A stretch of DNA of 64,000 nucleotides from Sipunculus nudus (taxonomy: Eukaryota > Annelida > Sipuncula > Golfingiida > Sipunculidae). Position 1 is the stretch's first letter, and the number at the start of each line of letters is the position of its first letter. The stretch lies in NCBI GenBank assembly GCA_026874595.1, contig CM049319.1:21439601-21503600 (forward strand), in the 5' to 3' direction. The translations under genes and the position numbers were made by a program. The notes under the pieces were generated by a model that did not search any database, was not told the origin of the DNA, and saw nothing but the letters and a program-made list of their open reading frames with translations. This document shows positions 1 through 64,000 of this stretch, piece by piece.

Positions 1-2
1 AA

Positions 3-1463
3 GGGATTGATGAGGATGCCCAAATGTCCTTACCGTCGTATGCGCGCCGCCAGACTGAGCGAGATGTTCAGGTAAATGCCGACCTAAGCAAGCGTCAGTT
101 CCGTGAAATACTCAGTCTGCTTGGGCAATATGGGGATGTATTCACATTTGTACCCAAGCTCACCAATGTTGTAGAATGTAGCATTAAACTCTCATCTGAT
201 GTACCTGTAAAAACTAGGCCCTATAGGGTGCTTTTTGAACTGCGAGAGACAATGCGAACAGAAATCCATGAAATGTTAAACTTAGGCATTATTGAACAGT
301 CAGATTCTAGCTATGCGTCCCCCTGTATCCTGCTTAGGAAACCTGACGGTAAGACTAGATTCGTGATAGACTACCGAAAGCTGAACCATTCAGTCGTGTT
401 CGATCCTGAACCCATGCCGGATCCGGAAACACTTTTTGTCGAAGTCGCAAAAAGCAAGTATTTTACAAAGCTTGACCTGACGAAAGGTTACTGGCAGATC
501 CCTGTTTCTGAAGAATCCAGGGTTAAGACGGCCTTTGTTACACCCGATGGCCATTACCAATTTAGGGTTATGCCATTCGGCCTGGTTACTGCCGGAGCGG
601 TTTTCCCCCGCATGATGCGGAAAATGTTCAACGACATGCCGAACGTAGTGTGTTATGTAGATGACGTGATAATACACACAGAGACTTGGGACGAGCACTT
701 AAGAACTCTTAGAGAAGTGCTAGTTAGACTAGAATGTGCAAACTTAACAGCTAAACCAGCTAAAACCTTCATAGGCTACCAGAGCTTAGAGTTTTTGGGA
801 CACCTTGTAGTCACGGGCAACTTGGCCACTAATCCGGTTTTGCTCAAGAGAATACAGAGCACTGATAGACCTAAGACAAAGAAGGCTTTGCCAGCATTCC
901 TAGGTCTTACAGGGTACTATCGAAAATTCGTGCCAAACTATGCAGAAATAGTGGTGCACTTGACTGATCTAACGCGGAAAGGTCAACCTAACAAACTAGA
1001 CTGGAAACCCGTACACGAGAACGCGTACTGTTCTCTAAAGGTTTAACTGTCAGACCCTCCCATACTGAAGCTACCTGATTTCAGTAAACGATTTTATTTG
1101 AAATGTGGTGCATCTGATGTGGGTATTGGCTGTATCCTGATGCTAAGACACGAGGGGATCATGCACCCAGTAGCTTATACCAGTCGTAAACTATTGCCCA
1201 GGGAGAAAAATTACTCCACCATCGAGACACAGTTATTAGCAATTGTATGGTCTGTACAGAAATTTGAGATGTACCTGGCTTGTAGACCGTTCACCATTAA
1301 GACCGACCACAAACTATTAAAGTGTATTATCAAATCAAAATGTGCTAATAAGAGAGCAATGAGATGGGCACTGGTTCTACAAGAGTTTAGATTTAATATT
1401 GAAGCAGTGTCAGGTAAACTAAACCATGGACCTGATTTTCTTAGCAGACTGCCTGAGTGTTAG
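3..1463 (+). pseudogene. Ty3/gypsy-type retrotransposon pol, 3' part (RT then RNase H), decayed
   Basis: One reading frame enters from the left edge and runs to 1463 with a single in-frame TAA at 1044-1046. The first part is a Ty3-type reverse transcriptase: KPDGKTRFVIDYRKLN, KLDLTKGYWQIPV (first catalytic Asp), the palm motif CYVDDVIIHT, EFLGHLV, and the thumb/connection segment FLGLTGYYRKFVPNY. The motif before the palm reads FGLVTAGAVF, where the family usually has FGLxNAPxxF. After the stop comes RNase H, with AYTSRKLLPREKNYS, ETQLLAIVW and TDHKLL, ending in HGPDFLSRLPEC. The first catalytic Asp of RNase H (the D of the usual TDAS) is Gly here (CGASDVG). The stop and this change argue for a dead copy. 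No integrase follows; the frame ends about 200 bp before the polypurine tract. Gag, protease and any upstream integrase lie outside the window. Confidence 0.93.
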
Positions 1464-1668
1464 GATGTAATGAGCTATAATGTTTAGCCAGTTAAGTCTC
1501 ATCATGTACAGGATTTTGCCCTGTGTCATAGACCGTGGGCATGTACTGATAACAACTTGTTACATGACCCTTATGTATTGCTATGTATTGCTATATGTAA
1601 ATATGTTTACCTGGACCCTGTGAGATAGAACAATACGTTGTATCGAGAAAATACTGTGTATTTTCTTT

Positions 1669-1680
1669 AAAAGGAGGGGG
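1669..1680 (+). other. Polypurine tract of the LTR retrotransposon
   Basis: A 12-base all-purine run (aaaaggaggggg) sits immediately before a TG dinucleotide that opens the LTR. This is the expected plus-strand primer position. The 205 bp between the RNase H stop and this tract hold no further coding sequence. Confidence 0.8.
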
Positions 1681-2720
1681 TGATGTCACCAGAAAATCGG
1701 TGACAATATGTACGGTGTTTTGTATCATAGTTTAACGATTTCTGTTCTCTATTGATATTGACGTGAAGCGTCATCCTAAAGCGTTGACAGGTCTTGATTG
1801 TATATATATATTGTGTATTCTTGTATGAAATCCCATCGGCTATCAGCTGATTTATCTGTGTCACGCATTGCGTGTATTACTTCTGGTATGTGGGTCGCCA
1901 TGGTGACGCTAGCAGTCATACTAGATCATATATATTCTCATAAGGGACACTTGAGCCATAAGCCAATCAGAGAACCGGATCGCCGTACACAGTGCACAGG
2001 CGATTGTGACGTGAGGGTTCAGGGGGAGACGCGGGACGCTGCGAGGAGGTGGGGTCTGGATGCTTGAAGAGGCAGCACGCACGCACGGCAGAAGGAACAT
2101 TGAAACGCTTAAACCCGCCAGGAACGGCATAGAAGCAAGCTTCTACATGAGGCAAGGGCCCAGCTCACGACATAGCATCGGATTGGCGGTAAAGTAAGTG
2201 CGCACGCATCACCTGCCGGCCTAGTTCAGCTTGACCTAGATACATAATCGCTGTAAGCCTTGAAACAATTGATACACGAGTAAGGTCAAGGACTCTAAGC
2301 TCATATTTAAACAAAGAGAGCTATTACCATTCATGTGAAAGTAAACCTACACAGGTCGCTGTCAAGCAAGATCAGTTGAAGATCGCTAAACTCAGAAAGA
2401 CTATATGGTGCTATTCATACGCTAGATTCTACACAAAACAGTAACCAGAGATCTCTGAAGGAACTGGACTTTATTGTTTTTATACAAACCATGGACTCAG
2501 TAAATATTCTGTATTTTTAATGTGAAGGACTGTCGTATTGACACATCAACGCACACACACTCACATCTACGTCTCTGTATGTATTGTCTTGAATTATATT
2601 TGTGAATTTAACCTGATGTCTCATAGTTTCTATTGATCTGGGTGTATATGATTGTCTGGTATTTTTATACACGTCCTTAAAAGAACCTGGAAATGTCACC
2701 TGTAATGACCGGGATCTAAT
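1681..2720 (+). mobile_element. 3' LTR of the Ty3-like element (right end uncertain)
   Basis: The LTR begins with TGATGTCACC directly after the polypurine tract. A TATA-like (TA)n stretch at about 1799-1813 could be the U3 promoter. The right end cannot be fixed without the 5' LTR; a position near 2480-2730 is plausible from typical LTR lengths. Short open frames inside it resemble nothing known and are not called. The bases from here to the poly(C) run at 2855 show nothing else recognisable. Confidence 0.55.
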
Positions 2721-2854
2721 TTCTTGATTAGTGAAATCCAGTGGCGAGCGTAAACCCATCCTATTGTTTTAAAGGTTATATCCGTTGTAAAGTTATCACG
2801 TTAAGTCAGGGGTGACTGAAGGGTTGGCGCAGATGTGTCAGCAGATCAACTCCA

Positions 2855-2873
2855 CCCCCCCCCCCCCCCCCCC
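2855..2873. repeat. Poly(C) tract, 19 bases
   Basis: Uninterrupted run of C, one of more than twenty long C or G homopolymers in this window. Confidence 0.95.
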
Positions 2874-3010
2874 ATACATCTATGAGAGATTCCTGTTCGG
2901 TTTCTTTATCCTTCTCATTCTGCTACTTACCTCGTGTTATTTACAATACTTTGTGTTATTCTGAAATAGAAAACTGTGATAACCAGGGCTTAGATCTGAA
3001 TGAAGTGGTT

Positions 3011-3026
3011 GGCCCTGAAAAGGGCC
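3011..3026 (-). promoter_or_regulatory. Histone mRNA 3' stem-loop
   Basis: On the minus strand the bases read GGCCCTTTTCAGGGCC: a perfect 6-bp stem with the canonical TTTC-type loop bound by SLBP in replication-dependent histone mRNAs. It starts 41 nt downstream of the stop codon of the H1 relic, a normal distance. Because it is retained, the H1 copy probably derives from genomic DNA or a non-polyadenylated histone transcript, not from a polyadenylated mRNA. Confidence 0.9.
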
Positions 3027-3066
3027 TTGTTAGGCATGCAGTTGCTTTGAATAAAACATCACTGGT

Positions 3067-3545
3067 TTACTTCTTGGGTGCTTTCTTATCTGCTGGTTCC
3101 TTGGCCTTCTTTGCTGCTGGTGTCTTGGTCTTCTTGCGGGATTTCGTTGCATCTGGCTTCTTGGTTTTCTTGGAAGCAGATTTCTTGGCTGCTTTCTTGG
3201 GGCGACCTGTTTTTTTTTTTATTTGCCTCCTTTGGTTTCTCAGCCTTAGCAGCCTGGCTCAGACGGAAGGAGCCGGCAGCACCAGTTCCTTTGACCTTGA
3301 CCAGCTTACTCTCAGGAACAGCCTTCTTCAAGAAGCGGCGGATAAATGGAGCCAGTTTGGCGGCGTCAGTCTTTTAGTTGGCGCCCATGCATTTCATATT
3401 TGCGGCCAGAGATGAACCCTTGCGTTCCTTCAAAGATTTGATGGCAACAACAATCATATGGTAGCCACTGGTTGGCGTGTTCGCTAAGCCTTTTCATAGG
3501 CTTAGCAGACTTCTTTTAGCCTTAGATTTGGCAGCAGCAGCGTCA
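3067..3545 (-). pseudogene. Histone H1 (linker histone) pseudogene
   Basis: Read on the minus strand, segments in several frames together cover a linker histone. The N-terminal segment has AAAAKSKAK. The winged-helix core has MIVVAIKSLKERKGSSLAA, then KLAPFIRRFLKKAVPESKL, VKVKGTGAAGSFRLS. The C-terminal tail is Lys/Pro/Ala-rich and ends APKK plus TAA at 3069-3067. Lesions: a frame change near 3510 after AKSKAK, an in-frame TAA inside the core where the family has the start of its third helix region, and a further frame change at an 11-base homopolymer (3210-3220). No Met start can be placed; the left end at 3545 is where similarity stops. The core is well preserved, so decay is probably recent. 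Plus-strand open frames over the same bases are shadows. Confidence 0.92.
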
Positions 3546-3575
3546 GGCTTATTGATGAGTAGAAAGCGGTCTCTA

Positions 3576-4175
3576 AAGCCCAAAACAGACTAACGCGCGC
3601 GTCACGCGCGCGGCAAGCGTCACGCGTGCGCCACGCGGCAAATTCAAAACACACTAACGCGGCTACAACGCGCACGACACGCGTCAGATTGGAAGGTATT
3701 AACCGAGCAACTATTGCATTTTTTTTGTTTATCTTTGTAAAAATAGTAATTTCGATAATCAGCGTTGGATAACTTGTATACAAATATATATGTTTTGTGA
3801 CCTGTTCTAAATATGACCGAACTCAGTCACTATTATGAACGATATTTATATATCTGTGTTGCTTTGTTTCATATTTTCTATCCAGACACAAATGAATAAT
3901 TATAGTTCAATGAATTATAACAAACGTTTCACCCGGAGTTTTATATAGAATTTGAGTGCTGGGGAGGGAAACCCTCTATTTATTTATGTCATTATCAGGA
4001 ATCCCCACGCGGCTAGCGCGCGTCACGCGTCAAAAATCGCTCCAGGAGCGATAGCTGACGCTTGACGCTTGACGCGCGCCACGTTAATCTGTTTTGTCAT
4101 TGATAGATAGAGTGGAGAGATTTTTCCAGATTTGACGCTTGACGCGTGACGCGCGCGTTAGTGTGTTTTGGGCTT
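3576..4175. mobile_element. CpG-rich MITE-like element with 33-bp terminal inverted repeats
   Basis: Bases 3576-3608 and 4143-4175 are inverted copies with one mismatch seen by eye, beginning AAGCCCAAAACA and continuing into CpG-rich GCGCGCGTCACGCG. TA is present at both outer edges, as in Tc1/mariner-type targets, but the edges differ by one base. The interior is AT-rich in the middle and has further GACGCTTGACGCG-like units near each end (3601-3690 and 4005-4082). No transposase frame is present. It lies 30 bp from the 5' end of the H1 pseudogene. Confidence 0.8.
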
Positions 4176-4177
4176 AA

Positions 4178-5270
4178 ATCATCACTTATAAACAAATTTT
4201 AAAACTGGATATTTATAGACTCAGTGACCGTGAGTGAGAACCTGAACGAAACACGCCACATGAAATAGACAATTAAGCGCTCAGGTATACGGCATGTTTC
4301 ACTCAAACCTCTGTTTTTTGTCATCTTTAATATTCTTTATTACAAACTCGTCATGTTAAATATCGCTTCCAAATTTTCACATATTTAAACTTGACCTTTC
4401 CAAATTTCATTTGAGGTGGGGATTATATACATAGGTTTATTAAATGTAAAATATTTAAACACAAACTTGAAACTTTGCCTGTAATTGGCATATTTAATTA
4501 ATTCTTATCAATATTTATCTTCTTCTGACTGAAGATTTTTTGCTTTATCGAGAAGCTACATGTGGCTGTAGACGTGTAGTTAGGGACTTCAGTCCTGCGC
4601 GATCCTTAAGCTTTCTTATTAGGCATAAAATACTCCTTGACAAAGCTCTTTTTAATATCAAAATGTGATGATGAAATTTTATAAAAAACACACCGAGTCT
4701 GAATTACCACAATCCCACTCTATGCGCCAAATCATTTGTATACCATATGAACATTAAACACATAAGAACACTGATATTTAGCTTTCAATTAATTTTACAC
4801 ATGCAATTCAAAATAACCTTATAATGTTTCGTCCAAATTGATATATCCGTATACAAACTATATGAGAGAGAGAGAGAGACAGAGAGAGAGAGAGAGACTT
4901 GCATTTGGACACCGTATGGTGGACAGTATTCCAGTCCGTCGTGGTTTGTGTGTATTTATTCATTTGTATTGTCTTTATATAAATAGAGAAGCCAGGTGTT
5001 TTTTTTTTTCGTAAAATGTAAAACTGTGCATGACTGGCAAAAGACATGTTTGAAAGGTCAAACGCACTATACGTGTATAATATGGCGTCAAGCATTAATG
5101 TAATATAATCAGACACGGTGATACTTCAAAACAAACACCGTGTGCTCAGACAGCTAGAGTGACGACTTTTACTCGTTTACTTAACAGCTGATGGCAGGTA
5201 TGACTCATTTAATGATGTACCTAATATATAATCACAGTGATGTGGTAAGTGTACACCGTACTCAAATTAA
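4178..5270. other. Non-coding AT-rich stretch with a (GA)n microsatellite
   Basis: No gene recognised. A (GA)n microsatellite occupies about 4864-4899 with one interruption. The open frames here are short, compositionally biased and have no homology that I can see. Confidence 0.6.
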
Positions 5271-5272
5271 AG

Positions 5273-5433
5273 CCCCCCCCCCCCCCCCCCCCCGCGCCGA
5301 CTATTCTATTTTATACTGTTTTCGGAAAAGTCTGTTTTTATTTTATATTATGAAAGTTTTCACAAGCTTATTTTAAAAAAATAATGAATTTCAAACAGTT
5401 TTTTTTTCCAGATATTATGGGGGGGGGGGGGGG
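5273..5433. repeat. Poly(C) and poly(G) tracts
   Basis: A run of 21 C at 5273-5293 is followed by a run of 15 G at 5419-5433. The two are 125 bp apart in opposite sense and could pair in single-stranded DNA. Confidence 0.9.
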
Positions 5434-5529
5434 TGCAAAAAAAGATATATATTACATTATATTCCATTATCTACAAATTATAGTTAGAATTTAATGTATA
5501 AAATAATTGGTGCATTGAATCAAAACCAG

Positions 5530-6170
5530 TCAGTAATCTGTACAAACTACTTTCATAGCCAACAGAGGACCGAACGCGTGCTCAATTTCACGTGCTGCTA
5601 AAATAATGATAAAAATATCCTGTTTTGATGTTCTGATCCACGCCTTGAAGCGTACATGGTCAGAAACTGAAATACGTTTTATTAAACTTGCCAATCTTTG
5701 AAATGTACAAGCTCCGAAATTGACAACAAACAACCGGCGCTCCAGGGCAGCTTGAAATGGACATTCTGTGGTGAGTCAGGCGCGTACTGAATGAAAGCAA
5801 ACTAGAAATTAGAATGAGGTTGTCTTTGCAATGCAAAAACAGATATATGTCTCCTCTCCCTATCGGCCTCAAATCTCCAAATTTAAGGAAAAAAACACGG
5901 CCTATTTCACAGCAATCACAAATAATTTTTATTCTGGCTAATATGGCCTTGAGGATAAAATGTAAGGTCACCAGTTTTTTTACCAGATATTTCAAAAGTT
6001 ACGGGGTTCACAAAAAAAATCTATTTCGGTCTTTTAAGCCTTGTTGATGAAGGCCAGGGTCACCGAGATATTGGTAGAAACAATTTAAATTTCAAATTTC
6101 TTGAAAAAAATGTTGAGTTGTTGAAAAGTTATCGCGTTCACAAGAAATAACACACACGACGCCGACAGAC
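5530..6170. repeat. Interspersed repeat R1, copy 1, with an R1-adjacent tail
   Basis: The segment containing TTTGAAATGTACAAGC, GACAACAAACA, GGCGCTCCAGGGCAGCTTGA and GGACATTCTGT recurs at 17440-17935, in part at 21400-21560, and at 37645-38020. The following 400 bp (to about 6170) end in a CACACACGACGCCGACAGACC motif of non-coding character. The minus-strand frame across the R1 core is similar in copies 1 and 2 but has no known domain, so I treat it as repeat. Confidence 0.7.
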
Positions 6171-6303
6171 CGAACACTTGATATATCCTCCATAGTAATA
6201 GAAATATACCGAATATTAATAAAATGATACATCATTGAATATATTAAAAGTGTTATTATTTATGCTGATTAAAAGAAAATTTATAGTGAACTCTGATCAA
6301 ACC

Positions 6304-6316
6304 GGGGGGGGGGGGG
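6304..6316. repeat. Poly(G) tract, 13 bases
   Basis: Homopolymer run of G between repeats R1 and R2. Confidence 0.9.
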
Positions 6317-6345
6317 CTGATATTATATCTCAAAATTCATAAGTT

Positions 6346-6830
6346 ATACAGGCCGTGGGAACTAAGTGCTGCCTAGAATGGCACTTGGAAGAGGCAGAAC
6401 AATGTCCCACTAGATCCACCTCTAAATAAACACCGACGTTTAATGTGATCTAACCGGTCTATTCCCCACCCCACAACAACGTAAAGGATCCACCCCTATA
6501 TATACACCAACGTCTAATGTGATTTACCAACACCAAAACGTATAGCAAAATGCAATCAAGTAGAACATACAGACACTGGCTAAAACATAACCTCCCCGGC
6601 ATATTTATTTAAAAATACTATGAAGGGGCAGGGCCTTGTTTGATGTATCTTTTGTACTGGCTGTAACCAGCTATATCAATATTTCTGAAAGTTTAGATTG
6701 ACCAGGTAGATGTATTTACCATAATATTAATTTATATAATGTAAATATTTTATTAGTTACATTGGAAACTAGAGTGTTTAGCACAAACTGAAACTTTACA
6801 GAATCTTTAAAAAAAAAATCAATATTAAAT
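6346..6830. repeat. Interspersed repeat R2, copy 1
   Basis: Contains the unit ACACCAACGTTTAATGTGAT followed by CCCCACCCCACAACAACG and GATCCACCCCT, present about twice here. The same block with about three units occurs at 18490-19045 in the same order relative to R1. Copies 1 and 2 of R1 plus R2 are therefore one duplicated segment. Confidence 0.7.
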
Positions 6831-7017
6831 TCCATCAATTCCAAAAGTCCCTTTCCCCTTTTAGGGAATAGGAGCTTTAATTTGTATGAGCAGTCACTAA
6901 TATACTAAATATCTAACTTCGTTATAATGTATCTATATAATATATATATAAGATATTCAGAAACTTTGTATGCTATTCAAAAACTAGTCAAAAATGCATT
7001 TACAGTAATACAATATT

Positions 7018-7023
7018 TTTAAT
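7018..7023 (-). terminator. Possible polyadenylation signal of gene A (ATTAAA)
   Basis: ATTAAA on the minus strand, 85-90 bases past the gene A stop codon. It lies in a short block that is also present downstream of gene B (ATTAAAAATATT here, ATTAAAATATT there). No AATAAA is closer. Confidence 0.4.
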
Positions 7024-7107
7024 TACTTTTTAACATGAACATGTAGACAGAATACAAAGCGAACATTTGATTATTAAAAGATGACTGATTATAAAAAAAA
7101 TCTAAAC

Positions 7108-8097
7108 TTATAACTCTACATCGAAAAAACAACAAATTTGATGGTGTATATTTGCTCGTATGATTGTGTATTTATGTGATGTGTCAATAATATTACTGGT
7201 GTCATCTGAAAAAGAACTAAAGCTGTCTGAAAATGAATCTAAGGAAATTGTACTGATGTTAACTGTGTTATCACTTATTAAATCGTTATTAAAAGAATAA
7301 AAACTAAAATTATTTGAAGGTGTGCTTTCTGTGTTTACTGTCCAAATGCTTGTTGTAGATGATCGTAAGCTGTGTGGGTCTTTTTCTCTTGCTATAAGTA
7401 GTTGTTCTGTTGTCTTCTTGTTTGTGATCTTGTCTTGATTAGTCTCTTGTTTGTTCTGTGTTTTCTTGAGCTGTTTCTTTTGGTTTTTCTTGTGATGTTT
7501 TTGTTTTGTTTTCTTGTCTTCATTCTTTGTACGACTGCTCTTTGATTTCTTTTTTGAGTTTTTGTAAGCTGATAATACTGAAATAAAATGAAAATAAAGG
7601 GTATCATAATATAATTCATAAAGAGGATTTATGATCACATTTTGCATTTTTATAACATTATTATTATACTAAACTATTGTGATATGAAGGTGAATAGATA
7701 ATATTTTCCTAATAATTAAGTAAGTAGACTGTTTTAGTATCAATAGATATATTTCGTGATTCATCAAAATTTGTGTTTGATCTAACAGAACTTGAAATAT
7801 GCTCAGTTTAATGTGTTTCATGGAATGTCAAATCCTTAATAATCTGTCTTTATACAAAAGTATAAGAATAGTTACAAATGGTGACATTTATTTGCATGTT
7901 CAGATAAAAAATGGTTATGTTTGATTAGTTATTTAGATTATATCGTTCATCCCTCCGTCAGGTGAGCATGATTTAAATCCTTCTGTACTGCAGCTATATC
8001 TACAGGTAAAAATATAAATGAATCATTGACTGTACTCACGTGTTACTTTCGCTAGCCAAATGACCATCCCGGTCAAGTAAGAAGTAAGTTTTGCCAT
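7108..8097 (-). CDS. Gene A: unrecognised Lys-rich/Ser-rich protein with a CCFFDVEL C-terminus, 175 aa, two coding exons
   Basis: Coding exons are 8097-8040 (58 nt) and 7577-7108 (470 nt). Acceptor TTACAG precedes the ATG, donor GTGAGT follows exon 2, and acceptor TTTCAG precedes exon 3. The join (phase 1) keeps one frame of 528 nt. Residues 1-24 (MAKLTSYLTGMVIWLAKVTL, then LSAY) form a hydrophobic stretch that could be a signal peptide ending near LSA, or a membrane anchor. Residues about 25-80 are a basic Lys/Gln/Asn/Thr block. Residues 85-160 are rich in Ser, Thr, Asn and Asp, with SIWTVNTE, NNFSF and SLDSFSDSFSSFSDD. The tail is ICCFFDVEL. No domain family is recognised. Gene B (24454-25411) is a paralogue with the same exon layout, identical intron phases and about the same length, which is the main evidence that the gene is real. 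Function is unknown. The FDVEL end only loosely recalls KDEL-type ER retrieval signals. Confidence 0.75.
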
Positions 8098-8630
8098 CTG
8101 TAACGAAAATTTAAAAAATATATTATAACTTCTCAGGATGTTTACATGAGTGTTTTATTTTTAAATATTAAGTTCATTGGTTAGCATTTCATGGTAAATT
8201 AAGTATGGTAATTATCCCAGTAATCAGTATTGAATATTCAAATTGATAATTAATTCCTCCAATACTCGCAATAGATCAAATTTAACTTTCATGCACCACC
8301 AAACATTTATCTCACAGTTATTCTGTTTAAATTGAATCGAAGTAGATATCGGAGTAAAAATTAGGTATAAATCCCCCCTAATATTTTACGAACTGTTTTA
8401 ATAACATAATTACTAGAGGCATAACGTATCATAAATTAATTACTAGTAAAAACTTATAGTATTGTTTAACTAATATTTATAGTACAAAATCCTGTTTCAA
8501 TGACTGTACAACTAGTACTACTAATAGTTATACTAGTAATAGTGTACTATTATATACTAGTTACTACTAAGTAAATTAGCCTATATTATATAATAAAGAA
8601 AACAAAGTCAGACGGAAAACCAGAACTTAC

Positions 8631-8690
8631 CGTTGTATAGGTCGTGTGTTGTTCTTTCACGTCTTGTTTGTTAGATAATTCTCGTGCAAA
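8631..8690 (-). other. Gene A non-coding first exon (5' UTR)
   Basis: Downstream of the TATA box on the minus strand the sequence runs to CTATACAACG and then the donor GTAAGT at 8630-8625. It holds no ATG. The 3' boundary is precise; the transcription start near 8690 is inferred from the usual TATA spacing. The same exon with the same donor is present in gene B (ends 26187). Confidence 0.65.
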
Positions 8691-8714
8691 TGACGTGAAT
8701 CGTTAGTAACCGGG

Positions 8715-8722
8715 TTTATATA
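8715..8722 (-). promoter_or_regulatory. TATA box of gene A
   Basis: TATATAAA on the minus strand in the context GGGTATATAAACCCGG. Sequence and position are conserved at gene B (26271-26278). Just downstream both copies have a TGACGT-containing element (CGTCATTTGCACGAG), a CRE-like half site. Confidence 0.75.
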
Positions 8723-9145
8723 CCCAAAACATTCGAAATATATGACAACCACGTCGTATTTTATATCATTTCCGGTCAGATTTCTCTCTATATTTTTAAA
8801 CTTGTCACTGTCAGCCAATGAGTGTGCGAGTTACGTGGATGTCAGAGTCATGACAACGATGCTTTGTCGAACATCATGTACCGGGTGACCTGACCGCCTG
8901 TTGCACTGTGTGACCTGCTGTAACAAACTGATACTTTGTAGTGCCACCAAATACTGACCTAGTTATATATGTTTATGTGTATAAGCATTACCACGAGAAT
9001 CAGACCAAAGCATTAATGAAGAGATTAATGTGCACATCAAAATGAGTTATCTGTGTCCTCTGAATAAGGATTATCAATGTTTCTATGACATTAATTAAAC
9101 ATCCTTTTAAGATGCCGCAGTGACGTGTATACATCTTTGGGCAAG
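8723..9145 (-). promoter_or_regulatory. Conserved upstream block of gene A
   Basis: About 420 bp upstream of the TATA box match the region upstream of gene B (26279-26690) closely, for example ACATCATGTACCGGGTGACC, TGATACTTTGTAGTGCCACC and GCATTACCA. The far part (about 8965-9140) also occurs at 38340-38505 without a gene. It is either a shared promoter or enhancer, or just the extent of the duplication. Confidence 0.6.
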
Positions 9146-9302
9146 TCAGTTTTACCTTGAACGGAAAGAAGATAATGTTTTAATGTTAAAAAGTGAGGCA
9201 GCCGTGCTTTTATAAATTTCAGTTTCACTTTCAAAAAAACATAAAACTTTATTCAGGATTGATCTTTGACATTATATTTAATTTATAAAAAGAGGGCCGG
9301 GG

Positions 9303-9534
9303 GTTATTGTATTGTATGCCCCCGTGGTTGAAAAAAAATGCACCTATTATGACTAAATTATGCTATATACAAGAAATAAGGTTAAATCAATGATTATAGT
9401 ACTAATATGACTATTAGGGCGTTATTGTATTGTATGCCCCCGTGGTTGAAAAAAAAAATGCACCTATTATGACTAAATTATGCTATATACAAGAAATAAG
9501 GTTAAATCAATGATTATATTACTAATATGACTAC
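9303..9534. repeat. Two-unit tandem duplication, 118-bp period
   Basis: Units 9303-9420 and 9421-9534 are nearly identical, both opening GTTATTGTATTGTATGCCCC. The only differences seen are one extra A in a poly(A) run and a few substitutions, so the duplication is recent. Confidence 0.9.
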
Positions 9535-10990
9535 TTATACAGTACTACAGTTTCAATACCACTACTACTACTACCCACTACTACTACAATAATGATAATC
9601 ATTGCTATTTTTATATGGTAAGATACATTTGAAACATATTTCTGAATACAATAAAAAATGGATACAATATAATATTTACTTGGTCCGGAAAGGATTTATC
9701 CTGAATTTATAAAAAAAAATAAATAAATAGTGTCAGAACCTGAAACTGACAAGGTGATTGGTATGCTAAATGCACATATCATGATAACTCGCTAGATCTG
9801 AGCGAGATCTTTCAGTTTACGTCAGGCATTATCAACTGCACGTGAGGTGTATTTGTTCATTGACTGGTTGAGGTCAGGGAGTGCCGTGGGTGTGGTAAAT
9901 TTTCGCGATTTATACTTTTTCAGTGTTTCACGTGGGTTTCATTTTCGTGTTTTCACCATACAGTAACCTACACGGAGTATATTTATTGATACAGTACATT
10001 GTATTTGATACGCGCGCCACACCTTCAACAATTTGACCTAGATTCATGAGAACATACAACAATTGGGATAATCACCATGTTCAGATTAGGTAAATAATAT
10101 AAAAAGTTAGATATTTTTGCCTCTGCCTAGAGGGTATGCATTCATCCCCGTTCGTATGTGTGTTTGGTCACATATGGGCGCAATACGCGTGTCCAGAGAT
10201 TCATGCTCTCTCAAGTAAGGGGGGTTGAGTAGCTTTGGGATTGTTTCTGAATGTATTAAATAAAAAAAAAACTATTTCAGAAATGGATAAAATAACAAAA
10301 CTGCTGATAATACGATATGATTCACCCACTTCCACGACACTGTGGTACTCCGCCAATAAACTCTCAAATAAAAAAAAATTTATGCAGGTTTTATAGATTA
10401 GAATAATATAGTGAAAACAGTTTTACTTCTTTACTAAAAATTTACTTCAGTCGCGATTACCTGAAAAACACTGAAAAATACCTAAAAAAATCCCCGTCCT
10501 AAGAAAATGGTTTATTATTATTGAAACTACATATTCAGAAAATGGGGGGTTGAATGTGGTATATACCTCGTCATAATTGCCCATGTGTGTGTGGGGGGGG
10601 GGGGAGAGGTCGAAGACCCTTGTTGCGAATGGAAATTGCGACCCTGTGTTCACATCTAAACTCGCGCAGACATGAACAGAACCTCATGAAATTTCCAGGG
10701 CATTTTGTGAATGGTCCTGTCTTGGCTCCGGAACATGATCCGGATTCAGAAACGTCAACAACGAATAATCACACATGTACAGTCGCTTATGCAAGAATGA
10801 ACCCGGGATTATAGGCGGAATAAGTGGATGCACACATGGTTTTGGGAACACCCCCTCCCCCCGCCCCACCAACACACGTGGCGGAGGCTATGCATTCCTT
10901 AGAGTGCAGATTTCTACTTGTTTATAGTATAAAGCTTAAGACAATTGACGCAACAGGCTTGGATACCGCAAATGAGATGTACAAGGATGA
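9535..10990. other. No gene seen; short simple repeats
   Basis: Contains a (CTA)n tract at about 9556-9590 and a run of 12 G at 10593-10604. Open frames around 10450-10870 overlap each other on both strands and show no recognisable protein features. Confidence 0.5.
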
Positions 10991-10996
10991 GTGTGA

Positions 10997-11255
10997 AGCG
11001 AGGAGGGTGTTGGTAGGGGGACCCTCAGGAGCAGATAAAGTGATAAAGGGGAAACAGCAGCGGCACCTAGTGGCAGAGGGTGGGACCTGCAGAGAGAGAA
11101 GGAGGGGAAGGGGGAGTGATGAAGGGAACTTGCTGAACAGATACCAAGTGAAGCGAGGACGGGTGTTGGTAGAGGGACACTCAGGGACAGGAAAAATGAA
11201 AAAGGAGAGACAACAGCGACACCTAGTGGCAGAGGGAGGGACCGGGGAGAGCTAA
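10997..11255. repeat. Two-unit purine-rich tandem repeat, about 155-bp period
   Basis: The units at 10997-11100 and 11152-11253 share GTGAAGCGAGGA, GGTGTTGGTAG, GGGACAC/CCTCAGG and CACCTAGTGGCAGAGG. A forward open frame of 143 codons spans both, but it reflects the purine bias of the repeat. Confidence 0.75.
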
Positions 11256-11825
11256 CTTAATTCAGTCCACCCGTCAGAAGCTGAAAGAAACAGCTGCAGG
11301 GTGACTGATGCTGACAGCGTCATCTATGTTAACCACCCCCCCCCCCCCCAAAAAAAAAAAATAAATAAATAAAAAATGAGAATAAATAAACGACCCCCCG
11401 AGGAGGCCAAGGTTACGTGACGTCACACGGTTCTTTATTTATTTATTTTTTTCTTTTGGGGGTGGGGGTGGGGGAGGGGAGGTATTTATGGATTTATTAA
11501 TTATCTAAGGTTTTTAATGATCGTCAAATGGACGGTCAAAGGGGATGGTTTAGTTAACTTGTTTGGGGGGGGGGGGGGGGGGAGACTGTTTGATTTTTCA
11601 GTGTTGTTCATTCACTTTTTCTTTCATCCTTTTTCTCTCTCGTGAATACAATCTGTATGTACATACATTCTTTTTCATTCACCACACTGCAGTCATTTTA
11701 GGCGTATGGCTGTGCCACGTTTGTCGTATATCAGGGTTCCGTTTATGGGCGGGCCCTACGGCCTCAGCCAACATTTTTTAAAGGCCCATTGAACTGTTGC
11801 CATATATATATATATATATATATAT
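11256..11825. other. Non-coding; poly(C), poly(G) and (AT)n tracts
   Basis: 14 C at 11336-11349 next to an A-rich run, 18 G at 11565-11582, and (AT)n at about 11802-11825 abutting the solo LTR. No gene recognised. Confidence 0.7.
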
Positions 11826-12685
11826 TGTTAAGGAACCTAATATAAACAGATCACGTATGCGTGATGAACATAAATTTTGTAATGGAGGAAAAAAAATCAA
11901 ATTCTGTAACACTAGGCAGCGTGAAAAGTCTAGGAGAATGAATATCAGTGTTTTTTTGTTACCAAATAACCATAATTTATTCTTAAAACAACCCTAACAT
12001 TACAATACACTAAATCAATACAATTACACAGTACAAAAACAGTCAGTAAATTAATATAATCACACAGCCTGATAAACAAAGTGCACAGTACCTGGATACC
12101 ACCACTGTCACAGCGACAAGTCCTTTAAAGCATATCATTCAGATGAACAGTTCACACAAATCCTCTCAGCGTATAACAGTCCAGTTCATTCACAAAGTCA
12201 ATCCGCCTTAATCCCAAAGTGAAGTTCCTGTCAAAATCCCGAAAGCAAACTGAAGACTATATAAAGATCCCTTACAAATCCAGAAGAAAATTTATAATTG
12301 CCGCATTTATCGGAATAGGTCCCAAAAACTGACTTACACGCTTCTGTGTCCGCTGGCATATTCTCTCTCTCTCTCTCGGCTCTAAAACACAGCCCCTATT
12401 TATAGCTTCTCATCTCAAGCCGAGAACTTTCAATTTCTCGAACAATCCAAAGAATCTAACATGATACATAGTACAGGAAACATCTAGAACAACATCGCTG
12501 TGTCTCTATATACCAGGGCCCACACGTGAGCCGGGCCGGCTCGGCCAGGCGAGAAAGCCCCAGACTAGCATGACATCGAGAGTTCAACCAGTACGGATTA
12601 AACTGAGAATGCAACACCCGGCCAGGCGAGGCCGCTACAGCACGAGTTACGCCCGTGTCACACAATAAAAAATACATCTGTAACA
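11826..12685 (-). mobile_element. Probable solo LTR, 860 bp
   Basis: On the minus strand it starts TGTTACAGATG and ends CCTTAACA, giving TGTTA...TAACA ends as in Ty3-type LTRs. Inside, in the right order for U3-R-U5, are a TATA box (CTATAAATAGGGGC, about 12396-12409 on the plus strand) and a poly(A) signal (AATAAA in AGAATAAATTATGG, about 11976-11981). There is no adjacent pol, primer site or polypurine tract, so this is a solo LTR or very short relic. A clean target duplication is not visible because both flanks are microsatellites ((AT)n and (TG)n). The minus-strand open frame at 12456-12686 is not called as a gene. Confidence 0.6.
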
Positions 12686-14539
12686 ATAAATGTGTGTGTG
12701 TGTGTGTGTAAGTGTGTGACTTGTAAATTACTTTTGGCTTACCTTAAGCCATTGCCAACGTATGCCTTGCACCAAGAGCATCTCTGCAAACTGACTTCTT
12801 TTAGATAGGTGGTCCAAAAAAACCCAGCACTACTCAATCTTGTCTATGGACATCCAAAAATTTTCATTAAAATAATCCCTGGATCTAATGTAGTTTGCCC
12901 CTCGCTGAATCATTTTTTTTTTTTTTTTTCTTCTTTAATCATGGAACCGGAATCTGTGCTTTCACCTCTAGCTGCAGATTGAACCATAACCCGACATATC
13001 TACGAAGACATGTCTAATCGGACCTTGGGAAAAACTCCGCTGTCGAGTGACATCTGACTTTGTTTTGCCGCGCGAAATTGTCTATACCCGCATGCGACGA
13101 CCCGTTTGGAAAGGGGCTTTCTGTATGCTGGTCCCTGTGGGCGTCTCGCGCGGTTGATAATCCGTACGTATACGGAACGGCATGCACCCTGAACCATCCT
13201 CATCCTAAACAAAAAAAAAAAGTCCACAAATCAGCGACAAATGGTGCCACGTTTTAGTGTGCGCTTTCTCGTCCGAGACAAGTTGCTGAAGTGATATTCA
13301 CTCTGAACATTTGGAAATTCTCTTCAGCTTGTGTTCATGATTACTGAGATGATATTAAAAAATAATTATAACATAGACATATTGTGGCCCCATAATTTAT
13401 GGCGAAAAAATCTGATGTGACATACTTATGTGGGGTATTAAATATAATGTTAAAAAGCTATTTGGAACTTGGACTGGTATATTCATATTTTATTATAATA
13501 TGTATTTGAAGTTTAATTCCCTTATTTTATCCACTACACGCATTCATGCACACCCCCGCAAAATCTCATGTGCAAGAGTCATAAATAAACACAGTCAGTT
13601 TTAAAGTTTAGAATTATCCTAGAAAATAAGAAATACAACAACAAGCTGGAAAAGGGCGGTTAAACCCCAACATTCCAATCCTATAATTCCTATATTTTTT
13701 ATATAATCTATAATCATATATGATATAATTATATAATTTCTTATTAAATATACAGCTGTTTGTATAATATTCTTATTTGGTTAAATTCCCCTGCAGCTTT
13801 CAATGAATATTTCTATAAATTTGTTTTTATTATTCGATATTTAACTAAATGGTTTCGTCCAGTATTTGTTGATGACATTTCCCAAAGAATAAATAACAAT
13901 CCATATTATTTGTCTTGCTAAGGTTGTCTGTCTTACTTGTTTCATCCATGGTAATCATATCTGCCAATTTTAACTTTCCCTAATGATCACAGCCAACTTC
14001 CATAAAAGCACTAAAATATAAACATATTTGGCAACCTAACCACCCAAGCTAATTAATTACATGTACATTAGAATTATTCGGACTATTGGTAAACTGTGTG
14101 GGCCTCAGTTGATGTCATGGGCCATACCCTGGGGGCTAAAGCCATGCACCGCTGGTCCACACGAAGGGGACCCGCGTATTTATCTTCTACATTTATTTAG
14201 TCATTTATCAAATAAACCGCTTTGTAACTATGCTAATAAAAATGAGTCAATGTATCAGTAATAATTGATCACAGTTGGTAATCTTATACCTACATGTTAT
14301 ATTTTTTTGTGAATTTTAACAATTAAATAACAAGAAAATACCCCTCAATTGACAGTAGCGAGACTGCACTCGGGCAGTTCGGACAGTCGTAACAAATCTT
14401 CAGAAATGAATCCAGCAGAAGTGCACAAGAATGCAGTAGTAAGCATACAGTTTTTCAAAATTTTCCACACCGTGGGAGGGGGGCACCCTCTCCCACACCC
14501 TCCCCTGTCCGGGATTTCCCCCTCGAATCCGCTTACTGA
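12686..14539. other. Unexplained AT-rich stretch
   Basis: (TG)n at about 12691-12710 and a poly(T) run near 12914. The overlapping opposite-strand frames at 13000-13257 are shadows of each other. No gene or repeat family recognised. Confidence 0.5.
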
Positions 14540-14678
14540 CCCCCCCCCCCCCCCCCCCCCGCCAATAGGGTCATGCTATGGGTATGGCCCTTTATATATA
14601 TATGTATGTATGTATTTGTACATACTGGTCTACGATTGCTCCCCCCCCCCCCCCCCATGAAAATTTGGTTTCGCCGCG

Positions 14679-14730
<52 letters not shown>
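14540..14730. repeat. Poly(C) tracts and (AT)n microsatellite flanking the Penelope-like element
   Basis: 21 C at 14540-14560, 16 C at 14641-14656, and (AT)n at about 14682-14728. The (AT)n tract is the left neighbour of the inverted-repeat element; a matching tract is on its right side at 16651-16709. Confidence 0.9.
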
Positions 14731-14759
14731 CTGAATTCTCCGGGTGCTGGCTTAAGACA

Positions 14760-16647
14760 GTCAATGAACACAAAAAGAAGAGAGACATCAACGCCAACAT
14801 TTCAAACAATCATATTATTTGGATAACATGTACAGATTGTTGCTAAATTTTCAGCTACCCGTGTAGCCTTCGTCAGAGCGAGTGACTAACTGTAAACAAA
14901 GCTGATAGTGTGACCCTTCGCTAGGTCAACGGGGCTGGCTTGCCAGCTAAACTCATTAATCAATCTGATGTCTTGTCAGGACTGGCCTGTGTATGTCCAC
15001 ATGAAAACAGGGCTGCTGGGGTGTCAAAAACAGGGAGGGGTTAGTCTCGAGGGGAAAAGTATGTGCTGAGTGCCAGGTATTTACAGAGAAAAGCCAAGTC
15101 TTTGTTTAATCCTTTTATGTGCGTACGTAGTGTATGAATGTGCCTTTGTTCTGATGTGAATCTGTCTTTGCTGGAGGGAAAGTTGCCTTTAAGGATGGTG
15201 CATGTTAAATCTCGAAGAGAATGGTCGGATTTGTTGAAAATCCTTTAGCGTATATGCGTTACATTGATGACATATTTATTGTATGGCAACACGGTCCAGA
15301 ATCTCTAGAACATTTTTTGCACAAGCGAATAATGTCAACCCTCATATCAAATTCACAATCGACTCCTCACCCACACAAATCCCATTCCTTGATGTGTCAG
15401 TTGCCATCACTGAAGGACATTTGACTACCAGCATTTATCATAAACCAACTGACCGTCACAGCTATCTCCATTACAGTAGCTTCCACCCACAACATCTCAA
15501 ACGAGGGATTGTATTTGCACAGATGCTGCGCTACAGACGCATATGCTCAAATGATTCAGATTTTAAATGCAAAGCACTTGAATTAGCCAAACATTTCCTC
15601 ATTAAAGGGTACCCTTTCAAGTTAATCCTACAAAATTTTGAAAAAGTTTGTAATATTAAACGAAACAGCCTCCTCAGGTACAAAGAAAAAGACACAAATT
15701 CACGCATCCCCATGATCCAGGAATTTCACCCGGCCATCATCTCTATCAACAAAAATATACAAAAATGCTGGAATAACTTTAATTCAAATCCCGCTACAAA
15801 TTCTCTTTTCTCCACGCCTCCCGTTGCCGCTTACAGACAACCTCCCAACCTCAAACGCATGCTTGTCCACTCGAAACTACACAAACAAAACAGCCCGTCA
15901 GGGAATGTCAAATGCGGTGACTGCCGCTGTGAGATTTGCGATATTTTAAACACCAAACCCACATTTCAGTCCCCAGGATCTAACATAACCCTCAGGCCAG
16001 GCCCCTTTTCTTGCAATTCCTCAAATGTCATTTACTTCATTACTTGTAAAAAATGCCCCAATGGGGAGGGAAATTATATAGGAGAAACCGGCACCAAATT
16101 CAGGCTCAGAATGAACAACCACAAAAAAAACCATCCGCGACAACACTCCCGGATTCCCCGTGGCCGCACATTTCAACAAATCCGACCATTCTCTTCGAGA
16201 TTTAACATGCACCATCCTTAAAGGCAACTTTCCCTCCAGCAAAGACAGATTCACATCAGAACAAAGGCACATTCATACACTACGTACGCACATAAAAGGA
16301 TTAAACAAAGACTTGGCTTTTCTCTGTAAATACCCGGCACTCAGCACATACTTTTCCCCTCGAGACTAACCCCTCCCTGTTTTTGACACCCCAGCAGCCC
16401 TGTTTTCATGTGGACATACACAGGCCAGTCCTGACAAGACATCAGATTGATTAATGAGTTTAGCTGGCAAGCCAGCCCCGTTGACCTAGCGAAGGGTCAC
16501 ACTATCAGCTTTGTTTACAGTTAGTCACTCGCTCTGACGAAGGCTACAGGGGTAGCTGAAAATTTAGCAACAATCTGTACATGTTATCCAAATAATATGA
16601 TTGTTTGAAATGTTGGCGTTGATGTCTCTCTTCTTTTTGTGTTCATT

Positions 16648-16650
<3 letters not shown>
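14760..16650 (+). mobile_element. Penelope-like element with 480-bp inverted arms, 5'-truncated
   Basis: The interior encodes the end of a Penelope-type reverse transcriptase followed by a GIY-YIG endonuclease. The arms 14760-15239 and 16171-16650 are inverted copies of equal length with essentially one mismatch noticed (near 14865). The right arm contains the last codons and the 3' end of the element; the left arm is an inverted copy of that 3' end joined to an internal RT position. Both sides are (AT)n. The fold-back structure, truncated RT and EN are characteristic of PLEs, which often carry partly inverted terminal repeats. Confidence 0.9.
15241..16369 (+). pseudogene. Penelope-type RT (C-terminal part) plus GIY-YIG endonuclease, two frameshifts
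   Basis: Begins at the RT palm motif YMRYIDDIFIVW, so all upstream RT motifs are missing. It continues through IPFLDVSVAITEG and IYHKPTDRHSYLHY (RT end), a Cys-rich linker (CGDCRCEICDIL, probable zinc-binding), and the GIY-YIG domain with NVIYFITCKKC and NYIGETG, finishing at YFSPRD and TAG at 16367-16369. Two one-base frame changes are visible: in a six-T run near 15311 and in an eight-A run near 16122. Both are homopolymer slips, so sequencing error cannot be excluded, but the missing 5' half means it is not autonomous. Confidence 0.9.

Positions 16651-16709
<59 letters not shown>
16651..16709. repeat. (AT)n microsatellite
   Basis: Uninterrupted TA repeat directly abutting the right arm of the Penelope-like element. 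Confidence 0.97.
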
Positions 16710-16712
<3 letters not shown>

Positions 16713-16739
16713 CCTGTATTGCATCTGCTATTTGATAAT

Positions 16740-16910
16740 GCTCTGTCAGTATAATGTCAATATCATTAGTAAAAACTGAAATTGTCTGATGTTGAATCTA
16801 AAGATTTTATCTGATGATGCCTTGTGTCTTTGCTTCACTTACCAAATTACTGTTCATGGGATTAAAACTAAAATTATGACGTGTTTCTGTGTTGGTGATA
16901 CTGAAAAAGG
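16740..16910 (-). pseudogene. Degenerate third copy of the gene A/B last exon
   Basis: Minus-strand reading gives NTETRHNFSFNPMNSNLVSE, resembling gene A NTESTPSNNFSFYSFNNDLI. After a frame change it gives SLDSTSDNFSF, resembling SLDSFSDSFSSF. At DNA level the match to 7190-7345 is visible along about 150 bp (for example AACTGAAATTGTCTGATGTT, GAATCTAAAG, AAAACTAAAATTAT). The Lys-rich part is absent and a CTTTTTCAG acceptor-like string precedes the match directly. The 3' end (the CCFFD part) is missing where the (AT)n tract and Penelope-like element begin. Confidence 0.55.
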
Positions 16911-17088
16911 ATGAAGAATTATCCAGAAATCATACATGCCATGGTTTGATGGTATTTTATATTGAAAAAGAGCAATTTAAGTAAACCCAAGCATTATGAC
17001 ATAATGTATTAATGGTGAAACAGCAAATAGCACTTCAAGTGATGAAAAAAGTTTATAAGGAAAATGACAAAGTATTGAAAAGATACAG

Positions 17089-17245
17089 TTAACACCAACC
17101 AGTTACATAACTTAGGGTCCAGTCTCTGTTCTGGGTGCAGTCCTTGACATACACGTTTATGTTTTCTGTCATTCTGGATGGTGAATAGATCATTAGATCT
17201 ATATCCGCATTTTCCGGATCAGACGCACACTGCCTCTCATTTTCC
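17089..17245 (-). CDS. Possible terminal exon of an unknown gene, 51 codons
   Basis: Minus strand: acceptor TTTTGCAG at 17253-17246, then a phase-1 open frame beginning ENERQCASDPENADIDLMIY and ending SYVTGWC before TAA at 17091-17089. It has three Cys and balanced, coding-like composition unlike its AT-rich surroundings. No upstream exon can be identified; the next sequence is repeat R1. I do not recognise the protein. It may be the last exon of a decayed gene or chance. Confidence 0.22.
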
Positions 17246-17439
17246 CTGCAAAAGTGAACATACGTCATAAATATTACTTATAATATGTCTTATTTTTTTG
17301 CGTGTCCTTGTAATTTCATAATTCATTAGATGCCCCAGAACACACACAGAGATATAAAGTGTAATAGGAAGTTTTTTTAAAGTATATTTATAATAATAAT
17401 AATATCATAATGACAAGAGAGCCCAGTGACAGATAAAAA

Positions 17440-17935
17440 CTGACTGTTGGCACATGCTAGCTACTAGCACTTTCTGACATTTTCTTTGTATTTCCATGCG
17501 TTGTTCAAAAATGTTTTGGCCTTTTGACACGCGGCTTGAAACGTACATCGCTAGAATTTCATAAATTATTAAAACATGCCCTAACTTTGAAATGTACAAG
17601 CCAGGAAATAGACAACACACAGCTGGCGCTCCAGTGCAGCTTGAAATTGACATTCTGTGATATGCCTGCGTTCAAAACAAATTTATATGTGACCCTAGAA
17701 TGGATCAGATGGTATTACATAAATTATTTCTTGTTTTTCGTGATAATGATTCTTATACGGAACCATCCTAAATTAAATCAAATATCCAACTTTTTCATAA
17801 ATTAATGTGCTTTAGCATTACTGTGACCATTTCGTCATATTAAAAAAAATGGATACAGATCTACTATGATTAAAAATAGTACTTCAAGTACAGCCAAAAA
17901 CTCAGAGCTAACATAAAAACTGGATGAAATACCTG
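17440..17935. repeat. Interspersed repeat R1, copy 2
   Basis: Matches 5600-5790 and, over a longer range, 37645-38020: TTTGAAATGTACAAGCC, GACAACACACAGCTGGCGC, GTGACCCTAGAATGGATCAG, CTTATACGGAACCATCCTAA, and the end CAGAGCTAACATAA. Non-coding. Confidence 0.75.
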
Positions 17936-18276
17936 CGGCGCCGATATCGGAGGGTAATACGCATGATACATCATATTGCACCACAATATCTGCACTTAAT
18001 ATCCATATGTAAAATTTCTTTCAAGTAATCAAATTTTTTAGACTTTTTCATGACCTTAAAACATTCACGGCCTTTTTAACTTGGGATTTGATATATCACG
18101 AAGCTCCTGCATAATAATGTTCAAAGACCGAATAATAATAAAATAGTAGATAATAAAATATATTAAATATATTAAATATAACAAATATATAAAATAAGTT
18201 TTATTATATCTGCTGTAAAAGTAACCCTTTTGTTAACTTTTATGAAATGGTATGAGTGTGTGTGTGGGGGGTGCGC

Positions 18277-18306
18277 GGGGGGGGGGGGGGGGGGGTGAGG
18301 GGGGGT
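18277..18306. repeat. Poly(G) tract, 19 bases, in a G-rich patch
   Basis: Run of G at 18277-18295 followed by TGAGGGGGGG. Confidence 0.9.
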
Positions 18307-18489
18307 GTGAGGACACTGCATTTCCTGCCTTTCTTTCAATGTTTGGCAATTCACAGGGAAAATATTGAAGAAAGGCTATAGCTATCTACAAATCATTATT
18401 TCGTGACCTTTTAAATGACTCTTGCAGTTTTGGTTTATTTTTCTAAAATTATGACTTTACAGTATTGACATTTTAAATCTCAACTGAAT

Positions 18490-19045
18490 TTTATGAATTT
18501 TTGAGGTCGTGGGAACGAACAGTTAAATCGAATGGCACTTGGAAGAGCGCATATCACCGCCGAGGCAGAACAATATCCCAATAGATCCTCCGCTTAATAA
18601 ACACCAACGTTTAATGGGATCTACCCAAGTCTATACCCCACCCCACAACAGCTAAATATACACCAACGTTTAATGGGATCTTCCCGATCTGTATCCCACC
18701 CCACCACAGCGTAAATGATCCACCCCTAAATAAACACCAACGTTTAATGGGATCTTCCCAATCTGTATCCCATCCCACCACAGCGTAATTAGCGTAAAGC
18801 AAAATACAGTAAAATAGAACAAACAGGCACGGGCGACAACAGGACCTCCTCGTCATATTGAAAGATACTATAAAGGGAGAGGACATTTTTATGTATCTGT
18901 TGTACTGGCTGTACATAACCAACTATATCAATATTTCAGATTAACCAGATAGATGTATTTATCATAACATTATGTATACAATATTACTTTGGAATTCCGT
19001 GTGTTTTGCACAATCTGACGCTTTAAAGAATCCTTTGAAAAATAA
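18490..19045. repeat. Interspersed repeat R2, copy 2, with internal tandem units
   Basis: Three tandem units of roughly 65-75 bp, each containing CACCAACGTTTAATGGGATC and a CCCACCCCAC string, lie between about 18590 and 18790. Flanks match 6350-6830 on both sides (GGCACTTGGAAGAG; CCAGATAGATGTATTTA). The minus-strand frame through the units is a repeat shadow. Confidence 0.75.
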
Positions 19046-21399
19046 CAAGGGACCCATTGGTCACGACGCTCAGCTGTTATGAGTTGATAGTGTTTAACTC
19101 AATGTTATGTAAGATTTTGATAATATCCTTGGAGACAGGGAAGAGGATTGATGTCATTTATATCATTTACAATTGGAAATGGTGTGCTTTTTCACATAGG
19201 TTTTGACTTTTCCATAACTTTTATCTACATTGCAGTAAAATTTAAAGGAAAAAACTGTCAATTATCAGTCATGTTAATTATGCTTTTTACAAATGAGTTA
19301 ACTGTTATTTAATAATTACAGGTTATTCCTCACCAAGACTATTAATTAAAAATTAATAACAAATATTGTGTCAAATATAATTCAAAATAAAAATAAAAAG
19401 TGTTTTCTAATAGATGTTTTTAAGAATATAATTGATATAAATGATTATTAAAATAATATTATAGAATATATTCATGACTGCATTCATGAATAAATTTTGA
19501 AATAATCGAATGTATCCCAGTATAACATAAAACAGTTTGTGCATGGATGGAAGTGATGAGAGAGAAGTCTTTGAAGTGACCTTACAAATACGCAATATTT
19601 AATGAAGAAAAATTGCTTAAAAATCGTATTTTTACCCAAAATACATTTAATTTGACATTTAGCATCTAATGTCATAATACCATTAGTTTTGCTTACTTAA
19701 GTAACGTGTTAGGAACTGTTATTGATGAAATGTGGGTTTTAATGTCATTTATGTCAAAATCTTAAAATTTTTAAAGTTGCTACTCCGGGTATCAGAAAAA
19801 CTTAATATATTCATTTTTCCCATGGGTTGATTTTGATAGATTTTTAGTATGTCTAACTAAATACCTTACGACAATGCATTGTGCAAACAGAAATTCTGTT
19901 GCAATTATATTGACATTTTTCACTCATTCTGCTGGTCTAAGTTGCTTCAACCTGAAGTTACTCAAAAACAACTTTTTATATAAAAAAAGTCAAATATTTA
20001 ATTCATTATCATGAGAAATACGTGTTGTGGTTGCTGGTGATGAAAGATGAAATGACTACTTCTACTTTCCAAAGTACGCTCATATATACACTCAAATAAG
20101 TATCCCGTAAAGTTTCAGTTCTTACATAAAATATATGTCAACAACATAATGTAACATAATCCTAACATCCCTGTATATATAGTGTTGCTCAATATGACTC
20201 CTATAAGATAAAAGCTATTACACATATAATATTTCCATCCCCATATTATATTAAAACTTTAAACATCTCTCTCTCTCTCTCTCTATCCCTCAGAAACATT
20301 TAAAGTCTTCTCCCAAAATTCCTTATATCCTTTGGGCGACATCTTGCATATAACAAAATTATCTACATTCTTGACATGATTCCCTTAAGGTTCCTCGCTT
20401 ACGGTTCCACAAATAAAAGATCCAGTTACGAGAGTACCAGAAATTCCTTGCGAAACATATATGCTAATAACAAATATATATTTGAAGGTCAACCTATTAG
20501 AGATTGGGGGGTTAAATCATGGTGGTAAATCATGCCATGCACATGAGGGGTATATTTTTATGCTTTTTAGTGCCATGTAAGGAAATTTAAATACATACAA
20601 AACTAAACAAATACAAATACAAATAATGCACGTTTGTTGTTCATTGAATGCATGTTCCCCTTCTGTACAGTAGTGTCCATAGTATAAGTTTCGCACTGAA
20701 CAGTCCGGATTGGTTTGGACAGATCTTTGTGCACCGGTTTTATTGTCCCATACACTGGTATGATTGCCCATAGAGCACAGTTTACTTTTGTAATGATAGT
20801 TGTAGCTTTTTTTCTGCCCAAGTGTGTATAACTCGCATACAGCCTATATTGTGTCAGCAGTGAGTTTTACTTTCAGGTTGGAGTTGACCGGCCAAAGTTG
20901 GACAATTACCAAGTTGGTCCGTCTGGTAGTAACGGCCTTGTTTATTTGTGTGTTGGTTCATCATCAGAGTCCTTCATACATAGTCCTTATGGCCTATAAA
21001 TAAATAGAAAAGTATTTGTTATAAGCTTGAACAAATTAAGAAAGTTATGTTGAATATAGCGATAAGTATGTCCGGCCAGTGAAATGATTAACGTCTGACG
21101 CGTCTCATAAAATTAATTTTTCAAATATAACAAATTATAAATAGCTTGTAGGTCCAGTGACAGAGACACATTGGCTGTGGTCACTACAGCACTTCCAATC
21201 CAAGTATTGTTTAATTTCTAATGTAAATGAAAGGATAAGGCCAAGGTTGATTTCACAAGCACCGCTCACGTCAATTTTGATCCCCCCCCCCCCAATAACA
21301 AATGTTTTAATAGAAATTTATTATCGAAACTTTATAATAAAAGGTCAACATATATCAGCCCTCCTGCACCGCCAGTTTCTGAACAAAAGAGTCTGAAGA
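19046..21399. other. Unexplained AT-rich stretch
   Basis: No gene recognised. A (CT)n tract at about 20266-20285 and 12 C at 21282-21293. Open frames are short and low in complexity. Confidence 0.5.
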
Positions 21400-21560
21400 G
21401 ACACCATCCACTTTTAAAACTGTTGTTGTCACATCTGGCTTGAAATGTACATCGTCTGAAACTGACATATTAAACATTTTGCTCTTTCGAAATATACAAG
21501 GCTTCAAACTGACAAAATACACAGTGGTGCTCCTAAACAGCTTGAACTCTTCCAACCGTA
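21400..21560. repeat. Repeat R1, partial diverged copy 3
   Basis: Contains GGCTTGAAATGTACATCGTC, AAATATACAAGGCTTC and GACAAAATACACAGTGGTGC, aligning with the core of R1 copies 1 and 2. Confidence 0.6.
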
Positions 21561-21646
21561 AAAATATAACTCAGGTAAAAAAATATATAAATAAATAAAT
21601 TATTGCTTTACGGACTCTTGGGACCAGATACTAGAATGGCGTGTTA

Positions 21647-22444
21647 AGTAGGGCTCACACATCGCCGGTGTTGTCCCCGATGTTGTCCCGATGTGACATC
21701 GGGCTAACATCGGGAAACATCTGGGCAACACCGGGAAACATCTGGACAACATCAAGACACATCTGGGCAACACCGGGGAGCTTGAAAAGATCGGGGTGAC
21801 ATCGGGAGATTTTTGAACATGTTCAAAATTTGTCAAGATCGGGCCAACATCGGGAAACATCTGGGCAACATCGGGAAACATCTGGGCAACACCGGGACAC
21901 ATCTGGGCAAAAATCCTTTCTGGTCCTCCCGGGCCAGCTTTTGCAGCAGCTGGTCATACTGGCCAAAGAGGGGTCTGCGTAGGAGCCAGTCATGGGCCCA
22001 ACAGGAGCGAATAGTCTTCTTTCTAAGGACTGTCTCCTCTGTATTCTTCTTTCTTTCTTTGATGGCTTGTCTTCTGTCCTCGCTTTCAAGCTCGTCTAAG
22101 AGCAAGGCAGCCCCTGCTAAAGCCACCTGAAGCCTTAAAACACGCCTGCGTCTCTGCTGGTATTGCCAGAACATAGTGTACGAAGCCATTTCACTGAATG
22201 TGAACACGCTTTTAGAAAATTACAGCAACTGCGCAGTAGAAGGACCGGAGCCACACACACTTCCGGTTCTTCTTTCAAGATCGGGGTAACACCGGGAGAC
22301 ACCGGGGCGACACCGGGACAACATCTGGACAACACCGGGACAACATCTGGACAACACCGGGACAACATCTGGACAACACCGGGACAACATCGAGACAACA
22401 TCGGGACAACATCGGGAGAACACCGGCGATGTGTGAACAGGCCT
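21647..22444 (-). mobile_element. Non-autonomous PIF/Harbinger-type element, 798 bp
   Basis: TTA at 21644-21646 and 22445-22447 fits the 3-bp Harbinger target duplication. The ends are inverted repeats sharing CACACATCGCCGGTGTT and continuing into GATGTTGTCCCGATGT over about 40 bp. Between them are two clusters of a roughly 20-bp repeat (ACATCTGGACAACACCGGGA type) at 21700-21905 and 22280-22430, surrounding a transposase fragment. No DDE catalytic domain is present. Confidence 0.85.
21911..22189 (-). pseudogene. N-terminal fragment of a Harbinger-type transposase
   Basis: From MASYTMFWQYQQRRRR to about LAREDQKGF the frame is open (about 93 aa). It contains CWAHDWLLRRPLFGQYDQLL, which matches the conserved N-terminal block of HARBI1-like transposases (an R-x-W-v-r-p-W-L-x-R-R-x-x-x-G-x-Y type pattern). 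The frame then runs into the CCCGGTGTTG repeat array, so the catalytic part is missing. It may be a first exon kept inside a deletion derivative. Whether the short product is made is unknown. Confidence 0.75.
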
Positions 22445-22447
22445 TTA

Positions 22448-24324
22448 GGGCGATTTAGTTATTTTCCTTTTTATTGTTCGAGAAACGACATAGCATGACC
22501 TTATAATTCACACACATAAGCTGTTTATTTCCCTCAGGTTATTAACACTGGAAAATATCTACATTATATTTTTGCCTGTTGGTTTATTTATATGTATAAT
22601 GTTAATTATGAAATGTTACCTATAATTGTATCTGAATTATTTTGCAAAAACGAGATGTACATCATTACAGAACAAGAGAAATGAATGTTTTACCATGTGG
22701 CAGTATGTAAAATTTCAGCCTACAGTAAAACTTTACAATTTAAAGGGGTTGGAATTTGGAACAATATTATTAAAGAAATTGATTTGTTAAATTGATCCTT
22801 GTTGTGCAATATAAACATTTAAGCGTCGTCTGAAGGAATTTTCCTTCTCCATTTTTGGATCATATCAATTATATTTAAATTCATTTTTTACAATTATATT
22901 TGTTATATATTTTGTTTTCTATAGTTTGAAAAGTTTCATTTTAGTTGTTTTTTTTTCATTGCACTGTGTTTGCACCATATAACCTACTACATTTAATGTT
23001 AATACTGAGAGGATCCGAGCCAGGCCTCTTTGTCACAGGTACAATTATATAAAAATGAACTGTTTCATGTATAAGAAATGTTTCAGGTAATATCATAAAC
23101 AATGACCTGATCTTCATTTACCCAGAACAAAATAAAAAATAAATTGGCGTCCTGTTTGCCGTATCATCTCATCATAAAGATTGTATTTATCTTAATTTGT
23201 ATCAGTTCTTCATAGCCATTGGTACAAAAAGTGTCGATTTTTGTCAAACCCATCTTTTTTCAAAGCAATGATTTATCATATATTCGGTCATCTTGCAAAG
23301 ATCGAAGTATCGATACATCAATATTGGCCGAGACAGTCCTCAGACATATGTAAGTTAGTTTGTTTTCTTTTTAAAGATTTAGTTTACATTTGCAGACTTA
23401 TAAAAATTATTAGTTTACATGGTTATTTTGTACATTTTGTACATAATTCATGGAGGTTGTTCCTTTCAGCCATGACAGTCACTGATGCGTTTTCAATCAA
23501 AGGTATCTCTAAAAATAAATATATATATATGATTTCGACTTAAAAACAAGAAGGATATCATACCTATACATGGCTATATACCATCTAAGATGTTAACGTA
23601 AATTGTTCGTCATGATATCAGGCAAGATTTTATTTAGGAAAGTCCAATTTTTTCTTCAAAACTGTACTGCAAATACTACACGTGTAGGCCTTATTTTGAC
23701 ATGGCCTTGGAAAAAAAGCTGTGTATATTACAAGGGACAATGCTTATTTCCCATTAGAAATCTGTTCTCGTTTTTCAAATGAATGAAACATATTAATTCT
23801 CCCTTCTTCCAATATTTCCATATGAGATCAAAGGGAAACTTTGGGTCCTTGGGCCCCTATTTTCCAGTATGAGCAGATACTGGCTTACTGGACATGTTGA
23901 TGTTCAAAGCAAAATTAAAAGTTAAAAAAAGTCCCTTAAATGAGTTGTTATTGCTCCATGTGTAAATGGATATTAATTTTTTTGTAAAGTGAAAAGACAA
24001 TTGGTGATGAAACATAATAGGACTGAAACTGGCAAAATAATATCTGCATCATCAGGGGCGAAATTTCCATTAGCAAGGTAGGGGACGCGGAATTAACCCC
24101 CCCCCCCCCCCCCCCCTTCACATAGGCTGTTAAGTTGCAACGATGTATAACATACACACACACACACACACAAATGGTACAGAAAAATGGTACACACATC
24201 CAACACTGCGCCCAAGTTAATTCTTCATCTGTGATTACTTTAAAATAGATACCATCATATTATTATTAAGTTGGGTTTATAGGATATACAAACCAGACAA
24301 AATGCATTTTCAGTTAAAGAATAT
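22448..24324. other. Unexplained AT-rich stretch
   Basis: No gene recognised. 20 C at 24097-24116 and a (CA)n tract at about 24154-24171. Confidence 0.5.
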
Positions 24325-24330
24325 TTTAAT
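24325..24330 (-). terminator. Possible polyadenylation signal of gene B (ATTAAA)
   Basis: ATTAAA on the minus strand about 125 bases past the stop codon, in a block shared with the region 3' of gene A (followed in both by ATATT and a later AAATGCATT). Confidence 0.4.
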
Positions 24331-24453
24331 GATTTTTTTTTATATTTAGACATAGAATACAAGGGTTATAATTATTATTTAATTTCTTTTCACAATATAT
24401 TTGATATTTTATATTTGATTTAAAAAAAAGATTAAAAGATAAAGCTAATTTAC

Positions 24454-25411
24454 TTATAACTCTGTGTCGAAAAAACAACAGATGCAGTCGTGTATGTTTG
24501 AATGTATGATTTTGTATTTGTTATGTCGTGCTGTGTCAATAATGTCACTGTTGTCATCTGTGTATGAACTTAAGCTGTTTGATAAATCATATAAAGAAAT
24601 AGTGTTAATGTTTATTGTGTTTACACTAATTAAGTCAGTATTAAAAGAATTAAAACTAAAATTATTGGAATAAGTGTTGTATGTGTCCATGTAAGTGTCC
24701 GTGTTGACTGTCCAAATGCTTGTGTTTGCTGAAATGAGGCTGAGTGTGTCTTCTTGTTTTCTTGTTATGAGTAGTTGTTCTGTTATCTTCTTGTTTGTGG
24801 TTTTCTCCTGTTTCTTCTCTTGTTTGTTTTGTGTTTTCTTGAGTTGCTTCTTTTGGTTTTTCTTGCACTGTTTCTGTTTTGTTGTCTTGTCTCCATTCTT
24901 TGTGCGTTTGTTCATTTTTGCTTTGGGTTTCTTGTCGGATTTGAGTTTTTGTGCTGATAATACTGAAAATAAAATAAAGAATTATACAATAATAATGCAC
25001 AAAGAGAATTTATTCATTAAATAATATTTGAGTGATGATAAAGTAAGTGATCAAGTTATTAAAGCGATATATGTCATAATTAATCAAAATTTGTGTTTAT
25101 CTCAGGAAATTTGAATTGTATTCAGATTCATGTGTTTCAGGGAGTACTAAATCCTTGATAATCTGCTTTTGCAAAAGATGTTAAGAAAAGAACAGTTACA
25201 AAATGGATATTTCTTCGCTAGTTTAATTATGGAATTGTAATACTTCATTAATGATTTAGATTGCAGGATTCAACCCTCTTTCTGATAATCATGATATAAA
25301 TCCTTCTGTACAGATAGTTAAGCTTCAAGAAATGGTTCATTAACAGTACTTACGTGTGATTTTCGCCAGCCAATTGACGACTCCGGAGAAGAAAGTTGTC
25401 ACTTTTGCCAT
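24454..25411 (-). CDS. Gene B: paralogue of gene A, Lys-rich/Ser-rich protein with a CCFFDTEL C-terminus, 188 aa
   Basis: Coding exons are 25411-25354 (58 nt, starting exactly at the ATG after TTACAG, donor GTAAGT) and 24962-24454 (509 nt, acceptor TTTTCAG). Together they give a 567-nt uninterrupted frame. The N-terminus MAKVTTFFSGVVNWLAKITL, then LSAQ, aligns residue for residue with gene A, including Lys3, Trp14 and Lys17. The basic block follows (KKNQKKQLKKTQNKQE is identical in both), then TTNKKITEQLLITRK, SIWTVNTDT, NNFSFNSFNTDLIS, and the end CICCFFDTEL. Gene B has extra residues around YMDTYNTY. Differences between the copies are mostly substitutions and whole-codon indels without stops, which suggests both have been kept as coding. 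Function is unknown; secretion or membrane association is inferred only from the N-terminus. Confidence 0.75.
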
Positions 25412-26186
25412 CTGTAACGAAAATAAAAATAAAAATATACGAATCGTATTACAAGACATTAACTTATCTAATAGTTATTTAGTGTTTAATGTTAGGTTTA
25501 CCAGATGGAACTTTTGGTAAATTTCGCGAAATTAATCCATCAATCAGTATTAATTTAAATTAATCTAAATCCTCAAATACAGTGTAACATTCATGCACCA
25601 TGTCCGAGATTCATTTGAATTAATATAGCCAAATATAGAGAAAGCAAATGAAATATCAATAATAAATTCACTTTCATTTTCCATATACAGTATATACATA
25701 TAATATCATTATAGTGATAAAATAAGCTGTTAAGGGGGGGGGGGGGGCATCTTTTCACTTAGGATGTCTTCCGACGTGGTATTCTGTAATTTGTTGCATT
25801 GATTATCAAAGTTGGGAAAATTGTTAACTTTTTATACTCAGTTTAATAATGCTTTTATGCAGTATTAAGACAAGAGGCAAGAATCCCCCCCCCCCGCCCC
25901 CCAACATACACACTTTTTCCAGTGTTAGAAACTTTTTCTCGGCCCATGGGTTATTCCTATATAGGCTTTAATTATATACTACTATACGTGCTATTTTTAC
26001 AGTATACTTAGGTATAAATTATCATTTATGGTTTACTATGCTTTACAAAAATTCGGTCTTAACTAAATTGAATAACTATAAGTATAACCGTTATACTTTA
26101 TATTATATATAGTATAACTATAAGCATAATTTAACTTATAAACACTTGTTAAACTTAACTAATTCAGCCTGAAAACCAGAACTTAC

Positions 26187-26250
26187 CGTTGTGTAGGTCG
26201 TGTGTACTTCCTTGACGTCTTGATCGTTTGATAATTCTCGTGCAAATGAC
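26187..26250 (-). other. Gene B non-coding first exon (5' UTR)
   Basis: Ends CACAACG before donor GTAAGT, as in gene A, and contains no ATG. The 5' limit is inferred from TATA spacing. The intron between this exon and the ATG exon (25412-26186) contains 14 G (25734-25747) and a C-rich run (about 25885-25902). Confidence 0.65.
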
Positions 26251-26270
26251 GTGAATCATTAGTAACCGGG

Positions 26271-26278
26271 TTTATATA
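26271..26278 (-). promoter_or_regulatory. TATA box of gene B
   Basis: TATATAAA in the context GGTATATAAACCCGGTTACTA, matching the gene A promoter apart from one base. Confidence 0.75.
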
Positions 26279-26690
26279 CCTAAAACATTCGATATATATG
26301 ACAACCACGTTGAAATTGATATAACTTCCGGTCATATTTCTCTCTATATTTTTTTACTTGTCACTTTCAGACAATCAGCGTGCGAGTTGCGTGAATGTCG
26401 GAGTCATGACAACGATGCGTTGTCGAACATCATGTACCGGGTGACCTGACCGTCTGTTGCACTGTGTGACCTTCTGTTACAAACTGATACTTTGTAGTGC
26501 CACCAAATACTGACCTAGTTATATATGTTTATGTGTATAAGCATTACCAGCAGAATCAGACCAAAGCATTTATGAAGAGATTAATGTGTGCAACAAAATG
26601 AAGTATGTGTCCTCTGAATAAGGATTATCTATCTTACTATGACATTATTTAAACATCTTTTTTTTTCAGATGCCACAAAGACGTGTATAT
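26279..26690 (-). promoter_or_regulatory. Conserved upstream block of gene B
   Basis: Aligns with 8723-9145 with few gaps (GAACATCATGTACCGGGTGA, TACTTTGTAGTGCCACCAAA). Similarity ends near 26690, at an A/T-rich simple sequence. Confidence 0.6.
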
Positions 26691-28150
26691 ATATATGTGC
26701 ATAATTGTGATTTCGTCACATCGAAGGAACAGGGTAACTTACCTCCTGTTTTCTTTATTGAAATTAAAAATGACTGATACAAATATATATTTTTTTCTCA
26801 GTGACTGGTTTATGACGGATTATTCCGGCCACTTTTTGCCAGACAGGAAAAACCGGTATATAATGTGAGGATGCTATAGCCCCAGTTAATAAGGTCCGGT
26901 CGGAAAATAATAGTGGCATCAAAAATCTGTGATAATGTCAAGGATTTCGACTGATTCTTCTCCGGTAACGAACAAAGGAAAAATTTTTTTTTTTTTGCAA
27001 AGCAGTCGTCACTTAAATTGATCTGTCATATAATCCGGATATAATATATTTTTTTGAGAGGGTGGATGCGCGGCCTGATTCTCGTATATATTAATTATTA
27101 TTATTATAAGTTATTACAATCCTTTATTATTGGTTATTATTTAGAGAACAAGCTTTAGAACAGGTCCGACCGACTTCGTCGCGGATCCAGAGGGGGAGCT
27201 TTGCCCCCCCCCCCCCACACACACAAGATTGAAACATTGTTATAATTTTGTATCAGAGAAGATTTTCTTACACTATTTCCAGTTGCCGTAATACAAATAT
27301 CAGCATTTAACTGAAAAACAAAAGTTGAAACCCCAAGAAATCGTTGAAATCGAGAAACGCATGTATACACCAGTATCACTATCAGACATCTTTTAATTCT
27401 CCCACCATTAGGAGAGAGGACCACTAGAATGGTCCGCGTCTGTCAGTCCGGCCGTCCTTTCGTCCGTCTGTCCTTCAATCCAACTGTCCGTCCCGCACCA
27501 TCACTGATGCCACACTTTTATAGTTAAACATATGGCAGGGGACCATTGTGGCCCAAGGTCCTTGTTGTATTTTTAAATAAATAGTTGGGCATTTTCCAAC
27601 ATTGGTTATAGACGTTAAAAATGTTGATCTACATAATCTATCAACCGTGGCTCCCTCAAGCATTTCTCATGCAATATTCTAGCTGTCCTTGGGCTTGGAC
27701 ATCCTGCTTGTGAACATGGTTAAGCGTTAAATAAAAAGCAAGCCTTATTCAGCTCTCTTTATCCTAGGAATAAAGTAATACATTTTAAAATTCAGACGTA
27801 TATAAAAAAGGGATCTGACGTTTCAACGTATAAAAGCAAGTTATAGACTAATAAAGCAGCTGTACACATGGAAAAGTAATTTAAGCTATATACCAGTTTT
27901 TTATTGATTCAAGTACAACTACAAATACAAACAATGCAAACTTCATTACAAATATGCATCCCTGCACAAATAACAACAGTTGCATAACAATACACATACA
28001 TGGGCATGTTACATGTCACATCAACATAACATAACACAAATACACAGTACATGAATATAGAAATAACATTAATATTATTTAATTTACATTAGTAATCTGA
28101 ATTAGATTCAGTGTTTGTTAAATTCTACATGTAAATTTAAGTTTTGATAA
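26691..28150. other. Unexplained stretch
   Basis: No gene recognised. Contains poly(T) near 26985, a C run at about 27204-27216, and a GTCCG(T/G)CTGTCC-rich patch at 27436-27490. Confidence 0.5.
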
Positions 28151-28160
28151 CAATATTTTA

Positions 28161-28161
<1 letters not shown>

Positions 28162-28200
<39 letters not shown>
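28162..28200. repeat. (GA)n microsatellite
   Basis: About 19 GA units, near the 3' end of the LINE on the minus strand. Confidence 0.95.
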
Positions 28201-28203
<3 letters not shown>

Positions 28204-28379
28204 AAGGTAAAAGAGAAATCAATATAGAGCTAGAGAAGGGCAGGAATGGGAAGAGGAGAGGTAGTTTCCCATAAACAGTTGGTATATATAAAAAGTTATT
28301 CCTCAAAGATATCACACATCTGCTTCCACTTTTGATTGTGTAAATAAAATATACCTTTCTGTTTTGCAATGTTTCTCTC

Positions 28380-31300
28380 TATTTTATAAAACTGGTCAAT
28401 AAAGTTTTTTAAACCTGAAAAAAAATCAACTTTTCTTCTTTACACTTACAAACATAGATATACCTCTTAAACAAGAGAATAAGTATACATCTAATAAATC
28501 ATCATTTGAATTGTTAAACATAACTGCATTTACATCCAAGTGCTTACTAGTATTTAATATTGTTTATGTGATATAACCAGTTCTTAAATTCAGATCTTTA
28601 TGCTTGTACCTTTTCACATTCATAAAATAAGTGGACAAGTGTCTCTTTCTCCTTTTTACAGAGAGAGCATATCACTATCTCTTTTACCTAATATATGCAG
28701 TAGTGGATTGAGAGGTATACACCTATGAAGAAGCTTAAATTAAAATATCCTGGGTTTTTCTGAAATAGTATTTTTTTCATTATTCCTTTCAATATTGTTT
28801 CTCCATTTTCTGTTCCTAAATATTGGTTCCTTTTAAAATAGATTTATATGGGTCTGTATGGATTTTGGATACAATTTCATTATACACAGTTTTGGTCACT
28901 TTTTTATTTTTCATGATTTTTTTCTGATTTGCTATCGCATTTGGTAAATGGTGGAGATCCTGTTTTTATTGTTCTCTTCCAGCTAGCTAGAATAGCTGCA
29001 ATGATGCTGGTATAATGTTAGAAGCTTATGTTTTATTTACTTTTATCTAAAAATTCTTTATATGTCAGAAAGGAGAATTTATTATTAGTGCATTTAACAA
29101 AATCATTTATTATACTGACCCCGATGTTCTGTAAATTCTTGTTTGTTAAAATTTCTTAATTGCAAGTCTTACTAAAGTAATTAGCATCTGAATATTTAAG
29201 ATTATAACCAAATAAGGATGAGCCAATCCCTCTAAATTGATGATTTACTATGTGTCTCAATCCTTCCTTTTTTGGATCTTATAAGTAGCGCCTAACCCAG
29301 GATATCTTTAATGAATCAATTTTTGTGCGTAGGTGCACCATGTTAATTTCCCCTTGGTCTAAAGGAGCTATCATATTAGATCTTTTTATTTTGTCTCGTC
29401 CATTCCAAAGGAATTTGTACAGCGATTGTTCAACTTCCTTTTCATAAGACTGTGGTGGGCTAGGTAAGACTTGCAGTGCAAATATTAATAGTGATAAAAT
29501 ATGTGACTTTATTATACAAATCTTTCCTGGGAATGTGATGTTCCTATGTTGCCATTTCTTGATGCATAATATTATTTTACTTAATATTTCTTGGTAATTT
29601 ATATTTCTCATTATTCTCCAATCAGGGTGAATTAATATTCCAAAGATTTTTATTGGACCTGTACTTATATGTAATCCTAAAGATTTTAGGTTTTCTTGGT
29701 TTTCTGTCTGGTCTATTAATGGCAATGCTGATGTTTTTTTAATATCAACTTTTAGACCAGTAAAACTTTAGATCATTTATAGCCTAACCTACCGAGGCTT
29801 CTCCAGTCAGGACCAGTGCTGTTTTGTCGGCATACTGCATAATTTTATGATCAGTACCTCCAATTAGGACCCCTTTGATATTTGTATTGTTATTAATTTT
29901 AGCGGCTAAAATTTCGGTAGCAATAATGAATAAATACGGTGACGGAGGACACCCTTGGCTTACACCTCTGCTAATAGTAAAAAATTTGGATGCCAAAACT
30001 CTGTTCACGATACATCTTTGGATATTTGTATACAAAATATTTACCCATTTTCTGAAATATGGACCAAACTTATAAAATTTTAAAGTATGCTGTATATGAG
30101 GCCATTCCAAAAAATCAAATGTTTTTTCAAAGTCAACGGTGATAAGATAACTTTTTATTTTGTGCTTTCTGATAAGATATATTAAATCTGATAATTTTAT
30201 TATATTTTCACCTATATATCTATTTTTAATAAATCCAGTGTGGTCTGGATGAATAATTGATGGAAGAACCTTCTTTAACCTAGCTGCTAATGTTTTTGCA
30301 AGTATTTTATAATCTGTATTCAAAAGAAACAATGGTCGCCAGTTTTTAAGTAAAAGAGGGTTCTTTCCTTTTTGGGGGATGAGCCGAATGATACGCTGCC
30401 GCATAGTTAATGGTAAGAAACCTTTACTCTAGGAATAATTTATAGCGTTAATAAAATATTCTTTCAAATCAGCCCAAAATACTTTATAAAATTCTGCTGG
30501 AAAACCATCAGGTCCAGGACTTTTGTTTGCTTTTAGAGATTTAAGAGTATTATATAATTCTTTACCTAATATATTACTTTCACACTTTTCTTTCTTATCC
30601 ACTGAAAGTTTGTCAACATATTCATGCAATAAGGACCCATGCTTATATTTATCTTTATCTTCTAAGTCAGAGGCTGTATATAAAGTTTTATAGAATTCTA
30701 ACAGTTCTTTAAGAATTTCTTGAGTGTCATCTATTACAGTGCCATTTTTACTTTTCAGTCTAAGGATTGATTTATTTTCAAAGTTCCTTTTTTTCTAAAT
30801 TTAAAAAAATATTTTGTTGGTTTAATACCTTCTAAATGACATCTAGTTCTGCATCTTATAACTGCCCCCATGGTTTGTTCTTCAATAAACTGTTTATGTT
30901 TGTTAACTGCTTCATTCCATTTAAGTTTATCTTCATAATGACCGTTTCATTGAACTTCTTTTGTAATTTGTATATATATCCTTTTCTAAAGTTCCCTTCT
31001 TTTTAGTTGCTCTCTTTTTGTTTGCTAAGTAGGAGATAGTTCTACCTCTAATCAGACATTTTAAAATTTCCCATAGAAGGGCAGAGTTTGCATGGCTATT
31101 GTTTCTGATTGTATCCTTAATACTTTCTTTGATGGTAGTTAAATATTCTTTGTCATCTAGTAAAGAACAATTGAACTTCCAGTAACCTGGACCACGTTTA
31201 AACTCAGACAATTTTATTTTTATATATACTAAGGAATGATCAGTCTTATAACCTGCTTCAATTCCTGAGCTTTGAATAAAGTTACAAAAACCATCACTAA

Positions 31301-31930
31301 TAAGAAAATAATCTTACCTGCAGAAAAACAGGTTTGGGTTGTGACCTGTGCCAAGTATATTCATGTGTTTGTGGATGCTGTGATCTCCAAATATCTGTTA
31401 AATTACAAAGGTTCATCCACCCAAGTAAAGTTTTCCTGGTTTTATCATGACTGAATTCATTTCCACCTCTTTTGTCAATTGTAGGGTCCATAATAACATA
31501 AGAAAATCACCTGTAATCACTAAGTTAACTACATCTAAATTTATCAATATATTTACTAGATTTAAAAAGAAATCTGGATCATCCTTGTTAGGTCCATATA
31601 CATTTACTAATGTCAAAATATGCACTCCCATTATAACTTTAATACTCAAGTAACGTCCATGTTTATCTTGTTTAGTTTCTATTACTTTTACATTCGCTTT
31701 ATTTTTTTATTAAGGTGCAAACACCTCTAGCTTTATTAGTTCCATGACTATAATAAATAAAATTTCCCCATTCTGCCTTCCATAGATTCTCATTTTCAAC
31801 AACACTGTGGGTCTCTTGCAAGAAAATAATATCAAAATTACTCTTATTCAGCCAGTGTAATACCTCTCTCCTCTTGGTATGGCAAGCCATACCTCATATT
31901 AAGCGAGGCAATGTTGCAAGTTTCAGCCAT
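28380..31930 (-). pseudogene. Decayed LINE (L1/Tx1-like) ORF2: APE endonuclease, reverse transcriptase, Cys motif
   Basis: Read on the minus strand from an ATG at 31930 (MAETCNIASLNMR), the order is as follows. APE-type endonuclease: FDIIFLQETHS near 31800, LTLVNVYGPNKDDPDFF near 31600, VITGDF near 31520, HEYTWHRSQP near 31350. Linker. Reverse transcriptase: SLKANKSPGPDGFPAEFYK near 30520, NWRPLFLLNTDYKILAK near 30330, SYLITVDFEKTFD near 30130, RGVSQGCPPSPYLFIIATEI near 29950, and the palm as MQYADKTAL near 29840, where the usual YADD is YADK. Then a C-terminal domain (IKIFGILIHPDWRIM near 29650) and a Cys motif (CSLCKKEKETLVHLF) near 28660. At least six frame breaks separate these. The second palm Asp is gone. 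It is a dead copy; the 3' limit is uncertain. Confidence 0.88.
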
Positions 31931-32860
31931 TAAAGAGTTTCTTTATCAATAATTTGTTAAATATTAAAGATACAAGCTATATACCAGTTATTCAAATAAC
32001 TGCTGGTGAGGAATACCTTAAAAAGTAGTTAGAGAATAATATTCAATCATGAGTTTTTCGTTTGCCTTTTTCAATGATGTTTAATGCACTTAAAATGTTA
32101 ATATGTAGTTTAGTCTTTATTTTATGACTGATCAATTATTTGTTATTAATTAATAAACAAAATGTTTACATCTTTGGGCACTTGTGCTCACATATCATAT
32201 ACATCTCTTTACGATACCTAAAAATAGATATTATTAATATACCCATGTCTTATTTTTATTTATAAATTGGTTGATAGAAAAAATAATGTCCAGACAATTT
32301 ATTCTATTGCTATGAATTCCCCATTCTCACTGCTTGCTCCAGAGAAGTTTTCATTTGCTGAGTTACACAAAGTACACATAATATAATTTGTCTGATTTTA
32401 AAGTCTGCATTTACGTTTAGTTTCAACTTCGTTAATGAGTTTGCAGTTGTAAACTATGTCTCGGAAAAATATTATATCGCACATCTGTACCCATTGACAA
32501 CAATTTACAAATTTTCTGGTCGTATATGAAGTTGGAAAATGCAAAAGGTATATTTTGATGTCTATAGCTGAAGAGTTATGTTTTGTTAGTTTCCAGTCTG
32601 CAGCTTATTTAATGTTAGATTGATGATACGACTTCATATTTACAAGAGATTGAATGTGCCACTGGCCATCCGGTACCTCTTTCTCTCATCCATCAATAAC
32701 AGTTATTTTTTTAAAATAATTATGTTGAAGTTTATGAATAAGAAAAGGGCAGTTTTTCATTTTTAGATAACCAAATTGTTTTATAGATATAAAGTGACTT
32801 AAATTCAAATAACGTATCCAACGATTGACCGATTATAACCTTTTGAACATCAGAAGTGTA
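31931..32860. other. Unexplained AT-rich stretch
   Basis: Possible 5' untranslated part of the LINE on the minus strand, but nothing specific is recognisable. Confidence 0.4.
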
Positions 32861-32861
32861 C

Positions 32862-32862
32862 A

Positions 32863-32919
<57 letters not shown>

Positions 32920-32999
32920 TTTATATAAGATAAATGTGTATGATATGCCTGTGCCAGTATATGTAATATATATAATATATGTATTCGTATACTGGCACA

Positions 33000-33042
<43 letters not shown>
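32862..33042. repeat. Two (AT)n tracts flanking a 13-bp inverted repeat
   Basis: (AT)n at about 32866-32912 and 33000-33040. Between them CTGTGCCAGTATA (32949-32961) and TATACTGGCACAG (32988-33000) are perfect inverted repeats around a 26-bp AT-rich loop. Confidence 0.9.
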
Positions 33043-33046
<4 letters not shown>

Positions 33047-34049
33047 ATTATGCAAAGTATCTACTAGCCCCCCCCCCCCCCCACTTGCAAAGTCCTGGAT
33101 CCCCCCCTGGACGCTGCAATGTCCCTTCGCATAAATATGTCAGATTCCTCAGGATTTAAGGTGAAATATGGAAAATGTGTCCCTGAAGAACACACCTGGC
33201 ATCGTTCTCCACAGTTCATGAACAAAAACGGACATTTCCAAGGCATTGCCACAGGGTATTGCGTAACAACATTTGCGTGTCACCACCGTTAATTTGAATG
33301 TATAGAATTATCTCGACAGGCCGACCCTGTGTGTTAAGACCTCACAGATGAAAACTACCATAAACAAGACAAGAAGAGTCAGAGAATAAGGCCAAGTAAA
33401 GGTGACTGATGTAGAAATAATCTGGTAAATGAGAATTTTTTTAGTTTATGCCGGACCCGCATTCCGTTCATGTATCTTATACCTTGCAGACCTTATTACC
33501 TGATAGGTAATTCTTTGATATATTCGTACGAATACATAAACATTTTTACCCCCCCCCCCCCCCGCACACACACACACACTTCTCAGTTTCCAGCTATAAA
33601 TTATAATTATCACTGACGATAATTTAATGGATCATGGCAAAAATATTTTTAGCAATTGCTTAAAATGGGTGAGCAATTACTATTCCTCAGTGTAACTTTG
33701 GGTACACGTACTATTTTAAATACTTTGATTTTAAATATTTTCGAAGAAGAAATCACAAGAAAAAAATGAGTCCTGCTTATTTTACCTTTAACATTAAACA
33801 TCATGTTTTTAATTTCATGTGTGATAAATAATTATATTTATAAAAATCCATGTTAGCTATTAAATATATTTGTTAGGATTCTGTAAGAATATATGTTGTT
33901 TGTTCTCGAATTACTTTTATTTATGAAGGCCTCATATATACCTTTAATCAAACATTTTAATCAGAGAATGATAATCTTTTACGCGTTAAACTCTATAATG
34001 TTCTTGTATTATTTTTACTTATGAAGGTCTCATATATACCTTTAAGCAA
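33043..34049. other. Non-coding stretch with poly(C) runs
   Basis: 15 C at 33068-33082 and 15 C at 33549-33563, the latter followed by (CA)n. No gene recognised. Confidence 0.55.
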
Positions 34050-34064
34050 ATATCACAAGGGATC

Positions 34065-34330
34065 TGAACAGCTGCCTTCTGCACTGGCGACCCGGGTTCG
34101 ATCCCAGGTGCGGCCATGAGAGTGGGTTGTAGTGGCCCATTAAAAGTTGGGTACGTGGTTTCTCTGGCTTCTTCCACCTCTTTCATTACGATCTTCAACT
34201 CTGTCAGCATCTTCTATTTTCGTCTTAAATATCTGAGTGGATAGCGACTCAATCTGTCAAACTTTGCCGTTGCTGAGGGAGCCAATGCGGGCGGGATTTT
34301 CCGGATTCACCTTCAGTCAGTCAAACATCG
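34065..34330 (+). mobile_element. tRNA-derived SINE-like sequence, fragment
   Basis: A clear Pol III B-box context (CCGGGTTCGATCCCAGG, 34092-34108) sits in a tRNA-like 3' half, followed by GTGCGGCCATGAGAGTGGGT and an unrelated body. No good A box is seen, so the head is probably truncated. Confidence 0.5.
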
Positions 34331-34499
34331 CCAATTCCATTTAAACAGAAGAAAACATTGAGGGCAACGTTTGTTTCAATATCATGCTCATCACTATATT
34401 TGTATTTTTAAACGAATAAGTTGGATATTTGTATATAAAAAAAATACAATCTTCGAATTCCGAACCATACCATCCACCATTCACATGGAATATATCAGC

Positions 34500-34615
34500 T
34501 TCATGGCCCATATAATCACTCCATTACTGGGTCATAACAACGAGGAGACCCCTAAAGTAGCACTCGCTTGTGAGTGAAACACAGCTGTGGGGCACAGCCT
34601 ATATATTATACCTGC
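34500..34615 (-). mobile_element. SINE body fragment, related to 41995-42110
   Basis: The reverse complement contains GTGTTTCACTCACAAGCGAG, CTCCTCGTTGTTATGACCCA and TAATGGAG. These align with GTGTTTCACTCACCAACGAG, CTTCCTCGGTTGTATGACCC and CGATGGAG in the SINE at 41898-42180. Confidence 0.6.
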
Positions 34616-34697
34616 AGAGTGTTCACGTACAAATGAACCAGACTGGTTATAAATATTTCAACTCTTTTGTGTTCAAGGTGAAAAGAAGCCATTCTTT

Positions 34698-34860
34698 TCC
34701 GATGCGAACGACAAAAAAATAGAACATGTTCTATTTTTTTCGTTCGGATAGCATCGTTCGGATTAGGTGTGTATGCACCAACATAAAATAAAGTGTTTTA
34801 TTTTTTCGTTCTGACGTAAAATTCGTTCGTACGCATCCGGTGTGAAACCGCCTTAATTAT
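34698..34860. repeat. Palindromic MITE-like segment
   Basis: A perfect 28-bp palindrome at 34713-34740 (AAAAAAATAGAACA and its complement) is extended by CGAACG/CGTTCG with a 2-base bulge. The right side ends CCGGTGTGAAACCGCCTTAA, typical of Harbinger- or hAT-like MITE termini. A matching left terminus is not found. Confidence 0.5.
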
Positions 34861-35239
34861 AATAAAAATTGTAATAATAATGACAAATTCGCGGACTTTC
34901 TTTGATGAAAATCCTTGATCTTTAAGTGACCTTGAGAAAAATGTTTCCCTTACTGCTTGCAACCCCGATAAGCGCAATGTTTCATACATGTTTTACGTCA
35001 TACTACGTCACAAGTATAAGCCTATTCACATGAAATTTTGCCGATGCTTTACAGGACACGGTGTTTCAGAAACATATCTATTAATGGATTGCAATCAAAC
35101 TGGTTATTCAGATTATATAAACCGAGAGACGGGTTAATACCCAGGTTTACAGGCGAGCATTCAAAGGCTACTTCAGATATGAGTGGCCAGGCAGGTTCTT
35201 TGTTGATATTCATCCCAACAATTAATTATGTGCTTGGTC

Positions 35240-35720
35240 AACACAGAAGTTCCGGAAATCATCGACAGACGGTGCTGTTTGACAGAGTGCGCTTCCTTCT
35301 CAACCACGTGGTCCGTGCATCACTTCCGTCAAAACTGGAAATTCCCCCCCACCCAATGTTCATGATTGAGATAGTATAAAAAGCAAATTATGATCCGCCA
35401 AACGTATTCCACAAGGTAGTTACTGAAATCACCGACAGATGGTGCTGCATTACAGAGTGCGCTTCCTTCTCAACCACGCAGTCCGTGCATAACGTTTGAA
35501 GCAAATTATGACCCCGGTTAACTGGAAAATTATCCTCAGCCAATGGTCATTACTGAGAATAAAAAATAAATTTATGAACCGTCAAACGTGGTCCACAAGG
35601 TAGTAAAATCAGCGACAGAAGGTGCAACCATACAGAATGCTCTTGTCCGGAAACAAAAGGCTGAAGCTGTGATCCCCTAAAACATTTAGAAATGCTTTTC
35701 AGACTATGTTCACGATTAAG
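35240..35720. repeat. Tandem repeat, about three units of roughly 150-170 bp
   Basis: Each unit carries ATC(A/G)(C/G)CGACAGA(A/T/C)GGTGC, CAGAGTGCGCTTCCTTCTCA, CCGTGCAT and CCACAAGGTAGT. Later units are more diverged. The forward frame of 113 codons at 35038-35379 overlaps it and is not a gene. Confidence 0.75.
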
Positions 35721-35739
35721 ATTGCTTAATGATAGCATA

Positions 35740-37640
35740 GATACTCAGAATTTGTCTTTGATCCGGAAGTTGGTATTCCGGGCGGGGTTGCTTGCAAAAG
35801 TAGGGCCGTATCAATTAGCAAGACAAATGTGGCTGGATTGGAAACAAGACGGCTGACTTAAATTCAGTTGTAAGCCTATAGTTTCTTGGCTCGACTCGGC
35901 TTGCAAAATGTCGGTTGGCTTAAAATGATTTGAAAGCTTATTCATTTGACGTTGGTATTAAGTACCCGTTTTATTTAAACAAGTTATCTTTATTACGTGT
36001 GACAAACTGAGTTCATTTTACATTTAACTAGTGTATGATCAAATATACTGCATGAGTATACTTTTCCCAGGTGGTTTTATAAGTCAACATTTTCCTACTT
36101 AACGATCATTCCGTTTCCTTTCAGAGACAAGAAGCAGCAACAACAAAATAACAAAACCTAAATATATGTTTCGTGTTTTTTAATAGTAAACGTTTTTTGT
36201 ATTAATTTAATCTCAAGCTAAACTAAGTTAAACGAAATTGGCTCATTTCGGCTTACTGAAATGTCGGCGGCGCCTCATAAAAAAATTAGTTTGGCGGCGG
36301 CGCTGAGCTCTATATTAATTTCATTTTGAAGCAATTTTGGGGCACATTTAAGGTAAAACATAAAAATCACATTCGCCTGAAATCACTGCTATCTGGAGCT
36401 GTCTGTATTACATCCAAAATCTGCGGATTGTGATAAAGTGGGGAAATGTTTTTAAATTAAATTTTCGGACAAATATTTGAATTTGAAATCAACGAAAGTG
36501 ATAACAATGCACAGTTCTGTTGATAAAACAAGAGAAAGATATAAAAATAAAGAACAGAAACCAATCAGGATCATTATGGACAGATGATATAAATGCAAGC
36601 AGATGAGACTTCCATACAGCGAGTTGCTCGTTGAGATTATATGGTGTTTTAAATTACCCATAATACTTAGAGTAGAATGCTTTCTACAGCTGTTCACGGT
36701 TGGTTTGAAAATGCATGGTACAAAGCAGAATAGTACAGTGTATATTTGAAAAAGTAGATATGCTATCAAACCTAAATAGACAAAGTAAAATCATGTCAGA
36801 CAGCTGAACAACACGGTTTTCAGCTTTTAAAGTATATCCGCCTATTACCGACCGTTTAACCCTAAATTTTTATAGGTTTAATCATTTTTTATAGTAATTT
36901 TTTAGGGGGGAGGGGGAGGGGAGGAGGCATGAGACAAACGCCCACGCAGGCATAGCTGACTGTATACATGTTATACAACGAGCTTAGGTCAAAGGGGAAA
37001 CTTGCAGCAGGCATTTAGATTAATGATTAATAGAATATTATATTTACTTATATTTTACAACAAAACAATTAGAACGGTAACAAGGCATGCAGGAACGTCT
37101 CTTTCTCACAATACGTGTACCCATATTTATTTTATTTTTTTTAACCTGGTATTTATTAAATAAAATTGACGCGGGATATGTTAGCGGAAATGTATCTTTG
37201 CCCCTCAATCGTTAGCATTTGTTGTGTACTTTCTCACAACACCAAACATGAGCGAGTTAAATTCCGTTTTAACTCAGTATATCGGTAAAGCCCTCGGCAT
37301 TTTTGTAGAATTTATGACCGCATGAACACAATCATGGCTCGCACAGGTTACAGGCAACTTGTAGGCGATACAGGAAATGACTCGTTTCCATAGAGATGGG
37401 GTTTCAGTTTAGGTTGTGAGTTCACATGTATTCTCTTTTGTTAAACAATCATTCGCAGCATAATGTTAGGATTATGGGTGGTTTTACCACAATATGAATG
37501 CAACATGATGGAATCTACTGCGATGCATTCCTTGATACTGCTTGCATCACGACTCAAGTAAGCTTTCCAGCCCAATTGTCACCTACTGAGTCGGATTTCC
37601 ACGGCTAGTATAAAAACTTGCACCCCCCTCTCCCCATCCC
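35740..37640. other. Unexplained stretch
   Basis: No gene or repeat family recognised. The minus-strand frame at 36452-36769 is Phe/Leu/Ile-rich and looks like translated AT-rich DNA. Confidence 0.45.
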
Positions 37641-37644
37641 CACC

Positions 37645-38020
37645 TTTGAAGTTTACAAGGCCCGAATTTGACAACACACAGCCGGCGCTCCAGGGCAACT
37701 TGAAATGGACATTTTATATGGTATGCCAGGCAAGTACTGAATGAAATACAAATTTATTTGTGACCCTCAGAATGGATCAGATGGGGTTAAAGCACACATT
37801 TATTATTTCGTGTTTTACTGTGTAATGCTTATACGGAACAATCCTGAACAAAAGTAAATATCCAACCTTTTCATAAATTGATGTGCTGAAGCGTTCCTCG
37901 GACCATTTCGTGATATTAACACATGACAAATAGACACAAATTTATTTATAAGGATTAAAAGAAGAACTTCGCACAATATTCTGTTGGTCAGAGCTTACTC
38001 AGCTAACATAACAAATGGAT
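37645..38020. repeat. Interspersed repeat R1, copy 4
   Basis: Closely matches 17560-17935: GACAACACACAGCCGGCGCT, TGTGACCCTCAGAATGGATC, CTTATACGGAACAATCCTGA and CAGCTAACATAACAAATGGA. Confidence 0.8.
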
Positions 38021-38042
38021 GCACAATTAGAAAAAAAGGTGA

Positions 38043-38200
38043 CCCCCCCCCCCTCCCCCGAACATTACAATTGGAAGCAAAAAAAGATTTCATAAATCAA
38101 GTTAAAATCTGACCCCCCCCCCCTCCCAAACACATACACACACACAAACGGTGATTTATTTTTTGCATCTATTAAATGTGGTGGTTGGGGGGGGGGGGGT
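38043..38200. repeat. Cluster of poly(C) and poly(G) tracts
   Basis: C runs at about 38042-38051 and 38112-38121 and a G run at about 38187-38199. Confidence 0.9.
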
Positions 38201-38339
38201 GGCTAATATGATGGAAAAACATAAGGAGTACCAGTATTTCTCAGTACAGTTAGTATATTATCCTGTACCGTATATTTATGTATGTCTACTATTGGGCCCC
38301 CCATTGAATATTTCGCTTCGCCGCCAAGCCTTTTTATAT

Positions 38340-38505
38340 ATGTTATGTTTATATAAGCATTACCACCAGAGTCAGACCAAAGCACTTATGAAGAGATTAA
38401 TGTGTGGATCAAAATGTATTATTTGTGTCCTCTGAAGAAGGATTATCTATGATACTATGACATTATTTAAAAACACCTTTTCCAGATGCCACAAGGACGT
38501 GTATA
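38340..38505 (-). repeat. Third copy of the gene A/B upstream block, without a gene
   Basis: TATAAGCATTACCACCAGAG, CAGACCAAAGCACTTATGAA, GAGATTAATGTGTGG and AAGGATTATCTATGATACTA match 8975-9140 and 26535-26685. The promoter-proximal part (TATA box, first exon) is absent. It is nearer in sequence to the gene B copy (TTATGAAGAGATTAATGTGT). Confidence 0.8.
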
Positions 38506-38619
38506 TCGTTATATATATATATATCTGCAATATATATCATGTGTAAGATTCCTTACATTGATACGCTCTGTTTATACCATAGAGCACTTTGCCTTCAGTG
38601 CACAGCCTAGAAAGAACGA

Positions 38620-38731
<112 letters not shown>

Positions 38732-39101
38732 ATGCACTCGTCATTTGGGAAGGTCGGTTTTTACTTGATTAGAGAGTTTATGTTTCCCATGTTAAAATAG
38801 TGAGACTGCCGTTCTTTCTTGAAATATTATTTCAGAAAATTCTGTCCAGTTCACAGTTTTTTCATATTTTCCTCAATAATCTTTCAACTACTGATCTCAT
38901 ATTGAGAAAATTTAGAATATTTCATGCATCAATTGCTACAATGAATCGTAATATTTTATAAATAGTCTAAATAATGAAAATTGTGTTGAAAAATTGAGTA
39001 TAAAATTACGTTCGTTTATCCAAAATATATATTCCATAATATGCTATGGATTTGAAGAAAATGATGATGGAATTATTCGATTTTGAATTGTCATGTTTTC
39101 T

Positions 39102-39123
39102 GGGGGGGGGGGGGGGGGGGGGG
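39102..39123. repeat. Poly(G) tract, about 22 bases
   Basis: One of the longest G runs in the window. Confidence 0.95.
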
Positions 39124-40250
39124 AGGAGACTGACCAGGCATCTTTATGTCAGGAGATTGGATTGAGGTGGTCTTTTCTCTGTAGTCATGTAGATTTGTCC
39201 CCATCACATTTTCTAATCAAACAAGGCACAGGAAGGGATGGATCCAGAGGGAGGGTCCTAACCCCAGCCCCCCTCTTTTCCAAGCTGTTACCACAGCTGT
39301 CATTTTTGAAAACGTAAAAAGAAATGTGTGTGTGTGTGTGTACATCACGCCGTTGTCTTTTGGTATCTTCAAAACAAATATGTTGAATAACCTTCCTGCA
39401 TGCCTGACACACTGACAGTTTTATTTAGGTCCTTCCTGTTATACCTGAGAGGCCGGTATTGTGTATAGATGTGCTGGGATCGTCAACACTTTTGGTCCGG
39501 TATGTAATGTAAACATTTTTAAACATACCAGGGTCGGATCCGAATACAATCACTCAAAACTGTTTAGTAAATAACTACTTCCTCTTCACTGTCCGATAAC
39601 TTTTTCTGGGTGTTAAATTTTTTTTTCAGATTGACTACACCAGCGCACGTGCTCAGCGGCTTTATTGTTCGGGCATATACGCCTTACCCACATGTTAGGG
39701 AAATGGAGGGCATAAATCATTGTTGCCGTATGTTAAATTTTTTTCAATTTCGGTTCCAAGGGGGTCTTGTCTTTATCAGCCGATTAATTGTAATTTGCGC
39801 TTGTAATTGATTTTAAATATATGTTTAATCTTCAATCTTTATATCACGTTATACATGAGCTTAGCCTTCATACCACCATTTTGAACAAAAAATAGTCTTT
39901 CCTCGTGTCAGTCATGTAACCTTTATACTAAAACAGTGCGTGAACATTGAACGTTGATTAAAAAGAACACAATCGCTTTGTGCGGCAAGTTTAGTTTCTT
40001 AAAATCTTTATCAGTATATATTTACTTTGTAATAAATTTATTTAATATAATTAATTTAAATAACCTTCTACAAGTATAGCCTTGTTCTTCCTTTTAGGTA
40101 AGTCTGACGTTCTTTATACACGTGTTCAAAGTCGGGATACTATGGTTTAAGAAAGGTCGCGCCGCCACCGCCGAGATTTCTTTTGGACGCGATCACTCAA
40201 AATACATTTCACGGATCTTTACATAACCTGACATGTGCAAAGATATGGGT
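39124..40250. other. Unexplained stretch
   Basis: (GT)n at 39326-39341. No gene recognised; the small frames overlap on both strands. Confidence 0.45.
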
Positions 40251-40254
40251 GAGG

Positions 40255-41380
40255 GGATGAAGTCTTTTTAAAATGGGGTAATGACCTAAACAAGGAGAGT
40301 GACCTTGACCTTGTATATTGCCATTTATGGTGAAAATCACACAAAATCATAAATTTCTCAATAAGGGATGCATGGATTGGTCCAAAAATCAAATTGACCG
40401 AAGATCTTGGATAGCTTTGTCTTCTACGGAAGACAGGTGGCGCCACCTTCTGTCCTTTTCTTGTTTTCGTCCCTTTTAATACCCCACCATTGCCACTTGA
40501 CAGTATTGCGAGCATTTTAAGTCAAACACTAAAGGACAGATTTGGCTGAAATTGTACATGTCCATTGATCTTGTATACCTCAATCTTGTACTCAAGACTG
40601 CTTGCGCCATCTCTAATTGTTTTGCCGTGGCGTCCATCTGTACATGTGCTTTGGATGAAAAATGCTCATATGTCCGGAGTGGTTCAAGGTATTGGTCTGA
40701 AATGTGGCATGTCAATCCATCTTGGAAAGTTTTCTTACAAACCAGACAGGTGGCTCCACCTACCTTCCCGGTTTTGTAGCATAAATTAATGCCCTTTTCT
40801 CAGGAGAGATTTGCCCTATTGGCCTAAAATTGTGCATATCCGCATATTCATAAATCTTGGACTCCTCCATCTTGTACTCAAGACTGGTGCACCATCTGCA
40901 ATCGTTTTGCCATGGCGTCCATCTGTACATGTGCTTTGGGTGAAAATATCTCATATCTCCGGAGTGATTCAAGGAATTGGACTTAAATTTGGCATGTCTA
41001 TCCATCTTGGAAAATTTTCTCGTAAACCAGACAGGTGGGGCCACCTACCTTCCCGTTTCCATAGAATAAATTAATGCTCTTTTCTAAGGAGTGGTGTGCC
41101 GTATTGGTCTGAAACTATGCATGTCCATAGATCTTGGCCTCCTCCATTTTGTCCTCAAGACTGGTGGCGCCATCTGCAATAATTTTCGTGTGGTGTCTAT
41201 CCATACATTTGTTTTAGGTGAAAATTGCTCATATCTGAGGATCAATGTGTTTGCCCCCAGTTTGGCATGTACATCCTTTTTGGAGTGTTTTCTCGTCAAC
41301 AAGACAGGTGACGCTACCTACCTCACCATTTTGATATTATAAATTAATTCCCTTTTCTCAAGAGTTATTCACTGTATGGG
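40255..41380. repeat. Satellite-like tandem repeat, about 280-bp units
   Basis: Units start near 40525, 40801 and 41088, with partial units on either side. Shared strings include CTTGTACTCAAGACTG, GGCGTCCATCTGTACATGTG, CATATCTCCGGAGTGATTCA, GGCATGTCTATCCATCTTGG and CCAGACAGGTGG. Several frames of 72-94 codons on both strands follow the repeat and are not genes. Confidence 0.88.
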
Positions 41381-41689
41381 CCCCCATATTTGGTGAAAAA
41401 TATGGTTCCTCAAGTTGATAGATGGAAGAAACCATAGTCGCTTGCCAAGTGTCAGTATATGCTGCTGAAGATGGATGGCCTATTCTTAAAGGAGGGGGGG
41501 GGGGATCAATTGTCTGGGGATATTATGGCACCTGCGGTGCCAAAAAATAACTTGTTTTAATTGTTTTTAATGTAGTTCTGTATACCGTATGCAGGTAGTG
41601 CTTGGTGTCCAATCGTTATACCTATCCCGGGCGATTCCGCGTCTAGATATGCATCGTGGTGCTGAGTACGGTTTATTCCCAGTTAAAAA

Positions 41690-41709
41690 AAACAAAAAAA
41701 AAAAAAAAA
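41690..41709. repeat. Poly(A) tract
   Basis: A-rich run interrupted once by C, with no element assigned upstream. Confidence 0.6.
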
Positions 41710-41897
41710 CTGCCACCCTCATTATAGGTTAAGGGTCAAGAGGGCTATATTTTCTTTCGGACAATTACCCTTTCTATATATTATTTATATTACTAATTTT
41801 TGGATATAAATTCCCTAAATCAATCTTCAATTTTCAGGAGTTATAATGTTAAACCAAAAGTTCTATATATTGTGTCCAACATATATGTTTTTTTAAA

Positions 41898-42180
41898 CCG
41901 GCTTCTGTGGCTCAGGGGTAGAGTTCGAATATCAGCCGAGGCGGTTGGATTTTTAAAGGTCCGTCCTCACCCAGGGTGAGCGCTCTGCAGGCTTTTTTTT
42001 TTTGGAAAGGCCGTGCCAAACGGCCGTGTTTCACTCACCAACGAGTGAGCCTTTCGGGCTTCCTCGGTTGTATGACCCAGCGATGGAGACGATTACGCAA
42101 CCGGGCCCTCAGGTGCAGTAGTTAGGCCAACCAGGAAATTAAATGAGAGGAAGCATGTGATACTGCCCTGTCGTGTAGTC
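41898..42180 (+). mobile_element. tRNA-derived SINE
   Basis: The head GGCTTCTGTGGCTCAGGGGT plus AGAG has a textbook Pol III A box (TGGCTCAGGGGTAGAG). GTTCGAATA, a B-box-like string, follows at once, so the tRNA part has an internal deletion. The body holds GTGTTTCACTCACCAACGAG, ATGACCCAGCGATGGAGACG and the end region CCCTGTCGTGTAGTCCGACA. A body fragment is at 34500-34615. Confidence 0.7.
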
Positions 42181-42199
42181 CGACACCGGAACGGAATTC

Positions 42200-43290
42200 T
42201 GCATATATATATTATTACATATACTTTTTTTTTAACAAAAAAAAATACAGACAGTAATAACACCCATGATTACAAAACAGTACACCAATCAGTAACAAAA
42301 AAGACATACAAAAAGAGGACTAATTACAAAGTACTTATATACATACATATTAACCTGTTTGTTCAAAGATCAGTATGACTAACAACTTATTACCTTTTCC
42401 ATCTATATATATTATTTTAGAAATACTTGTAATGTTAAGTTAAACAAGCTCAATATTATTGTTTTCATTCACATGTCAAAAATATTGTGTCATACAAATT
42501 ATCTATGCTGTAAGTATGGATAAAGTTTCCATTGTCTTTCTGATATTTTACCACATCAGTTTAGATATATTTGTTGTTTTTTTCTGTAGGCTTCTCTGTA
42601 CGTTCAATCTTTCTTATGATAATCCATGTATTTTTTTAAAGAAATCAAGTGTAAGCTTAACAGAATCTCTAGATCTATATATCAAATCTTTTTCATGTAA
42701 AATAATTTTATTTTCCATATTTATTTTCTTTTCAGATACATATACCTAAAATAATATTCCTTTCTGTAAATAAACTAATTGGTTAACCATAAAAAATGCT
42801 TATATTTAGACAAAACCGTTTAATCTACCTCTGTATGGCAAAACCTACAATATGGGTCTTCAGTCAAATCAAACTTATATAATCTCTCTTTAAGATATAA
42901 TTATGGAGTATTTTAAACTTAAACTCACTCACTTTTTTTCTTTGGTATATAAAAGACCCCATCCTTCATCTGTTACGTTATATTTAGTACTAAACGTTTG
43001 CCTTGTACTTGAACCCTGTGTTATAACGAGACTAATAAAATTACTATATACTTGCTTTGCAATAACATTTGTCATAGTAATGTTATTGCAAAGTACATAT
43101 ACTTAGTTAAGCGAGCATTAATAAAATGGATGCGAATACCTCCACCAAAAAAAAAGAATATAAAAAAAACATTTGTTTTATTAATTGCGTCTCTAATGCA
43201 CATTGCGGTTACTTCATTACTTTATCATAAAGATATATATATATCCAAAATAGTGTGCCTGTATTTGTCACAGAATCAAATATAGTCAGG
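42200..43290 (-). pseudogene. LINE 3' fragment (L1/Tx1-like ORF2 C-terminus)
   Basis: On the minus strand, NVTDEGWGLLYTKEKK, EFKFKILHNYILKRDYIS and, after one frame change, DLTEDPYCRFCHTEVD (near 42850) form the C-terminal region with the Cys motif seen in L1/Tx1-type LINE ORF2. The rest to 42200 is 3' untranslated-like and AT-rich. No endonuclease or RT motifs are found to the right, so this is a 5'-truncated insertion, of a similar type to the LINE at 28380-31930. Confidence 0.55.
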
Positions 43291-43299
43291 TGCCAAGCT

Positions 43300-43989
43300 A
43301 GAAAAATGCTTATTAAAAGGTGTTTTCCCCCACCTCATCGCCTGGGAAATTTCTATTGGTACCACGTTACAACTTAATGTTTCTGGTTCATTGTGTAGGC
43401 GGATGCAACTTCGAAAAGTAGGGTTTTTTTTTTTGTGACATCATGTTTGTAGACACTTAGACTGGCCAAGTCCATGGAATGGTTAAGATTTAATTGGTGC
43501 CTCTGACAGAGTAATCTAATGTTCTCTCACGGTCTTGTAACGCTAAGTGCTGGTACTGCCACTCTGGCCCTCTTACTTCATGTTAATTATATCAGTGAAT
43601 TTAATTACGTATTATTTACGCATTTTAGTAGAAAATAAAAATACTAATGCCCTGGCAGGGCTAGTATACACTCGGGCGATGATTGGGATTGGGTAATGAA
43701 AATCTTTATAACTATTTTAGCTTTTATCTTAAAAATTTTTATTAAAAAAATACCTTAATTCTGAAACTTATATTTAATTGTAATATATTTGAAATGTGAT
43801 TAAAATGTGTGTATAAAGAGTCGAATCTTTGTTTTATGGGCACCCTTGGGACTTGGCCAAACTGCTAATGTTATGGAGGTTCCCACTTGATATGGAGGTT
43901 ATGACCATCTCATTCAGTGTTGATTCCCTGTTTGAAAAATTACTGATATTTCTTCTGTTTGAATATATCATTTACTTTATATAGTACTT

Positions 43990-44033
<44 letters not shown>

Positions 44034-45120
44034 ACATAACCATATGGACGTAACATAATTACGTATTGACACACCCAGCATGGAATATATGCATACATTT
44101 AAATCATTTAGATATTTTGACACGCCAAACATGTCACCCCAACGTGATATTTAGCATCTCGGTTCCTTGTCAACCGAGAGTGTGCCATCCTAAAAATGCT
44201 CAGTGAGTTTGTTATCATACCTGGCCACTGCACCCTTACATCGCCATACTTATCTTCAAGCTTTCTCTAAGACAGGGAATCTTTGATAAGTTAAACCTTT
44301 AGAGCTGATGTCAAACCTTTCCTTTGAGTTTGGGTTGACATTAAGTAAGTAGACAGTAAGAGTAGATATGGTACAGAGGGACCAATTTTTTTTTGTAAAT
44401 TAATAAATATTGCATTCGGTCAGTTGGACCTTACACTATTACCTTATCACAGAGTACCAAAATAAGCCGGGCATCCATGCACCCACTGTATTAAGTAAAG
44501 TAGCATTTTGTCCGTCTGATACAAGAAAGTCTTTTGTCAAAACGGACCTATCAGTCAAACATACATGCATAATGAATGGGTATTAACTGTCACAGGAAAA
44601 TCCAACCTGGCTGACCTAATTAGTATGCATGCATCCCATGCTTTGTGATGAATCAAATAGCCGATAATCTTATAAACAGTTAGTATAACTACACCTCTGA
44701 TCTTTCTTATTTGTTTGATTGTTATCATTAAAAGTTAATATATATATTAATATATAAATATATAATAATCAATAGTTATTCTAATGAATAATAATTTAAA
44801 ATACACAATAAAAAGGCTCCGAACTTCTAAACGGCATATATTTCATTTGGGAAAATCGATTAAATGCCCACATTAGCTAGGGAAAGTGCCCACTTTACAG
44901 AATACAGAGATGTCCACATTAGCTAAAAATTATAAAGAAGAGAACAAATGGGACTGCCGAAACGTGCCCACTTTATAGAAGTGCCCACTTTATGGAGGTT
45001 CCCTATAAGAGAGGTTCAACTGTATATATGAAACGTGTCATACAGATGCTAAAAACACACACACATATATATATTTATATATACACACATATGTATATAT
45101 GTGTGTATGTGTCTGCAAGT
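43300..45120. other. Unexplained AT-rich stretch with a short repeated motif
   Basis: (AT)n at about 43994-44031. The motif TTATGGAGGTTCCC occurs near 43871 and again near 44991, where GTGCCCACTTTATAGA units also repeat, perhaps the two ends of an old element. No gene recognised. Confidence 0.45.
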
Positions 45121-45122
45121 CA

Positions 45123-45142
45123 CCCCCCCCCCCCCCCCCCCC
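45123..45142. repeat. Poly(C) tract, 20 bases
   Basis: Run of C just after a compound (CA)/(TA) microsatellite at 45057-45110. Confidence 0.95.
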
Positions 45143-45995
45143 ATTCTTTGAACATAATTGACGCCACTGTTGTCAGGGTAGGTTCAAGTGGGAAAGTGGT
45201 GCAATATTTTGTGACAGCAAGGTTTCATACACCACCTAGGATATAAAAATGTACAGATCTTGATCCCAGGGTAAGGGTATAGATGTAATTAAAGTCTCTT
45301 TAAATGCCTATGTATTTTATATACTGTAACAATTGCCCCTCATATAAATGCGTTTGAATACTGCTTAACCACGAGTCATATCTGATGACATTTTAAAGGG
45401 GTCAACAAAGGCCAAAGGGGTCAACATGTGCATGGCATTTAATGTCTTTTTGTCCTGTTTTCATGAGTGGAATGTTGCCCAATGCTAGTGAGGTAGAGTA
45501 AGGCTGAAGCACGTTAACTCATATGTCCTAAACCATGGCAATCAGGATACAAGGTAAAGATCACGTGATATGCATTGTACAATGCATCGAAGAATTGTTT
45601 AAAGCCCTCGGTTAAATTGTAATCGACCACTCCACTTGCATAGAAACAAATATGGCGGCGACAATCAGAGGGAGAGCTATATTATTCTTCATTTATTGAA
45701 ATTTACTTATATCTATTTTTGCTAAAATTGCCTTAATTTTTTTTAAAAGTCTGAAATATACTGCTGAAATGAGAATCGAATCGAGAATTCACTCGAATGT
45801 AAAGAATTGGTAACAAAGATCCTCACAATTTACAGGCCTAATTGTAAGCATCATACGGTTACTGGGACTTTAGAAAGCTATATTACATTATATTGCCGGA
45901 GCTAATGGATCCATCTGCTGCATAGAAACCTTTGAATTAATCAAACAGCCAAAATCTGTGGTAATATCATGAAAACAATACTCATTTTCGAATCA
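45143..45995. other. Unexplained stretch left of the minisatellite
   Basis: No gene or repeat recognised. Confidence 0.45.
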
Positions 45996-45999
45996 GACT

Positions 46000-47475
46000 T
46001 TACGCCTCCCACTTCACATTACGCCAACCCCTCCACATTACGCCCACACACTCCATATTACGCCACCAACTTTACATAACGCCACCCACTCCCCATTACG
46101 ACAATAACTCCACATTACGTCACCCACTCTACAATTACGCTACCTACTTCACATTACGTCACCCACTCCACATTACGTCACCGACTCCACATTACGACAC
46201 CCACTCTACAATTACGCCACCTACTTCACATTACGTCACCCACTCTGCATTAGGCCACCTACTTTACATTACGCCACCCACTCTGCATTACGCCACCTAC
46301 TTCACATTACGCCACCCACTCCACATAACGCCACCAACTCATCATTACGCCAGCCACTTCACATTACGCCACCCACTCTGCATTACGCCACCCACTCCTC
46401 ATTACGCCACCCACTCCACATTACGCCACCTACTTTACATTACGCCAACAACTTCACATAACGACAACCACCCCACATAACGCCACCCACTCCACATTAC
46501 GCCCACACACTCCACATTACGCCACCCACTTCACATTACGCCAACCACTCTCCATTACGACACCAACTCCACATTACGTCACCCACTCTACAATTACGAT
46601 ACCTACTTCACATTACGTCACCCACTCCACATTACGTCACCCACTCCACATTTCGACACCCACTCTACAATTACGCAACCTACTTCACATTACGCCACCC
46701 ACTTCACATAACGCAACCTATTCCACTTTACGTCACGAACTCCACATTACGCCACCCACTCTACAAGTACGCCACCTACTTCACATTACGTTACCCATTC
46801 CACTTTACGTCACGAACTCCACATTACGCCACCAACTCTACATTACGCCACCTACTTCACATTAAGCCACCCACTCTACATTACGCGACCTACTTCACAT
46901 TACGCCACTTACTTCACATTACGCCACCCACTCTGCATTACGCCACCCACTCCTCATTACGCCACCCACTCCACATTACGCCAACTACTTCACATTACGC
47001 CAACTACTTCACATAACGACAACTACCCCACATAACGCCACCCACTCCACAATACGCCATCCACTCCACAATATGCCACCTACTCCACATTACGCCTCCC
47101 ACTCTACATTATGCCACCTACTTCACATCACGTTACCCATTCCACTTTACGTCATCCACTCCACATTACGCAACCAACTCTACATTTCGCCACCTACTTC
47201 ACATTAAGCCACCAACTCTACATTACCCCACCCACTTCTCAATACGCCACCCACTACACGTAACGCCACCCACTCCACATTACGCCATCTAATCCACATT
47301 ACGCAACCTACTTCACATTACGCCACACGCTCCACATTACGCCAGCCACTCCTCATTACGCCACCCACTCCTCATTACGCCACCCACTCCACATTACGCC
47401 ACCTACTTCACATTACGCCAACTACTTCACATCCCGACAACCACCCTACATAACGCCAACCACTCCACATTACGC
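46000..47475. repeat. Minisatellite, 19-bp unit, about 75-80 copies
   Basis: The unit is CATTACGCCACCCACTCCA with variants in the last third (CTACTTCA, CACTCTG, CAACTC) and GTC or GAC for GCC. The 19-bp period excludes a coding role, since the frame shifts with each unit. Longer blocks recur: a series with CTACAATTACG appears near 46130-46250 and again near 46590-46690, indicating higher-order duplication of several units. Confidence 0.96.
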
Positions 47476-47619
47476 GTAATTGTAACTGTTGATGGAACTC
47501 TACTTGAGCTTTCATTTACGTTTTGCCATAACAATACAACAATATAGGGCATATGTTCTAATTCTAATCTCCATTTTCACAATAATCGCTTCAACGTAAG
47601 CAAAAGGTCAGAGTGGAAG

Positions 47620-47621
<2 letters not shown>

Positions 47622-47659
<38 letters not shown>
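47622..47659. repeat. (CA)n microsatellite
   Basis: About 19 CA units between the minisatellite and the 3' end of the Reeler gene. Confidence 0.97.
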
Positions 47660-47661
<2 letters not shown>

Positions 47662-47840
47662 GAAAAATACATTTCTTCTGTACAAAGTTTTAATGAACAT
47701 TATCTCACTCTTGAATAAAACGGCTTGAAAAGCGCCACTGAATTAAAGCATAAGCAACTCAATGTGAGTTTTCTATGAACTACATTTATGTAATTTTGCA
47801 AAGAAAAAAGCTATTTAATGCCATTGGTTCAAAACTTCTC

Positions 47841-47846
47841 TTTATT
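47841..47846 (-). terminator. Polyadenylation signal of the Reeler gene
   Basis: AATAAA on the minus strand (context CAGAAATAAAGAG), about 135 bases past the stop codon at 47980. Confidence 0.6.
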
Positions 47847-47979
47847 TCTGTACAAACATTTACTCAAAATTTTAAGGTGGAGCCTTCTAGATAAGAAAAT
47901 TGTCACATTTAATACAGTCTCTTTGAGTCTGAACAGTTAAAACATAAACAATTAAATGGCAGCATTTTGTGATAATCAT

Positions 47980-50900
47980 CTATGAAAATATTGCAAGCAT
48001 ACAAGCAGCCAAAGCCAGTCCAATAGAGGAAGTGACGTAACATCCGGCACACGTTTCTTGATAAGAGAGACTCGTCGACCTGACATCAACCCAGAAAGTG
48101 TCTTGGTGCTCCACGAAGGTCCCCCTAAAAATTATGATATAAAATGTGTCTCTGTGCTCTAAAAAGTTCCCTTAAAATTTAAACAAATACTATCCGTCCA
48201 GACAAAAAAAAAACAAACGTGAAAAATTATTGTTGTTTTTACAGTTTCTAGGAAAATTGCTTTGTAAATAATGAAGCTCTATTAACTTATAACTGATCGT
48301 AATCGCCGTCTTTTCTCGTTCCAGGAAACAGCACAACATTCTTGAAGTTTACTGTATTCATGACAGATGAATTAGGGCCACGATGATGTCGATTAAATGG
48401 GACACGTTGAGGTGCAGTTAAAATAATTTACTGTAAACAACTTTTGTGTTTTAGCGCTACCTGGTGTCCATACTTGCTGATTTTTTATCAATTTAGTTTT
48501 GACATGAACTGTACTGGAGCTTGAACTTATATCTCTGTTCAGTGCAGGAATACATAAGGCATTTTAGGTATCTCATTTTAATCCGGACATTGTAAAATTA
48601 CATCACCAACCGGTAAACAGTTAATCCCATTTAAAATCCGTACCTAATTATAGCATTACATAACCACTCGTGAACAGTGGACTATATAGCTATAAAATTC
48701 CTTATGTACGGAATGCGCGATGCGAACAAAACCAAAATTGACCAAATAAATAAGCTAAGATTCGTTATGTATGCGTATCCGGCAAAACAAATCGCTACAT
48801 GAAGGCGTAGGTAACAATGTAGTGTAGAGGAAAATGTAATCCATTCTAGTGTGTTGGAGAAGATTTTTTTTTCACAGCAAATTAGATAAACATGGGCGTT
48901 TTGTTGTGGAGACTTTGTGGAATAAGTAATATTTTGTTAGCGTGGAATGTAAACAGGTGTTTCCTTGAACTTGACATATGTTAATTTTAAAGCTTAACAG
49001 TTGAGACAAGAAATCCTGGCCGTCACACAGTGCCCAAATCATAGATAATATAGAGCTCTATATTGTCTATATATGGCCTAAACAGAAGATATGTTTCGAA
49101 TATAAACTACCTCTTGCGGAAGTGTTGGACCAAATGTGATATGACAGAGCTGCAATACCCAAATATATAGAAGGCCAATTAATATGTTCTTTTTAATCTT
49201 GATAATAAGGAAATTTAGCAATACAAACATGCACAGATAATGCTTATTTTCTGCGGAGAGAAAATTACATCACATGCTGCGAGATGCGTGCCTTTTAAAC
49301 GTTTTGACAGCGGAAGGTGGTGCCATCTTGAGACTGGGGGAGAAACTGATTCATAATTAAACATTCTCAGCATTTAAGAAAGAGTTTAACCCAACCTCTC
49401 ATTTCCTTATGCTAGAACTGTCAAGAAAAGGCGGAACTGTATAAAATACAGCTTTATCTACGATAATAACATGTATTGGAAATAATGCGTCAGTTGGACC
49501 AAAAGCAGACAAGTCTTACCGGAAGTACACCTGTCCTGTGAAGCCGGGTGGCGGCGTCCATTTGACCTTTTTACTAGTATAGTGCTCTTCTGTTGTATGA
49601 GTAACGGCGCTCTGTTAAAAAAATCGAAAGAGAACTGTTAGACAGTACTGGGACATGTTTTGTAACAGTACAAATCTGTAATTTAGAATTGTGCATAGGA
49701 TGAAATCTAATGGAGGTATTATGCCATCATTTACCATGCACCAAGATAGCTTCAAAGTAAGAGGCACATTTTAATAAATCAGGCGCTCTTTACATTTAAA
49801 ATGTGTGTATATTAAATTAGTAGAAAGGAATATTATCAGACCTCAAGTAATTTTTTGTCAGTTTTTGTAAGGACACTGAAATATTAAAAAAAGTATATAA
49901 TACCTAACTAGGAATGTAAGAGTATTACATATTTGGAAAAGTGGGACAAAATAAGTGAAAGAAATAAACATACAATAGCTTTTGCAGTTTCAGTATTAAG
50001 ACACAAAAGCAATATATTTGGGAAATATTTGTACTCTTATAGGGAACACTAGAATATATAAATATATAGTATGTGCATTTTGCAACATTGTATTTGACCT
50101 GATCGTATGAAATGTGTAATAAATAAGTTTGGCCATAAAATTTAATGAAAGACTGGGACATTGGATTGATAACATTATGTCACCGGCGGATTAAGGAGGA
50201 ATAAGGATATACGCTTTATGCCAATATTTCATTTCAAGTCTTGGAAGGGTTCAACAATATTCGTGCCCCATATATTTCGCTGCATTTATGTAATAACATT
50301 CATCCAAACATTCACCTGTCATTGATTTGAAAACTTTATATGCAAATATGCTTGGTTTTGATTTTCAGTAACCCCGTAATATTCTTCCTAGATTGTATAT
50401 TTACGGGACGTCAAGTATTGACTAGCGCATGCAAGCACATTGTTTAGCTGTTTATATTTGTTATAGCAACTATAGAAACTTGTCTGTTCATGATTCAGCT
50501 CTCCGTTCCAAAGCTTATCGCTTATAAGAAGTAACTGACCGCCTGCAGTTTCACATTTGTTGAGCACACTCTCGGTTTTTAGCTAGGATATTAAGATTAT
50601 CAGAAGATATTTAAATTAAGTCTAGTGTAAACATTATACATGTACACAGTGTCATGTTCATTAATGGGACCTTTTCTAATATCTAAAGTCTATTAAACGA
50701 TCCCAACCACCTATCTGACCTTTATAAACTAAAGGTAATCCATTGGAGCATTTATGTAAGAGGCCTGAAAACATGGATATCACCGCACACAGGTTGCTTG
50801 TTTTGTTTACATCAACATATATTTTATATTTTGTGGTGGCCCGCCAAAAATAACTGAAGCACATTCAACAAAGGTATCTGGCAGCAAGTCAGATAAGCCA

Positions 50901-52017
50901 GAGCTTTGCAAATGGCGTTTTGTGACCTTTCTACCTCCTCATATATGCAACCTACCACCTTAGGTTACATGAATTTCCCATATGTTAACATTGCGGTGCT
51001 TACAAACATGTTGTTGATAAACAAGATCATGCATGCGTCAATTATGAGTTTTAAAAATTTCCTTAACTGGGATTACCTAGAGTCCAATTATACACATGCA
51101 GAGTGAGCCATAAATCACATAATTCTCTCAAAAGGTTGGCGAGTAGCGGGCTTTAATGTATTTATGCTTGTTAAAACTGGCCCATCTCTAGAGATTAATG
51201 AACGTACCTTCTTTTTGTTTCCGCAAACAACGAACTTCATGTTGTAGTCGAGTGAGGAGAAAGTTCCGATGGGGTCTTCGGGCGTGTTACATGACACACA
51301 GCGGGCCTGGAGAAACCATCCCTCGAAAAACGTGACATTGACATTGCCGTTCAATTTCATTTCCACTGTAATTTAAGTGTGATCAAAATATGTATCTGAA
51401 AACATCGGAATAAGCAGCAAATAATGGACCGCTTCATGTAAAGTACTGCCCGTCAGTTATATCATCTGATATTTCTAAACCTCATAAAGATCCACAAGTT
51501 CAATGTTGGTGACAGGTGTAGAAAAGACTTTCAATAAATCCAGAAGATTGCGAAACGTTAGCCTCCTCTTTTATGGTCATCTCAACCAATGGAGACTATT
51601 TGCAGAGGGGATAGTTATTGCTCGAGCTGCTAAGATAATTAAGATAATTAAGATAATTAAGGGAGGACAGAACCCAGAGAATGTCAATTAAGAAAAAAAT
51701 TCTATAGATGAACGTATTTGTAGGCGATATTAGTTATGTGGACCGTCTAAGATAATGGTCATGGCATTTGTAAAACTGCATTGGTCGTAGGACTGTATGT
51801 GGCTTAAGTAAGGTTTTACGAGGCTTGGGTCATACAAGGCAATCGCGAGGCGAGACCAAGTAAAACGTTATAGTGTTTTATTTTAATACACCAACCCATA
51901 ACCGAGACCCCAACTTGGTCTAGCTTTCGCTTAACTGCATTTACGTATACATGCATATATACTCTGCTTTTATGTACCGAGCACTTTGATCCTGGAATGC
52001 CAGCCGAACCCTTTCAG

Positions 52018-52069
<52 letters not shown>

Positions 52070-52227
52070 ACGAAGATATATTGCTCAGGGGAAAACACTG
52101 GGCCGATTCAGGTTTCGAACCCCCATGTTGGTGGCGCACAAATCCGGCTTACCAACCGCTTCACTAGAAAAGCAAGCTTCACTATAGTGAGACAGTTCTG
52201 TCCGCTTTGATGTCACCCCGTAACTAA

Positions 52228-52276
<49 letters not shown>

Positions 52277-53413
52277 AATATATATATATATATATACGAA
52301 TGAAAAGGAAAGAATAACTAAAAAAAACTAGCATCGCCTGCATGGAAAATTCCTATAATATCAAATATAGTGTTTATGAGAGGGAAACGTGTATTTCGGG
52401 GCCTCAAACAGGAGTATATTTGAATGACTAGTCAATTTACCTAAGTATTTGGTTTATGAATAAAAAAGAACTCGCTTGTAGTACTTTGCCACAGCGGTGT
52501 TTGAAACCGTCGTCTGATCTTAACCATTCATTGAAGACCTTTGCTGGCAGGTGACACATTGTACTGGCTGGTTCAAATTGACTTTGGGAGAACACGAGCT
52601 TATCACCACTGATCACGCTTATCAAACGATAAGTAAAATGAAAAACACTGCCGAGTGTATTTTACATATTTTTAGATAAAATAATATTTTCGAAATCTGT
52701 AAGACGATATTTTTTAGCTGAAATACATTAATGTTATCGTAAAATGGAATGTCTCTAGTCTCCCGGTAAGCCTTGAATTCCTATTTGGAAACTGTTATGC
52801 AAATGACTTGCGTCACTGCTAGGCCGTAATGTAAGTGGATTAAAACGTATATAACAAAGGAAAATGCATGTGGGACAATTTACACAAATACGACCGAATT
52901 AATATTGCTTACGGCGTCCTACTGAAAATGACATGTTATCAAATGTCTCAAATTAAGGCGTAATGTAGACCGCACACACGTGTTTGTATTCACTCCCGTG
53001 ATCTTTTTGGTGCAAAAAAGGACAAGATAATGCCAGTAATGCTCCCGTTCTAATAATTCTGTGGCCTGTGTCATTGGTCTGCTATCAGCACTTGACTAGA
53101 CATATTAAAATATTATTTTCATTAGAATATATCGGCTCTGGTTGAGTTTTGACCATTGTGAATATTTATATGATCATGTGAACTTATGAATAATAATCTG
53201 ACCCTGTGACTGACCTGTGATACTTCTCCCTGAACAGTAGCTTTCTCCGACCTGTATGATGTACGGCGCCGTCGTGTTTTGTTCGTAAGCTTCGTGCCCA
53301 GAGGGATACATGCTTTTGCATGCACTGGCGGGAGCGCCATTGTGGTAACCCTCGGAGAGCCTCACGATAGCAAAGGCAACCAAAACAATTACAACGTGCC
53401 GGTATCCCATCAT
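47980..53413 (-). CDS. Reeler (reelin N-terminal) domain protein, secreted or membrane-anchored, 197 aa, four exons
   Basis: Exons are 53413-53215, 51365-51208, 49611-49520 and 48124-47980. Donors are GTCAGT, GTACGT and GTAAGA; acceptors are TTACAG, TAACAG and TTTTAG. The total is 594 nt with the frame kept at every junction (phases 1, 0, 2). The protein opens MMGYRHVVIVLVAFAIVRLS, a signal peptide. The Reeler domain then has YHNGAPASACKSMYPSGHEA near residue 22, FFEGWFLQARCV near 79, DPIGTFSS, VVCGN, AVTHTT, VKWTPPPGFTGQVYFRGTFV and the end DTFWVDVRS; these are the family's hallmark strings in order. A hydrophobic C-terminus (SSIGLALAACMLAIFS) runs to the stop and could be a GPI signal or membrane anchor. 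Relatives include insect immune-induced Reeler proteins and the N-terminus of ferric-chelate-reductase-like proteins. The ligand here is unknown; an innate-immunity role is only suggested by family. Confidence 0.93.
48097..48185. repeat. Short imperfect tandem duplication at the exon 4 acceptor of the Reeler gene
   Basis: GTGTCTTGGTGCTCCACGAA and the following TCCCCCTAAAAATT (48098-48134) are repeated imperfectly as GTGTCTCTGTGCTCTAAAAA and TTCCCTTAAAATTT (48147-48182). The second copy creates a weaker alternative TTTAAG/GGGAAC acceptor-like site in the intron. Confidence 0.5.
51628..51661. repeat. Short (AAGATAATT)n tandem repeat
   Basis: Three to four units of AAGATAATT in intron 1 of the Reeler gene. 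Confidence 0.8.
52020..52064. repeat. (AT)n microsatellite
   Basis: Directly left of the small tRNA-like element in Reeler intron 1. Another (AT)n tract lies on its other side at about 52231-52297. Confidence 0.95.
52067..52224 (-). mobile_element. Small tRNA-like element with GTTACG/CGTAAC ends, copy 1
   Basis: 158 bp, in intron 1 of the Reeler gene and in reverse orientation to copy 2 (55094-55248). On the minus strand: GTTACGGGGTGACATC, then an A-box-like TAGTGAAGCGGTTGG region and a B-box-like GGTTCGAAAC. Both outer flanks are (AT)n. Confidence 0.75.
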
Positions 53414-53465
53414 GCAACTGTAAAAGACTGTAAAAGACATATAAAAGACTGTAAAAGACATGTAC
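53414..53465 (-). repeat. Repeated TCTTTTACAG units before the Reeler start codon
   Basis: On the minus strand GTCTTTTACAG occurs three times and GTCTTTTATATG once, the last ending TTTTACAG four bases before the ATG. Each looks like a splice acceptor, so the first coding exon may be joined to an upstream 5' UTR exon through one of several acceptors. Confidence 0.5.
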
Positions 53466-54063
53466 ATATGATATTTCATGTGTGTCATTTTGTCCATTGT
53501 TCTATGCAAATTTGTTGATTATGTCTGTATTTGAAATGCCGCGTACACCTTCTTTGTCCGTATATACAGGCTCACATATTTATGTGTTTGTTTTTATAAT
53601 ATGCGCCAAGCTGCGGTTGTCCCATGCTTCTTTTCTTGAAACCTTGCCATTCAAAACAGCAGTTACACGGAAAGAGCTCTGCGACGACTGTAATATAGGC
53701 CCATAACCGCTGCGACAGGAGCGTATATTTATTTCGTCATACCATATTTTCATGTACTTACCAGGTTTAAAAGGCGTTGACCCTTCCACCATGCGAATCC
53801 TATCACTTAGTCTTATAGTTTATTTGTCCGTTACATTTACAAGGAATATCATATTATTCAATAAAAAGATGACAGTTTAATTTCTACTTTGCTTTAGTAA
53901 ATTTCACTTGGAAAAAACCCAGCATAACAAGCTCCTTTTTATCAAGCAAATCAAATCATCATCTTCTCTGCGCAAATCGTACATGAAAGATAACGCCTCT
54001 TTTGTTAAGAGATTTTTCGATGAAGAAATGATCATATCCCCACAATGGTTTGTGGGGTTCATA

Positions 54064-54240
54064 ATACCCTTTTCACACGGTAGAAGCAAACCGTTTTCTA
54101 GCCATTTTGAAAGCGTTTTAGAGCGTTCACGCGACAATCCACAGCATTTCAAACCGTTTTGGCAAAGCGTTTTGGATCAGGCTCAGGAGGTGTATTCAAA
54201 CCGTTTTTAAAGTGAACCGTTTTATTCACTTCAGGGGTAT
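54064..54240. mobile_element. Possible short MITE rich in AAACCGTTTT
   Basis: The ends ATACCCTTTTCACACGG (left) and, inverted, ATACCCCTGAAGTGAA (right) are similar. AAACCGTTTT and AAGCGTTTT occur five times inside. The forward 100-codon frame at 53908-54210 overlaps it and is not called. Confidence 0.4.
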
Positions 54241-55093
54241 AAGCAGAAGAAAAATTATGCCTATTATATCCAACTATCAGTTCAGTTTTGCTTTATACAA
54301 AAGTTCCCAAGCAAAACCATCCCATTACATATTTTTTGGCCAAGTCAGTCAGGGCATCTCCTAATTGACTTGCTGTGGCCGAGACGATGCACACAATATG
54401 TTTATTTTGATCGTGCCTGATCCAATCGTTGGATTAAGCAAATGATTTCAGGTCAATATTTTGGCAGATACAAACTTCTTTTAAGGGAAGAAGTTTTTTT
54501 TTATTATTTTATAATTATTGGTAATTGGGTCCCTTTAACTGTACTTATTGTGACATATAGATTTGCACCAGACGGAGTGATATTTCAGGGACCGCGTTAG
54601 GACGAGTATTGGTCTTAGGAGAGAGTGTTTATTAGCCGGATAAGGAAAGAGAAGTTCTGAAGGCTTTGTATTTGTGAAGTAAGAGTCAGTTAACGGCGAA
54701 AAGCCTAAGAACGGTTAATGAACTGTATTGTGAGATAAGAGCCAGTCTACCGTGGTGAAAGCCAATTTGGCGACCTGATAAAAATAGACCTGTTTTGTTG
54801 TACCCCTAAACTTAGAGTGAATTTCCTGGATTTCTGCGTGAATATTCCCGGGAAATATATGTCCGCTGCGTATGTGGTGTCACACTGAGCAAAGCTTGGT
54901 AAATGTAGTGTTATCGTTTTTGTAATATTCTCTTAGTAGTTCGCACGTATACATAATATATGACAGAGTTTTTTTGTATTGAATACGAGATGAACTTAAA
55001 CTGGCCCAACATCACAGAGATACAATATTAAAATATGTCCGATCAGAATTGTTTTAAGCAAATTACATGCATATTATTCTTTTTATATAAGGT
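54241..55093. other. Unexplained stretch
   Basis: No gene or repeat recognised. Confidence 0.4.
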
Positions 55094-55248
55094 GTTACGG
55101 GGTGACATAAAAGGGGACCAAACTGTCTCGCTAGTGGAGCATTCTTTTCTAGCGAAGCGGTTGGAACGTCGGACATGTGCGCCACCGACATGGGTTCGAA
55201 TCCCTGATCGTCCCAAAATTTTCCCCCTGAGCAATTTGTCTTCGTAAC
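55094..55248 (+). mobile_element. Small tRNA-like element with GTTACG/CGTAAC ends, copy 2
   Basis: 155 bp starting GTTACGGGGTGACATAAAAG and ending TTGTCTTCGTAAC. Inside are an A-box-like TAGCGAAGCGGTTGG (55150-55164) and a perfect B box GGTTCGAATCC (55192-55202). Copy 1 is at 52067-52224 in the opposite orientation. With one more base on each side the ends read TG...CA, so a very short LTR carrying a tRNA-like promoter is an alternative to a SINE. Confidence 0.75.
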
Positions 55249-56090
55249 AAAGGAATCAATGAAATAAGATACATTTGGTATAAGAAGTTTTACATGCAAC
55301 GGAAAAAATGCTTTTTATGGATTGTGACAAACTTTGAATTTGAAAGAATCCTAGCGGAAAGGGTACTCAAAACTTGGTGCAATGCGCATGCTATGGATAA
55401 TTCTGTAAAAATAAGGCGGATTTTTTTTTCGTGCAGAAACAAAAGATTTACAACCAGATGTACACGCTTTGCCAATAAACATTTAACACGTACGTTTCTG
55501 GCTGAGGGACGTACCTGCGCCTTAGTGGTGTATCTCCAAGTGGACGCACTCTGTGCTTCGAATTTCATTTGCATGTGTTAATAGCCCTTAATACTGGGGA
55601 ATAAAAACGATTTGGGTTGAAAAAATAACATTTTCAATTTAAGTGTAAATTAATCGTCATTTTACTGATATCGAGTAATTGTTTCTCCAGAAATCATTAC
55701 AATTCAACAACCCGGATGTTTAAGTTGACAAGTGTTCCGTGCGCTCCATTTGATGGCGTATATAAGGTTCTGACCTGTTTTCTTGAACTGTGGTAATTAC
55801 TAAGACCTAGCTACAAGATATTAGATGCAGGCCATGTTGTCGTGAAGTATAGGTATTTAACCACGATCAAAAAGAGATGTGTCCAATAGAGAGGTGCTCC
55901 AGATTATTTAGTCCCGGGCAGCGTATGGGAAATAACTGGAGCGTATATCGCGGCACCTGAGCGTGTACACGATGTACAATAACGCACTTTATGAGCGGCA
56001 ATCGTGTGTAAGGGAAAATTATATAACAGTATACAGTTTTACGGTATGTCTCTTTCTTTCGCGTTGTGCGATAGACTTAACAGAGATAAA
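55249..56090. other. Unexplained stretch
   Basis: Two overlapping frames of about 95 codons on opposite strands (55290-55581) have no recognisable family and mirror each other. Nothing else is seen. Confidence 0.4.
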
Positions 56091-56094
56091 TGTT

Positions 56095-56096
<2 letters not shown>

Positions 56097-56155
<59 letters not shown>

Positions 56156-56223
56156 TTGCGTCATTTACTTATTATATATATAATAATAATATATAATATA
56201 TATTATATATATATATATATATA
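56097..56223. repeat. (AT)n, (GA)n and (TA)n compound microsatellite
   Basis: (AT)n at 56097-56124, (GA)n at 56125-56153, and another AT-rich repeat at about 56172-56223. Confidence 0.95.
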
Positions 56224-56853
56224 AAGTCAGGTGTGTATGCACCTTCGGGCAAGGAAGCGCTCATTTGAGTTTGGATTTAGTCATACAAAGATATGGATAA
56301 GGGATGTTATTTGTCTTATTTTGAATTTAGTTTGTTAAAAAGGATTACAATACCTGTCTCTAACAGTTAATGGCCACTTGTTCCGTTAACTGGTTAAGGA
56401 TATTGAATATTGGTACAAAAACTGTGTAAAACAATAACTTCTACTCGAAACGAATCTCTTTTGTTGGGGCACTGTCGGAAGGCCGGGACTTCTGACTCAA
56501 CTGTCAAACTTCAAAATAAAAAATTGTTACATTTCAAGGAAACACCTTCTGTTTACATTTCACTTATGCATACTTACAAAATATTCTCATATTTTTTTAT
56601 GAATTCCTTAACACGAAAAAAAGACCTCATGGTTATGTTATTTTCCTTGAAACCATTTTTAGTCAACGAATTTGAATGTAGTTTATCGCCCTGTTCACTA
56701 CATTTATATCTCCGCTGCTTGTGTATTTAGAAGCCCCGGTGCATTGTGCGGGTCAGATTTGACTCCAACAATCCCTAAACAGCAGAGTCGTACACTTGTG
56801 AGTCCGCGTCTGCGCAGTGTGTATTTTACCCACATGTAAAAAAAAGGCACGGC

Positions 56854-57645
56854 ACACTAAAAAACTGATTGGTTAAATATGTCACCAATTTAATTGGTTA
56901 AGCCAATTTTAGTTGTTTTTACCAAGATATTGTTTATCTTAACCAACGCATTGTTAAGATACTAACCCAATCAGTTAGTTGTTCTGATCAATTTTTATTA
57001 GTTAACAGAATTTAACTACTGTGTGTAGGTTTAACCAATATATTGGTCATTTGATAACCAAAATATTTGTTACCTTAGCACCCATATATGACCAATTTGG
57101 TTGGTTGAGATGATATTGGTTGATTTTACCAACATATTGGTTAATTTTTACCGACTGATTGGTCAAGCACTGACCAAACCGACTGGTCAGTTTTAACATC
57201 AGACACAAAAGTGTTCCAAATCAGTTGCAAGTGATGCTATATTTACTGGCTGAGGGCCAAAACGTCTAACTTCTATGCGAGGGGTCACAGGTTTGATTCC
57301 AAAATATGGCGCAAGGTGTGTTTCCCCTTGAAACCTACACCAAAGCAACCCAAAACTGAAGAATGACTTATATTTATCTGATTTAACCAAATTGATTTGG
57401 TTGACCTCAACCAAAGTACATTGGTTGAGAATAATCAAATTATTTTTGTCAAACTGACCAATTTTGTTGGTTAAAATAATCAGCTGACCAATAAATTGAT
57501 TGATTTAACCTATACCTGTTATTTGATGGCAACCAAAAAAAATTGGTCGTTCTAAATAATAAATTGTTAGGACATATTTTGACCACTTAAATTGGTTGGA
57601 TTCAACCAATTTTTTGGTTGATTCAACTAAGCTGTTTTTTAGTGT
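56854..57645. mobile_element. CACTA-type MITE with AACCAAT/ATTGGTT subterminal repeats
   Basis: The left end ACACTAAAAAACTGATTGGT and the inverted right end ACACTAAAAAACAGCTTAGT are terminal inverted repeats starting with CACTA. Some twenty copies of TTGGTT or AACCAA, many as palindromes, fill 56865-57190 and 57385-57630. No transposase frame is present. The target duplication is unclear (bases outside do not match). Confidence 0.7.
57225..57365 (+). mobile_element. tRNA-derived SINE fragment nested in the CACTA-type MITE
   Basis: CTGGCTGAGGGCCAAAACGT resembles a degraded A box, and GTCACAGGTTTGATTCCAAA contains a B box with one change. The tail GTGTGTTTCCCCTTGAAACC follows. It divides the two palindrome-rich halves of the MITE. 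Confidence 0.5.
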
Positions 57646-57649
57646 ACCT

Positions 57650-59850
57650 GGATCAGCTGACACAAAGTCCTATAATTTTTATGGATAAACCATTATTCCG
57701 AGTCTGTATATAGGATATTGATAAAATATGATTATTATGAATGGATTATGAATAAAATATAAACATTTATATACCATTATTATAAAGATTAAACACAATT
57801 TTTGCAAACGGATAACAGAGCCAGTTATATGAGGGTATACAGCATTGAAATCAGCGATCGATGAAATTTGATTATTTATGCATGGGCATTAAAGTATTTT
57901 TTTGGGGGTTGTGACTTCGCTCTTTACACAGCGATTTAACTATAGGCCTACTTCCTATATCGTAAGCGCTGTTTGTTATATATGACCTTGTATCCTAAAT
58001 TGCAACACCAGAGGGGAGCACTGTATTTTTGTCCAATCAGATGAGACCTTGTGCTGGAAGATAGAGCCAAGCGGGAATACACGGAGCAAATCATGTTCAT
58101 TCGTTTTGAGTGACATCTCATCGCCCCGGTAACCGTCTAAACAGGCCACAGGCTCAGAGAGAATTGCCCAAGACGTGGTTTGCTTAGGGCCTTGGGCACA
58201 TGGGATTCCCGGTCGGTGAGCTGTAATTCAAACGAAACATAACATCAAAGGCTGCGTGCACACCTCGCTTGCTAGTTTCAGTTCTGCAAACAACAGATAC
58301 ATGTCTACGCTTACAGAGTCATGTCATAATCGAATCGGTCGATGATGCGAGAATACAGAGGGAGCAATTAAAATTCGACCGTAAACTGATATAAACCGGC
58401 CCTTGAAGCGCAGCTATGGGCGGAGCCAGGATGCCTGTCGAGTGTTTGTTTATTGGCATCTGGTTGGCTGCTTGTCACATCACGCGCACGTTTCTTTCAG
58501 CGTACAACGAACCGCCATCTGGTGTCTAAATATATCATAAACGGTTAGCGCTGGCAGCGTGAAAATCAGTTGCTTCTTTAGAAGCGCAAGATTTCCGCTG
58601 CCTCGGGAGCGTTGGGTGTGACTGGCACAAATCATTAAATATTAGAAATCCAGAGTTAACAAATCCAGAATTTCTATTGCACCTTTTCTGTATTCAGCTT
58701 TACAAATAGGGTCAACTGTATGTTTAATACCTTGAAGAGAACTTGTAATCTATGACCTGACCTATACTTTGAAGATTGTATTTAGTTTTACCTGACCTAT
58801 AGTTTGAAGCCTGCATTTAGCTTCATGTGAACTGTAACGTTTCATATTCTGACTGCGGTTTTTGATACATCAGTGCTCAGTATAATACGAATCTGTATAA
58901 CTTTCAGTGCGTGGGACCGAATGAGAACATTGGATCGGCGAAAACAGTTCTTTGTGCTCAATTAGAATGGTCTTTATAGATTTAACATTATGACCGCTAT
59001 AATTATTCCCGGACGTGATCTGAATTAAAAGACGCTGGAGTAGTACGCTTTTAAGGTGTCACGTGATTACTAATTGATCATGGGTCATCATGAGACTGAT
59101 ATAAATCAAACTAGTCACGATCCTGATACAACAACAGGCAACAAAAACATGAATTCACATTGATATATCTATACAATATCTTCCTCATAGAGTCGTGACC
59201 GGAAATTGCATATTTTTTTTTGGTTTTTGTTTTAAATGAGAAAATTGATCAATATCTCAAGCAAGCCTGTATTACACGGTAGGCTGCATGTTGCATGTTT
59301 TATATAACACACACACGCATATGATAATGTCCCTATATATTCATATCTGAATTTCGAAGGATATACGCGTGACTACGTTCGTGGTATGCATATCCTGTGA
59401 TGAGTACAGATGAAATAATAAATAAGGAGGATATCATTTCGCGTCATGCTTGTCACTTAAAAAGAGGTACTTTATAATATTAGGGATTCTATCGTGAAGG
59501 TTTTCAGTCTATGTGATATGTGATAATCGAACTAACTATATATGTTCTGTTTCGTAATTAAGGAATAAACTTTCGTTTCTGCAGTGCAACCAAACTGAAA
59601 AAATATAATTTTAATATTAAATTAAATATTTAAATAAACTGAACTAAAAGCCTGATACAAATTATTTGCCACCCTACTATTTGTGAGTAAAACGAATTTT
59701 GTCAAGTCATCGCTTACTTATGTACACAAGCTGGTTTTTATGAGCTGTTTGCCGTATAATTACGTCTTTTAACCCCTATCCTCTTTCCCACAGAGGGGTG
59801 CCTAATTTTAAGCTCAACTGCTGAAAGAATCTGAGCTATAACGAACACTT
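57650..59850. other. Unexplained stretch
   Basis: 2.2 kb without a recognised gene, RNA or repeat. 58130-58560 is less AT-rich than its surroundings, but I see no splice-supported frame. Confidence 0.4.
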
Positions 59851-60049
59851 TTTGCCCGTCTGTCCGTCCGTTAACAGAGCACAAATCGTAACCGTAAGTC
59901 CCAGTAACCTCCCGGGAGGTCCTTTGAAAATCTCGGAAACCTAAAACTAGGTCACTGCGACCTATACTCTCCGAGTTATGGGGCGTGATTTGGAACCCAA
60001 GAATAATTAAGAAAATTGATACAAAATATCCTGTGTCTCAATAATTAAT

Positions 60050-60400
60050 GCATCTATTGCCACGAATCTTACTTTGAATATTGATCATGACTAGTTTCAT
60101 CACTTCCAGAAGTATGACGGCGCCATCCGTATTTTTCGATTTGTCAAATAACAGCAAGTTGTCAGTTTCTTATCTCTTGGTTCATCTAATGTCCTGAGAC
60201 CTCATGCAATTATTGATCGTGATTAGTTTTGTCAGTTTACGAAGATTGGTGGCACCACCTGTATATTTTTAACTGTCTAATTACAGCAGGGATGTCAGTT
60301 TCCCATGTGTGGTTTCATAGAGTGTCCTTAAACATAATATGTTTTACTGATCATGACTAGTTTCATCAGTTCCTTAAGACAGTTGCCGCCCGAAACCTGG
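60050..60400. repeat. Tandem repeat, three diverged units of about 130-150 bp
   Basis: Each unit contains TGATC(A/G)TGA(C/T)TAGTTT(C/T)(A/G)TCA and a GG(C/T)(A/G)(C/G)CA/GCCGCC segment, followed in the first two by a CAGCA...TGTCAGTTTC string. The style (short units with GGTGGC-type motifs) resembles the array at 40255-41380. Confidence 0.65.
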
Positions 60401-61260
60401 TGTGTTCATTGATCATAAGCGGGTGCCCTTTAGTAATCACCCTGTTGTTCCGTATATTCATCTTATTGTCTGTCTGTCCATCCATCCGTCCACAAATTCG
60501 TTACCGGATGTTAATAACTCCAGTTTGGATTGGTATATAGATTGCAAATTTGAATAATGTAAACTTATACTCCACATACTGCTCACCTGCCAATAGCGGA
60601 AGAAACTCTAGGATTTTTGGGTCACAAGGTCAAAAATCAAGGTCGCAGGGCCCCATCCGTTCACAAATTACTTTATATACGATAACTCTGGTTTGGAGAT
60701 ACAGATTGGCTTCATACATGATTTATTAATGGCCCACCACTTAAGCAAGAAGCATTTTGATTTCAGGGTCACGGGGTCACAGAGGAGGGCCAAAGGACTC
60801 CCATCTTAAAAATATCGTAGAAGTATTGTAAATACTTAAATAGCAAAATTAACCAGAGAGATACCAAAGCCTTTTAAAATATGTAGGTAATGCAATAAAA
60901 TAAAATTATCACATTGATGGATGGAGGTCATGGTCACATGACTACCTCAAATCTGCTGATTGGTTATTCAGTGTCATAAATATTTTTTTCAAATATAGCT
61001 ACCAAAGGGAGGCTTTCATTGTAGATGGTGAACCAATGAAAGAGATCATGCCACGTGACCAAGAATTTCAGAAGAAAAATGAAAGAGTTATATATATATA
61101 TATATATATATAAACGCTCTTTTTTTTAATTTTTATTATATCATGCTATGCCATTAGTCTCTCGACAGATATACTGTCTTACTGTAGTCATATTCAAGGT
61201 AAACAATGCTGCCACAAGCCATGTACCGCTCATGAGATTTTGGTAACACAAAAAAGTAAT
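60401..61260. other. Non-coding stretch
   Basis: (TA)n at about 61088-61112. No gene recognised. Confidence 0.45.

Positions 61261-61261
<1 letters not shown>

Positions 61262-61280
<19 letters not shown>
61262..61280. repeat. Poly(C) tract followed by poly(A)
   Basis: About 19 C followed by 12 or more A. Confidence 0.9.
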
Positions 61281-61291
<11 letters not shown>

Positions 61292-63333
61292 AAATTATTG
61301 TCATAAATCACGTGAATAGACTTACTTTCATGTATTATGGAACGCGGTTTATGACAAGAATCATATCGCATATATAGTTTGTCTATTCTCCACAGAACCA
61401 TAGATATCCGTTACAGTCATGACATGGTTATGCATGAATTCATAACGGGCTATGACTTGCAGTTTGGAGGACACTTGACTGCAGTGATGTTTATTGTGTT
61501 TTTTTTTCGTGTGATGTAAATTGTATTTTTTTTGTGATGAATATTGTCCACATTTTTAGGGACTCACATTCGGACTTGGACTCGGAGTTAAGGCCTCAAG
61601 TCCATCTCAAGTCCAATAGAAATAAACTCTGTCACATATTATAAAGATTTATGTGCATGTGCGAAATACTAACAGTATGTTACAAACTAATAACACTATA
61701 TATACCAAGCTTTGTTGATCGTCGAGAGCTATAAATGTGATTAACCATTTTATTTAAATGTGTGAACTAACTTTTAAATGTACATGCTTATCTGAAGATT
61801 TCCATTTTAAATTTTTTTCTCAAGATATTTTTTACTGGATTTTGACATGAATTCGGGTTCCAAATGACTCGGACTTGAAGGAGATGGATTTGGACTAGAA
61901 TCTCAAGGTAAACGAATGGCCTGGACTTTGGGTGGGGCCATAGAGCATGGAAGACGTTATTTATAGGGCGAATGCGTTGTTTTTCAGATGTTGTATCCAA
62001 ATTAGACTAGACAACAGACCAAAAAATGTGAATATACATGGGACTGGATCCAGATTCACATATTATATATATTGTTTTAATTTAGGTACGAGTCTGCATT
62101 TGCATCAGTTTTAGTTTAAAAACACTATATGATTCATATATTTAATAAAGCTTAAACAAGAAACAGAATTGGTGTCTTGTTGACATTATGACATATAAGA
62201 ACAATATCGAATCATTTGTTATACAAAACGTACTATTAGAAAGAATATTTTTGTTTTATATTTATTGTTATGATTATTATTATATTTACAATGCCATATG
62301 GTATGGCAGAGATGAGAAAAGATAAAGATATACATCATCTGACTTACGAATATAAAACAAACCTATACATGTATGTACGTGTTGAAATATTTATTAATTT
62401 ACAAAACGATGTCTTATATATGTTGTGACATTGGAAAAAAACGGTATGCAAAATCCCTCTTACCTCCAAGTCTTAAAATTTCACACATGCACACCTCAGC
62501 AGTAACTTCACGGACTGGTTCCTTGGGAGGATACTGGGCGGTTAAAACACATACCGCCTGCCGGCGATGATTCACCGCCTAGTTCATTCAAGCGTGTTGT
62601 CTGCTGAACCTTTTCGCGATGAGCCTAATTCGGTTATAATACAGGTTGGCATGTATCCCAGACAAAATACGCCAATAATATTCACTCAACTATCACAGCT
62701 ATACCACGTACACAGTGCACGTTAGCTTGCTCTCTATTCATGTTACGAATGTCATCCATGCATGTCACATATTGAGGATCTGCATTTTTTACAAGCCTTA
62801 TCCCAGCATTCTCATATGTATTGACAATTGAAGTGTGCTTACTCAATGGTTAATCATACCAGCTTCTTTTTGGGCACATATTTTAGATTAACAAGTGCAT
62901 GACGACTGACCAAGGATCTATCTACATACTGCACGAGTTTCTAAAACGACATATCGGTACATATTATTTACCTAGTCACAAGGGAAAACTGCCTTAATGT
63001 TTGCTGCATGGGTTTGAGAGTTATTCCTGTACGGTTCAGGTCACACGGCCAAACGATACATGGCACCAAGACTCGAAGCAGGGACTAAATAGAATTAATT
63101 ATATACATCTTCATACCTTAATAAAACATTGCGCCTTCCATGGTCGCTGCAAGGCGGACCGCCAACAACGCCTCCGTAAAGGCAATTTATGTAATCAAAC
63201 AGCCATTGTATATGACCTTCACTTGACATCCAGCGTCCTGCTTGTTTTGTATTCATCAAGGATAAGCACGTGATAGGCCTATATATTTAACCATGACAAG
63301 CTGTCAACGCCCGTTAGAAACTTTACATAAAGA
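61281..63333. other. Unexplained stretch
   Basis: GACTTGGACTCGGA-like strings occur near 61572 and, in related form, near 61870, perhaps an old inverted-repeat element. No gene recognised. Confidence 0.4.
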
Positions 63334-63582
63334 CCTCTATATAAACAATGAACTGTTACACATTCTGCATGTTCGACAGTATAAAAACGATTTAATGGCT
63401 TATTTACGAAGACGAAAAACATTTAGTATTATTCAAATTATTTCAATTTCCTCTATATAAACAATGAACTGTTGCACATTCTGCATGTTCGACAGTATAA
63501 AAACTATTTAATGGCTTATTTACGAAGACTAAAAACATTTAGTATTATTCAAATTATTTTATTCAAATTATTTCAATTTCCC
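63334..63582. repeat. Two-unit tandem duplication, 116-bp period
   Basis: Units from 63334 and 63450 both begin CCTCTATATAAACAATGAAC and differ at a few bases only (TTACACATT/TTGCACATT, AACGAT/AACTAT). A shorter duplication of TTATTCAAATTATTT follows at 63546-63575. Confidence 0.92.
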
Positions 63583-64000
63583 CTTTTTGTCGTTTATCTT
63601 GATTCATGAAATTAATCTCCTTTGAACTCGTTCACAATATATATAGTCTGTTCCACCTGTTGATGCCCATTGATATTCGGAGATTATTCTATTAAGCTTA
63701 AATATCATTTAACTCTAAAAAGCTGATGAGGGACCAAAGGCCTAATATGGAATGAAATATGAACAACATTTATATTTTGCAACCCTCTGGTTCTTCTGAA
63801 ATCTTGTTGGCAACTGACATGGCGTCTGTCATGGGTTGTTAGCCGCACTTTGACAGTTGCATTTTTAAGAATATTTATGGCGCTAAACTACAAATCAGAA
63901 GCTTTTAATGTTGTTATTCATTTGAGCATGTGACAAATGACCTTGACCTTGATGAATAGGATTGAGATATTGTAACAAAATTGTTTATTCAGATATTAAT
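63583..64000. other. No gene seen at the right edge
   Basis: AT-rich sequence with a GACCTTGACCTTGA string near 63940; nothing further recognised. Confidence 0.4.

Follow-up and report, generated by a model that had tools for sequence, protein, structure and literature searches.

Two minus-strand genes, A and B, in a window of Sipunculus nudus DNA (the whole stretch analysed, 64,000 nucleotides) belong to a multi-copy gene family held by purifying selection. The best explanation, to which we give about even chances, is a protein-coding family, seen in one genome and carried on duplicated segments, that encodes ER-targeted, disordered and charged orphan proteins. A search of the 1.43-Gb genome located 13 exon-3 loci, A and B being two of them, and these sequences set the minimum number of copies. 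The initial annotation had described a gene pair and a candidate new system. The pair gives way to the 13 loci plus deeper relatives, and of the system only an orphan protein family is supported.

Gene A (8690-7108) and gene B (26246-24454) share a predicted layout: an upstream promoter, a short non-coding exon 1, a 58-nt exon that begins at ATG, an intron in phase 1 and, at the end, a single long exon. Exon 1 of gene A (8631..8690, minus strand like all features below) is without ATG and ends at the donor CAACG/GTAAGT (8631/8630), and that of gene B (approximately 26187..26246) ends at AACG/GTAAGT. In both genes the first base is a guess at a predicted transcript start, placed about 30 nt past TATATAAA, which in gene A was taken as the TATA. 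Exon 2 lies at 8040..8097 in gene A (donor GTGAGT) and at 25354..25411 in gene B (donor GTAAGT), and both end in phase 1. Exon 3 of gene A (7108..7577) follows the acceptor TTTCAG, starts with LLSAYK and runs from a Lys-rich part to a Ser/Thr/Asn/Asp-rich part ending in ICCFFDVEL and a stop. The counterpart in gene B (24454..24962) ends in CICCFFDTEL and a stop. The joined exons 2 and 3 read ACA C/TA TTA TCA, giving VTLLSA in both proteins, which have 175 aa with the N-terminus MAKLTSYLTGMVIWLAKVTLLSAYK (A) and 188 aa with MAKVTTFFSGVVNWLAKITLLSAQK (B). The spliced architecture proposed earlier for both genes stands, and the family genes are probably transcribed.

Exon 3 of gene A found 15 places in its own genome by blastn and that of gene B found 17. 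Both exon 2 and exon 3 are open in nine of the 13 loci; one further locus has an open exon 3 adjoining a retroelement-like insertion, and three are broken (L014, L020, L021). Given 13 loci, nine of them open in both exons, the likeness exceeds chance. All nine intact A/B-type copies keep the exon-1 donor, which was not seen in the three broken ones, and a 58-nt exon 2 with a phase-1 end; two of the nine (L015, L016) have an ATG inside the presumed exon 1. Family places lie on C14, C4 and C5, and C9 and C3 carry fragments. Likeness extends beyond the gene over 4 kb in L011/L012 and more than 5 kb in L020/L021, both lower bounds set by the limits of the sequence compared. The window also holds a possible, weak exon-3 relic at 16771..16877 (68.5% over 108 bases, E 6e-4).

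Searching with the promoter led to older relatives on C5 and at C4:7.3 Mb, which have the same layout and little sequence identity; the C5 and C4 promoter places examined are deeper family members. Their exon 2 ends in phase 1 and measures 76 nt in L029, L031, L033 and L034 and 67 nt, counted by eye, in L032. Three C14 places (L026, L027, L028) were considered as cases of the promoter driving other gene families, and for the places examined this was rejected, as these three resemble family members interrupted by insertions. One of the four tandem 9.9-kb promoter units was among the places examined; the other three lie outside this comparison, as do C4:7568935, C4:38149532 and the C14 places at 21.917 Mb, which are partial.

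Purifying selection on the family overall is indicated by several measures. The dN/dS check suggested for A against B gave 0.30, far from the neutral value of 1, and all 20 between-clade pairs among the nine intact copies fall between 0.23 and 0.35. For these nine copies the maximum-likelihood omega is 0.444 and omega = 1 was rejected (2 delta lnL 32.0); the set covers nine of the 13 exon-3 loci, leaving out L014, L019, L020, L021 and the C9 fragments. Third codon positions diverge by 0.319, versus 0.175 and 0.124 at the other positions. Gaps were counted in nucleotide alignments made without regard to codons, and intron 2 served as the control, since gaps in codon alignments are threes by construction and prove nothing; multiples of three made up 132 of 138 gaps in the CDS versus 52 of 260 in the intron (36 pairs, which are not independent). 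Omega and the gaps in threes together bear out the early remark that the frame stays open despite many substitutions and indels. Selection within clades is weaker: L010 (gene B) against L015-L018 gave 0.49-0.70 on 17-20 synonymous changes, while L015/L016 (1.19) and L011/L012 (0.70) each rest on 1-2 synonymous changes.

The products of the nine intact copies keep a common composition, as the initial annotation had described for A and B. Lys makes up 27-32% of the first half and Ser+Thr+Asn+Asp 53-59% of the second in all nine, and net charge passes from +12 to +19 in the first half to -7 to -10 in the second. Cys residues number two to four per protein, without fixed pattern. The C-terminus is D-[VTM]-E-L in nine of nine, preceded variously (CCFFD in four, FCFFD in four, CSFFD in one); in the deep relatives the tail is missing from L029 and altered in L032, so that CCFFD(V/T)EL no longer serves as the hallmark it was taken for. 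The deep-set invariants over six aligned proteins are GxxxWxxKxT and IWxxN. Alignment A1 holds six of the nine intact proteins, and A3 four of the nine with L029 and L032, without L031, L033 and L034. AlphaFold models of exon 3, made for A and B only, gave pLDDT 38 and pTM 0.17 with no residue at or above pLDDT 70, and are consistent with an intrinsically disordered chain.

The sequences further show a promoter shared by the family. The core promoter of gene A (8691..8940) aligns in 12 of 12 copies compared, with pairwise divergence of 0.00-0.13; the alignment covers 12 of the 13 loci, L019/L027 being left out. Its elements are TCGTTGTCATGACT (8859-8846), CATTGGCT (8820-8813), ACCGGAA (8776-8770), TATATAAA (8722-8715) and GATTCACGTCATTTGCACGAG (8701-8681). 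The core promoter of gene B (26247..26497) has TCGTTGTCATGACT at 26415-26402, ACCGGAA at 26332-26326, TATATAAA at 26278-26271 and GATTCACGTCATTTGCACGAG at 26257-26237, and the stretch 26175-26620 around it found 29 places in its own genome. A relic of the upstream part only lies at 38334..38505, 84-86% identical to the A and B promoters, and part of it was also found by the genome search with the gene B promoter. A and B are 89% identical in the promoter versus 74% in exon 3.

Across the copies, core promoter divergence is 6-8 times below that of synonymous sites. It is as low in two of the three broken copies and therefore does not distinguish constraint from gene conversion. That the promoters are alike through conversion between copies, and not through functional constraint, we rate at somewhat under even chances. 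This would fit the star-like divergence of the core, 0.04-0.10 for most pairs within or between clades, the equally low values of the broken copies L020 and L021, and the patchy exon 1 variants, L016 being unlike its CDS sister L015. It fits less well with the broken copy L014, which is somewhat more diverged (0.08-0.13), with the short promoter blocks that survive in the C5 and C4:7.3-Mb relatives, or with the main split, on which the whole-promoter tree and the CDS tree agree. On that agreement a wholesale promoter swap between A and B was rejected.

The hydrophobic N-terminus noticed at the outset was found in all 11 proteins scored, where the best 15-residue hydropathy (1.43-1.97) lies at the N-terminus and is sufficient for a signal peptide, although a Lys (K17) falls within the core. 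The family proteins would thus be targeted to the ER and may be exported. Behind the hydrophobic stretch the flank is basic, with a C-minus-N charge of 0 to +5 in the 11 proteins. This flank and the Lys in mid-stretch recall a membrane anchor and speak against an ordinary signal peptide that is cleaved off. The GxxxWxxKxT helix could then be an uncleaved ER-membrane anchor of a cytosolic protein, its basic half binding acidic lipids and the FFDxEL tail acting as a docking motif. We think this unlikely, if credible. G10, W14, K17 and T19 are invariant over six aligned proteins, more than expected of a disposable signal peptide, the C-flank is basic in most of the 11, and no cleavage site common with the deep relatives was obvious in the sequences compared. 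However, K17 is Asn in L031, L033 and L034, which stand outside the alignment, the proposed docking tail is the one missing in L029, and A/B-type copies have a possible cleavage site, LLSA/[YQ]K. A phase-1 intron directly behind such a segment is moreover typical of secreted proteins, and the layout is a common one for signal-sequence exons. Glycosylation sequons, tried as a mark of secretion, were no more frequent than in shuffles and were rejected as such.

More speculatively, and in our view doubtfully, the family may be defined by its promoter. The conserved heritable unit would then be a control region roughly 250-300 bp long with the start of the first exon (TCGTTGTCATGACT, ATTGG, ACCGGAA, ACGTGGTTG, TTCGAATG, AACGATTCACGTCATTYGCACGAG), and its cargo a disordered protein with patterned charge that drifts fast and keeps little beyond the N-terminal hydrophobic helix and IWxxN. 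If so, the lineage could deploy diversifying charged proteins under one switch.

A protein encoded by a transposon, a match to which was named at the outset as a refuter, or by a virus is very improbable. The family is multi-copy and spread over C14, C4 and C5, with transposon pieces nearby; however, the gene carries introns and a long promoter, the resemblance of recent pairs runs far beyond it as in segmental duplication, and a relative was found neither in Pfam at cut-off, nor in PDB, nor among the 600 pattern matches in IMG/VR. Pfam matched none of six family proteins (A, B, L018, L029, L031, L032); the best score was 18.9 bits (E 7e-4, cut-off 27), for Ureide_permease with B. The best PDB sequence matches had E values of 0.24 and 1.7. 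In the libraries searched the proteins thus lack a match, and for Pfam and PDB this agrees with the earlier impression that they fit no known family. Rfam had no match in the window at gathering scores, and six family peptides searched as printed strings were absent from the text of 5.39 million papers, which says only that the strings are unprinted there. That the loci are relics or non-coding transcripts with frames open by chance is scarcely credible and, at family level, refuted: three loci are broken, some promoter places lack an exon 3 and individual copies may be dead, but omega, the gaps falling in threes in the CDS and not in the intron, and the third-position excess stand against it.

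Under the preferred reading, that of duplicated genes for ER-targeted, disordered proteins, the family would have spread by ordinary segmental duplication, perhaps also with gene conversion, and one common core promoter, about 250-300 bp long, would drive the intact copies. Their mRNA would carry the non-coding exon 1, then the ATG exon coding the hydrophobic ER-targeting segment, followed by the phase-1 intron, and the last exon would code a disordered chain, a net-positive Lys/Gln/Asn half before a net-negative Ser/Thr/Asn/Asp half. The hydrophobic segment would direct the growing chain to the secretory pathway. The oppositely charged halves may work through their charge, by binding to one another, to polyanions or to mineral/matrix; we propose that composition is kept while sequence drifts because the halves act in this way. 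Many orphan gene families are restricted to one lineage, and most have received little study. The present family offers a clean case: the protein is under selection yet has no recognised domain, the gene model is precise, deep relatives lie within one genome, and the control region is more conserved than its product. Should expression be confined to a single tissue, the family would allow a direct test of disordered charged proteins kept by composition and shared regulation, not by sequence.

Several known tails resemble that of the family, FFD[VTM]EL, in its terminal EL (KDEL), its hydrophobic C-terminal residue (PDZ ligands) or its FFD core (FFAT). The KDEL-type ER retrieval pattern is a C-terminal [KRHQSA]-[DENQ]-E-L, whereas all nine intact copies have D at position -4 and V, T or M at -3, outside the pattern. 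The FFAT motif has an acidic flank, which the family tail lacks. Like the expanded secreted families of mussels (myticalins and CRP-I, lineage-restricted multi-copy families of antimicrobial or Cys-rich peptides), the family is multi-copy, expanded and lineage-restricted, but its nine intact proteins have two to four Cys, which follow no fixed pattern. The pearl-oyster KRMP proteins form a small multi-copy family with a signal peptide, a Lys-rich basic region and a compositionally different region, which is Gly/Tyr-rich and chitin-binding, in 101 aa (PMC4498902). As far as that description goes, the two families are alike in being small and multi-copy and in having a basic, Lys-rich region that follows a hydrophobic N-terminal segment (nine of nine intact proteins). 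Compared by description only, the second half here is acidic and Ser/Thr/Asn/Asp-rich, not Gly/Tyr-rich, and the proteins are nearly twice as long (175-188 versus 101 aa).

Both members of the gene pair proposed in the initial annotation were located on the minus strand with the layout described there. Gene A consists of exon 1 (8690-8631, the 5' end being a guess), exon 2 (8097-8040) and exon 3 (7577-7108), and gene B of exon 1 (~26246-26187), exon 2 (25411-25354) and exon 3 (24962-24454). In both genes the splice sites are GT-AG, and exon 2, whose initial ATG immediately follows the acceptor, ends in phase 1. The predicted products are 175 aa for gene A (joined frame starting MAKLTSYLTGMVIWLAKVTLLSAYK) and 188 aa for gene B (starting MAKVTTFFSGVVNWLAKITLLSAQK). 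Immediately upstream of gene A's promoter stands a ~117-bp unit in tandem (9299-9533, 96.6% alike), and the copies on C4 have a stretch related to it.

The two genes are a family rather than a pair. Using blastn against the same 1.43-Gb genome, gene A exon 3 gave at least 15 matches (13 loci and two C9 fragments), and gene B exon 3 recovered the same 13 loci and four weak fragments, all counts being lower bounds. Eleven loci are on C14, ten within 21.2-22.05 Mb and one at 49.9 Mb, and two are on C4. In nine of the 13, exon 2 is 58 nt long and exon 3 is complete and open, with terminal FFD[VTM]EL. Three (L014, L020, L021) are broken by stops or frameshifts; L020 and L021 are ~100% alike across 5.26 kb, which may reflect a single recent duplication or a doubling in the assembly. 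Exon 3 of L019 is open, and its promoter and exon 2 are taken to be the upstream stretches L023 and L027, around a retrotransposon-like insertion (presumably gag-like, judged by eye), with the exon-2 stretch doubled; in the exon 2 assigned to it, the Leu that follows the conserved Trp is replaced by Pro. Recent copies resemble each other far beyond the gene, a pattern as in segmental duplication.

We are nearly certain that this is a real protein-coding family. The nine intact copies form two clades (L009, L011, L012, L013 and L010, L015-L018, L010 being gene B), and NG86 dN/dS between them is 0.23-0.35 in all 20 pairs. Within clades it ranges from 0.29 to 1.19 (16 pairs), where the values for L015/L016 (1.19) and L011/L012 (0.70) each come from only one or two synonymous changes. 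Gene B gave 0.49-0.70 against L015-L018, from 17-20 synonymous changes, showing weaker constraint on its branch. Under the GY codon model omega was 0.444 (kappa 1.6), and fixing omega at 1 was 16.0 log units worse. When all 36 pairs were aligned as plain nucleotide sequence, gap length was a multiple of three for 132 of 138 gaps in the CDS, compared with 52 of 260 in intron 2, and third codon positions were the most divergent. The frame is kept open despite substitutions and indels, as first claimed. The Cys pair of the reported CCFFD(V/T)EL tail is variable (CCFFD in 4, CSFFD in 1 and FCFFD in 4 of nine); the last 12 codons, with saturated synonymous sites and the highest dN of four regions (0.25), are no better kept than the rest.

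Distant members, traced through the shared promoter, were found at the five C5 loci and the one C4:7.3-Mb locus examined. Their intact ATG exons are 76 or 67 nt, also in phase 1. L029 encodes 177 aa and L032 144 aa (tail IHDCICSFFDTLF), and exon 2 of L030 is broken. Three tandem copies (L031, L033, L034; C5:70316100-70333500) have 109-aa frames with one common stop that is absent from L029, and beyond this stop they remain homologous to L029; they are either a subfamily with shortened products or a pseudogene that was inherited. In an alignment of six proteins (A, B, L013, L018, L032, L029), these three being outside it, the only invariant residues (A numbering) are M1, G10, W14, K17, T19, K37, K41, T95, I97, W98, N101, T105, S140 and D145. 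Since these motifs are invariant there, GxxxWxxKxT in the N-terminal hydrophobic stretch and a central IWxxN, within a Lys-rich then Ser/Thr/Asn-rich chain, are, judged from the alignment, the hallmark of the longer members. In the three tandem copies Asn replaces the conserved Lys and Leu the Trp, and the frame stops before the IW motif.

The gene B promoter stretch (26175-26620) has at least 29 places in the genome, exceeding exon 3; by position, 13 of the 29 are exon-3 loci. Four occupy tandem units of ~9.9 kb (C14:21.395-21.425 Mb), with promoter and exon 1 at 21394891, 21404808, 21414710 and 21424643; in the one unit examined (L026), retrotransposon-like sequence then replaces the coding exons. 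L028 has the promoter and an exon-2-like stretch, and exon 3 was not found in the 4.2 kb examined. Of the remaining places, C5 has five and the C4:7.3-7.6 Mb region two, and four are partial and lie on C14 and at C4:38.15 Mb.

Between clades the core promoter, taken as far as the presumed start, differs by 0.073 (JC 0.077; 12 aligned copies), compared with a JC dS, computable for three protein regions, of 0.49-0.64. Both constraint and gene conversion would fit this likeness. The short blocks TCGTTG[TC]CATGACT, TGATTGGCT, TTC[GA]AA[TC]GTT, AACGATTCACG[TG]CAT and ACGTGGTTG (one change in L032) are retained in the C5 and C4 relatives, ACCGGAAGT less well, and this survival favours at least some constraint; the TATA box is not retained in L030 and L031. 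The promoter shows putative resemblances to NF-Y, ETS and CRE sites. The core is equally conserved in the broken L020/L021 and slightly less in L014, and the good state of the promoter in these dead copies favours conversion or recent death. The divergence pattern is roughly star-like.

The Pfam-named neighbours in the window give no clue to function. They are an RNase H-like retroelement domain (1047-1460, plus strand), a reverse transcriptase domain (29787-30428, minus), a linker-histone (H1/H5) fragment (3089-3373, minus; 30.4 bits) and a GIY-YIG domain at the cut-off (22.6 bits) in a 316-aa frame (15271-16218, plus), which is probably a Penelope-like element. Long overlapping Thr/His/Leu-rich repeat frames at ~45965-47292 (plus), with GC skew of -0.64 at 46001-48000, are probably a tandem repeat.

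None of the six family proteins scanned had a Pfam match at cut-off. The best score, Ureide_permease with 18.9 bits in gene B (cut-off 27), covers the hydrophobic-basic part, and we read it as composition. No relative was found in PDB or IMG/VR. A transposon-protein match, named in the initial annotation as refuting its proposal, and a virus-protein match were looked for in Pfam and IMG/VR, and neither was found. The family is undescribed as far as Pfam, PDB, IMG/VR and a text search of the literature show.

All 11 proteins scored have a hydrophobic N-terminal stretch, the net charge of all nine intact proteins is +12 to +19 in the first half and -7 to -10 in the second, and AlphaFold modelling of exon 3 of A and B gave a pLDDT of 38. 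We give about an even chance to the joint prediction that the product would be ER-targeted, disordered and charge-patterned, and most likely exported. In the main rival reading the N-terminus would be an uncleaved membrane anchor holding a cytosolic chain; the Lys within the N-terminal helix and the basic flank favour this. In architecture the family comes closest to the KRMP shell proteins of pearl oysters, for which inhibition of CaCO3 precipitation is ascribed to the Lys-rich part and chitin binding to the Gly/Tyr part (PMC4498902). The second part of KRMP is Gly/Tyr whereas that of the A/B family is of another kind, and we therefore do not class the family with KRMP.
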